A stretch of DNA of 36,711 nucleotides from Gemmataceae bacterium. Its GTDB lineage: Bacteria > Planctomycetota > Planctomycetia > Gemmatales > Gemmataceae. The translations under genes and the position numbers were made by a program. This document shows, piece by piece, positions 1 through 36,711 of this stretch (its first letter is position 1; the number at the start of each line of letters is the position of its first letter). Location: assembly GCA_019694755.1 (NCBI GenBank), contig JAIBBI010000039.1, positions 1-36,711 on the forward strand, written 5' to 3'. Below the pieces are notes generated by a model. It did not search any database. It was not told the origin of the DNA and saw only the letters and a program-made list of their open reading frames with translations.

Positions 1-123
1 CTCGATCACGACCTCGTCCGGCTTCATCCGTGAAGCTCCCAAAAAACACCATTTCAACATGCCGCAGGCGGCCAGTCTCGACAAAACTCGTCGTGGCGTC
101 AACTGCGGTTTTGGGATAGGCTC
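1..123 (-). mobile_element. Putative insertion-sequence end with transposase start (partial)
   Basis: The methyltransferase reading frame loses family resemblance exactly where GAGCCTATCCC begins on the minus strand (123 down to 113), a sequence of the style found at IS termini. The four bases next to it (124-127, CTAA on the minus strand) fit a YTAR target as used by IS5-group elements. Inside, a minus-strand ATG at 27 follows a GGGAG ribosome-binding site and starts a frame reading MKPDEVVIE that runs off the window, as a transposase 5' end would. Only one end is in view, so family and completeness are unknown. This is inference from the boundary and layout. Confidence 0.4.
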
Positions 124-1015
124 TTAGGTCGTGGTGGCAGCACGGCACGCTCAGGAGCAGCCGGGCCTCACCGCTCACCGCTCGGGCGATCGCGTCGTCG
201 GTGGCGGTGTCGCAGGCGTGCAACGCGACGACGATGTCGGGCCGGCCCGCGGTGTCGCCGATGGGGCCGCACGCGAACGCGACCCCGTCGGCCCCGAGGT
301 GGTCGGCCCGCCCCGCGCTCTTGCGGATCAGTTCGTCGTTCACGTCGACGCCGGTCACGCGGGCGGGGATGCCGAGCACGTCGTTGAGGTAGTGGTGGGC
401 GGCCAGCGTGAGGTAGCTGGCACCGCAGCCGCAGTCGAGGATCTCGACCGCCCGGCCCAGCGACCGCAATCCCGCGTCGTCGAGGACGTGCGAGAGGTGC
501 TTGAGAAACTCGTTGATCTGCGTGTACTTCGCCCGCATGGCGGGGCGGACCCGGCCGTCGCGGGTCAGGATGCCGAGCGCGTCGAGCAACCGGTCGGCCT
601 GCCCCTCCGGCAGCGGCACGTCCTTGACGTGGTTGTGGGCCGGCGACGGCTCCGGCGGGGCATCGTCGACCTTCCGACGACCGACCAGGAACTTACCCCG
701 TTTGGTCGTGCGGATGTCGATCTCGTCAGCACCGGTGGCCAGGTGAATGCCGGCGTAGCCCGCGGCAATAACCTCGCGCAGCCGTTCGCCGACCTCCCGC
801 CCGCGGGCGTTCTTGGTGACGTTTTTCCGGGCATCGAAGTAAGAGAATTGACAGTATTCACCGTCGCGCAGCCGGACGGGCCGGACGACGACGCGGACCC
901 ACGGGGTCGGCTGGGCACCGCGCTGCGTGCCCCCGAACGTGGCCCGGCGGAAGCCCGCCCCGAGGACGGTATCCGTCACCAGCCGGTGCAGCGACTCGCG
1001 ATCGAGGTCGGCCAT
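124..1015 (-). CDS. Class I SAM-dependent methyltransferase, C-terminally truncated
   Basis: The frame runs from ATG 1015 (an in-frame ATG at 1021 is possible) for 297 recognisable codons. Residues about 190-200 read VEILDCGCGASYLTLA, the glycine-rich SAM-binding motif I. GVDVNDELI follows at about 222-230 (motif II acidic residue), and the frame ends in PCCHHDL at 291-297, a signature of the methyltransferase family that includes GSTCD-like proteins. The N-terminal half is probably substrate recognition. Homologues continue well beyond PCCHHDL, but here the next codons enter a putative IS end and read without family resemblance. The frame has no stop before the window edge. The gene is probably inactivated or makes a hybrid tail. 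The substrate cannot be told from sequence. Confidence 0.7.
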
Positions 1016-1201
1016 GCCCATGCGGTTATGGTAGCGGGCTGCAAGTGACACGGACTTCACGGAGGATACGCCCTCTTCTTGGCGAACAAGGCGGGAGTGA
1101 CAGCCGGGCGACATTACTGACCTGCAACCCACGTCGTTCGGGTCTATACTGCCATCGGGGCCTTTATTCGCCACGCACAACCTCTCCTCACGGGTTCGAG
1201 A

Positions 1202-1642
1202 GTGCCGGTTCGCAATCACCTCCACTTTCGACCTCGCCGGGTGGCCTATGTGGCGCTGGGATGCGTTTTCGTGGCGCTGGGCGTTGTCGGCGCGCTGCTG
1301 CCGGTCATGCCCACGACGCCGTTTCTGCTGGTGGCCAGTTTCTTCTTCGCACGGTCTTCCCCGCGGCTGAACCGGTGGCTCCTTCACTCACCATTTTTCG
1401 GGCCGTTCTTAAGAGATTGGGATAAGCACCGGGGAGTCAGGATGCGGGTGAAAGTGGTGGCCGTGGCGGCAATGTCCGCGGCGGTCGCCGCGAGCATCGT
1501 GTGGGGCAATCTGACGTGGCCGCTCCTCGGACTTCTTCTGCTGGCCGCGATGGTCGGCCTCGCGGTTGTATACAAACTGCCCGTCATCCGCGACGCCGAG
1601 CCTGCTGTCGAAACAGAATCCTGTCCCGTCGTGCGCTCGTAG
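1202..1642 (+). CDS. DUF454 (YbaN-like) inner-membrane protein
   Basis: A 146-residue protein with the DUF454/YbaN signature: LLPVMPTTPFLLVASFFFAR at about 37-56, followed by SSPRLNRWLLHSPFFGPFLRDW. It has one hydrophobic segment at about 15-50 and a second pair at about 83-120, giving three to four membrane helices. The start is GTG at 1202, the first start codon ahead of the basic N-terminus and first helix. The family is widespread and of unknown function. The flanks give no operon partner: the methyltransferase upstream points away and the propeller gene downstream converges on it. The family call is firm; no role can be assigned. Confidence 0.85.
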   Translation: MPVRNHLHFRPRRVAYVALGCVFVALGVVGALLPVMPTTPFLLVASFFFARSSPRLNRWLLHSPFFGPFLRDWDKHRGVRMRVKVVAVAAMSAAVAASIVWGNLTWPLLGLLLLAAMVGLAVVYKLPVIRDAEPAVETESCPVVRS

Positions 1643-1681
1643 TCGCGACCCTCCCGCCGGCTCGTCCGCGTATTGATCGCC

Positions 1682-2716
1682 TCACGGCCGAAACGGCTCG
1701 AACGCCCGGCCGTTGAACTTGTACGCGCCACCGTTGAGGGTGCCGAGCCACAGGGTGCCGTGGTTGTCTTTGGTGATGGAGAACACTCGGACTTTCGTCA
1801 GGCCGTCCTGGATGGGGTAAGGCACCAGAAGCTTGCCATCGTAGGAGATTGCTCCGGTACCAAGCTCTGCCAGCCAGAGTTTCCCGTCGGCCGCTTCGAC
1901 GATCGACATGGCGGGGATGATCCGGCCCTCCTTGCCGGGCAATAACCGGCCGAAGTCGCGGACCGGCCGGGTGCCCTCGAAGCTGGCGTGGCCGCTGTAG
2001 CTGAACCAGAAGTTGCCCTTGCTGTCTTCGAATATCGACCGCACCGGCGCTTCGGTAAGCTTGCTGTCCGTCAGCCAGGTGAACGACTTGCCGTCGTACC
2101 GGCAGACGCCGACGCAGGTGGTGCCGAACCACAGGTCGCCCCGGCTGTCGCGCAGGATGCAGTACACGTCGTACGGGTTGTATTTCGCATTCGGAAACGT
2201 GTCGCGGGGCATCCTTACGAAGTGCTCGTCGCCGAGCCTGGTGCGCGGGAAGGCGAGCCGGTGCAGCGTTGCGCCGTCGTACCGGAACACAACGCCGGCG
2301 TCGGGCGGGCCGACAAACCAGAGGTCGCCAGGTTGCTTCTTCCACCCTTCCGGCGACACCTCGGCGGAGGCCTTCAGCGTCGTGAATGCCCGCCCGTCGA
2401 ACTTGCTGATGCCTTCGTAAGTGGTGAAGTACACGTTCCCGGCAGCGTCTTCCTGTACTCCCCGGATGCGGTGGCTGCACAGCCCGTCTTTCATCGTGAA
2501 GTGGACGAGGGTCTTCCCGTCGTAGCGGTACACGCCGGAATCGTCGCTGCCGAACCAGTAATCGCCGTTCTTACACTGGAAGACGTACCAGATGGCCTTG
2601 CTCATCTCCGTGACGACTTCGCCCCGGGCGGCGGGTGCCCTGTCCTGCCCCGCGAGACCGGCGGACAGCACTGCTCCTATGACACAAGCCATCCACATGG
2701 CACGGATCGGCTGCAT
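1682..2716 (-). CDS. Secreted beta-propeller protein (Reg_prop-type repeats)
   Basis: About 344 residues. A signal peptide (MQPIRAMWMACVIGAVLSAG, then LAGQ) is followed by repeats of the form D..G..WFGS..GVYRYDGK, as in two-component-regulator propellers: GDYWFGSDDSGVYRYDGK, GDLWFGTTCVGVCRYDGKSF, GKLWLAELGTGAISYDGK, GTLWLGTLNGGAYKFNGR and others, spanning nearly the whole mature protein. ATG 2716 is preferred because GGGAG sits just upstream and the signal peptide begins there. A GTG at 2752 overlaps the stop of the upstream cytochrome gene and would put 12 residues before the signal peptide. Unlike classical Reg_prop sensors it has no membrane helix, kinase or DNA-binding domain, so it is probably a free periplasmic or surface propeller. 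It is probably co-transcribed with the cytochrome. Confidence 0.8.
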   Translation of the reverse strand: MQPIRAMWMACVIGAVLSAGLAGQDRAPAARGEVVTEMSKAIWYVFQCKNGDYWFGSDDSGVYRYDGKTLVHFTMKDGLCSHRIRGVQEDAAGNVYFTTYEGISKFDGRAFTTLKASAEVSPEGWKKQPGDLWFVGPPDAGVVFRYDGATLHRLAFPRTRLGDEHFVRMPRDTFPNAKYNPYDVYCILRDSRGDLWFGTTCVGVCRYDGKSFTWLTDSKLTEAPVRSIFEDSKGNFWFSYSGHASFEGTRPVRDFGRLLPGKEGRIIPAMSIVEAADGKLWLAELGTGAISYDGKLLVPYPIQDGLTKVRVFSITKDNHGTLWLGTLNGGAYKFNGRAFEPFRP

Positions 2717-2748
2717 GACAACTCCCGGGTTCGGCGTGCGCCGGCGGG

Positions 2749-3219
2749 TCACGGCTTCAGGATGTGTTTTCCCTCTTCGAACTGCTTATGGCAGGCGTTG
2801 CAGTGGTTGAGCATCGCGTGGTAAGCCTCTTTGGCCTTCGCGAAGTCCTTCGCCTTGCCGGCCTTCACCAGAGCGGCCCCGGCATCGCGCGAATCGACGC
2901 TGTACTTCGTCCATTGGTCCACGTTGCTGTCCGGCAGACGCATGAGCAGCAAGTTGCCGCCCTCGGCGAGGATCAGCGCGTCGGAACGGATCGCCTTCCA
3001 GCCGGCATTGTCCTTCGGCTCAGCCGCCATCGCCGCCTTGAGCCGCTTGTAGGGCGACTGGAACATGCCCTCCATGAAGTCGTGCATGTTCACGGGGACG
3101 GGCTTGGCCTGCGACTTGGCGGGCTCCCGGTCGGCCGCGCGGGCCGCGGCACGCTCGCCGGACATGCCGGTCGCGAAACAAACGAGTAGTGCTGGAAGCA
3201 CGGAGACGCGAAGTCGCAT
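2749..3219 (-). CDS. Class II (c'-like) cytochrome c
   Basis: A 156-residue exported protein. Its signal peptide is MRLRVSVLPALLVCFATGMS, it has a largely helical body, and a single heme c site, CNACH, lies at 140-144, close to the C-terminus. A four-helix body with CxxCH near the end is the class II cytochrome c layout (cytochrome c'/c-556). It would work in the periplasm in electron transfer or small-gas binding, and which of these cannot be decided. An AGGTG lies 4 bases before ATG 3219. It is the first gene of a probable two-gene unit with the secreted propeller protein just downstream. Planctomycetes carry many related cytochrome-like secreted proteins. Confidence 0.82.
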   Translation of the reverse strand: MRLRVSVLPALLVCFATGMSGERAAARAADREPAKSQAKPVPVNMHDFMEGMFQSPYKRLKAAMAAEPKDNAGWKAIRSDALILAEGGNLLLMRLPDSNVDQWTKYSVDSRDAGAALVKAGKAKDFAKAKEAYHAMLNHCNACHKQFEEGKHILKP

Positions 3220-3325
3220 CGTTCACCTGTTGCAAATGGGTGCGGGAGCGGGCCGGGACAATTCTACTTCCCGCCCCACCCGCGGCGAACGGCCGTTACC
3301 CGGGAGTGACAAACGCGCGTGCCGA

Positions 3326-4045
3326 TCACGGCATCGCGACGTTGTGGTAGATTTCCTGCACGTCGTCGCAGTCGTTCAGCATGTTGAGGAACTTCTCGAA
3401 GGCCGCCTGTTCATCGGCGGTGAGCGTCTTCGTCGATTGCGGGAAGAAGTTGATCTCCTGCACATCCAGTTCCAGGCCCGGGAACGCTGCGAGGAGGGCC
3501 GTCTTGGCCTTGTAGAACTCGGTGGGCGGGGTGAAGACGGTGACGGTGCCGTCCTTGCACTCGACCTCTTCGATGGCGACGTCCGCGGCGAACAGCGCCT
3601 CCATCACCTGGTCTTCGTTGTCGCCCTTGAATGAAAGCACCGCGAGGTGATCGAAGTTCATCACGACGGACCCGCTGGCCGCCAGCTTGGACCCGGTTTT
3701 GGTGAAGCAACTGCGGATGTCGGAGATCGTGCGCGAGTTGTTGTCGGTCAGGCAGTCGATGATGACCAGCGCGCCGCCGGGCCCGAACCCTTCGTAGCGG
3801 GCGGGCTGGAAGTCTTCGCCGCCCGCGCCCGCGGCCTTCGCGATCGCCTTGTCGATCACGTGGCTGGGCACGTTCTCCTTCTTGGCCCGTTCGACGAAGT
3901 TGCGCAAGACGGGATTGGCGTGCGGGTCGGGCACGCCGTTTTTGGCCGCCATGTACAGTTGCTTGCTGTACTTGGAATAGAGCTTGGAGTTCTGCGCGGC
4001 CGTCTTGAAGATCGAGTGCTTGCGCTTCTCGAAAATGCGTCCCAT
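3326..4045 (-). CDS. yebC: YebC/PmpR (TACO1) family protein
   Basis: A 239-residue protein that matches the YebC/TACO1 family along its length: the start MGRIFEKRKHSIFKTAAQNS, then NPVLRNFVERAKKENVPSHV, then IDKAIAKAAGAGGEDFQPAR with YEGFGPGGAL (the best conserved stretch), and acidic C-terminal domains. Family members have been described as DNA-binding regulators and, more recently, as ribosome-associated factors easing translation of difficult motifs; sequence cannot choose between these. AGGA lies 6 bases before ATG 4045. The gene stands alone between the cytochrome c' gene and the ygiQ remnant. A GC-rich imperfect hairpin lies just upstream (about 4070-4110) in its leader. Confidence 0.92.
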   Translation of the reverse strand: MGRIFEKRKHSIFKTAAQNSKLYSKYSKQLYMAAKNGVPDPHANPVLRNFVERAKKENVPSHVIDKAIAKAAGAGGEDFQPARYEGFGPGGALVIIDCLTDNNSRTISDIRSCFTKTGSKLAASGSVVMNFDHLAVLSFKGDNEDQVMEALFAADVAIEEVECKDGTVTVFTPPTEFYKAKTALLAAFPGLELDVQEINFFPQSTKTLTADEQAAFEKFLNMLNDCDDVQEIYHNVAMP

Positions 4046-4141
4046 AGCGATCCTGCCTCGTGTCGAGTCCGGGTGCGGCGGGGCATGCTCGGCCCCGCGC
4101 CGTCGACAGGTATCTTATGACCCGCGGTCCGGAGGAAGGTA

Positions 4142-4460
4142 TCAGCCGCGACCGGGTTTCTGCCGCCGGGCCTGGGTCGCGCGGTTCGGCCGGTAATCCG
4201 CGCGCCCGCCACGCCCCGTTACGCGGTTTCGTCCCTTGCCCCGGTATTGCGATTGTGAGGTGCTGGTTCGGGTGATGCGCCCGGCGCGGGCTTCATACGG
4301 CGGGTTGGCCGGGATCATGGCATCGCAGCGCTTACCGATCAGGTCACTCCGCATCAATCAACTCGTCGCGACCGTGAAATGATTCTCCGGGTTGAACAAT
4401 CGAATCAGGGTCCACTTTACCTTCCAGAATCGCGATGCGGTGGGCGTCCGCATCGACGTC
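4142..4460 (-). pseudogene. Decayed duplicate of the ygiQ 3' end
   Basis: Read on the minus strand, this stretch repeats the last part of the intact ygiQ gene at 7069-9108. The frame DLIGKRCDAMIPANPP matches [16 protein letters not shown] of the intact protein, and the basic tail (DYRPNRATQARRQK) resembles [15 protein letters not shown]. At the nucleotide level, cggcgggttgg (4298-4308 versus 7267-7277) and ccgatcaggtc (4335-4345 versus 7304-7314) keep identical spacing. Further upstream (ttctccgg, 4383 versus 7358) the spacing differs by six bases and in-frame stops appear. It is therefore a frameshifted remnant, not a small gene. It lies just beyond the sulfatase 3' end. Confidence 0.8.
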
Positions 4461-4495
4461 ATATCACACGGTCCACGCCGCTCGTTCTCGGGTTC

Positions 4496-7033
4496 CTACT
4501 CCTTGGCGGCCGCGGCCTTTTTCTTCGCTTCCTCAAGCTTCTTGATGTCCTCCGGCGTCAACTTGGGCGGATCGACCTTCAGAGTAATCTTGTTGATCTT
4601 GCCGTTAAACTTGAACGGCGACTTGTAGTCTGCGTCGTTCACGCTGGTGAGCGTATCGGAACCGATGTCGAGTCCCTCATCCAGGTTGAGCATGAATGGA
4701 ATGGTGTGCTCCATATCCTGCCGGGCGACCTCCTTACCGTCCACCTTGAGGATCCCGGTGCCGCCCTGACCGACGCCGGATGGGCTGCCGAACATCAGTG
4801 TTCCCATCCCCAGGCCCTTATACGCGAAATCGAACTCGATGACGTGTCGTCCGGGCGCGAGTGCCTCCCGGCCTTCCCACTTGATGCGTTTCAATCCGGC
4901 CAGGTTCCACAGGAAGACCGGCTTGCCCTTCAAGAGGTAAAAACCCCAGCCCCCGAAACGCCCGCCCTCGGTGATCAGCATGCCTTCGGCCGAACCCGCT
5001 GGAATTTCCACGTCAGCCTTGATGGAGTAGGAGGTATTCAAGATTGACGGTGCGTCGCCAATCGGGACACCGGTCAACGGCCGCGTCCAGGAAAATTCGG
5101 TTCGACCGGCAGTAAGGCTGGGTCGTGGCGTCAGGAGCCGAGACACATAGGAGTCGTCGATGGGCAGCACCTGGTACTTTTTCGCTTCTTCCATGAACAT
5201 GGCTTGAAGCTCCTTGAGCTTCTCGGGGTTCTTGTCCGCCAGGTTCGTGGATTGCGAGTAGTCGTTGGCAAGGTCGTAGAGTTCCCACGGGTACTCCATG
5301 ACGCTTTCCTTCGGCACCACCTGGACCCACGGCGGCCGCATTACTTTCGTACATGCGAACCAACCCTCGTGATAGATCGCCCGGTTGCCGAACATCTCGA
5401 AATACTGAGTCTTGTGGGTCGACGGTGCCTTCGCGTTCCTGGCGTCAAACGTGTACATCATGCTGACACCTTCGATTGGGCTTTGCTTGATGCCGTCCAC
5501 CTGGTCGGGCTGCGTGATCCCGGTCGCCTCCAGAATGGTCGGCACAACGTCGATGACGTGGTGGAACTGGTGGCGGATTCCGCCTTTGTCCTTGATGACC
5601 TTGGGCCAGGAGATCGCCATCCCCTGCCGGATTCCCCCCAGGTGCGAAGCCACCTGCTTGGTCCAGGTGAACGGCGTGTCGAACGCCCACGCCCACGGCA
5701 CGGCCATGTGGTTGTACGTCTGTTCAGTGCCCCAAACATCGTAGAAGTACTTGAGTTGTTCCTCGACGGGAACAACCACACCATTGAACATCGCGATCTC
5801 GTTGGGCGTACCGACCAGAGTGCCTTCGGAGCTGGTGCCGTTGTCGCCGCAGATGTAGATGATGAGCGTGTTATCCAGCTTGCCCATGTCTTCGACAGCC
5901 TGAATCACGCGGCCGATCTCATGGTCCGTATAGGCCGCGTAAGCGGCGAACACGTCCACCTGCTTCAGGAACAACTTTTTCTCGTCGGCCGAACACTGGT
6001 CCCAATCCTTGAGCATGTCTTTCGGCCAGGGAGTCAGCTTCGTGTCCGGCGGGATAACGCCCAGCTTCTTCTGGTTCGCAAAGATGGTCTCGCGAAGCTT
6101 GTTCCAGCCCTCGTCGAAAAGGTGCATTTTGCTGATCTTGTCCACCCATTCCTTGGTCGGGTGGTGCGGTGCGTGCGTACCACCTGGCGTGTAATGGATG
6201 AAAAACGGCTGGTCCGGGTTGATGGCGTTGATGCTGTTCATGTACTCGATGGCATCATCGGCCATGGCCGTGGTCAGATTCCAGGTGCCCGGCGCCTTAC
6301 CTTCGAACGGATAGATCTGCGTGGTGTTGCGGAACAGATTCGGCTGCCATTGGTTGGTATCGCCACCCATGAAGCCGTAAAAGTACTCGAATCCCATGCC
6401 GACGGGCCACTGGTCGAACGGTCCGTTCTGGCTGGTCTGGTACGAGGGAGTGTTGTGCTCCTTGCCAAACCAGGATGTACGATACCCGTTATCCTTGAGA
6501 ATGCGGCCGATGGTCGCTTTGTCCTTGGTGATGATGCTGTCGTAGCCGGGGTAACCGGTCGAAATCTCAGAGACGACGCCGAAGCCAACCGAATGGTGAT
6601 TCCGCCCGGTGATGAGGGCGGCGCGAGTCGGCGAACAAAGCGCGGTCGAATGAAAGTTGGTATAACGGAGGCCGTTGTTGGCGATGCGGTCGAGATTCGG
6701 TGTCGGGATAACGCCGCCAAACGCGCTGGAAACGCCGTAGCCGGCGTCATCAGTCATGATGAGAAGCACATTGGGGGCGCCCTTCGGTGGCACGACGCGC
6801 GGCGACCAGTAGGGTTTTGACTTCGAAGCAACTTCATCGATCTTCCCGCCAAACTTCGCCGGCGGCGCGGGGAGTTGGTTGCCGGGAATCGTCGCCGTCG
6901 CGGCAGGAGATCCGGGTGGCGGGTTGGCGTCACCGGCTACGAACGCAGTTAGCCGCCCGGATCCGGCGAGATAACCGGATACGGCGCACATCGCGACCGC
7001 GAGCACCGTCAATTGCTTCGGATACTTCACCAT
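4496..7033 (-). CDS. Exported type I arylsulfatase
   Basis: An 845-residue sulfatase. An N-terminal signal or anchor segment is followed by NVLLIMTDDAGYG (metal-binding Asp pair at about 95-96) and CSPTRAALITGR, with Cys133 the residue matured to formylglycine. WFGKEHNTP and ICGDNGTSSEG supply further metal and sulfate ligands. The C-terminal third is a beta-rich domain and the end is a Lys/Ala helix. It would hydrolyse sulfate esters in the periplasm; the substrate is unknown and a formylglycine-generating enzyme is needed from elsewhere. ATG 7033 has GGAGGG 8 bases upstream; a GTG at 7036 is possible. It follows ygiQ by about 35 bases. Base composition is poorer in GC than its neighbours (57% in 5221-5280 against 67% in 13081-13140), consistent with transfer. 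Confidence 0.93.
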   Translation of the reverse strand: MVKYPKQLTVLAVAMCAVSGYLAGSGRLTAFVAGDANPPPGSPAATATIPGNQLPAPPAKFGGKIDEVASKSKPYWSPRVVPPKGAPNVLLIMTDDAGYGVSSAFGGVIPTPNLDRIANNGLRYTNFHSTALCSPTRAALITGRNHHSVGFGVVSEISTGYPGYDSIITKDKATIGRILKDNGYRTSWFGKEHNTPSYQTSQNGPFDQWPVGMGFEYFYGFMGGDTNQWQPNLFRNTTQIYPFEGKAPGTWNLTTAMADDAIEYMNSINAINPDQPFFIHYTPGGTHAPHHPTKEWVDKISKMHLFDEGWNKLRETIFANQKKLGVIPPDTKLTPWPKDMLKDWDQCSADEKKLFLKQVDVFAAYAAYTDHEIGRVIQAVEDMGKLDNTLIIYICGDNGTSSEGTLVGTPNEIAMFNGVVVPVEEQLKYFYDVWGTEQTYNHMAVPWAWAFDTPFTWTKQVASHLGGIRQGMAISWPKVIKDKGGIRHQFHHVIDVVPTILEATGITQPDQVDGIKQSPIEGVSMMYTFDARNAKAPSTHKTQYFEMFGNRAIYHEGWFACTKVMRPPWVQVVPKESVMEYPWELYDLANDYSQSTNLADKNPEKLKELQAMFMEEAKKYQVLPIDDSYVSRLLTPRPSLTAGRTEFSWTRPLTGVPIGDAPSILNTSYSIKADVEIPAGSAEGMLITEGGRFGGWGFYLLKGKPVFLWNLAGLKRIKWEGREALAPGRHVIEFDFAYKGLGMGTLMFGSPSGVGQGGTGILKVDGKEVARQDMEHTIPFMLNLDEGLDIGSDTLTSVNDADYKSPFKFNGKINKITLKVDPPKLTPEDIKKLEEAKKKAAAAKE

Positions 7034-7068
7034 CACTCAAACCCTCCGCGAGAACATCGGACCGACAA

Positions 7069-9108
7069 TCACCCGGGATCTCGCGACGGGTTTCGTTTCT
7101 TGACCCGGCGATGTGCAGATTTCCGTCCCGGCCGATAGCCCTGGTTCGGCAAGCCTCGTTTACTTGTTTTGTCACCTTTCGCCGTATTGGCAACGGCGTG
7201 GTAATGCTCGTCGTCGGCTGAAATGGCGTGATTGACCCGCCGTCGTCTCGCCTCGATCGCCTCTTTCGGCGGGTTGGACGGGATCAGAGCGTCGCAGCCC
7301 GAGCCGATCAGGTCGCCCCGACCCGCCTCGATCAGAGCCTCGCGTACCGTGAAGTAGTTCTCCGGTTTGAAGAACTGCATCAGGGCCCGCTGCATCTTCC
7401 GGTCGCGCATCGCCCGGGCGATCTTCACCGGCTTCTTCGTAAACGGGTCCATGCCCGTGTAATACATGCACGTCGCGATGTCGAACGGGGCCGGGATGAA
7501 ATCCTGCACCTGGTCCGGCTTGTAGCCGTTGCGCTTCAGGTACACCGCCAGGTCGATCATCGCGTCGAGGTCGCAGCCGGGGTGGCTGGCGATGAAGTAC
7601 GGGACGAGGAACTGCTTCGGCTTGCCGGCCTCCGCCGACGCCTCTTTGAATTGCTTCGCAAATGCTCCGAAGTTGTCGATGCTCGGCTTCTTCATCAGGG
7701 CGAGCGTGCCCGGGTCGGCGTGTTCCGGCGCGACTTTCAGCCGGCCGGGCACGTGGTGCTCGGCCAGCTCCGCCACATACTCCGGCGAAAGCTGCGCAAG
7801 GTCCATCCGCAGGCCGCTGCTCACCAGCGCCTTCCGGATGCCCGGCACGGCGCGGGCCTTGCGATACAACTCGATGAGCGGCCCGTGGTCGGTGCCGAGC
7901 AGCTTGCAGATGCTGGGGTGGACGCACGAGAGCCTCTTGCACTTCGCCTCCACTTCCGGGCGGGTGCAGCGCATTTCATACATGTTGGCGGTGGGACCGC
8001 CGATGTCGGAAATGGTGCCCTTGAAGTCCGGGTCGGCCGCGAGCTTTTCCACCTCGCGGATCACGGAGTCCTGCGAGCGGGACTGCATGATCCGCCCCTG
8101 ATGGGCTGTGATCGAGCAAAACGTGCAGCCGCCGAAACAGCCACGCATGATCGTGACAGAGTCCTTGATCATCTCGTAGGCGGGGATCGGCTCGGTGTAG
8201 CCGTGGTGTGGCCGACGGGTATACGGCAGGTCGTACACCGCGTCCATCTCCTCCTGCGAGAGCGGCAGGTCGGGCGGCGTGGCTACCACAGCCTCGGCCC
8301 CGTGAAACTGCACCATCGCCGCGGCATTGAGCGGGTTGGTGTGGACGTGGATGATCCGCGTCGCCTCCGCGAACGCAAGCTTATCGGCGACGACGTCCTC
8401 GTAACTGGGGAGGGTGATCGCGGGGAAGCCCAGGGGTTGCAACCCCTGGGCCTCTTTCGCTCCGAGGCGATACGCTACGCCGCGCATGTCGCGCAGGTCG
8501 CGTACGGTCTGCCCGGCGGCCATTCGCTCGGCGATGACGCGGATGTTGCGCTCGCCCATGCCGTAGACGAGGAGGTCGGCCTTGCAGTCGAGGAGGATCG
8601 ACTTGCGGACCGTGTCACTCCAATAGTCGTAATGGGCGAGCCGGCGCAGGCTGGCCTCGACGCCGCCCGCGATCACGGGCACGCCGGGAAACGCCTCGCG
8701 GCTGCGATGGCAGTACGGCAGTGTAGCGCGATCGGGCCGGAGGCCGATGCGGCCGCCGGGGGAATAGGCGTCGTCGTTGCGGACCTTCTTGCTGGCGGTG
8801 TAGTGGTTGATGAGAGAGTCCATGTTCCCGGCCGAGACGGCGAAGAACAGCCGGGGCCGGCCGAACTGCCGCCAGGGCTCGACGCTGCGCCAGTCGGGCT
8901 GCGACAGGATCGCGACGCGGAATCCCGCGGCCTCCAGGACCCGCCCCAGGATCGCCATCGCAAAGCTGGGGTGATCGACGTAGGCATCACCGGTGACGAA
9001 CACGACATCGACGGCGTCCCATCCGCGGGCGCGGACCTCGGCCGGCGTCATCGGCAGCGGGGGAGCGGCAAACTGCCCGGTCCAAATCTCGAGCGACATT
9101 CGCGACAT
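7069..9108 (-). CDS. ygiQ: YgiQ-family radical SAM protein
   Basis: A 679-residue protein of the YgiQ (UPF0313) family. The N-terminal domain ([20 protein letters not shown] at about 30-49) is typical of the family. The radical SAM cluster motif is C324-x3-C328-x2-C331 in [11 protein letters not shown], followed by the SAM-binding barrel ([12 protein letters not shown]) and a basic C-terminal tail rich in Lys and Arg. The biochemical role of YgiQ is not established. The start used is ATG 9108; an in-frame ATG at 9099 is also possible. It sits 28 bases after the NUDIX gene and upstream of the sulfatase on the same strand. A second, degenerate copy of its 3' end lies at 4142-4460. Confidence 0.93.
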
Positions 9109-9136
9109 GACAACATGATAGCAACGAGTGCCCGCT

Positions 9137-9541
9137 TCAGGTCGCGACGCCGGCCGCCAACTCGAGCAGAAGTTGCCGGAGGCCCGGCTCGCGCACCCGT
9201 TCGGCCGCCCGCCCCGGCTCGAGCCAGACCCGCTTGCGGAACTTGCGTTCCGGCCAATCAGCCTCGACTCGGGTCACAATCAGCAGATAAACCCGGGCGT
9301 GGTGGGTTAGCCCGTTCTTCTCGTAATAAAACTCGCCCACGCACTCGGTCGAGAGTTCGCCGGAAAGCCCCGCCTCTTCCCACGCCTCGATGACAGCCAT
9401 CTCGGAGGGCGTGCGACCGGGATCGATCATCCCCTTGGGCACGACCCATCGCTTCCCGGACCGCGACCGCACCAGGCAGACGCGCCCCTCGTGGAGGGCG
9501 ATCACGGCCGCCTGGGGTATCGATTCGGAAGCATCATCCAT
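9137..9541 (-). CDS. NUDIX hydrolase
   Basis: A 134-residue single-domain NUDIX protein. The box reads PKGMIDPG then [13 protein letters not shown]. The metal-binding E-x-x-E-E-x-G core (EAWEEAG) is intact, while the first Glu of the consensus is Arg and the Arg before the core is Ile. Such proteins cleave nucleoside diphosphates linked to another moiety. The [11 protein letters not shown] start resembles diadenosine or diphosphoinositol polyphosphate hydrolases, but the substrate is uncertain. It is the first gene of a probable unit with ygiQ and the sulfatase, and is divergent from the CBS-phosphatase gene (149 bases between starts). Confidence 0.88.
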
Positions 9542-9690
9542 GGCTTCGGCCCGGCAGAGAGTTCGGGGCTACGCGTCAGTGTCGCAAGCGGCCACGCCAA
9601 TATCAAGTCAGGGAGGGCGATTCTCATGAACCCACTTGATTCTTTCATGTTTTCCGGTGAAACTGCTCCGCCTGCCGAGACCCCTGCCGG

Positions 9691-10872
9691 ATGATGATCT
9701 CGACTCCCGTGCCGGTCGAGCTGACGCTGCGATCGGTGATGACGCCCGAGCCACTCGTGGTCGGCCCCGACACGCCGATCCGCGACGCCGCCCGGCAAAT
9801 GAACAGCCGGCGGGTCGGCGCAATCCTCATCGCCGACTCCACGGGTCTCATTGGCATCTTCTCCGAACGTGACCTGTTGAGGCTCGCGGCCGGCGACGAA
9901 CCGGGCTGGCAGGATCGGCCGCTCCACTCCGTGATGACGCGAAACCCCTACCGCATCGGCCCCGAAGCCGGATGGGAAGACGCCGTCACGCTGATGGAAA
10001 CCCACCGCGTCCGCCACTTGCCGGTGGTCGAAGGCGAGCGCGTCATCGGAATCGTTTCGTCCCGGCAACTGATGGCCCGTCGCACCGATCACCTGAATCA
10101 ACTCGTCGACCGCCGGACTTACGAACTTTCCGAGCGCGACCGCATCCTGCAACACCAGCTTCGCCTGGCCGGCGGATTGCTGGAGCGGGCTCTTCTGCCG
10201 CAACAACCACCCGGCGGCCCCGACCTCGCCTGGGCGGTGCGCTATCTGCCGCTCGACTCGCTGGGCGGCGATTACTACGACTTCGTGACCACGCGGAAGA
10301 ACATGCTCGGCGTGCTGATCGCTGACGCGGCCGGACACTCGGTGGCCGCGGCCATGGTCGCGGTCATGGCCCGGATCGCGTTCGCCGAGGCAGCCAGGGA
10401 GGTGACCCGCCCGGCCGAAGTCCTCGCGCAGATGAACGACCGGCTCACCGGCTTCAACGGCGAGCGGTTCGTCACCGCGTTTTACGCCCGGCTCGATCGC
10501 CCGGCCCGAAGAATGATCTGCGCGAACGCCGGGCACCCTCGCCCAATTCACTACTCGGCACGCACCGGACAATGCGAACCAATCGGCCCGACAGGTCTAC
10601 CGCTCGGGGTGACGGATTCCGTCGCCTACACGGAATCGATGGTCGAGCTCGACCCCGGCGACAGACTCGTGTTCTTCACCGACGGCGTTACGGACGCGAA
10701 TAATCCGAAGGGTGAATCCTTCGGCACAAGACGACTCGCCGCCGTCGTCGCCGACGGCGCACACGACGACGCGCAACAGCTCCTCGAACGTATCAAGAAG
10801 GAACTGACAACCTTCCGCGCCGGGACCGCCAACGAGGACGACATCACAATATTGGTAGGCGAAGTCCGTTAG
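9691..10872 (+). CDS. CBS-pair plus PP2C-type (SpoIIE) serine phosphatase
   Basis: A 393-residue cytoplasmic protein. Two CBS domains come first (VMTPEPLVVGPDTPIRDAA at about 16-34 and VMTRNPYRIGPEAGWEDA at about 81-98, each ending in GIFSERDL or GIVSSRQL). A short helical linker (about 132-165) leads to a SpoIIE/RsbU-like phosphatase domain with GGDYYDF at 192-198, ADAAGHSVAAAM around 211, the FTDGVTDA metal motif and a final NEDDITILV. This is the layout of phosphatases in partner-switching stress regulation, with the CBS pair sensing an adenine nucleotide or similar ligand. No anti-sigma or STAS partner gene is adjacent. Its TAG stop lies inside a 26-bp inverted repeat shared with the convergent hpnH end. 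Confidence 0.9.
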   Translation: MMISTPVPVELTLRSVMTPEPLVVGPDTPIRDAARQMNSRRVGAILIADSTGLIGIFSERDLLRLAAGDEPGWQDRPLHSVMTRNPYRIGPEAGWEDAVTLMETHRVRHLPVVEGERVIGIVSSRQLMARRTDHLNQLVDRRTYELSERDRILQHQLRLAGGLLERALLPQQPPGGPDLAWAVRYLPLDSLGGDYYDFVTTRKNMLGVLIADAAGHSVAAAMVAVMARIAFAEAAREVTRPAEVLAQMNDRLTGFNGERFVTAFYARLDRPARRMICANAGHPRPIHYSARTGQCEPIGPTGLPLGVTDSVAYTESMVELDPGDRLVFFTDGVTDANNPKGESFGTRRLAAVVADGAHDDAQQLLERIKKELTTFRAGTANEDDITILVGEVR

Positions 10873-10985
10873 CCGCGACGCGCAGCGGAGCGCTGCACTC
10901 CGTGACATCAACGCTTGTGTTACGGGCATCGGATGTTGGGAACATGCGGCGGGCTGTCCGCGCTCCGCTGCGCGTCGCGGCTAAC
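10868..10985. repeat. Perfect 26-bp inverted repeat between convergent genes
   Basis: Bases 10868-10893 are exactly the reverse complement of 10960-10985, with a 66-base spacer. The left arm begins at the last codons of the CBS-phosphatase gene and includes its stop; the right arm ends 3 bases short of the hpnH stop codon. The arms are very GC-rich and contain gcgacgcgcagcggag. There is no T-run, so a simple intrinsic terminator is not obvious, though the long hairpin could end or protect transcripts from both sides. A dispersed REP-like or MITE-like repeat is an equally good reading. Confidence 0.85.
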
Positions 10986-10987
10986 TC

Positions 10988-12007
10988 TTACGTCAACTGC
11001 CAGCGGAGCATCTTGAAGGGGTCGGTCCACTTCGGGTTCACGCCCAAGGCGGCCGAGGGTTCGTAGCCGCAGTGGACCATGCAGTGTTCGCAGCGTTTGT
11101 CCTTGCCCCGGCCGAACTTGGTCCAGTCGGTCTTGTCGATCAGGTCGTCGAACTTCTCGTGGTGTTCGTCGGTGATCAGGTAGCACGGGCCCTTCCAGCC
11201 CTTCACGTTGCGGGTCGGGTTGCCCCAGGCCGTGCAGGACAGGTCGCGCTCGCCGCGGAGGAACTCCAGGTAGATCGGCGACGTGCCGAGCCGGTACTTC
11301 CCGAGCACCCGCTCCGCCTCCTGAAACTTACTGATGATCTGCTCGCGGGTCAGGAAGATCTCCGACGCGCCGGTCGGGTTCGTCTCGCACACGGCCGAGT
11401 AGCCGTAGGCCGGTGACAGCATGAACGCGTCGACCCGCAACTTCGTGAGGTACGCATACAGCCGGTCGATCTCGCCGAGGTCGGTGTCTTTGTAGATCGT
11501 GGTGTTCGTGCAGACTTGGAAGCCGGCCTTCTTCGCGGCGATGATGCCGTCGACGGCGGAGCGGAACACGCCGGCCCGCTCGACGGCGCGGTCGTGCGTC
11601 TCTTCCAGACCGTCGAGGTGGACGTTGAAGTAGAACCGCGGGCTGGGCCGAAACTCGTGGAGACGCTTCTTCGTGAACATGCCGTTGGTGCACAGGTAGA
11701 TGTGCCGCCGGCGGTTCAGGATCTTGCGGGTCAGTTCGCCGATCTCGGGGTAGATCATCGGCTCGCCGCCGCAGATGCTCACGACGGGCGTGCCCGCTTC
11801 GTCGACGGCCGCCAGGCACTCGTCGACGGTCAGCTTCTCCTTGATCGTCGAGGAATATTCTCGAATCCGGCCGCAACCGGTGCAGGTCAGGTTGCACGCG
11901 TGGAGCGGCTCGAGCATCAGGACGAGCGGAAACCGCTTCCTGCCCGAGAGCTTGTTCTTCAGGATGTACGACGCCATCGTCAGCGTCAGCGTCAAAGGAA
12001 ATCGCAT
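10988..12007 (-). CDS. hpnH: Adenosyl-hopene transferase, radical SAM
   Basis: A 339-residue protein matching HpnH, which adds a 5'-deoxyadenosyl group to hopene (diploptene), giving adenosylhopane, the first step to extended C35 hopanoids. The radical SAM motif is C38-x3-C42-x2-C45 (HACNLTCTGCGRI), followed by SICGGEPMIYPEI and a C-terminal set of cysteines (RCEHCMVHCGYEPSA). ATG 12007 is used because MRFPLTLTLTMASYILKNKL is the family start; the longer frame reaching 12355 runs through the shc gene. It lies 11 bases downstream of shc, so is very probably co-transcribed. It is the last gene of the operon. Confidence 0.94.
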   Translation of the reverse strand: MRFPLTLTLTMASYILKNKLSGRKRFPLVLMLEPLHACNLTCTGCGRIREYSSTIKEKLTVDECLAAVDEAGTPVVSICGGEPMIYPEIGELTRKILNRRRHIYLCTNGMFTKKRLHEFRPSPRFYFNVHLDGLEETHDRAVERAGVFRSAVDGIIAAKKAGFQVCTNTTIYKDTDLGEIDRLYAYLTKLRVDAFMLSPAYGYSAVCETNPTGASEIFLTREQIISKFQEAERVLGKYRLGTSPIYLEFLRGERDLSCTAWGNPTRNVKGWKGPCYLITDEHHEKFDDLIDKTDWTKFGRGKDKRCEHCMVHCGYEPSAALGVNPKWTDPFKMLRWQLT

Positions 12008-12018
12008 ACGACCCTCGG

Positions 12019-13989
12019 TTAGCGACGCTTCGGAGAAGCGTTCGAGTATCGGCTGAGCGCCATCAGGGGGAAATAGAGCGAATAGTAGTGATATTTCAGA
12101 TAGAAGACCTTCGGGAATCCGGTGCCGGTAAACGGCTCCTCGGCCCAGTTCCCGTCGGATTGCTGCGTGTCCATGAGCCAGCGGGCGGCAGCATGTGCCT
12201 CGTCGGAACCCGCCTCGCCGGCGGCGACCAGCGCGAGCAGGCCCCACGCGGTCTGCGATGCAGTCGGAGCGCCGACGCCGATGTAGGCCGGGTCGTCGTA
12301 GCTCCGGCAGCTTTCGCCCCACGCGCCGGACGGCTGCTGGGCGCCCTGCAACCACGCGACCGCCCGGCGGACCATCGGGTCGCCCATGTCAAAGCCGATG
12401 GCCCTGAGCCCCTGAAGCACCTGCCACGTGCCGTAGAGGTAGTTCACGCCCCATCGGCCGGGCCAGCCGCAGTCGGGCGCCTGGGTCTTCCGCAGAAACG
12501 CGATCGCGCGATCGACCGCCTCGTGGCCGGGCCCGTAACCGAAATGGCCGAGTGCTTCGAGCACGCGTGCGGTAATGTCCGGGCAGCTCGGGTCGAGCAT
12601 CGCGTTGTGGTCGGCGAACGGGACCTTTTCGAGCACCTCGCGGTTGATGTCGCGGTCGAACGCGGCCCAGCCGCCGTCCTGATTCTGCAACGCAAAGAGC
12701 CAGCGGATCGCGCGGTCGCAGGCCGGTCCGTCGGCGGGAGCTTCGTCGGTGAAGAGCCCCGGCATCGCCGCCCGGCCCATCGGCGCATTGCGACTGCGGG
12801 CAAGAGCCATCAGGACCATCGCGGTGTCGTCGGTATCCGGATATTGGGCGTTGCGGTATTCGAAGAACCAGCCGCCCGGCTCGACCCCGCGGACAGACTT
12901 GCACCAGTCGCCCGGCCGGCGGACTTCCTTCTCCAGCAGCCAGTCGATGGACTTGCGGATGGCCGGGGTGTCGGGCGCGAGCCCGGCATCGGCCAACGCA
13001 ATCGTCGAGAGGGCCGTGTCCCAGACGGGGCTCAGGCACGGTTGCAGCCGGAGCGTGTCGCCGTCGTAAATCTTGAGGTCATCGAGTTGCTTGTGGGCCC
13101 ATTGCACCTCGGCGTGATCGTCCGGCACGCCGAGGCACCGAAGGGCGATCACCGTGTAAATCATCGGCGGAAAGATCGCGCCGACGCCGTCGGAGTCGTC
13201 GTAGTGCTCGCGCATCCAGGCGACCGCCTTGCCGAGCGCGTGCGTGCGGACCGGCCCGAGCATCCAGCCGAGCTTCTTGTAGAGCCAGTCGCACCCGATG
13301 AAGAAGTTGGTCCAGGAGAACGGCCAGGCGGTCGGCTTGGCGGCGAGACGCCAGGCGAACGGACGGCCGCGGAACAACTCGCGGATGCCGCGTTCGGCGG
13401 GAATCTCCGTCACCGGCTTGTGCGCCGAGACGATGCTGAGCGGCACGACGATCGTCCGCGTCCAGCTCGACATCGCGTACAGGTTTACGTACGCCCAGCG
13501 CGGCAGCAGCATCAGCTCGGGCGGCACCGACGCACAGCGACGGTACGGAAACTGCCCGAGCAACGCGAGGTAAAACCGTGTGAAGCTGTTGGATTGCTCG
13601 GCCCCGCCGAGCTGCACGACCACCTCGCGGGCGCGGGCCATGTGCGGGGCATCGGCCGGGTCGCCGGCGAGCTTCAATGCGAAGTAGGCTTTGACGCTGA
13701 CGCTGACGTCCGGCGGGCCGTCGGGGTAGTTCGACCAACCGCCCTCGGGCTGCTGCTGCGATCGGATGTAATTGGCGAGTTTGGGGAAGTCGGGGTCGTC
13801 GGTCCGACCCAGAAACGCGAGCAGGATCGCGTATTCACTCTCGAGAATGGTGTCGCCCTGGAGCTCGCCGCACCAGTGGCCGTCGGCTCGTTGCCGGGCG
13901 AGGAGCGCCTGCCGGGCCGCGTGTACCGCCGAGCGTTCGCGCGACATCCGGGCCGGCGCGGGGCGCAATGTCGTCGGCAATCCTTGCAC
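12019..13989 (-). CDS. shc: Squalene-hopene cyclase
   Basis: A 656-residue protein that cyclises squalene to hopene or hopanol at the membrane. The catalytic acid motif D-x-D-D-T-A is at 385-390 (DTDDTAMVLMAL). QW-type repeats are visible throughout (QQQPEGGWSNYPDG near 80, NQDGGWAAFDRD, APDCGWPGRWG, QPSGAWGES, SDGNWAEEPFTG). The end FYLKYHYYSLYFPLMALSRY is typical of the family. The start is GTG 13989, with GAGAGGGA 6 bases upstream. Length is normal for bacterial SHC. The gene sits between the hpnA-like and hpnH genes on the same strand. The squalene-forming genes hpnC, hpnD and hpnE are not in the window. Confidence 0.96.
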   Translation of the reverse strand: MQGLPTTLRPAPARMSRERSAVHAARQALLARQRADGHWCGELQGDTILESEYAILLAFLGRTDDPDFPKLANYIRSQQQPEGGWSNYPDGPPDVSVSVKAYFALKLAGDPADAPHMARAREVVVQLGGAEQSNSFTRFYLALLGQFPYRRCASVPPELMLLPRWAYVNLYAMSSWTRTIVVPLSIVSAHKPVTEIPAERGIRELFRGRPFAWRLAAKPTAWPFSWTNFFIGCDWLYKKLGWMLGPVRTHALGKAVAWMREHYDDSDGVGAIFPPMIYTVIALRCLGVPDDHAEVQWAHKQLDDLKIYDGDTLRLQPCLSPVWDTALSTIALADAGLAPDTPAIRKSIDWLLEKEVRRPGDWCKSVRGVEPGGWFFEYRNAQYPDTDDTAMVLMALARSRNAPMGRAAMPGLFTDEAPADGPACDRAIRWLFALQNQDGGWAAFDRDINREVLEKVPFADHNAMLDPSCPDITARVLEALGHFGYGPGHEAVDRAIAFLRKTQAPDCGWPGRWGVNYLYGTWQVLQGLRAIGFDMGDPMVRRAVAWLQGAQQPSGAWGESCRSYDDPAYIGVGAPTASQTAWGLLALVAAGEAGSDEAHAAARWLMDTQQSDGNWAEEPFTGTGFPKVFYLKYHYYSLYFPLMALSRYSNASPKRR

Positions 13990-14068
13990 AGGAGGTCCCT
14001 CTCAGGTGCGGTCCGGCCTCCAATCCTAACCCGGCCAATTCGCACCGGGCAAGATCAGATTCCCCTTG

Positions 14069-15049
14069 TCATAGCCATTTCCTCTGCCGAAACCACCCGA
14101 TCGCCTCGATCAGAGACTCGGTCACGGGCCGGGGGGCGATGCCGAGTTCCGCCAGACTGCGCGAGGAGTCGAACTCCATCTTGCGGCGAGTGAGGCGGAC
14201 TCCGGTCATCGACGCGGCCGGGATACGGCCCGTGAACACGTCGGCGATCCACTCGCTGACCATCGCCGTGGCCAGCGCGACGGGGTACGGCACGGCAATG
14301 CGCGGCGCGGCCGCCCCAGTCTGCCAGGCCACCCACATGAACAACTTTTGAATCGACCAATTCTCCGCGCCGAGGAGATACCGCCGGCCGGGCCGACCGC
14401 GTTCCACGGCCGCGATCATCCCGGCGGCCACGTCACGGGCATCGATCAGGTTCAACTCCGCATCCAGATAGAACGCCCGGCGACCGAGTGCACAATCGAG
14501 GATCATCTGCGTCGGCGGCGACCGGCCCACATCGCCCGGCCCCACCGGTAGCGTTGGGTTCACGATCACCACAGGTGCGCCACGCCGGGCCAGCGCGAAG
14601 GCATACTGCTCCGCACGCCACTTCGACCGACAATACGGCCCGATCACCTCGGTGATCGGCACCCTCTGATCCTCGCCAATCGGCCCTTGCTGCCCCGCCA
14701 GCGTCAGGATGCTCTCGGTACTGCAATGCAGGACACGCTCCGCACCGGCTTCGAGGGCCGCTTCGAGCACGTGGCGGGTGCCGAACTCGTTGACGGCCGC
14801 GAAGTCGCCCTTGCGCCGGGTCCAGAGCTGCGGGTTGGCCGCCAGATGGTAGACGTGGCGACAACACTTGGCGGCCCGGCGGACGGCGTCGCGGTCGCGG
14901 ATGTCAGCCGCGATGAACTCCACGCCTGCCGGAAGGTCTTCGGGGCTTGCCCGGTCGAGTACCCGCACCCGCTGCCCCGCGGCGACAAGTTGCCCGACGA
15001 GGTGCCGGCCGATGAATCCGGCCCCGCCGGTCACGAGCGCGTCGGTCAC
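14069..15049 (-). CDS. hpnA: Hopanoid-associated NAD-dependent sugar epimerase/dehydrogenase (HpnA-like)
   Basis: A 326-residue extended short-chain dehydrogenase. The NAD-binding motif TGGAGFIG is at 7-14, an active-site region CSTES near 109-113, and Y139-x3-K143 forms the catalytic pair (YCRSK). Gene neighbourhood (next to shc and hpnH) and sequence point to HpnA, whose exact reaction is still unclear; it may act on a hopanoid side-chain sugar. Other members of the family are 3-beta-hydroxysteroid dehydrogenase-like, so a sterol or polycyclic lipid substrate is also possible. The start overlaps the stop of the upstream FAD oxidoreductase by four bases (ATGA type), so the two are translationally coupled. 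79 bases separate it from shc. Confidence 0.82.
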   Translation of the reverse strand: MTDALVTGGAGFIGRHLVGQLVAAGQRVRVLDRASPEDLPAGVEFIAADIRDRDAVRRAAKCCRHVYHLAANPQLWTRRKGDFAAVNEFGTRHVLEAALEAGAERVLHCSTESILTLAGQQGPIGEDQRVPITEVIGPYCRSKWRAEQYAFALARRGAPVVIVNPTLPVGPGDVGRSPPTQMILDCALGRRAFYLDAELNLIDARDVAAGMIAAVERGRPGRRYLLGAENWSIQKLFMWVAWQTGAAAPRIAVPYPVALATAMVSEWIADVFTGRIPAASMTGVRLTRRKMEFDSSRSLAELGIAPRPVTESLIEAIGWFRQRKWL

Positions 15050-16281
15050 AGCCCGGCCTCGCTGATCGGCTTGCCGGCTATCAGCGAGATCGCGTCGCGG
15101 ACCTGATCAAAGCCGGTCTTGAGCAGGAAGTTCGGGTTGCGCCCGAAGCTCTTCGCGCCTAGTACATAGAAGTTCGGCTCGCCCGTCTTCAAGCTGGCCG
15201 GTCCGCAACTGGTGAAGCTCATCAGATCCGCGCCCGCCTGCCGGGCGAGTGCGGAGCCCATTGCCGCAGGGCCCTCGGTCGTCGGGCATTCGCTGACCTG
15301 CAACTCGCCGTAGATCGATGTATCAGGTCGGTAGCCCACGCTGCCGATGAGGCGGTCCACATCCCACGCCCGGAGTTTCCCGCCGATGCGGGCGGTGACT
15401 TGAAAGCCCTTGTCCGGCCCGAGCGTGACGATGCGCTCGACGACGGCCGAGGGGTGGAACTCGCCGTTTCCGTCGCCGCGGGTCGCCAGGGCGTTGGCCC
15501 GGGTGGCGATGCGGTCGCGCTCGCGGAGCGGGTCGTTGGCGATGCGGACGAGCGGTTGCGATCGCGGCCCGCGGGCCAGCCAGACCACCCACGTTTCGGT
15601 GGAGGATTGTGCGAGTTCCGCGAGCAGGCTCACGTGCGTGGCCGCGGTATAACCCGCGCCCACGAGCAGCACCGTCTTGCCGGCATACTTCGCCTTCTGC
15701 CCGCCGAGTATGTCTTCGACGCCGACGGCGATCTGCGGCCGGGCGACCAGTTCACCCGCGGCCGGGAGTCCGCCGTCGCCGAGGTTCCGCGGGTTTCCGA
15801 AGGTGCCGGTGCAGTCGAGGACGACGTCTGCCTCGGCCGTGGTTTCGTTGCCCTTGCCGTCGCGAAGGAGCAGACGGAATGGCACGCCGGCCCGCCTCTC
15901 CGCGTTGCCCTCCGACTTGAACATCCCCGCACGGCTCACGCCGACGACGGTTTGATCCGCCTTCACGCAGTCGGCCAGGAGCGGGCTGGTCGACAGCGGC
16001 GTCAGGTACGCGGCAACGTGTTCCCGGCCGGTGATCAGGTCGCCGTCGCCGGGCAGGTCATGGGTGCGGTGCGAAGTGCGGACGACCTCACGCCCCCACG
16101 GCGTGCTGTTCATGCCGAACGGCGAGAACAGGCGGAGGAAGCCCCAGCGTTCGAGATTTTCGCCGACCCGGCCGCGCTCGTACACGGCAACCGGCCAGCC
16201 CTGACGGCGGGCCAGCACGGCCGCCTCCAGGCCGATCGGCCCCGCGCCAAGTACCGCGACCCGCGGCGATATCCGGGCCAT
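15046..16281 (-). CDS. FAD/NAD(P)-dependent oxidoreductase heading the hopanoid operon
   Basis: A 411-residue flavoprotein of the pyridine-nucleotide oxidoreductase/flavin monooxygenase type. The first Rossmann motif GAGPIG is at 12-17 with the acidic residue in YERGRVGENLERWG. A second dinucleotide motif, GAGYTA at 208-213, is followed by LARGPRSQP, consistent with NADPH binding, and the C-terminus contains the ATG-like strand YVLGAKSFGRNPNF. It is not the amine-oxidase-type squalene desaturase HpnE. It overlaps the hpnA-like gene by four bases and is the first gene of the operon, suggesting a role in hopanoid modification or precursor supply. The substrate is unknown. A divergent 165-base region separates it from the next plus-strand gene. 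Confidence 0.8.
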   Translation of the reverse strand: MARISPRVAVLGAGPIGLEAAVLARRQGWPVAVYERGRVGENLERWGFLRLFSPFGMNSTPWGREVVRTSHRTHDLPGDGDLITGREHVAAYLTPLSTSPLLADCVKADQTVVGVSRAGMFKSEGNAERRAGVPFRLLLRDGKGNETTAEADVVLDCTGTFGNPRNLGDGGLPAAGELVARPQIAVGVEDILGGQKAKYAGKTVLLVGAGYTAATHVSLLAELAQSSTETWVVWLARGPRSQPLVRIANDPLRERDRIATRANALATRGDGNGEFHPSAVVERIVTLGPDKGFQVTARIGGKLRAWDVDRLIGSVGYRPDTSIYGELQVSECPTTEGPAAMGSALARQAGADLMSFTSCGPASLKTGEPNFYVLGAKSFGRNPNFLLKTGFDQVRDAISLIAGKPISEAGL

Positions 16282-16400
16282 GCCGTCTCCCTGAATGGAA
16301 CGTGGCTCATCCTAAGGCCATCGTTGCCATGGGGAAATGCCGATCGGCTCGTGACAATCGGGTGCTGGCCTTGCCCCCGGAGATCAGGTACTATTGCTGG

Positions 16401-16420
16401 GGGTGAGATATTCCTCACCC
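16401..16420. promoter_or_regulatory. Small perfect palindrome in a divergent promoter region
   Basis: GGGTGAG (16401-16407) and CTCACCC (16414-16420) form a 7-bp inverted repeat with a 6-base ATATTC loop, 26 bases before ATG 16447 and 120 bases before the divergent hopanoid operon start. It could be an operator or an mRNA leader hairpin for the plus-strand gene. No convincing -35/-10 pair was seen nearby, so the role is a guess. Confidence 0.3.
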
Positions 16421-16446
16421 GATTCCACGGCCCAGGGGGGCCGGCC

Positions 16447-17973
16447 ATGCGGACTTTCGCCGCCGTTTTCTCTGCCAGCCTCTGTCTCAGCGCGGTCGCG
16501 GCCGAAGCGACTCAGGATGTCCCGCAACTCGTGACCCGGCTGGGTGCGAGCGCGTACCGCGACCGCGAAGACGCCTACCGTGCGCTCGACAAACTCGGCG
16601 ACGCTGCCCTGGTGCCGCTCCGCGCCGCCAGTGTCTCCGCAGACATCGAAGTCCGTCAACGGGCCGTCGACCTGATCCGCCGGATCGAGCAGCGTCAGAT
16701 CGCGGCGCGGATCCTTATGCCGACGCTCATCGAGGTGGAATACACCAACGTCCCGGTCACCGACGCGATCCGCGATTTCGCAAACCGCACGGGTCTGCCG
16801 GTCGTCGCGACCGGCGACACGTCCCGGATGAAGAACCGCAAGGTCACCTACAAATCGGGCAAGGTCCCGGTGTGGGACGCGCTGGCCGGGTTCATCGCCG
16901 CGGCCAACCTGACGGAGTGGGACGGACTGACGCCAATGCCGGGCCTGCCCGCGCCGCTGATCAACAGCGACGCCCAGGCGCGGATCATGATGCGCAATCA
17001 GATCGTGTTTTCGGCAAGCGGGCGTACCAGGGAGATCGCCCCGGCCCGGCAGGTCTTCGTGTACGACGGCACCTCGACCCCGCCGGCCACACGGCACATG
17101 GGCGCGGTGCGCGTCCGCGCCCTGCCCATCGGCACTCCGCTGCCGGGTGGACTCGCCGATCCGGACGAAGTCGTCGTGCCGCTGCAAGTGGCGACCGAGA
17201 CGAAGATCCAATGGCGTTCGCCGCCGACGGTGAAGATCGGCAGCGCGACCGACGACCGCGGCCAACACCTCACCGCGTCTGTCATCGGCCTCGCCGGCCC
17301 GCCGGTCGACGAAGACGACATCATGATGATGAACGGCCTGATGATCAATCCGATAGGCATGGCCAACGTCGGGCAGACGTTGCCGAGGAATCAGTATGTC
17401 GCGCTCCGCTTCCGCCGGGGCGAGTTGCCGGCCCGGCAACTTCGCGAGATTCAGGGCACGCTCACGCTTCCACTCCGGGTGTCCGGTGAGGTCGCCGCGA
17501 TCGAGCAGCCGATGGACAAGGCGGGGCACTCGGCCCGCGCCGCCTTCGGCAACCTGACCGTTCACGCCATCGACCGCGGCGACGAAGGCGTCGTCAAGCT
17601 CGATGTCGGGATCGAATGCGGCAGCGAGACCCTGTTGAACCAGCCCGCCGGCTTCGGGACGGGGATGAAACAAAGTGTGCAGATCGTCGGCGGGGCCGCC
17701 ATGCATACCATGACGGCGACCGGCTACAGCGTCGACGGCAAGTCGACCGAGTTTTACGGTCTCTCGCTCGCGGACCAGCAGGGCCGGAAGTACGTCGTCT
17801 CCAAAGTCGGCAGCATTAATCAGATGTTCGGCAACGAGGGCACGAAGGTCCGCACGACGATCACGTTCAAGCCCGCCGGCGCGGCCGGCCCCCCGGTCCG
17901 GCTCGCGCTGGCAGCCCAGCACCCCGCGTCGGTCGAGCTAGCCTTCACGTTCAACGACATCCCCCTGCCCTGA
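16447..17973 (+). CDS. Secreted protein with HEAT-like and STN-like regions
   Basis: A 508-residue exported protein. A signal peptide (MRTFAAVFSASLCLSAVAAEA) is followed by a HEAT-like helical stretch at about 23-85 (VPQLVTRLGASAYRDREDAY and VPLRAASVSADIEVRQRAVD). A region at about 95-155 resembles the short STN domain of secretins and TonB receptors (VEYTNVPVTDAIRDFANRTG, then VPVWDALAGFIAAANL). The remaining 350 residues are beta-rich and unrecognised. ATG 16447 is chosen because it begins the signal peptide; the open frame upstream is antisense to the FAD oxidoreductase gene. The architecture is common in planctomycetes but has no assigned role. The next gene follows after 18 bases. Confidence 0.75.
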   Translation: MRTFAAVFSASLCLSAVAAEATQDVPQLVTRLGASAYRDREDAYRALDKLGDAALVPLRAASVSADIEVRQRAVDLIRRIEQRQIAARILMPTLIEVEYTNVPVTDAIRDFANRTGLPVVATGDTSRMKNRKVTYKSGKVPVWDALAGFIAAANLTEWDGLTPMPGLPAPLINSDAQARIMMRNQIVFSASGRTREIAPARQVFVYDGTSTPPATRHMGAVRVRALPIGTPLPGGLADPDEVVVPLQVATETKIQWRSPPTVKIGSATDDRGQHLTASVIGLAGPPVDEDDIMMMNGLMINPIGMANVGQTLPRNQYVALRFRRGELPARQLREIQGTLTLPLRVSGEVAAIEQPMDKAGHSARAAFGNLTVHAIDRGDEGVVKLDVGIECGSETLLNQPAGFGTGMKQSVQIVGGAAMHTMTATGYSVDGKSTEFYGLSLADQQGRKYVVSKVGSINQMFGNEGTKVRTTITFKPAGAAGPPVRLALAAQHPASVELAFTFNDIPLP

Positions 17974-17991
17974 CCCGCCCGCGAGACGAGC

Positions 17992-18531
17992 ATGACTACC
18001 ATCATTCGGACCCTGGCCGCGGTATCGCTGGTTGCCGTGCTGCCCCTGTTGGCGCAGGACTCGCCCAAAAACAAGGACGAAAAGAAAGAGAAGGCCCCGC
18101 CGGCGAAGCAGTACACGCACGCGGGGAACTCCGCCGGGAAGGTCGTGTCTCTTGAAGACGGCAAGCTGACGATCACGGTGAAGATGAAGTCGGGCCGGCG
18201 GACGCAGGACGAGAAGGTCGATTTCGACGTGGCCGAGGACGCGAAGTACCGCATCCTCAATCTCCCCGAGCGGCTCGACGAAAAGCACAAGCCGATCCCC
18301 TATACCGCGCAGGAGAAGGCCAAGCTCCGCGGGCCGGACACCAAGCTGCCCGGTTACACGGCCGAATCGAGTGCGGTTAAGAAGGGGCAGATGGTCGAGG
18401 TGACGTTGGGCAAGCTCAAGCCCGCGCCCGGCACGCCACGGAAGAAGCCCGGTGAGGAAGCCGACAAGCCGGTCGTCACCATGATTGTGATCCTCGCCGA
18501 GGAAGTTCGGCCGATGGACAAGAAGAAGTAA
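17992..18531 (+). CDS. Small exported protein of unknown function
   Basis: A 179-residue protein with a clear signal peptide (MTTIIRTLAAVSLVAVLPLLAQ). A Lys-rich segment (DSPKNKDEKKEKAPPAKQ) follows, then a beta-rich domain beginning AGKVVSLEDGKLTITVKMKS that resembles small OB-like or DUF5666-type exported domains only in general form. The C-terminus is again Lys-rich and ends in MDKKK. I do not recognise a family. It lies 18 bases after the HEAT/STN-like gene and 8 bases before ubiX, so the three are probably one transcript. Confidence 0.65.
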   Translation: MTTIIRTLAAVSLVAVLPLLAQDSPKNKDEKKEKAPPAKQYTHAGNSAGKVVSLEDGKLTITVKMKSGRRTQDEKVDFDVAEDAKYRILNLPERLDEKHKPIPYTAQEKAKLRGPDTKLPGYTAESSAVKKGQMVEVTLGKLKPAPGTPRKKPGEEADKPVVTMIVILAEEVRPMDKKK

Positions 18532-18539
18532 CACCCCGC

Positions 18540-19175
18540 ATGCAATCCGATCTCGTCGTCGCCATCACCGGAGCCAGCGGCTCGCCCTACGGCCTGCGGT
18601 TGCTCGAGGTCCTGCTCCGCGCGGGCCGGACCGTCCACCTCTGCATCAGCCCGGCCGCGACCGTCGTGCTCGACCGCGAAGCCGACCGGAAGGTCGACCT
18701 GTCCCGTTTCCAACCCGCCGACCTGCTCGGGCCGGTGGCTTCGGAACTTCCGCTCGACCGCTTGAAGTACCACGACTATCGCGACTTCACGGCCGGCATC
18801 GCCTCAGGCTCTTTCCTCACCGGCGGCATGGTGATCTGTCCGTGCAGCATGGGCACCGTCGCGGCCGTCGCCCACGGCACCTCCGACAACTTGATCCATC
18901 GGGCGGCCGATGTCCATCTGAAGGAACGACGCAAGCTGGTCCTCGTGCCGCGGGAAACGCCCCTCGGTATCGTCCAGTTGCGGAACCTGACGGCGTGCGC
19001 CGAGGCGGGGGCGGTCATCCTCCCGGCGATGCCCGGCTTTTACACCCGCCCGCAGTCGCTGGCCGACGCCGTGGATTTCATCGTCGGCCGGGTGTGCGAC
19101 CAACTCGGCGTGCCGCACGACCTGTTCCGCCGTTGGGGCGAGGGTTGCGGCCCCGCGGATACCGCCGTAAGGTGA
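18540..19175 (+). CDS. ubiX: Flavin prenyltransferase UbiX
   Basis: A 211-residue protein matching UbiX, which joins dimethylallyl phosphate to reduced FMN to make the prenylated flavin cofactor of UbiD-type decarboxylases. Visible motifs are AITGASGSPYG at about 8-18 (FMN-binding loop), MVICPCSMGTVAAVAHG around 97-113, LVPRETPLGIVQLRNL and MPGFYTRP. These are characteristic of UbiX rather than other PPC decarboxylase-fold flavoproteins. Its usual partner ubiD is not in the window. It begins 8 bases after the preceding gene and is followed 22 bases later by the nucleotide cyclase gene. Confidence 0.93.
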   Translation: MQSDLVVAITGASGSPYGLRLLEVLLRAGRTVHLCISPAATVVLDREADRKVDLSRFQPADLLGPVASELPLDRLKYHDYRDFTAGIASGSFLTGGMVICPCSMGTVAAVAHGTSDNLIHRAADVHLKERRKLVLVPRETPLGIVQLRNLTACAEAGAVILPAMPGFYTRPQSLADAVDFIVGRVCDQLGVPHDLFRRWGEGCGPADTAVR

Positions 19176-19197
19176 ACGGTGTCCCGCGGACCCGAGC

Positions 19198-21021
19198 ATG
19201 GCGATTCTCGAAATCTACAGTCGCGACAAGTCGATCTCCTGGCGGGTCCCGCTCACGACCAAACCGCTGCGCCTCGGGCGCATGCCGGGCCTCGCGGACA
19301 TCGTGACGCCGCCGGCCGACAACTTCATCTCCAAGGTCCACGCCACCATCGCCTTGCAGACCGACGGCCGGCTCCGCGTCGTCCGCAATGCCGAGGCTCA
19401 CAACCCGATCTATTCGTTGGAAGCCGGCAAGCCGCCCGCGACTGCCGACGACTTTCTGGTGGCAATGGGCGACAGCTTCCAGATCGGAAGCACCATCTTC
19501 CGCCTCTGCGACGACAGCCGCGACGGCACCGACACGGCCGACGATGCCGGCGTGGCGATGGCCAGCGAAAACACCTACGCCCCCGAGAAGGTCCGCGAGT
19601 TCCGCTTCGTCGACGCCAACCACCGCGTCGAAGCCCTGGCCGATTTGCCACAACTCATCCTCAGCACGCAGCATGAGCGGATGCTCGAGCAGTCCGTCCT
19701 CGACACGATGCTCAAGGGGATTCCCGAAGCTGATGTCGCGGCCATCGTCCGCCTCGACCCCGACTGCAAGGAGAACGACCCGCGGATCCAGGTGCTGGCT
19801 CAGAAAGCCCGCGAGACGCTCCGTGGCGAGGGCGACGGCCACAGGCCCAGTCGACGGCTGGTCCACAACGCGATCCGCTACCTGACGCCGACGCACCACG
19901 TCTGGCAATCCGGCGGCAGCGCGGACGCCGGCTACACGGTCACCGCCGGGATGGATTGGGCGCTGTGCGTGCCGATGCCCGATCACATCGCGCCGGACCT
20001 CGGGCTCTACGCCTCGGGCCGGCTCCGCTTCACGCTGCCCGGTGCGCAGGCCGACCCGAACAAGGACAAGCAGTATCAGGGCGACGTGAAATTCGCCCAA
20101 CTCACGGCCGACATCTACGCCTCGCTGCGCCGTACGATCGAGTTGACGAACCAGCAGCGGACCATCGCCCGGTTTCTGCCCATGCCGATCGTCGCTCAGA
20201 TGGGCCGGCACACCGGCGATTTCGACGAGTTCCTGCAGGCCCGCGAATGTGACATGACCGTACTCTTCTGCGACTTGCGCGGTTCGTGCAAGATCGCCGA
20301 GAGCGGGTCCGACGATTTGCAGAAGCTACTCGGTCGACTCAGCGACGCCCTGGCCGTTATGACCGACAACATCGTGAGCCGCTGGGGCGTGATCGGCGAC
20401 TTCCAGGGCGATGCCGCGATGGCCTTCTGGGGCTGGCCCGCGGGCGAACGGCAGATCGAGCGGGCGGCCGAGAGCGCGCTGCATATCCAACGGCGATTCC
20501 GCGACCTGACCGGGCGGACCGGCTCACTGCACGGCATGGCGTGCGGGATCGGACTGGCGCACGGCCGGGGCCTCGCCGGTCGACTCGGCACTCCCGACCA
20601 GTACAAAATCGGCGCGTTCGGCCCCGTGGTCAATCTCGCCAGCCGACTCGAATCGTTGACCAAGTATTTCCGCGTGGGAGTGCTGGTCGACGGCGCGTTT
20701 GCGGCCGGGCTGGGCCCCGACCTGCCGTGGTGCCGGACCCGGCGTGTGGCCCGGATTCGCCCCGCGGGCATGACCGTATCCGTCGACGTGTGCGAGTTGC
20801 TCCCGTCGGAAGCCGAGGCGGGGGCGATGCCCGAGCACGTCCGCCGGAAGTACGAGCGCGGGCTCGACGCCTTCATCGCCGGCCGTTGGACCGAGGCCAA
20901 CAACCTCCTCGCGACCATCCCGGCCGACGGCCCGACCGACGTGGTCCGGCAGTACATTGCGGAGCACGGCGGCACCGCGCCGGCCGGTTGGGACGGCACG
21001 ATCGTCATGGCCGGGAAATAA
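19198..21021 (+). CDS. FHA domain plus class III adenylate/guanylate cyclase
   Basis: A 607-residue soluble protein. An FHA-like domain occupies about 20-103 (LRLGRMPGLADIVTPPADNF, then ISKVHATI, the phosphothreonine-binding fold). A GAF-like region spans about 150-315, and a class III cyclase domain runs about 350-510. In the cyclase, Asp359 (VLFCDLRGS) and Asp405 (GDFQGDAAMAFWG) are the expected metal ligands and N479-x3-R483 (VNLASRLE) the transition-state pair. The usual substrate-specifying Lys before the second Asp is replaced (Asp401), so whether it makes cAMP or cGMP cannot be read. The C-terminus adds a helical, TPR-like stretch. FHA input implies control by Ser/Thr kinases. It is the only nucleotide cyclase seen here and lies close to a cNMP-binding redox protein. 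Confidence 0.88.
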   Translation: MAILEIYSRDKSISWRVPLTTKPLRLGRMPGLADIVTPPADNFISKVHATIALQTDGRLRVVRNAEAHNPIYSLEAGKPPATADDFLVAMGDSFQIGSTIFRLCDDSRDGTDTADDAGVAMASENTYAPEKVREFRFVDANHRVEALADLPQLILSTQHERMLEQSVLDTMLKGIPEADVAAIVRLDPDCKENDPRIQVLAQKARETLRGEGDGHRPSRRLVHNAIRYLTPTHHVWQSGGSADAGYTVTAGMDWALCVPMPDHIAPDLGLYASGRLRFTLPGAQADPNKDKQYQGDVKFAQLTADIYASLRRTIELTNQQRTIARFLPMPIVAQMGRHTGDFDEFLQARECDMTVLFCDLRGSCKIAESGSDDLQKLLGRLSDALAVMTDNIVSRWGVIGDFQGDAAMAFWGWPAGERQIERAAESALHIQRRFRDLTGRTGSLHGMACGIGLAHGRGLAGRLGTPDQYKIGAFGPVVNLASRLESLTKYFRVGVLVDGAFAAGLGPDLPWCRTRRVARIRPAGMTVSVDVCELLPSEAEAGAMPEHVRRKYERGLDAFIAGRWTEANNLLATIPADGPTDVVRQYIAEHGGTAPAGWDGTIVMAGK

Positions 21022-21099
21022 CCCCGGAACCCGACCGGGCCGCCCGTTGCTCCCGACCCCGACATGCGGTACGCTTGTATCGTTCCCCGGAGTCACTTC

Positions 21100-22350
21100 G
21101 TGCGGCGACTGTTGTCCCTCACCGCGTTGGCGGTAATGCTCGCCGTCTGCCCCGCGGCCGACCCGCCGGCCCGCCCGGGTTACGTCGGTGTCGGGGGCTG
21201 TGCCGCGTCCGGGTGCCACGGCGGGGGCGATCGCGTCGGCGTGGCCGGCAGCGAATTCACCACCTGGGCCACCGCCGACCCGCACCACAAGGCCTACGCC
21301 GTCCTCCTGACAGAAGCCGGCCAGCGGATGACCCGCCTTTATCGTCGAAACCCCGCCGCCGACGCCGGCACCGACGCGGCCTGCCTCGCCTGCCATGCCC
21401 CGCAGGCCAGCACCGACATCAGCCTGCGGACCGACGGCGTCGGCTGCGAAGCCTGTCACGGACCGGCCCAAAACTGGCGGACGACGCACTACCTCAACGA
21501 CTGGCGCAACCTCGACTCGGCCGCGAAGGCCAAACAGGGTTTCATCCCGACCCGCGACCTCACCGGCCGGATTCAGGCCTGCGTCGAGTGCCACGTCGGT
21601 AAGCCAGGCATGGAAGTCGATCACGACCTCATCGCTGCCGGGCACCCCCGGCTCACCTTCGAGTACGCGGCCTACCACGACATCTACCCGAAACACTGGG
21701 TCGAGCCGGCCGGGGCCAACTTCGCCGTCAAATCCTGGGCGGTCGGTCAGGTCATCACGGCCTCGGCCCAGACCCGACTGATCGCCGAGCACGCCAGGAG
21801 CAAGCGTGGCCCCGAACTCGCGGACCTGAACTGCTACAGTTGCCACCGCGGGCTGACCGGTGAAGCGACCGACACGACTACCCGCCCGCCGGGCGCGCTT
21901 TCGGCCAACGACTGGGCGTTCGCCGGGCTGGCATCGGTCGGCGAACTCGGCGGCGCGTTCGCGCCACCCTCACCGGTCGATGCTCAACCGCTGCTCAACC
22001 TCGTCGGCCAACCCGGCTCGAAGCCCGCGGACGTAGAACAAGCCGCGGCGAAACTCCAGACCGCACTCGATAAGTGGGCCGCCGAACTTGATAAAGTCCC
22101 CGCGGCAGACATCGCCGGCGCTCGCAACGTGTTTACCAGGCTGGCCGACACCCGTGCGACCAACTGGGACCGCGCCGCCCAGACCTACCTTGCGATGACC
22201 GCGTTGCACCGGTCGCTGCCCGCCTCGCCCGGCCGGCAGGCGTCACTGGGCCGGGTCCGCGACACGCTGCGATTCCCGCACGGCATCAACAGCCCGGCCG
22301 GCTTCTCGCTGAATGCGTTTCACTCCGCGATGAAGGGAGTCGCACCATGA
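21100..22350 (+). CDS. Pentaheme cytochrome c, c554-like, with one CX4CH site
   Basis: About 416 residues, exported. From GTG 21100 it has a signal peptide (MRRLLSLTALAVMLAVCPAA) and GGAG 7 bases upstream; an ATG at 21064 adds 12 residues and is the alternative. There are four CxxCH heme sites, at C95 (CLACH), C116 (CEACH), C161 (CVECH) and C245 (CYSCH), plus CAASGCH (C-x4-C-H) at C34. The spacing and the GVGCEACHGPAQNW block resemble cytochrome c554-type proteins. The last third has no heme site and is helical. Its stop overlaps the start of the next cytochrome gene (ATGA), and the two proteins share several blocks. A periplasmic electron carrier is likely; its partner is unknown. Confidence 0.88.
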   Translation: MRRLLSLTALAVMLAVCPAADPPARPGYVGVGGCAASGCHGGGDRVGVAGSEFTTWATADPHHKAYAVLLTEAGQRMTRLYRRNPAADAGTDAACLACHAPQASTDISLRTDGVGCEACHGPAQNWRTTHYLNDWRNLDSAAKAKQGFIPTRDLTGRIQACVECHVGKPGMEVDHDLIAAGHPRLTFEYAAYHDIYPKHWVEPAGANFAVKSWAVGQVITASAQTRLIAEHARSKRGPELADLNCYSCHRGLTGEATDTTTRPPGALSANDWAFAGLASVGELGGAFAPPSPVDAQPLLNLVGQPGSKPADVEQAAAKLQTALDKWAAELDKVPAADIAGARNVFTRLADTRATNWDRAAQTYLAMTALHRSLPASPGRQASLGRVRDTLRFPHGINSPAGFSLNAFHSAMKGVAP

Positions 22351-23774
22351 CGCGATTCCTCGCACTTACTCTTTCACTCGCCATACCGGCGCTTGCAGCA
22401 GCTACGCCGCCGGTCACGGGCGAAACGCAGATCGTCCACAGCGCGACCGATTGCCGGAAATGTCACGAGAAGGCCGACGCGGAGTATCGCGCCAACGGCG
22501 TCTACGACATTATCGTGCCCGATGCGGCCGCCATCTGGGCCGAGCGCGACCCGCACAGTAAGGCGGCACAGGTCCTCGACAAATCGAACCCGCTCGCCGC
22601 CCGCATGAGCGCGGCCCTCGGTTATGATGTCGCCCGGCAACCCGAGTGCCTCGCCTGCCACGCAGTCGATGTCACGCTGAACGCCCCGCTCGCCGAGAAG
22701 AAGTTCGCGTGGAAGCACGGCGTCGGCTGCGAGGGCTGCCACGGCTTCGCGGCCAAATGGTTCGGCGACCACACGCTGAAGACCTGGCGCGAGGTCGAGC
22801 CGGTCAAAAAGTCCGAGTTGGGCCTCGTCGATCTCCGCGACCCGATTACCCGAGCGGCCAAGTGTGCGACCTGCCACGTCGGCAACCTGGCCGAGGGCAA
22901 GTTCGTCACCCACGCCATGTACGCGGCCGGGCACCCGCCCCTATTGCCGCTCGAAGCCGCGACCTTCAACCGCGATCAACCCGCCCACTGGAATCCGCCG
23001 GAAGACGTGCCGTACATCAGGTCGCTGCCGCCCGAAAAGGCAGCAAAGTTCTTCCACGCCCCGCCCGGCCAACTGACCGCGCCGCGGTCTGTCGCCACCG
23101 GGGCCGTCGTGACCCTGCGCGAGTCGGCCAAGTTGCTGGCCGCCGACGCGGAGCGGGTCGCGAAGGACGGGGGCCTGCTCGACTTCGCGCATTTCGATTG
23201 CTTCGCCTGCCACCACGAACTTCAGGTTCCGAGCCACCGCCAGAAACGCGGCTACCCCGGCGTGCCCGGCCGACCGACCGTCCGCCAACTCCCGACCGAC
23301 CTCGTCGGCTCCGTGCTCGCCCACGCCAGGACCACCGGCACCCCGGACCGCCAGCCGGAGTTGAAAGCACGCCTCTCTGCACTCAATAGCGCGTTCGACC
23401 AGCGGGCGTTCGGTGAACCGGCCGCGATCGCCTCGGCCGCCCAGCAACTCGTGACCGCGTGCGACAACTGGCTCGGCGATGTACGACTCGTCCGTTACGA
23501 CACTGCCGGCCGCGATGCCCTGCTCGCCGCCATCCGCGCCACCGGCAACCCTGCCGGTTGGGATTACGACGCGGCGCAACTCCAAGCCTGGGCCGCGCGT
23601 GCGCTCATTGAAAAGTCGGTGGCTCCCGGCGTATGGAACAGCGTGCTGCCGACCGCCGGGATCGACCCGAAGTCGGGCTCGGTCGACACCGCCCTCAAGA
23701 GCCGGCTCCGCGTCCGTAACAGCTTCGACCCCGCCCGATTTGCGGAGGCGTGGCGCGGACCGGCGCCGAAGTAA
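22347..23774 (+). CDS. Pentaheme cytochrome c, paralogue of the preceding gene
   Basis: A 475-residue exported protein (signal peptide MTRFLALTLSLAIPALAAAT) with five CxxCH sites: C36 (CRKCH), C101 (CLACH), C128 (CEGCH), C173 (CATCH) and C285 (CFACH). The blocks GVGCEGCHGFAAKW and AAGHPPLLPLEAATF mirror GVGCEACHGPAQNW and AAGHPRLTFEYAAY of the gene before, so the pair arose by duplication. Here the first site is a normal CxxCH rather than CX4CH. The C-terminal 185 residues lack heme sites. The four-base ATGA overlap implies translational coupling. Likely periplasmic electron transfer, perhaps as a complex with its neighbour. Confidence 0.88.
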   Translation: MTRFLALTLSLAIPALAAATPPVTGETQIVHSATDCRKCHEKADAEYRANGVYDIIVPDAAAIWAERDPHSKAAQVLDKSNPLAARMSAALGYDVARQPECLACHAVDVTLNAPLAEKKFAWKHGVGCEGCHGFAAKWFGDHTLKTWREVEPVKKSELGLVDLRDPITRAAKCATCHVGNLAEGKFVTHAMYAAGHPPLLPLEAATFNRDQPAHWNPPEDVPYIRSLPPEKAAKFFHAPPGQLTAPRSVATGAVVTLRESAKLLAADAERVAKDGGLLDFAHFDCFACHHELQVPSHRQKRGYPGVPGRPTVRQLPTDLVGSVLAHARTTGTPDRQPELKARLSALNSAFDQRAFGEPAAIASAAQQLVTACDNWLGDVRLVRYDTAGRDALLAAIRATGNPAGWDYDAAQLQAWAARALIEKSVAPGVWNSVLPTAGIDPKSGSVDTALKSRLRVRNSFDPARFAEAWRGPAPK

Positions 23775-23836
23775 GTACTGAAAATCACCAACCGTACATC
23801 GTCGATCGCATCCAAGTGTGAACTCTCGCTGCGACG

Positions 23837-24127
23837 TTACTTCTTAGCGAGGGAAATCCCGAACTCACGCTCGAAGAGTTTGAGACCCTGTTCGAGCGCA
23901 TTTCTCGCTTCGGTCCGCGCCTGCGGAAGGTCGCCGTTGCCACCTGCGGGTTCATGACCGGTACCGTGCCAATCATTCATAGCCGATTCGTCGAGCGCCC
24001 TGACTACCTCCAACATGCAACCCTCGCACCCGGCGAGGTGAGACTTCTCGGCGGTAGTGAGATGATCGCCCGCTGTCATCTTTTGGACCAACGTGCCGCA
24101 CTCCTGGTCCTTTTCCTGCACCGGCAT
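23837..24127 (-). CDS. Small zinc-finger-like protein (anti-sigma zf-HC2-like)
   Basis: 96 residues from ATG 24127, preceded by GGGAGG at 7 bases; the frame can be extended to 24175 without support. Residues about 25-40 (LTTAEKSHLAGCEGCMLEVV) carry an H-x3-C-x2-C arrangement like the zinc-binding anti-sigma (zf-HC2) fold, but there is no membrane helix and no sigma-factor gene beside it. The rest is unremarkable. It and the next gene upstream sit on the opposite strand to the cytochromes in a stretch of lower GC (55% in 24361-24420 against 72% in 22681-22740). The gene is fairly sure, the function only suggested. Confidence 0.6.
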   Translation of the reverse strand: MPVQEKDQECGTLVQKMTAGDHLTTAEKSHLAGCEGCMLEVVRALDESAMNDWHGTGHEPAGGNGDLPQARTEARNALEQGLKLFEREFGISLAKK

Positions 24128-24146
24128 GTTGAATCCTCCCGGTCGT

Positions 24147-24530
24147 TTACTGGGCAATTTGGAGACTGCTTCCATGCTGCTGCAGAGCTTGAATCCACTC
24201 GCGCACTGCTCGGGCGAAGTATTCCCGCATCCGTTCTCTCAGTTCGGCCGTCGTGGACGGGTGCGGCTCACTGAATAGTAGGCGGACAAGTACCGGCTTG
24301 GGAGCCACCCGTTTGGCCGGTTGCCCACGCAGGCCGAACCCGCTCCATAGTAGGCCGCCCATGACCTCGTCCGCTTCGTTCGTGGACACCCATTCCGTCA
24401 GGACGCATCGGAAAGTAGAATCAAATAGCCAATCTTCGGCTATCGACTGTGCATTGCCGATCATGTGTTGCGGGAAGTAGTGTTGCGGCATGGCCTGCCC
24501 GCCAAACCACCTGTCGTTCCAGACAGCCAT
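24147..24530 (-). CDS. Hypothetical protein
   Basis: 127 residues from ATG 24530, which has GGAGGGGAG directly upstream; a TTG at 24554 would add eight residues. The protein is rich in Trp and aromatics (MAVWNDRWFGGQAMPQHYFP; EDWLFDSTFRCVLTEWVS) and ends in a helical region (ELRERMREYFARAVREWIQA). I do not recognise it. It ends 19 bases before the zinc-finger-like gene, so the two are probably one unit. Base composition is AT-richer than the surrounding cytochrome genes, which suggests separate acquisition. Confidence 0.55.
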   Translation of the reverse strand: MAVWNDRWFGGQAMPQHYFPQHMIGNAQSIAEDWLFDSTFRCVLTEWVSTNEADEVMGGLLWSGFGLRGQPAKRVAPKPVLVRLLFSEPHPSTTAELRERMREYFARAVREWIQALQQHGSSLQIAQ

Positions 24531-24637
24531 CTCCCCTCCCGCCTGAATCCTCAATCTTCAAGGTAACATCACTCCGTCACGCGGTCAACAATCGGCATCG
24601 ACGACGAAGTTGGAACTCCGCATCTTTCGCGGACACG

Positions 24638-27600
24638 TTATTTCTTGAACTCCCGCGGTTCCGGGAACACGTCGCGGTCTTTCGGGTCGTCGGTGACGCC
24701 CCAGACTTTGCCGTCGCGCATGTAGAGCTTGCGCTGCTCCGCCTTGTTGAGGGGTCGCGCCCCGACCCGGCCGAACACCGCGATCTGGTTGCCCGTCTCG
24801 TCGACGGCCCGGTCGCGGTCCATGCCCTTTGCCACGTTCAGCGCGTGGCCACCGTGCGGGATCTTGTACGTTGCCACCAGTTTCGGGGTCGGTCTCGGGC
24901 TGAAGCCGTCGTTGCCGGGCGTCTCCGGCCCCGTCAGTTGCACGACCCGCAGTCCGTTCTTCCCGTCCGCCAAGTAGGCGAACTGGCTGACGTAGGTGAT
25001 GCCCAGCTTCACATCGTGGCAGTCGTTGATGCAGCCGCCGGCGTCGAATTGCTGATCGAACTTCGGGCGGTCGGGCACGGTGATGTCGAGGATGACCAGC
25101 CCGCGCGGGCCCGCCGCGACGTAGGCGTACGTCCGCGCCAGATAGATCGAGTGCACATCGTGCAACTTGTACACGGCCGCGGGTCGCGGGTGCGCGAGGT
25201 CGGACACGTCGAGGATCTTGATCCCCTCCTCGTCCCACGCGTACGCATACCGGAACTGCACCTGCACGCCGTGCGCGTGCTTCAGAAACTCGTCGCCGAT
25301 CAGGTGCGTGACCTTCGGGCACTTCGGGTCGTCGATGTCGACGACCACGAGGCCCTTGTGGCAGGTCACATAGGCGTAATGGCCGACGATGATGACATTG
25401 TTCGCCCCGTCGAGCAGGCCGTCGGGGTTGAAGGTCACTTCCCGTTTCAGGAAGTTGTTGGCCGGGTCGCCGTCGATGGCCGGGGCCGCGCCGATCAGGA
25501 TCAGCCCCTCGAACTTGTCGGCCACGTACAGGTAGCCGAAGAGCCCGTGGACTTTCTGCTCCTTGTTCTCCGGCGAGTGCGTGCGCGTGGGGTCCGGCGC
25601 GGGCGTACACGGGGCGGCCACCGCCATCGCGTGCTTCGTCTTCGCATAGAACTTCTGGCCGAACGGCGATACCGGCGCGGTGGTGATGCGCTCGCTGAAC
25701 GCCTTGTCGTCGATGAACGCGATGTCGTAGATGCGGACTCCCGCTTCGCCGCACGCCGCGTACAGGTACTCGCCGCGGTTCTGCACCTGCAGCACTTCAT
25801 GCTTCTTGAACGGCTTGAGCGTCTCGGTTGCCACGTCGGGGCCGGGGTGCTCGTGGGCGTGCTTCAGGAAGCCCAGCCGTTTCAGGTGCTCGGCAAACTT
25901 GCTGGGGAATGCCATGCTGTGCAGCGTGCTGCCGATCACGGCCTGCGGTTCCTCGCGCTCCGTGACCTCGACGCCGTTGAGCCCGTGGCTCCCGGCCGCG
26001 ACCCACGCATACCGGCCGACGAAATTCACGCTGTTAGTCCCGTGCATCAGCAACTGGGCCATCGTGGCATTGTTGTCGTTGCGGACCGACACGTGGCAGT
26101 CGGTACACTGCTTCGTCTCGAACCTGCCGGCCCCGCGTACCGTGTGCGGCACATTCGTGCTGAAAGCGAGACCCGAGAATCCTTCCGCGCTCACGGTCTG
26201 CTGCTGCACGTAGATCGATTCGCGGTTCTGGTTGTACGAGCCGACGTGGATGGCGCAGCTCGAGCGCGAGGGCCCGATGCGGTTGCCCGTGGCATCGCCG
26301 TCGCGGGCCAGCATGTACACGTCGTCGCGGAGCGTCTGGAAGCAGTACGACGTGTAGTTGCGCGACACGTTGCCGTCCCAGTGCAGGCCCGGCATCTTCA
26401 TGTTCGCCCGCTGCGGCAGGTGGCAGCCGAAGCACGACGGGTTCCAGCTCGAATGGCACGCGATGCAGTGCATGTTGCTGTTGTCGTGGGCGTAGTCGCA
26501 GTTGCCGGGCGTGTCGCCCCACGCCAGCTTGCCGCCCTCGAAGCGCACGGTCTTCGCCATGCGCGATTTCTCGTTGTAATGGCGATGGGCGGGGTCGAGC
26601 GTGTCGCGGACCTGCTTCACCTCCCAGCGGACGCCCTTCTCCACCATGCTGTTCTGAAACACCTGCTCACCGACGACCTCGAACCGCGGCTTGCCGAAGG
26701 GCGTGCGCATCTGCCGGAGGTCCCGGCCGCCCTCGGCCGACGACGTGTACGAGGCCGGCCCGCTGGTCTTGAGCGTTGCCCGGGCCTTCGCGCTGCCGTG
26801 GCAGTCGATGCACTGGATCTCGCACGCCGCGCGGACTTCCATGTGCAGCCGGCCGTTGCCGTGAACGTCCTGCACGAAGTGGCAGTCGACGCAGTGCATC
26901 CCCTTCTCGAGGTGGATGTCCATCATGTGCACGGGCAGGCCGTCGCGCGACTTCTTGAACTCCTCCTCCGCCGCCCGCAGCTTTTCCAGGTCGTCGGCAT
27001 CGCGGTACAGTTCCTTCGACCGCTCGGGCACCTTCACGGCCGCCTGGAGCATCTCCGGCTTCACCTGGCTGACCGGCTCATCGCGATGATCGAGCAGCCG
27101 ACCCTGCTTGTCGTGCTTGAATACGGCGCGGAACACCCAGCCGTGGCTGTGGAAGTCGGCGAACTGGGTCTTGTCCATCTTCCCATTCAGGTCGGTGAGC
27201 TTGGCGAGGAACTGTGGGTCGGACCAGTTGCCGCGGAGGGCCGCCTCGTCCGGGTTCCGCATCTGCACGCGGACGAACTCCTGGGCCGAGTGCTTCTTCT
27301 CCTTCTCCGGGTACATGTACTTGCCTTCGGTCTCCTCATCCCACCACATGTAGCCGCAGTAGCTGTTCATCACTGTCGTGCCGGGGTGAATGTGGCAGAC
27401 CATGCACTGACTCGTCGGGATGCCGCTCGTAAACCGGTGGTCGATCGGGTGGCCCGGCTCCGTCTTGCAGATGGCCGGGTCGCCGTTGGCGGTCGCCTTG
27501 CCTTCATTACCGTGCTTCGCGAACGGGCCCGAGTGCACGCTCGAACGGTCGTTGGCATACACGACATGGCACGCGCTGCACCCGGAACTGCGGTAATCGC

Positions 27601-28522
27601 CCGGGTGATCGTTGGTGCCGAGGAAGTTGAGCGTGTCGAACAGCCGGGTCTTGTTGAGGCTCACCAGCACCGGGTCGGTGCGGTTGCCGGTGCCGAGTCC
27701 GCGGTCGGACAGGCGCGTCCGTGGCCGGCCGGGCTCTTCGGTGCGCTCCGGCAGGCCAATCTCGTTGCGGAACCGGCCCCCGCGCTCGAAGATCCGCAGG
27801 ATATTGCCCGGCTGCGACATCTCGAATCGCGGCAGCGGGTCGAGGAACGGGACGACCCCGCGCTTCATCTCCTCGTCCGTGGGCGGCGGCACAGTCAGCG
27901 CCCGCAACGGCGTGCCGTCCATCGCATAGAACTCGCCGTGCCGGGCCCGCTTGTACGGGACCGACCCGTTGTTGTAGAGGGCCGCACCCCAGAGCATCGC
28001 CCCGCTGGTCATGATCTGCTTGCGGTTGGTGTGGACTTCCTTCGGGTGACAGCCGACGGTCCCGCAACTGATATGGGCGACGCGGAGGTCGCCGGGGTTC
28101 ACGAAGCGGATGTACTCGGGTGACTCGTGGTTGAGCAGCGTCCAGGTGCGCTCGGGGTTCGCGGCCGAGGGCCAGGCCTCGGGAAACCGGCTGGCGACGT
28201 GGGCGGTCAGCTTGTCCGCGCTGTTCGGGTCGCCGCCGTGGCAGTCGGTGCAGCCGATCCGGAGCGTGTCCTTGTAATGCGGGTCGTGGGAGTTTTGGTG
28301 GCAGACGATGCAGCCCGCGCTCTTGGTGTGGGCCTCGGCCGCGGTCTGCTTGAGCAACTCGACGCCAACGAGTTCGGCAGGAATGGGGAACGGGTCGCCG
28401 GCGGGCGTGGGCGTGCGGTTGTCGGCCGGGGGCGCGTAGTACGGCGTCTGCCGGACCTGAGCCGTCGCCATCCAGCCGGCCGCCGCCAACACTGCGATCG
28501 AGAGTATCCACTTTCCACGCAC
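24638..28522 (-). CDS. Large multiheme cytochrome c with C-terminal LVIVD-type propeller
   Basis: About 1,294 residues from GTG 28522, chosen because GGAGGG lies 6 bases upstream and a signal peptide (RGKWILSIAVLAAAGWMATA) begins there; ATGs at 28543 and 28585 are alternatives. There are nine CxxCH sites (about 71, 91, 315, 373, 544, 571, 686, 697, 806) and one CGTVGCH (C-x4-C-H, about 153). From about 835 to 1210 come repeats ending in GLxVVDI or GLVILDITVP (RYAWVAAGSHGL, EYLYAACGEAGVRIYDI, HYAYVTCHKGLVVVDI, RTYAYVAAGPRGLVILDI), typical of LVIVD propeller blades. A CINDCH (C-x3-C-H) lies within the propeller at about 1164. It follows the porin gene on the same strand after 124 bases. A periplasmic or surface electron-transfer role is inferred; no enzyme family is certain. 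Confidence 0.88.
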   Translation of the reverse strand: MRGKWILSIAVLAAAGWMATAQVRQTPYYAPPADNRTPTPAGDPFPIPAELVGVELLKQTAAEAHTKSAGCIVCHQNSHDPHYKDTLRIGCTDCHGGDPNSADKLTAHVASRFPEAWPSAANPERTWTLLNHESPEYIRFVNPGDLRVAHISCGTVGCHPKEVHTNRKQIMTSGAMLWGAALYNNGSVPYKRARHGEFYAMDGTPLRALTVPPPTDEEMKRGVVPFLDPLPRFEMSQPGNILRIFERGGRFRNEIGLPERTEEPGRPRTRLSDRGLGTGNRTDPVLVSLNKTRLFDTLNFLGTNDHPGDYRSSGCSACHVVYANDRSSVHSGPFAKHGNEGKATANGDPAICKTEPGHPIDHRFTSGIPTSQCMVCHIHPGTTVMNSYCGYMWWDEETEGKYMYPEKEKKHSAQEFVRVQMRNPDEAALRGNWSDPQFLAKLTDLNGKMDKTQFADFHSHGWVFRAVFKHDKQGRLLDHRDEPVSQVKPEMLQAAVKVPERSKELYRDADDLEKLRAAEEEFKKSRDGLPVHMMDIHLEKGMHCVDCHFVQDVHGNGRLHMEVRAACEIQCIDCHGSAKARATLKTSGPASYTSSAEGGRDLRQMRTPFGKPRFEVVGEQVFQNSMVEKGVRWEVKQVRDTLDPAHRHYNEKSRMAKTVRFEGGKLAWGDTPGNCDYAHDNSNMHCIACHSSWNPSCFGCHLPQRANMKMPGLHWDGNVSRNYTSYCFQTLRDDVYMLARDGDATGNRIGPSRSSCAIHVGSYNQNRESIYVQQQTVSAEGFSGLAFSTNVPHTVRGAGRFETKQCTDCHVSVRNDNNATMAQLLMHGTNSVNFVGRYAWVAAGSHGLNGVEVTEREEPQAVIGSTLHSMAFPSKFAEHLKRLGFLKHAHEHPGPDVATETLKPFKKHEVLQVQNRGEYLYAACGEAGVRIYDIAFIDDKAFSERITTAPVSPFGQKFYAKTKHAMAVAAPCTPAPDPTRTHSPENKEQKVHGLFGYLYVADKFEGLILIGAAPAIDGDPANNFLKREVTFNPDGLLDGANNVIIVGHYAYVTCHKGLVVVDIDDPKCPKVTHLIGDEFLKHAHGVQVQFRYAYAWDEEGIKILDVSDLAHPRPAAVYKLHDVHSIYLARTYAYVAAGPRGLVILDITVPDRPKFDQQFDAGGCINDCHDVKLGITYVSQFAYLADGKNGLRVVQLTGPETPGNDGFSPRPTPKLVATYKIPHGGHALNVAKGMDRDRAVDETGNQIAVFGRVGARPLNKAEQRKLYMRDGKVWGVTDDPKDRDVFPEPREFKK

Positions 28523-28646
28523 GGCCGGCCCTCCGTGGCCCATCTCGGCGCGCAGCCTCGGCGCCCGCAAGTCACGCCCTGTCATACCCGCGATGCGTCA
28601 ATCTGGGCAAGGTCAAGAAACTTGGCGAGGTAACCGCCTGGCTACA

Positions 28647-29723
28647 TCAGAAATCCAGCCCGAACCGGAATGTCACCGCTTCCATGCTCAGGTCGCTGAC
28701 TTTGCGGGTCCGCTTGCCTTCCGCGAAGTCGTCGAGGAACGAAACGCTTTCGACCTGGTTGAACCAGTGGCTGAGTTCGTAGCCGAGGCTGAAGTGGAAG
28801 TTCCGCCGGGTCCACGTCAGGCCGGTGGCGATATCAAGCACCGGCACCACCTTCGTAAAGTTGTCGCTGATGTCGGTGACGAGTACGTTGCCGGCAAAAT
28901 TGGTTTCGGTGTTGTGCAGGCAGTAGTCCGCGACGAGCAGGCTGCCCCGGCCGCGGGCGTACGCCGACCACGCGCCGCCGAGCCGCCAGCGGCCCTCGCC
29001 GCCGATCGACAGGCCGCCCGCGTCCATGGTCAGGCGCTGGCGGGCCGACGCCTGGTTGGCGTCGAGGCCGTTGTAAGTCGCCTCGAGCACCTGGCCGATG
29101 TTCGCCGTTCGTGAGCCTATGAACATGCGGGCGTCGAAGGTCTCGTCGAGGTGGACGGTCTTGCCGAAGTCGATGTCGAAGACGTTGAAATTGAAGCTGG
29201 AGAACGCCGTGGCCGTGCTGGCCGTGTCGATGACACCGGGCCGGGTGAGCGTCGGGTACAGCAGCCCGCCCTGGGGCGCGCCGATGCTCGCGCTGTCCTG
29301 GCTGTAGGCGTACATGTAAGTGAAGCTGATATCTGTCGTGCCGCCCCGGGGCCGCCAAGTGAAGCCGACGCGGAACCCGCTGTCGGTCCGCCAGTCGAGC
29401 CCGGCCGTGTTGCCCTGCGGGATGAAGTCGTTCCGGGGATCCACGATCGCGTAGTCGAGGTCGCGGCGCGTGGGCCGGAGCAGCAGGTATTCGAACGACG
29501 CCACGAACGGCAGCACCGGCTCATTCGCGGGCACGATCTGCACGCTCGGCGGGGGCATCACCTCCGGCGTGACGTCCACGACGCCGGGGGGATACGCGGA
29601 GGCCGGCGGCGGCAGGTGCGTGCCACCGGGCACTGGCGCGACCGGCGGCGCGGCCACGGGCGATTGGGCCGTCGCCGAACCCACGGACATCAGTATCGCA
29701 GCAGCAAACCAGCGGCGCAGCAT
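28647..29723 (-). CDS. Outer-membrane beta-barrel porin (Lpg1974-like)
   Basis: 358 residues from ATG 29723, preceded by a GGAGGGTGGGAG stretch. A signal peptide (MLRRWFAAAILMSVGSATAQ) leads to a Pro-rich linker (about 21-65). A barrel of alternating strands follows (FVASFEYLLLRPTRRDLDYA, GFRVGFTWRPRGGTTDISFT, FHFSLGYELSHWF) and ends TFRFGLDF, with the terminal Phe expected of outer-membrane proteins recognised by BamA. It resembles the planctomycete Lpg1974-type pore proteins. It is followed on the same strand by the 1,294-residue multiheme cytochrome. The upstream gene on the other strand begins the b-type cytochrome operon. A pore for electron-transfer proteins is possible but not shown. 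Confidence 0.8.
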   Translation of the reverse strand: MLRRWFAAAILMSVGSATAQSPVAAPPVAPVPGGTHLPPPASAYPPGVVDVTPEVMPPPSVQIVPANEPVLPFVASFEYLLLRPTRRDLDYAIVDPRNDFIPQGNTAGLDWRTDSGFRVGFTWRPRGGTTDISFTYMYAYSQDSASIGAPQGGLLYPTLTRPGVIDTASTATAFSSFNFNVFDIDFGKTVHLDETFDARMFIGSRTANIGQVLEATYNGLDANQASARQRLTMDAGGLSIGGEGRWRLGGAWSAYARGRGSLLVADYCLHNTETNFAGNVLVTDISDNFTKVVPVLDIATGLTWTRRNFHFSLGYELSHWFNQVESVSFLDDFAEGKRTRKVSDLSMEAVTFRFGLDF

Positions 29724-29785
29724 CTCCCACCCTCCGGCAATCAACGCGGGGACATACCGGCCCCGGACCCCGCCCACAAGGTCAA

Positions 29786-29815
29786 TTGATTTCACCCCGG
29801 GCAAAACAGTACAAT
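29786..29815 (+). promoter_or_regulatory. Sigma-70-like promoter for the b-cytochrome operon
   Basis: TTGATT (29786-29791), an 18-base spacer and TACAAT (29810-29815) give a good -35/-10 pair. Transcription would start near 29822, ahead of a GGAG at 29830-29833. This places the gene start downstream of 29815 and argues against the TTG at 29786, which would lie in the -35 box. Confidence 0.5.
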
Positions 29816-29845
29816 TCGCCCTATCCCCCGGAGCCAGCAACTACT

Positions 29846-30916
29846 TTGATCATCGACGCCGGCCATATTCGCTGGATCGCGGGCACCGGACTCGCCGCCG
29901 TCGCGTCGTCGATCCTCTACGTCTGGGCCGACCGCACGACGCCCGGCGGCCTCCGCGGCGGCACCACCGCGGGCCTTTGGTTCGGCATTGCCGGCACCCT
30001 GCTCATGGCCTTCGCCGGCGCGCTCTCCGCACTCCGCAAGGTCCCCGCGTGGTGGTGGATCGGCTCGCGCAAGGCCTGGCTCAAGGGCCACATCTGGCTC
30101 GGCCTGCTCAGCGTGCTCCTGATCCTGTGCCATTCCGGATTCCGGTTCGGCGGCCCACTCGAGCGCGTGCTCTGGGTCGTCTTTGCCACCATCGTTATCA
30201 GCGGCATCGTGGGCCTGCTGCTCCAGCAATCGCTGCCCGGGTTGCTGGCCCGCCGGGTCCACGGCGAAGTCTCGTTCGAGCAGTTGCCCCACTACTGCGG
30301 CGTGCTCCGCGGCCGGGCGGATGATCTTTGCGACGCGCTCAAGCTAGCAATCTCCCCGGCCGACGACGCCGCCGGCCGGTTCTATTCCGCGTACGACGAC
30401 GACGTCCGCCCGTTTTTCGACGTGCCCGCCCCGCGCCGCACGACCTTCATCGACGAGCATGCCATCCGCGTCTGGTTCGACCGCGTCGGCGAAGCCCTGC
30501 GGATCGGCGCGGCCGGCGACGCGGAAGCCGCGGCCGCGCTCGTCAATGATCTCCGCCCCACCATCGACCCGGCCAAGGCGAAAGAACTGCTTCCCCGGCT
30601 CGACAAACTGGTCTCGGGCATGGATCGGCTGTTTGATACCGTGAATACCGCGGGCCTGCCCGCAGCCGCCCAGGCATCGTTTACTGAACTGCGGACATTG
30701 GCGACCGGCGCGCCCGAGGTGGTGCCGGCCGTGATCAGTCAGGCGGCGTCGGCTTGGATGGCCGCGATCGAATCGCTGGTCACCGAACGGTCGGGCCTGC
30801 GGTTCCAGGAGCGGGTCCACCGCTGGCTGCACGGCTGGCTGCTGATCCACGTGCCGCTCTCGGCCGCGCTCCTCGCTCTCACACTCGCCCACATCGTGAT
30901 GTCGCTTTACTACTAG
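29846..30916 (+). CDS. Diheme b-type membrane cytochrome (candidate quinol-side subunit)
   Basis: 356 residues from TTG 29846 (GGAG 12 bases upstream; start uncertain). About five membrane helices: roughly 8-27, 40-60, 82-98, 107-128 and 333-354. The third carries H82 and H96 and the last carries H335 and H349, each pair being H-x13-H, the spacing that places two b hemes in cytochrome b and related quinone-reactive proteins. Between helices 4 and 5 lies a helical soluble domain of about 200 residues (DDLCDALKLA to VTERSGLRFQ). I know no exact family. It is the first gene of a unit with the decaheme and Fe-S genes, 11 bases before the former. Confidence 0.75.
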   Translation: MIIDAGHIRWIAGTGLAAVASSILYVWADRTTPGGLRGGTTAGLWFGIAGTLLMAFAGALSALRKVPAWWWIGSRKAWLKGHIWLGLLSVLLILCHSGFRFGGPLERVLWVVFATIVISGIVGLLLQQSLPGLLARRVHGEVSFEQLPHYCGVLRGRADDLCDALKLAISPADDAAGRFYSAYDDDVRPFFDVPAPRRTTFIDEHAIRVWFDRVGEALRIGAAGDAEAAAALVNDLRPTIDPAKAKELLPRLDKLVSGMDRLFDTVNTAGLPAAAQASFTELRTLATGAPEVVPAVISQAASAWMAAIESLVTERSGLRFQERVHRWLHGWLLIHVPLSAALLALTLAHIVMSLYY

Positions 30917-30927
30917 CGGACCGCACC

Positions 30928-32406
30928 ATGGATCCCGCCCGCGACCCGAAGACGCTGACCGACCGGCTGGAAACCGATTATTACCAGCGGCCGGGCACGC
31001 TGCGGCGCGGCAAATGGTTCTGGTCCGTCGTCGCCCTCGTCGTCTCGACTGTGCTCGTCGGCGCGCTCATCGCCATGCCGCGCTGGCACTCGACCTTCCA
31101 GGCCGGGCCGGTCTCCTCGGCCCATGCGGTCTTCGGTGCGGACTGCTCGCAGTGCCACGACAACCACTTCGCGACCGCCGCCCGGTTGATTCCCGGAATC
31201 ACCTCGAGCTCCGTCAGCGATGAGAAATGCCTGAACTGTCACGGGGCCGGGCGACACGACCCGCACCAGACCACCAACACGAGCATGTCCGGCCACTTCG
31301 CCGCCAAGTGCGTGAGCTGTCACATGGAGCACCGCGGGCCGCACCTCGCCCGGCTCAGCGATCAGACCTGCGTTCGCTGCCATGCCGACATCAAGACCGA
31401 CGACGGCAAGACCCGTTACGCGGGCCAGATCCAGCACTTTGCCCACGGTCATCCGGAGTTCGGTTCGTGGCGGGGCAAGCCGGTCACCGACCCGGCCGGC
31501 GGCAAGTTCTTTTTCAACCACGAGCGGCACCTGAACCTGGCGAACGACCTGAAAGACCTCCCGCCCGACCGCCGGCCCGCCCTCGCCGCCGAGTTCGCCA
31601 GGATGCGCGACCTCGACTGTGCGTACTGCCACACGACCGATGCCGACGGCAAGCGAATGCAGCCGATCCGGTACGACGCGCATTGTGCCGCATGTCACCC
31701 GCTCACCGTCGCGCCGCAGCCGGCCGGGATCTGGCCCGACGACGTAGCAGCGAAGTTCCTCGCGGAGCCGTTGAAACACCCCGGCCCGGATCAATCGCCG
31801 GAGCTGATCCGCTCGCAACTGCTGGCCCGCTACCTGAGCGTTGCTGACAAGGCCAAGTCGACGGCAGACCGGCCGATAGTGCAACCCAACGTGTTGCAGC
31901 ATGCCGATGAAGCCGTCGCCGCGGACCGCGAACGGCTCGCCCTCGATCGCACCCGGTTGACCGAGGGGCAACTCTTCGACCGCAAAGGCGTCGGCTGCAA
32001 CATGTGCCATGCGAAGACGGGGACGACTCCGGACGGATTGCCGACGCTCGCCGCACCGTACCAGCAGCGTGGCCGGTGGCGCGACGAGATTGCCAGTTGG
32101 CCCGACCCCGAGCGGTTCCGGTCGCCGGCCTATGCCGACGCCGCCAACCGCTGGTTCCCGCTGGCGACCTTCGACCACCGGGCCCATCGTACTTACAAGT
32201 GCACCGACTGCCATGCGGCCCGGACGAGTTCGAAGACCGAAGAAGTGCTGATGCCCAACCACGCGAAGTGTGCCGAGTGTCACAACGGCGGCAGACAGTC
32301 GGCCCGCAGCGACTGCCTGACCTGCCATACTTATCACGACCGCAGTCAGGAACGCGCGCCCGCCACACTCACCCGACCGGCGGAACCCGCCAGGGGTGGA
32401 CCATGA
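30928..32406 (+). CDS. Membrane-anchored decaheme cytochrome c
   Basis: 492 residues from ATG 30928, the first codon after the b-type cytochrome gene (a frame reaching 30754 overlaps that gene). One N-terminal membrane segment (FWSVVALVVSTVLVGALIAM, about 31-50) anchors it, with the rest periplasmic. Ten CxxCH sites: C73 (CSQCH), C101, C128, C148, C231, C253, C357, C425, C448 and C463 (CLTCH). Many free His lie between them (HHAH-type ligands for bis-His hemes). This resembles NapC/NrfB-like electron-transfer cytochromes in form, but not in known sequence. The stop overlaps the next start by ATGA. It probably takes electrons from the b-type subunit or passes them to outer-membrane partners. 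Confidence 0.87.
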   Translation: MDPARDPKTLTDRLETDYYQRPGTLRRGKWFWSVVALVVSTVLVGALIAMPRWHSTFQAGPVSSAHAVFGADCSQCHDNHFATAARLIPGITSSSVSDEKCLNCHGAGRHDPHQTTNTSMSGHFAAKCVSCHMEHRGPHLARLSDQTCVRCHADIKTDDGKTRYAGQIQHFAHGHPEFGSWRGKPVTDPAGGKFFFNHERHLNLANDLKDLPPDRRPALAAEFARMRDLDCAYCHTTDADGKRMQPIRYDAHCAACHPLTVAPQPAGIWPDDVAAKFLAEPLKHPGPDQSPELIRSQLLARYLSVADKAKSTADRPIVQPNVLQHADEAVAADRERLALDRTRLTEGQLFDRKGVGCNMCHAKTGTTPDGLPTLAAPYQQRGRWRDEIASWPDPERFRSPAYADAANRWFPLATFDHRAHRTYKCTDCHAARTSSKTEEVLMPNHAKCAECHNGGRQSARSDCLTCHTYHDRSQERAPATLTRPAEPARGGP

Positions 32407-35400
32407 GCGAGAAGAAGCCCGACCCGCCGAAGAAGGACCAGCCGCAGGGCCCGCCGGTCGACGTCTCCTGGGCGGACATATCGCTCTCGGAGATGCTGCG
32501 CGAGCGGTCGGAAGACGCGTCGAAGGTCGCCGACCCGCCCGCGCCGAAGAAGCCGGACACCACGCCGGTGCTGTTCGGCGACGATTCCGTCGACGGCGAG
32601 AAGAAGCCCGCGCCGCCGCCGGCGAAGAAGCCGGACACCGCGCCGATCGTTTTCGGGGACGATTCGGCTCCGGGCGAGACGAAGCCCGTCGAAACGCCCG
32701 CCGCAAAGCGGGCGACGCCGATGATCGTCGGCGATGATTCGTTCGACGGCGCACCGATCAGCACGGGGCAGAAGTCCCCGGCCGCCCCGAAGCCGCCCGC
32801 GAAGAAACCGCTGCCGGGCGGTAATCAGCCGTCGTTCGCCGAGTTGGATCTCGAAAAAGTCCTGACGCCGAAGCCGTCGCCGACCAAAGCCCGGCCGCGC
32901 GACGACATGATGTCGCTGCTCGACATTTCGCTTTCCGACTCCGTGCTCCAGCAGATCGCGAAGCGGGCCCCGGCGAAACGGCCCGACGAGTCGAAGCCGC
33001 GCGATGACATGTCGTTTGCCGACTTCGCGCTGCAGGAGATCGAGCAGAAGCAGGAGCTGAACGCGGCCGCCGCGATCGCCGCGCCGCCCGCACCCGCGCC
33101 GGCCCCGCCGCCGGAGAAGCCGGCCGAGAAGGTGAAGGAAGTCGCCGTCAACCGCGAGGCGATGCTCGAGCCCCGGCGGAAAGACGTGCAGATTCCGGTC
33201 GACAAGCTGGTCGCTTTCCGCGACTGCATCGGCCTGTTCAGCCAGCTCAAGAACAAGCCCAGTGTCGAGAAGTGGCCCGGCACGCTGGTGCTCCGCCGGT
33301 ATCACCCCGGCGAGCCGGTCTTCCGCCAGGGCGAGGCGGGCATGTCGGCGTTTTACGTGCTCACGGCCGCCGACGAAGACCGCCTGCGGGCCGCCAAGCT
33401 GATCCCGCCGCAGCGGACCATGATCGACCTCGAAACCTCCGCCGAGGCGCTGGCCGTCCACCTCGCGATCGCCCGGCCCGTCGTGAAGCAGGAATCGTGG
33501 GTCGATCGGCTGGCCAACTATTTCGTCAAGAAGCCCGAGGTGAAGGCCCAGCCGAAGTTCATCCCGATCGACGCGCCGGTGGGCGTCGAGTACGAATCGC
33601 GGCGGGCCGTGCTCTCGGCCGGCGACCTGTTCGGCGAGATGAGCTGCCTGTACCGCACGCCGCGCTCGGCTACCGTCGTCGCGGAGCGCGATTGCTATGT
33701 CGTCGAGCTCCTGCGCAACGTCCTCGATCAGCTCAAGAAGGACCCGAAGTTCAAGGAGGAGATGGACAAGAAGTACAAGGAGCGCGTCTTCGGCCTTCAG
33801 GTACTCAACCTGCCGATTTTCCGCGGGTTGAACGAGGAACTCATCACCTGGCTGCGCGACAAGGCGACCTTGAAGAGCTACCGCGCCGGGCAGGTAGTCT
33901 GCGACGAACACGACCGCCCCGACGACATGATGATCATCCGCGGCGGGCTCGTGAAAGTCTGCCAGGGGGTGAGCAACCTTTACGGCCGGTCGGACGTGCT
34001 GAGCTGGACCGGTCTCGCGGCCAAGCTCGTCGCCGCGGCCGAGGGCACGCCGCTGGCCCGCGTCCGTGCGACGCTCGGCCCCTCGGCCGACGAACGCCTG
34101 GCCAACGAGGCGCACGATCCGACCGCCCTATCGGCCGACCAGTGGCAGGAGGTGCTCTACGAGCTGAATGATCTCGTCAAAGGCCCGCCATTGGGCGAGA
34201 CCGATGCCGCACTCGCAGGCCCGCAATACAAGCTGCTGCTCGCCACGCTGCCCAAGGCGGCCAAGGACCGGTCCGAGTCCGACGCCCGCCGGCTCAACCG
34301 CACATTCCTCGACGAGTTGCTCGGCGGCGCGGTGCGGGCGAAACGGCTCTCCGCGGGGCCCGAGTCGATCCTGCAATACGCCAGCCGCGGCGACCTGATC
34401 GGCGAGATGGGCGTGGCCATGAACCGCCCCCGCAGCGCGTCGTGCCTCGCTTACACTCACCCGCGGTTCGGCCAGGCGCTCGAAGACGTGAAGAGTACGG
34501 AGGAAGAAACCGTCGAGGTGGTCCTGCTCCCGGCCGCGGCATTTCGCGAGCTCCTCGACAAGCCCGGCGCGGAATCCGTCCGCGCCCACGTCGAGCAACT
34601 GATTTCGACGCGACAGCGGTCGGACCTGCTCCGGCAGAAACTCGCGCCCGGCTCCGATTCCGGCCGGCGGCTCTCGCCCGAGTTCGAGAAGCTCGGCCTG
34701 ATTCAGGGCCAGAAGCTGATGCTCATCGACCTCGACCGCTGCACGCGCTGCGACGAGTGCGTCCGCGCGTGTGCCGACGTGCATTCCGACGGCCGGAGCC
34801 GGCTGTTCCTCGAGGGCCCGCGGTTCGAGCGGTATCTCGTGCCGATCACCTGCCGGTCGTGCCTCGACCCGGTGTGCCTCATCGGCTGCCCGGTCGGCAG
34901 CATCCACCGCGGCGACAATAAGCAGATCACCATCGAAGATTGGTGCATCGGCTGCGGCCTGTGCGCCCGGCAGTGTCCGTACGGATCGATCCTGCTGCAC
35001 GACATCGGCCTGATCGCCAACGGGGCGCGGGAGTGGTCGTTCAACTCGGGCGAGGTGGATCCGACGAAGCGGCCGGGCATCGCCCACTGGCCCACGGCGG
35101 CCGCACCCTTTCGCCTTTCGCGCGATTTCCGATCGCGGGTGAAGCCGTCGACCGTCTACTGGTTCGCCCGCACGTTCGACGTGCCGGCCGACCTGCTCCG
35201 CGACCACGTCTTCGAGATGGAGTTGACCGGACTCGACCCCGCGGCCCAGATCTACATCAACGGCACGGAGGTCGCCACCAAGGAGCGGCTGAAGAAGGAC
35301 AAGCGGGCGTTCCCGATCGCGGAGCCCGAGAAGTTCCTGCGGGCAAAGAACAACATGATCCTGGTTCGCGTCTCGCCGAAGGAGGACGAAGCCGGGGTGA

Positions 35401-35606
35401 TCTTCGACCTGCGGCTGGACGCTTCGCCGCGGCCGGTCCGGGCCGAGGGCGCGGCCATCGAGTACACGGAGAAGGCCGTCACGAGCCGGGCCGTCGTGTG
35501 CGACCTGTGCAGTAACCTGCCCGGCCAGGTCCCCAGTTGCGTGAACGCCTGCCCGCACGACGCGGCCATGCGCGTCGACGCCCGCACTGGGTTCCCGACG
35601 CGGTAG
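32403..35606 (+). CDS. Two cNMP-binding domains fused to a four-cluster [4Fe-4S] protein
   Basis: 1,067 residues from ATG 32403, GGGGTGG just upstream; no signal peptide, so cytoplasmic. A disordered Pro/Lys-rich N-terminus (1-250) contains repeats. CNB domain A (about 268-445) has GDLFGEMSCLYRTPRSATVV at 408-427, and domain B (about 466-720) has GDLIGEMGVAMNRPRSASCL at 663-682, both with the phosphate-binding Arg; each contains a long insertion. Residues 780-858 and 1033-1050 hold 16 Cys in four groups (C780/783/786/790, C817/820/825/829, C848/851/854/858, C1033/1036/1046/1050), the pattern of DmsB/NrfC/HybA-type subunits with four clusters. A beta-sandwich of the GH2 sugar-binding type (about 900-1010) sits between the third and fourth groups. 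Probably passes electrons to or from the membrane b-cytochrome under cyclic-nucleotide control (inference). Confidence 0.88.
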   Translation: MSEKKPDPPKKDQPQGPPVDVSWADISLSEMLRERSEDASKVADPPAPKKPDTTPVLFGDDSVDGEKKPAPPPAKKPDTAPIVFGDDSAPGETKPVETPAAKRATPMIVGDDSFDGAPISTGQKSPAAPKPPAKKPLPGGNQPSFAELDLEKVLTPKPSPTKARPRDDMMSLLDISLSDSVLQQIAKRAPAKRPDESKPRDDMSFADFALQEIEQKQELNAAAAIAAPPAPAPAPPPEKPAEKVKEVAVNREAMLEPRRKDVQIPVDKLVAFRDCIGLFSQLKNKPSVEKWPGTLVLRRYHPGEPVFRQGEAGMSAFYVLTAADEDRLRAAKLIPPQRTMIDLETSAEALAVHLAIARPVVKQESWVDRLANYFVKKPEVKAQPKFIPIDAPVGVEYESRRAVLSAGDLFGEMSCLYRTPRSATVVAERDCYVVELLRNVLDQLKKDPKFKEEMDKKYKERVFGLQVLNLPIFRGLNEELITWLRDKATLKSYRAGQVVCDEHDRPDDMMIIRGGLVKVCQGVSNLYGRSDVLSWTGLAAKLVAAAEGTPLARVRATLGPSADERLANEAHDPTALSADQWQEVLYELNDLVKGPPLGETDAALAGPQYKLLLATLPKAAKDRSESDARRLNRTFLDELLGGAVRAKRLSAGPESILQYASRGDLIGEMGVAMNRPRSASCLAYTHPRFGQALEDVKSTEEETVEVVLLPAAAFRELLDKPGAESVRAHVEQLISTRQRSDLLRQKLAPGSDSGRRLSPEFEKLGLIQGQKLMLIDLDRCTRCDECVRACADVHSDGRSRLFLEGPRFERYLVPITCRSCLDPVCLIGCPVGSIHRGDNKQITIEDWCIGCGLCARQCPYGSILLHDIGLIANGAREWSFNSGEVDPTKRPGIAHWPTAAAPFRLSRDFRSRVKPSTVYWFARTFDVPADLLRDHVFEMELTGLDPAAQIYINGTEVATKERLKKDKRAFPIAEPEKFLRAKNNMILVRVSPKEDEAGVIFDLRLDASPRPVRAEGAAIEYTEKAVTSRAVVCDLCSNLPGQVPSCVNACPHDAAMRVDARTGFPTR

Positions 35607-35639
35607 AGGAGTCGGACGGCGGACAATTCGTCACTCGAA

Positions 35640-35867
35640 TCAGAAGGTTCCGCGAACGTAGTGGTCGTGGTTGATGGCAAAATCCTCGGGGAGGTCACAC
35701 GGCTGCTGTTCGCAATACTCCGCGAACTGCCGCATTCGCTCCCCTACCGAGGGAACATCCGATTCGCGAGACCTGACCGGGCTGATTCGAACTTTTGTTC
35801 CTTCGGGCAACGAACACTCGCCGTCCGGCACGGCGACTCCGTTTTGAATAGTTCCTTCAATCTCCAC
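35640..35867 (-). CDS. DUF104-like antitoxin-type small protein
   Basis: 75 residues from GTG 35867, with AGGAG 8 bases upstream. MEIEGTIQNGVAVPDGE, then LPEGTKVRISP, is the AF2212-like (DUF104) pattern of a short beta-hairpin DNA-binding-type domain found in antitoxins of PIN-domain toxin pairs. The C-terminus (CDLPEDFAINHDHYVRGTF) is the motif commonly seen in planctomycete members. There is no toxin gene downstream: 34 bases later the Fe-S gene ends on the other strand. It may be a solitary antitoxin, a relic, or unlinked to any toxin. Low-GC surroundings hint at transfer. Confidence 0.65.
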   Translation of the reverse strand: MEIEGTIQNGVAVPDGECSLPEGTKVRISPVRSRESDVPSVGERMRQFAEYCEQQPCDLPEDFAINHDHYVRGTF

Positions 35868-36124
35868 CTTGCGTTCTCCTCGGGCATGTTACAGCCAGAA
35901 TGTCGGTCTCGCCAAAACGCTGACAGACAACACCGATTCTAAGAATCTCCGGTCTCCAAGAGAATCAGATGGAATCCGGGGAAGTGTGGCGACTTCATTG
36001 TCTTGGACATCGTCCTCGCAAGGAAGTGGTGAGTACGACACTTCCGGCAGCTCTGGCATTTCCAAGAGGGCTGCGCAGGCATGCGAATATTCACATAGAC
36101 TCGATTTTCAGCAGGTCCGAAGGA

Positions 36125-36285
36125 CCGACCTACCTTAGCCCGGCCCAGCGGGCCGGGTTTTCGGTCAATCAGTAGAACGGCGGCCTGAAGGGCCGCGCTA
36201 TTTGGATCGCGGCCCTTCAGGCCGCCTTCAATCGGCACCAAACCCCAGCCCTGCGGACTGGGCTAAGGAAGGTTGGCCCGTTGGG
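36125..36285. repeat. Nested palindromic repeat (REP/MITE-like)
   Basis: An outer imperfect inverted repeat (ccgaccta-cttagcccggccc at about 36125-36146 against ggactgggctaagga-ggttgg near 36256-36280) encloses a perfect 19-bp hairpin: 36179-36197 pairs with 36208-36226 around a 10-base loop. The left part also carries the terminator-like hairpin 36139-36161. The block is a strong candidate for a dispersed repeat of this genome, or a small non-autonomous element. Confidence 0.7.
36139..36161 (+). terminator. Terminator-like hairpin within the palindromic repeat
   Basis: CCCGGCCC (36139-36146), a 3-base AGC loop, GGGCCGGG (36150-36157) and TTTT (36158-36161) form a rho-independent-style terminator on the plus strand. 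No plus-strand gene precedes it closely (the Fe-S gene ends at 35606), so it may simply be part of the repeat. Confidence 0.45.
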
Positions 36286-36446
36286 CCAAGACCTCGCGAA
36301 GTTCGACGAGCCGCGTCGGCCACAGTTCTTCCCCATCCCGGACGCATCACCGCTAACATCGGCGTTGATTGCTGACGCTACACAAAGACTCACCGATATC
36401 TGCACCAATCGAAAACATGCAATCTCGTGAAACGGGCCAATCGCAT

Positions 36447-36711
36447 TCACTCCTCTCGGTGTTTCTCCACCGCCCGGCGGACGGGCTTCGCGGAGAACAC
36501 ATCCGGGACGTGCGGGCCGCCTTCGGTGTGGTACGGCCCGGGGTGTGGTTGTCGGACGCAGTCCGGATACCAGTTCAGGAAGAAGCGGTTGGGTCGCCAG
36601 CCGTGCCCGACGTAGTCGAATCCCCACGTCCCGTCGCCCGGGCCGGCCGGCACGCCGCGACGCACCGCTCCGCCGCCCACCTGCCCGCCCGTCTCCTTCG
36701 GCGACCGGCCG
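36447..36711 (-). CDS. C-terminal end of an unidentified protein (runs off window)
   Basis: The frame is open from the window edge to a TGA at 36449-36447. Its C-terminus reads FDYVGHGWRPNRFFLNWYPD, then a Pro/His-rich stretch (CVRQPHPGPYHTEGGPHV) and a basic end (SAKPVRRAVEKHREE). Without the 5' end the family cannot be assigned; the aromatic-rich composition and absence of stops suggest a real protein. An internal GTG at 36680 is not supported as a start because coding-like sequence continues above it. Confidence 0.55.
   Translation of the reverse strand, partial: GRSPKETGGQVGGGAVRRGVPAGPGDGTWGFDYVGHGWRPNRFFLNWYPDCVRQPHPGPYHTEGGPHVPDVFSAKPVRRAVEKHREE

Follow-up and report, generated by a model that had tools for sequence, protein, structure and literature searches.

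Does the gene cluster at positions 24638 to 35606 of a Gemmataceae contig encode an electron conduit across the cell envelope, and do its two divergent halves belong to a single system? The cluster lies in the window, i.e., the entire 36,711-nt stretch of contig JAIBBI010000039.1 (assembly GCA_019694755.1) that was analyzed, and had been described in a sequence-only reading as a candidate electron route between the cytoplasm or quinone pool and the outer membrane. Pfam, heme-motif, and alignment checks find every part named in that reading where it had been placed. The locus probably represents most of a conserved trans-envelope conduit with cyclic-nucleotide control at its cytoplasmic entry. 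The parts, their cofactor ligands, and their linkage can be read from the sequence; their compartments and physical contacts are predicted. The genome-wide statistics given here are based on matches from genome searches.

The large cytochrome (MHC; positions 24638 to 28585, minus strand) is the candidate outer-membrane terminal. It contains 9 CXXCH motifs and one CX4CH motif, and all ten heme sites are conserved wherever they are aligned (24/24 or 25/25 sequences). Eleven hemes are ruled out, as the additional CX3CH motif at C1185 is not conserved. The C-terminal part consists of LVIVD repeats (Pfam match, 3.5e-17). The ExtM model matches this protein with 59.2 bits (2e-16), below the equivalog cutoff of 800 bits; among members of the family, ExtM is matched by 18 of 18 (weakly, 6e-31 at best) and ExtN by 14 of 18. 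Judging from these profile matches, MHC is a distant relative of the Geobacter cytochromes ExtM and ExtN, and the earlier view that this locus uses families other than those of the known conduits is, to that extent, wrong. A phmmer search of the PDB with MHC finds no match, and a profile search yields weak matches to octaheme nitrite reductase over about 50 residues. A lipobox-like sequence is seen in 24 of 98 MHC homologues; that the surface placement of MHC is putative counts against the conduit.

As the porin of the conduit, the sequence-only reading had chosen the adjacent Legionella_OMP-family protein (positions 28647 to 29723, minus strand; Pfam match, 1e-28). This outer-membrane protein is probably a local neighbor and not the barrel of the conduit: the genome carries three Legionella_OMP genes, no related locus elsewhere pairs such a protein with MHC, and the gene upstream of MHC varies between Gemmataceae relatives. 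The one homologue seen among the related loci (L145) is in a locus that also has an AlgE-like barrel. It is the AlgE-like barrel that is the conserved partner of MHC, adjoining it in most related loci; in this genome, its gene is found on contig C151, not on the contig of MHC. This barrel has about 18 predicted strands, with AlgE as its best PDB match (E = 4e-17), and carries an N-terminal tetraheme domain in three acidobacterial homologues (L182, L183, and L195). A comparison of 23 such barrels with the Ext models gives no match at an E value of 0.01 in a library that may not include an ExtI model. The MtrB barrel is reported to have 26 strands (PMC8406198). With 18 strands, the AlgE-like barrel is much narrower, so a decaheme wire may not fit through it.

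On the plus strand, three genes look like a single operon: they are separated by an 11-bp gap and then an ATGA overlap, and the second of them is encoded together with the other two in relatives. The first gene (bmem; positions 29786 to 30916) encodes a diheme b-type inner-membrane protein of 376 amino acids with four predicted transmembrane segments and no Pfam domain. Its alignment shows four invariant histidines in two helices, with the pairs H102/H116 and H355/H369 each 14 residues apart. The model is helical; a Foldseek search with it finds no significant match, and the VIA matches are mostly helical-bundle look-alikes. Among the VIA matches, the one NADPH oxidase, 8qt6, aligns with residues 2 to 149 (139 aligned, root mean square deviation of 5.5) with a Z score of 8.5, a value typical of common helical arrangements. 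The second gene (MHC10; positions 30928 to 32406) encodes a decaheme cytochrome with 10 CXXCH motifs and one transmembrane segment, an N-terminal membrane anchor. Farther upstream, also on the plus strand, are two pentaheme cytochromes, A (positions 21064 to 22350; four CXXCH motifs and one CX4CH motif) and B (positions 22347 to 23774; five CXXCH motifs), whose genes overlap by ATGA. Both belong to the Cytochrome_C554 family (7e-14 and 5e-12, respectively), which recurs in related loci. The pentahemes, which the earlier reading regarded as possible shuttles, are thus real, and A is a candidate periplasmic shuttle.

The third gene (positions 32403 to 35606) encodes a protein that combines cyclic nucleotide-binding (CNB) domains (cNMP_binding, 4e-24) with sites for four [4Fe-4S] clusters and has Fer4 matches. 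No transmembrane segment is predicted, which points to a cytoplasmic location. The protein has matches of the protein kinase A regulatory subunit type and of the HycB/DmsB type, HycB3 and NrfC among them; its DmsB score of 38.2 bits does not reach the equivalog level of 214 bits. The 16 cluster cysteines, in four cluster motifs, are conserved in 20 of 21 homologues. The phosphate-binding cassette in the window, FGEMSCLYRTPRSATV, retains an intact FGE...PRSATV motif, and its ribose-binding Glu and phosphate-binding Arg are kept in 21/21 and 20/21 homologues, respectively.

Cyclic-nucleotide control, part of the earlier proposal, gains further backing from genes for the corresponding enzymes. 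A class III nucleotidyl cyclase with an N-terminal FHA-like region (positions 19198 to 21021, plus strand; Guanylate_cyc, 7e-7), overlooked in the sequence-only reading, ends 42 bp before the pentaheme pair. It is one of only two PF00211 matches in the genome. By alignment, its middle part is GAF-like, giving the same architecture as that of the FHA-GAF-cyclase of L085, and similar FHA-cyclases adjoin MHC in L131 and L189. On C151, a gene for a class II cAMP phosphodiesterase adjoins the barrel gene. A cyclase is found within 5 kb of the system in 7 of 28 genomes versus 0.48 expected, and a class II phosphodiesterase is linked in 4 of 28 versus 0.07 expected. Excluding the genome of the window and collapsing families, a conservative correction, weakens the cyclase statistics to P = 0.015 (4/16 versus 1.06 expected); the phosphodiesterase linkage is owed mainly to one family (f30). 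A linked cyclase is present in a minority of loci, 12 of 80, and CNB folds are reused without a ligand in some proteins. Both facts favor the view that the CNB domains here are purely structural and that the cyclase and phosphodiesterase are neighbors of convenience. This is unlikely, given the retention of the cassette residues and the linkage of both enzymes above expectation; in L207 and L211, a cyclase is also next to the inner module's paralog.

Relatives of MHC number at least 526 in a scan of named genomes, mostly of Planctomycetota and Acidobacteriota, and the gene set is present in hundreds of genomes of the two phyla. The CNB-Fe-S protein is encoded in 31 of the 32 genomes of the phylum that have MHC, compared to 77 of 294 overall (Fisher test, 1e-19), and the two genes lie within about 20 kb of each other in 13 genomes. 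Among the 34 loci with at least 8 kb on both sides, the AlgE-like barrel is found in 29 and an inner-module gene in 20. In many genomes the two halves share a locus; in some, as in L080, they form an operon on a single strand. They might still be unrelated divergent operons, one for outer-membrane genes and the other for an inner-membrane redox complex, brought together by chance; here, the conserved barrel is encoded elsewhere in the genome and the adjoining Legionella_OMP gene is not conserved. The nearly complete co-occurrence and the repeated colocalization, sometimes on the same strand, make such a coincidence most improbable and indicate that, as the earlier reading had it, the halves belong together. 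Of the pathway proposed there, the linked halves, the recurring pentahemes, and cyclic-nucleotide control are supported; the choice of porin is not.

In the proposed mechanism, the CNB-Fe-S protein would serve as the cytoplasmic entry (or exit) point for electrons. The linked FHA-cyclase would supply a cyclic nucleotide and the class II phosphodiesterase would degrade it; on binding, this ligand would move the CNB domains with respect to the Fe-S domain and so open or close electron flow. Electrons would then cross the inner membrane through bmem, as they do through the heme pair of NADPH oxidases, and pass to the anchored MHC10 and the two pentahemes as periplasmic carriers; MHC and the AlgE-like barrel (encoded on C151 here) would bring them to the surface.

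In many relatives, the set also includes an NADH module that resembles NuoEF, and the Fe-S protein has a HoxU-like extension; through these, NADH might feed electrons into the chain. This input, also overlooked in the sequence-only reading, is absent from the window and the genome, where the only NuoF matches resemble HoxF and the NuoF of complex I; here, electrons must come from the quinone pool or from a different carrier in the cytoplasm. The missing module and the separate contigs of the barrel gene and MHC are both counted against the conduit. The NADH module of relatives also bears on direction. Every component is a reversible carrier, and electrons from Fe(II), Mn(II), or a partner cell might instead be taken up by way of the barrel and cytochromes and delivered to the cytoplasm via bmem and the Fe-S protein. 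The acidobacterial barrels with N-terminal tetraheme domains do recall Cyc2, the fused cytochrome-porin iron oxidase, although they have four hemes and 18 strands versus one heme and 16 strands in Cyc2 (PMC8406198). Inward flow nevertheless appears quite improbable: the NuoEF module makes outward oxidation of NADH downhill, whereas the reduction of NAD+ by Fe(II) via a heme pair, with no pump to drive it, would by established energetics be strongly uphill.

With outward flow preferred, the system can tentatively be proposed as a distinct class of extracellular electron transfer, which would run from NADH (in most lineages) through an NADPH oxidase-like diheme protein to MHC and the AlgE-like barrel, with an Fe-S subunit switched directly by cAMP or cGMP from co-encoded enzymes. 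Several cultured carriers are aerobic heterotrophs, for which metal respiration is not an obvious role, a point against the conduit. A version less likely than the conduit reading accepts the chain as real and lets it feed a surface redox enzyme instead of respiring minerals or electrodes. Candidates include copper-dependent polysaccharide oxygenases, an oxyanion or heme/iron reductase, and perhaps the HbpS-like protein whose gene adjoins the barrel in many loci. This alternative fits the aerobic polymer degraders among the cultured planctomycete carriers, and the LVIVD repeats might provide a binding platform. Also in its favor, ExtM and ExtN, the closest described relatives, are encoded in the selenite/tellurite cluster of ExtI (PMC5877670). 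However, no gene for such an enzyme is a constant neighbor, and the HbpS-like family is absent from the window; the rest of the genome yields only a weak partial match to it.

Soils, sediments, and fresh water harbor abundant Planctomycetota and Acidobacteriota, two phyla that, to our knowledge, are not among the groups with a well-understood route of extracellular electron transfer. With the proposed system, which is found in hundreds of genomes, some of them from cultured carriers such as Rubripirellula obstinata and Limnoglobus roseus, both phyla would have a defined path for electrons to the surface, one that is independent of Mtr and Pcc and open to gene deletion tests. If cAMP or cGMP indeed gates this electron wire through a CNB domain inside an electron carrier, this would be the first respiratory wire known to us that a second messenger gates directly. 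The open-licence literature yielded no paper joining a CNB domain with multiheme conduits, and the open literature searched contained no description of this conduit system.

The Mtr (MtrCAB) and Pcc/Omb-Oma-Omc conduits likewise combine a barrel, multiheme cytochromes, and an inner-membrane input, but the barrel here is AlgE-like, with 18 strands versus 26, and the input is bmem with the CNB-Fe-S protein. The DmsE/MtrA and MtrC models give no match at their cutoffs, MHC10 scoring 27.8 bits against TIGR03508 (cutoff, 192.2). The transmembrane complexes Tmc, Hmc, and Qrc of sulfate reducers share with this system a periplasmic multiheme cytochrome, a membrane subunit, and a cytoplasmic Fe-S protein, but not the CNB domains or the outer-membrane parts; MHC10 matches TmcA and QrcA weakly, far below the cutoffs. 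The histidine pairs of bmem, 14 residues apart in two helices, fit the spacing of 13 to 14 residues in the heme pair of NADPH oxidases, but bmem has no fused FAD/NADPH dehydrogenase domain, and in relatives NADH would enter via the separate NuoEF-like protein. The Geobacter extHIJKLMNOPQS cluster, like the present system, brings together a porin with large cytochromes and a b-type cytochrome of the inner membrane: it encodes the porin ExtI, which is needed for selenite and tellurite reduction, the cytochromes ExtM and ExtN, the Rieske protein ExtO, and the cytochrome b ExtP (PMC5877670). In contrast to that cluster, the MHC of the window adds LVIVD repeats and scores 59 bits versus 800, bmem and the CNB-Fe-S protein replace the ExtO/ExtP pair, and NuoEF input and cyclase/phosphodiesterase linkage are features of the present type of system.

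The window encodes every part named in the sequence-only reading. MHC, a large 1,315-residue cytochrome with C-terminal LVIVD repeats (24638-28585, minus strand), has upstream of it a gene for an outer-membrane protein of the Legionella_OMP family (28647-29723, minus strand). Divergent from MHC, on the plus strand, are the genes for bmem, a diheme b-type inner-membrane protein (29786-30916), MHC10, an anchored decaheme cytochrome (30928-32406), and CNB-Fe-S, which combines CNB (cyclic-nucleotide-binding) domains with four [4Fe-4S] motifs (32403-35606). Judging by an 11-bp gap followed by an ATGA overlap, these three genes, the inner module, look like one operon. Left of MHC are two pentaheme c554-type cytochromes (21064-23774), joined by an ATGA overlap, and 42 bp before this pair ends the gene for an FHA/class III nucleotidyl cyclase (19198-21021), which that reading did not include. 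A UbiX-family flavin prenyltransferase is encoded just ahead of the cyclase gene (18540-19175, plus strand).

The full MHC (E value below 1e-100) is found in 32 of the 294 genomes of the phylum, and a CNB-Fe-S match in 77; both are present in 31 of the 32 MHC genomes (Fisher P 1e-19). In 13 of these 31, the window genome included, the two genes lie on one contig no more than about 20 kb apart, and in several of the others they are on short contigs. Some genomes, such as the one with locus L080, carry MHC, CNB-Fe-S, bmem, and MHC10 all on one strand. A scan of named genomes shows at least 526 MHC relatives, the best 80 of which come from Planctomycetota, Acidobacteriota, and one Rokubacterium and include Limnoglobus roseus, Tautonia sociabilis, Rubripirellula obstinata, and Rhodopirellula maiorica. 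Among the loci of these 80 with at least 8 kb on both sides, 29 of 34 contain a conserved AlgE-like barrel and 20 of 34 at least one inner-module gene. Thus, the divergent halves, which the sequence-only reading had joined into one conduit, do occur together elsewhere, and both the co-occurrence and the shared loci favor their belonging together.

The proposal that the Legionella_OMP protein is the conduit porin is not supported. Directly upstream of MHC, relatives have in place of a Legionella_OMP gene one that codes for a 540- to 870-residue protein with the AlgE-like barrel, predicted to have 18 strands. The window genome encodes this barrel (E value, 5e-242) on C151, a 4.7-kb contig of matching composition; several Gemmataceae relatives likewise lack it directly upstream of MHC, and the gene found there varies. 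The Legionella_OMP gene is therefore most likely a bystander. In three Acidobacteriota (L182:7433-9721, L183:5695-8013, and L195:7560-9863), the barrel protein starts with a signal-like sequence, followed by a cytochrome domain with four hemes, an arrangement otherwise similar to that of Cyc2. These fusions provide direct sequence evidence for the conserved barrel working with heme proteins. A gene for a protein with HbpS-like domains neighbors the barrel gene in the majority of planctomycete loci and in many acidobacterial ones (e.g., L068:4180-6015 and L090:9410-13087).

Each of the ten heme sites of MHC is kept wherever the sequence is present in 25 aligned homologs; an eleventh candidate (CX3CH in the window) is not conserved in that alignment. 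In bmem, H102, H116, H355, and H369 are invariant in all homologs covering them, also in a wider homolog set, and the His residues, two in each of two predicted helices and 14 residues apart, are placed as in a transmembrane heme pair. In fold comparisons, bmem had no significant Foldseek match, and the one NADPH oxidase among its VIA matches (8qt6; Z 8.5, rmsd 5.5, 139 residues aligned) scored within the range of common helical arrangements. The 16 cluster cysteines of CNB-Fe-S are kept in 20 of 21 homologs. Its predicted cNMP-binding cassette (FGEMSCLYRTPRSATV in the window) retains the Glu in all 21 and the Arg in 20. Among solved structures, its CNB part is closest to the regulatory subunits of PKA, and its Fe-S part to HycB/NrfC-type proteins. 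CNB domains on an electron-carrying protein suggest that ligand binding might alter the intercluster distance or the docking to bmem.

The FHA/class III cyclase is one of only two matches to PF00211, the class III cyclase family, in the 5.6-Mb window genome. In 7 of 28 genomes, such a cyclase is encoded no more than 5 kb from system genes (expected, 0.48; P 2e-7). A relative of class II cAMP phosphodiesterases, mostly present as a single copy, has its gene within this distance of them in 4 of 28 (expected, 0.07); both statistics are partly post hoc. A conservative test, which excluded the window genome, counted 16 families instead of genomes, and allowed each a generous 60-kb territory, still gives cyclase linkage in 4 of 16 families versus 1.06 expected (P 0.015). 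FHA-type cyclases directly adjoin MHC at L131 and L189 and a paralogous c554/CNB-Fe-S/bmem/MHC10 module at L211, with another close to this module at L207. In the window genome, the class II cAMP phosphodiesterase-like gene directly follows the barrel gene on C151 (2197-4736). This association is genetic linkage, not proof of gating. Directly behind the CNB-Fe-S gene of L065 is a gene (8550-11693) for a fusion of a cyclase with a protein kinase domain.

In four genomes of the phylum (G058, G130, G216, and G274) and many Acidobacteriota, CNB-Fe-S is encoded with a NuoEF-like fusion, an NADH-oxidizing module with [2Fe-2S] thioredoxin-like, FMN/NADH-binding, and NADH_4Fe-4S domains; in a Gemmata relative (L176), NuoEF directly follows MHC10. 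The CNB-Fe-S proteins of these relatives carry a HoxU/NuoG-like N-terminal extension. The window protein is without it, showing no Fer2 or Fer4 domain match ahead of its CNB domains, and the only two NuoF-like proteins of the window genome resemble hydrogenase diaphorase and complex I; NADH input and its docking domain were therefore probably lost together. HoxE/HoxF/HoxU-like genes on contig C35 (2196-5000) are possibly part of an NAD-linked hydrogenase. Because relatives have the NADH-oxidizing module, electron flow is most likely outward. In the simplest reading, electrons would pass from a cytoplasmic donor through CNB-Fe-S, the bmem hemes, and MHC10 with c554 to MHC with the barrel and thence outside; surface exposure of MHC, contact between barrel and cytochrome, and cNMP binding are putative. 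Outside, the chain may serve to reduce metals, humic substances, or oxyanions or to supply surface enzymes with electrons.

By the features tested, this system is neither Mtr nor Pcc. A 2018 Geobacter study (PMC6148476) recognizes conduit clusters by three parts: a multiheme cytochrome in the periplasm, a barrel in the outer membrane, and an outer redox lipoprotein. The system here is similar in plan, but its parts differ. MHC is a distant sequence relative of Geobacter ExtM and ExtN (18/18 and 14/18 members match, respectively, far below equivalog cutoffs). These two belong to the Geobacter selenite/tellurite cluster, whose reported parts include cytochrome b, a porin, and a Rieske protein (PMC5877670). 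Neither Planctomycetota nor Acidobacteriota is named in the main text of a survey published in 2024 on multiheme cytochromes of the outer membrane (PMC11475568), and the open-license literature searched held no paper that links CNB domains to multiheme conduits. The paralogous module (L207, L208, L209, and L211) comes without the large cytochrome and barrel. Other planctomycete families have a second type of inner module (L085, L087, L075, L069, and L070), composed of a 17- to 18-heme cytochrome, bmem, CNB-Fe-S, and a 15-heme cytochrome.

Follow-up and report, generated by a model that had tools for sequence, protein, structure and literature searches.

What might a bacterium use a protein for that carries two cyclic nucleotide-binding (CNB) domains and an iron-sulfur electron-transfer module on one chain? 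This question is raised by a gene of a Gemmataceae bacterium located in the window, the stretch of 36,711 nucleotides analysed here, which is a complete contig from a draft genome of 5.6 Mb. An earlier note on this DNA had described a second-messenger sensor fused directly to an electron-transfer subunit, and one open reading frame indeed encodes both. It starts with the ATG at position 32403 and ends with the stop codon at 35606 on the plus strand, exactly as annotated before. The start codon overlaps the upstream gene for a decahaem cytochrome by ATGA.

Domain composition of the fusion protein

According to the ORF, Pfam matches and motif counts, the protein of 1067 amino acids consists of two CNB domains followed by four [4Fe-4S]-type sites. 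It matched PF00027 (cNMP_binding) in three stretches with 85.6 bits (cut-off 27.5), and Fer4-type families of Pfam exceeded their cut-offs as well. The motif of the GExxxxxxxPRSA type, which had been reported for each CNB domain, is literally present twice. In CNB1 the phosphate-binding cassette is GDLFGEMSCLYRTPRSATV with the motif GEMSCLYRTPRSA (33621 to 33677, plus strand), and in CNB2 it is GDLIGEMGVAMNRPRSAS with the motif GEMGVAMNRPRSA (34389 to 34442, plus strand). The GE...PRSA residues are intact in both cassettes, which carry Glu and Arg and closely fit the classical cNMP consensus. A CRP/FNR transcription factor was ruled out, because no HTH family was detected in the Pfam scan and the CNB part is followed by an Fe-S module instead.

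The protein possesses 22 Cys residues, and 16 of these are arranged in four ferredoxin-type groups, so that the four cluster sites previously claimed could be located in the ORF. These are group I, CTRCDECVRAC (34740 to 34772; Cys 780, 783, 786 and 790), group II, CRSCLDPVCLIGC (34851 to 34889; Cys 817, 820, 825 and 829), group III, CIGCGLCARQC (34944 to 34976; Cys 848, 851, 854 and 858), and group IV, CDLCSNLPGQVPSCVNAC (35499 to 35552; Cys 1033, 1036, 1046 and 1050), all on the plus strand.

Structure models were compared by Foldseek, and the tandem CNB fold matched the regulatory subunit of protein kinase A (PKA-R; 1cx4) across both domains with an E-value of 9.8e-13, at a target TM-score of only 0.42 and with long inserts in between. 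The matches also included guanosine- and inosine-bound PKA-R of trypanosomes. In the AlphaFold models, of a set that left out the closest orthologues, the CNB domains were confident and the iron-sulfur part was of low confidence.

Insertions and additional segments

The long insertions that had been noticed in both CNB domains are real. The one in CNB1 comprises 83 amino acids and precedes the cassette (33363 to 33611, plus strand); comparison with orthologues showed that it occurs nearly family-wide with a median length of 65 amino acids. The insertion of 141 amino acids in CNB2 (33960 to 34382, plus strand) is restricted to the clade of the window, in which most close orthologues possess 120 to 290 amino acids at this position; elsewhere the median is 14.

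Two further segments had been overlooked. The first is a low-complexity N-terminal extension of about 250 amino acids (32403 to 33161, plus strand), which, as the starts of the orthologues show, is absent from close orthologues. A false start of the ORF was ruled out by codon statistics, since the log-odds of 0.293 per codon, in comparison to 0.307 in the body of the protein, identify the extension as coding. It contains repeated acidic motifs of the FGDDS type and short DISLS-like segments, which are possibly docking motifs. The second is the spacer of about 173 amino acids between Cys groups III and IV (34980 to 35498, plus strand), which has a length of only about 33 amino acids in relatives outside the clade. 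A weak Pfam match to a Glyco_hydro_2_N2-like domain (PF22666, E-value 2.3e-4, below the cut-off) suggests that this insert before group IV may form a galactose-binding-like beta-sandwich in the window's clade.

Genes neighbouring the fusion gene

Directly upstream of the fusion gene, a c-type cytochrome with ten CxxCH motifs and one N-terminal transmembrane anchor is encoded (30928 to 32406, plus strand; Pfam and motif count). It is preceded by the gene for a membrane protein (29846 to 30916, plus strand), which matched no family of Pfam or NCBIfam and for which the PDB fold search revealed no credible solved relative. Its residues H82/H96 and H335/H349 are invariant, form two HX13H pairs and are located inside predicted helices (residues 75-97 and 295-355). 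Two spaced His pairs in helices are the usual pattern of transmembrane dihaem cytochromes b, as in bc1 and NOX/FRE proteins. On the basis of His spacing and predicted helices only, the membrane subunit is a putative dihaem cytochrome b outside the known families. The position of the fusion gene next to genes for this putative haem protein of the membrane and for the decahaem cytochrome suggests a respiratory complex, and we infer from these sequences that the fusion protein serves, on the cytoplasmic side, as the iron-sulfur subunit of a complex that transfers electrons across the membrane.

Further upstream, a porin-like outer-membrane protein (Legionella_OMP in Pfam; 28647 to 29840, minus strand) and a nine-haem cytochrome with LVIVD repeats (24638 to 28585, minus strand; Pfam, NCBIfam and CxxCH count) are encoded. 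The latter resembles ExtM, known from selenite and tellurite reduction, although it reached only 59 bits against a cut-off of 800 and is fused to the LVIVD repeats. Since its gene adjoins the porin-like gene, both proteins possibly form an outer-membrane electron conduit. Relatives of this cytochrome recur beside the fusion gene in Acidobacteriota and Planctomycetota. Two c554-like cytochromes, identified by Pfam and CxxCH counts, are located upstream of these genes, one with five CxxCH motifs (22347 to 23774, plus strand) and one tetrahaem protein with four (21136 to 22350, plus strand). Beyond this region, the minus strand carries a hopanoid cluster (10988-13947), in which a squalene-hopene cyclase gene lies beside a radical SAM/DUF3463 gene (HpnH-like).

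Distribution of the family and NADH-linked relatives

The earlier note knew of no described protein of this kind and had suggested a survey of the fusion across genomes. This survey was carried out and revealed hundreds of relatives in several phyla, so that the fusion is not a singular oddity. A pattern search of one genome collection gave 551 hits, of which 457 code for relatives of the query. The best 80 of the 457 belong to Planctomycetota, Acidobacteriota, Rokubacteria/Methylomirabilota and a few other labels, and all 80 possess both the CNB and the Fe-S parts. A one-off fusion or an assembly artefact was ruled out by these numbers, and a chance fusion is excluded because the combination is conserved across phyla.

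In the order Gemmatales, about fifteen close orthologues with the same protein layout were found. Most of them are encoded in an operon of a dihaem-b-like protein, a decahaem cytochrome and the fusion protein, together with c554-like cytochromes; four orthologues (L065, L069, L070 and L073) have neither the cytochrome b nor the decahaem gene as a neighbour. Considering 180 loci from Planctomycetota, Acidobacteriota and others, the genes for cytochrome b and the decahaem cytochrome adjoin the fusion gene at most of them. The partner cytochromes of the family contain 10-17 haems, and at some loci (L129, L131, L132, L134-L142 and L145-L147) 15-17 CxxCH motifs are present instead of ten.

Most Acidobacteriota and many planctomycetes encode a longer form, in which a NuoG-like N-terminus precedes the CNB domains and a NuoEF gene is located nearby; both assignments were confirmed by Pfam. 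The order at most Acidobacteriota loci is a divergent gene for a tetrahaem c554, NuoEF, the NuoG-N/CNB/CNB/4xFeS protein, the dihaem cytochrome b and the decahaem cytochrome c, often followed on the opposite strand by an ExtM/LVIVD multihaem cytochrome. The NuoG-like module and the NuoEF neighbour therefore suggest NAD(H) as the electron-exchange partner of the typical complex. NuoG-type N-terminal 2Fe-2S and 4Fe-4S domains were not found by Pfam in the window's protein, which represents a version without the NADH module; other NuoF-like genes are present elsewhere in this genome. At one locus (L106), the four-cluster module is encoded by a separate gene of 246 amino acids directly downstream of the NuoG-CNB gene, and the fusion can therefore be split. 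Within 1 kb after this separate gene, a match to class III cyclases was detected.

Conservation of the cassettes and occurrence of class III cyclases

In 49 diverse members, the segment FGE...PRSATV is invariant except for a few columns, and in a second set (n=25, Arg-less clade not included) G122, E123, R132 and A134 of CNB1 are invariant. Few residues of the protein are conserved as strongly as the phosphate-binding Glu and Arg, and in most members the cassette comes close to the cluster Cys residues in its conservation. If one CNB domain is degenerate, the other generally keeps its cassette. The family f2 (L098, L108, L111, L113, L114, L116 and L117) has lost the cassette of CNB2 and kept that of CNB1, and in its genomes a divergently encoded class III cyclase gene adjoins the fusion gene. 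The reverse was observed in NADH-linked paralogues of Gemmataceae (L078, L155 and L157), which have lost the cassette of CNB1 and kept that of CNB2.

A non-conserved phosphate-binding Arg had been named as a result that would speak against ligand sensing. The Arg is conserved in almost all members, but one clade (L134, L138-L145, L147 and L240-L260) has lost it in both CNB domains and has kept the CNB fold, so that the domains may also have a structural role. In the order of this clade, 96 of 121 genomes contain no class III cyclase; some genomes of the clade possess one to eight. Within the two main survey sets, every cyclase-free genome encodes an Arg-less fusion protein, and one incomplete genome (G542) was later found as an exception. 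A strong correlation between the losses of Arg and cyclase was dropped when more genomes showed essentially one clade; the link reflects essentially one evolutionary event and is only supportive.

Class III cyclases are enriched close to the fusion genes. Within 10 kb, such a gene was detected at 15 of 101 loci (1.57 expected) and at none of the other 86. Eight of the 15 loci belong to f2 and are not independent, which is allowed for in the count by family (7 of 32 vs 1.44 expected; P about 2e-4). More loci of Acidobacteriota and Rokubacteria also have a cyclase nearby (L166, L179, L190, L197 and L213), and sensor domains of the FHA, GAF or CHASE2 type are present in several of the neighbouring cyclases. 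The cyclase of the window (19198 to 21021, plus strand), one of two class III cyclases in the genome, has kept the catalytic Asp, Asp, Asn and Arg and is encoded 11.4 kb upstream of the fusion gene.

Proposed function and alternative explanations

To judge from sequence comparisons, cAMP or cGMP from a class III cyclase probably binds to one or both CNB domains and switches electron transfer of the respiratory complex, although considerable doubt is appropriate. The Fe-S clusters, haem b and haem c would conduct electrons between periplasmic multihaem cytochromes and a carrier in the cytoplasm, which would be NAD(H) in the case of the relatives. The cyclase would provide the cyclic nucleotide, and a PKA-R-like hinge movement would open or close electron transfer into the four-cluster module. 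In the NADH-linked relatives, the CNB pair is located between the donor-side clusters and this module, and a hinge at this position could align or separate the clusters. It is conceivable, and nearly an even question to us, that these proteins belong to an undescribed class of respiratory complexes that is widespread among Planctomycetota, Acidobacteriota and Rokubacteria. In such complexes, a PKA-R-like CNB pair would be inserted into the iron-sulfur wire itself and, on binding cAMP or cGMP supplied by a dedicated cyclase, would directly gate the electrons passing between periplasmic multihaem cytochromes and NAD(H) or a different carrier of the cytoplasm.

The CNB domains might bind a cyclic nucleotide and yet leave the rate of electron transfer itself unaffected, governing instead how the complex is assembled, where it is localised or how it docks to partners. 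Their position between the NuoG-like and the four-cluster modules of the relatives could serve such docking, and the long clade-specific CNB inserts and the beta-sandwich-like insert resemble interaction surfaces. We nevertheless consider this unlikely, because the donor and acceptor clusters of the NADH-linked relatives share one chain, and their docking needs no switch. It is still less probable that the CNB domains are structural or vestigial spacers in an ordinary electron-transfer subunit. The Arg-less clade retains the module, and single CNB domains are degenerate in other groups, which would fit this explanation; on the other hand, groups in which one CNB is degenerate have retained the other in intact form, the cassette of most members is hardly less conserved than the cluster Cys residues, cyclases cluster near the fusion genes, and the Arg-less clade is mostly without cyclases.

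The CNB fold has been reused for other ligands, for example in divergent CRP/FNR proteins and in trypanosome PKA-R, and the Foldseek list contains the nucleoside-bound forms of the latter. That the domains sense another nucleoside or a redox ligand is nonetheless very improbable in our view, as both cassettes are close to the classical Glu/Arg consensus and class III cyclases occur nearby above chance. Control of electron transfer by a cyclic nucleotide is hence the explanation we prefer. In bacteria, cyclic nucleotides are chiefly known as signals that act on transcription. If the proposed gating is correct, respiration would be under fast, post-translational control of a second messenger through a sensor in the electron carrier itself, and a role would be suggested for a gene cluster that is common in soil and groundwater bacteria and contains a membrane subunit of no known family. 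The idea can be tested in a cultured isolate, since Granulicella aggregans possesses the NADH-linked form (L203).

Comparison with known systems

No published description of the CNB/four-cluster fusion was found in the open-access papers searched, which is weak evidence, and to our knowledge the combination fits no described complex. The parts are of known kinds; the family is seemingly undescribed. In the family profile, matches to the tandem CNB domains of PKA-R and cGMP-dependent protein kinase (PKG) and to Fe-S subunits of the HycB3/HycB4/FHL type occur in one polypeptide.

The earlier note had called the iron-sulfur part DmsB/NrfC-type, which is correct for the Cys pattern, as subunits of the DmsB/NrfC/HycB type possess the same 16 Cys residues in four groups and in the same order. 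The scores, in contrast, are far below the NCBIfam cut-offs (DmsB 38.6 against 214.1 bits; NrfC 32 against 377.6), and the best solved matches are HycB3, HycB4, subunit 2 of formate hydrogenlyase and ArrB-type subunits. Unlike these DmsB/NrfC systems, the fusion protein has two CNB domains and is encoded together with a dihaem-b-like protein and a decahaem cytochrome; Pfam and NCBIfam revealed neither an NrfD/DmsC membrane subunit nor a molybdenum subunit among the operon partners. Orthology to DmsB or NrfC was ruled out by scores and partners.

With the peripheral arm of Complex I (NuoEFG), the relatives share the adjoining NuoEF-type gene and the NuoG-like N-terminus, both of which the window's version lacks. 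In contrast to NuoEFG, their chain continues into the CNB and four-cluster domains, and cytochrome b and the decahaem cytochrome are co-encoded. PKA-R and PKG have the same tandem CNB domains with PKA-R-like cassettes (Foldseek E-value about 1e-12), whereas the fusion protein is bacterial, is joined to an iron-sulfur module and not to kinase control, and carries long inserts before the cassettes. In mycobacteria, a CNB domain is fused to an acetyltransferase in Rv0998 and MSMEG_5458, which are under direct allosteric control by cAMP (PMC5861322). These enzymes have no redox function, unlike the fusion protein, and represent a bacterial precedent for a CNB domain that controls its fused effector.
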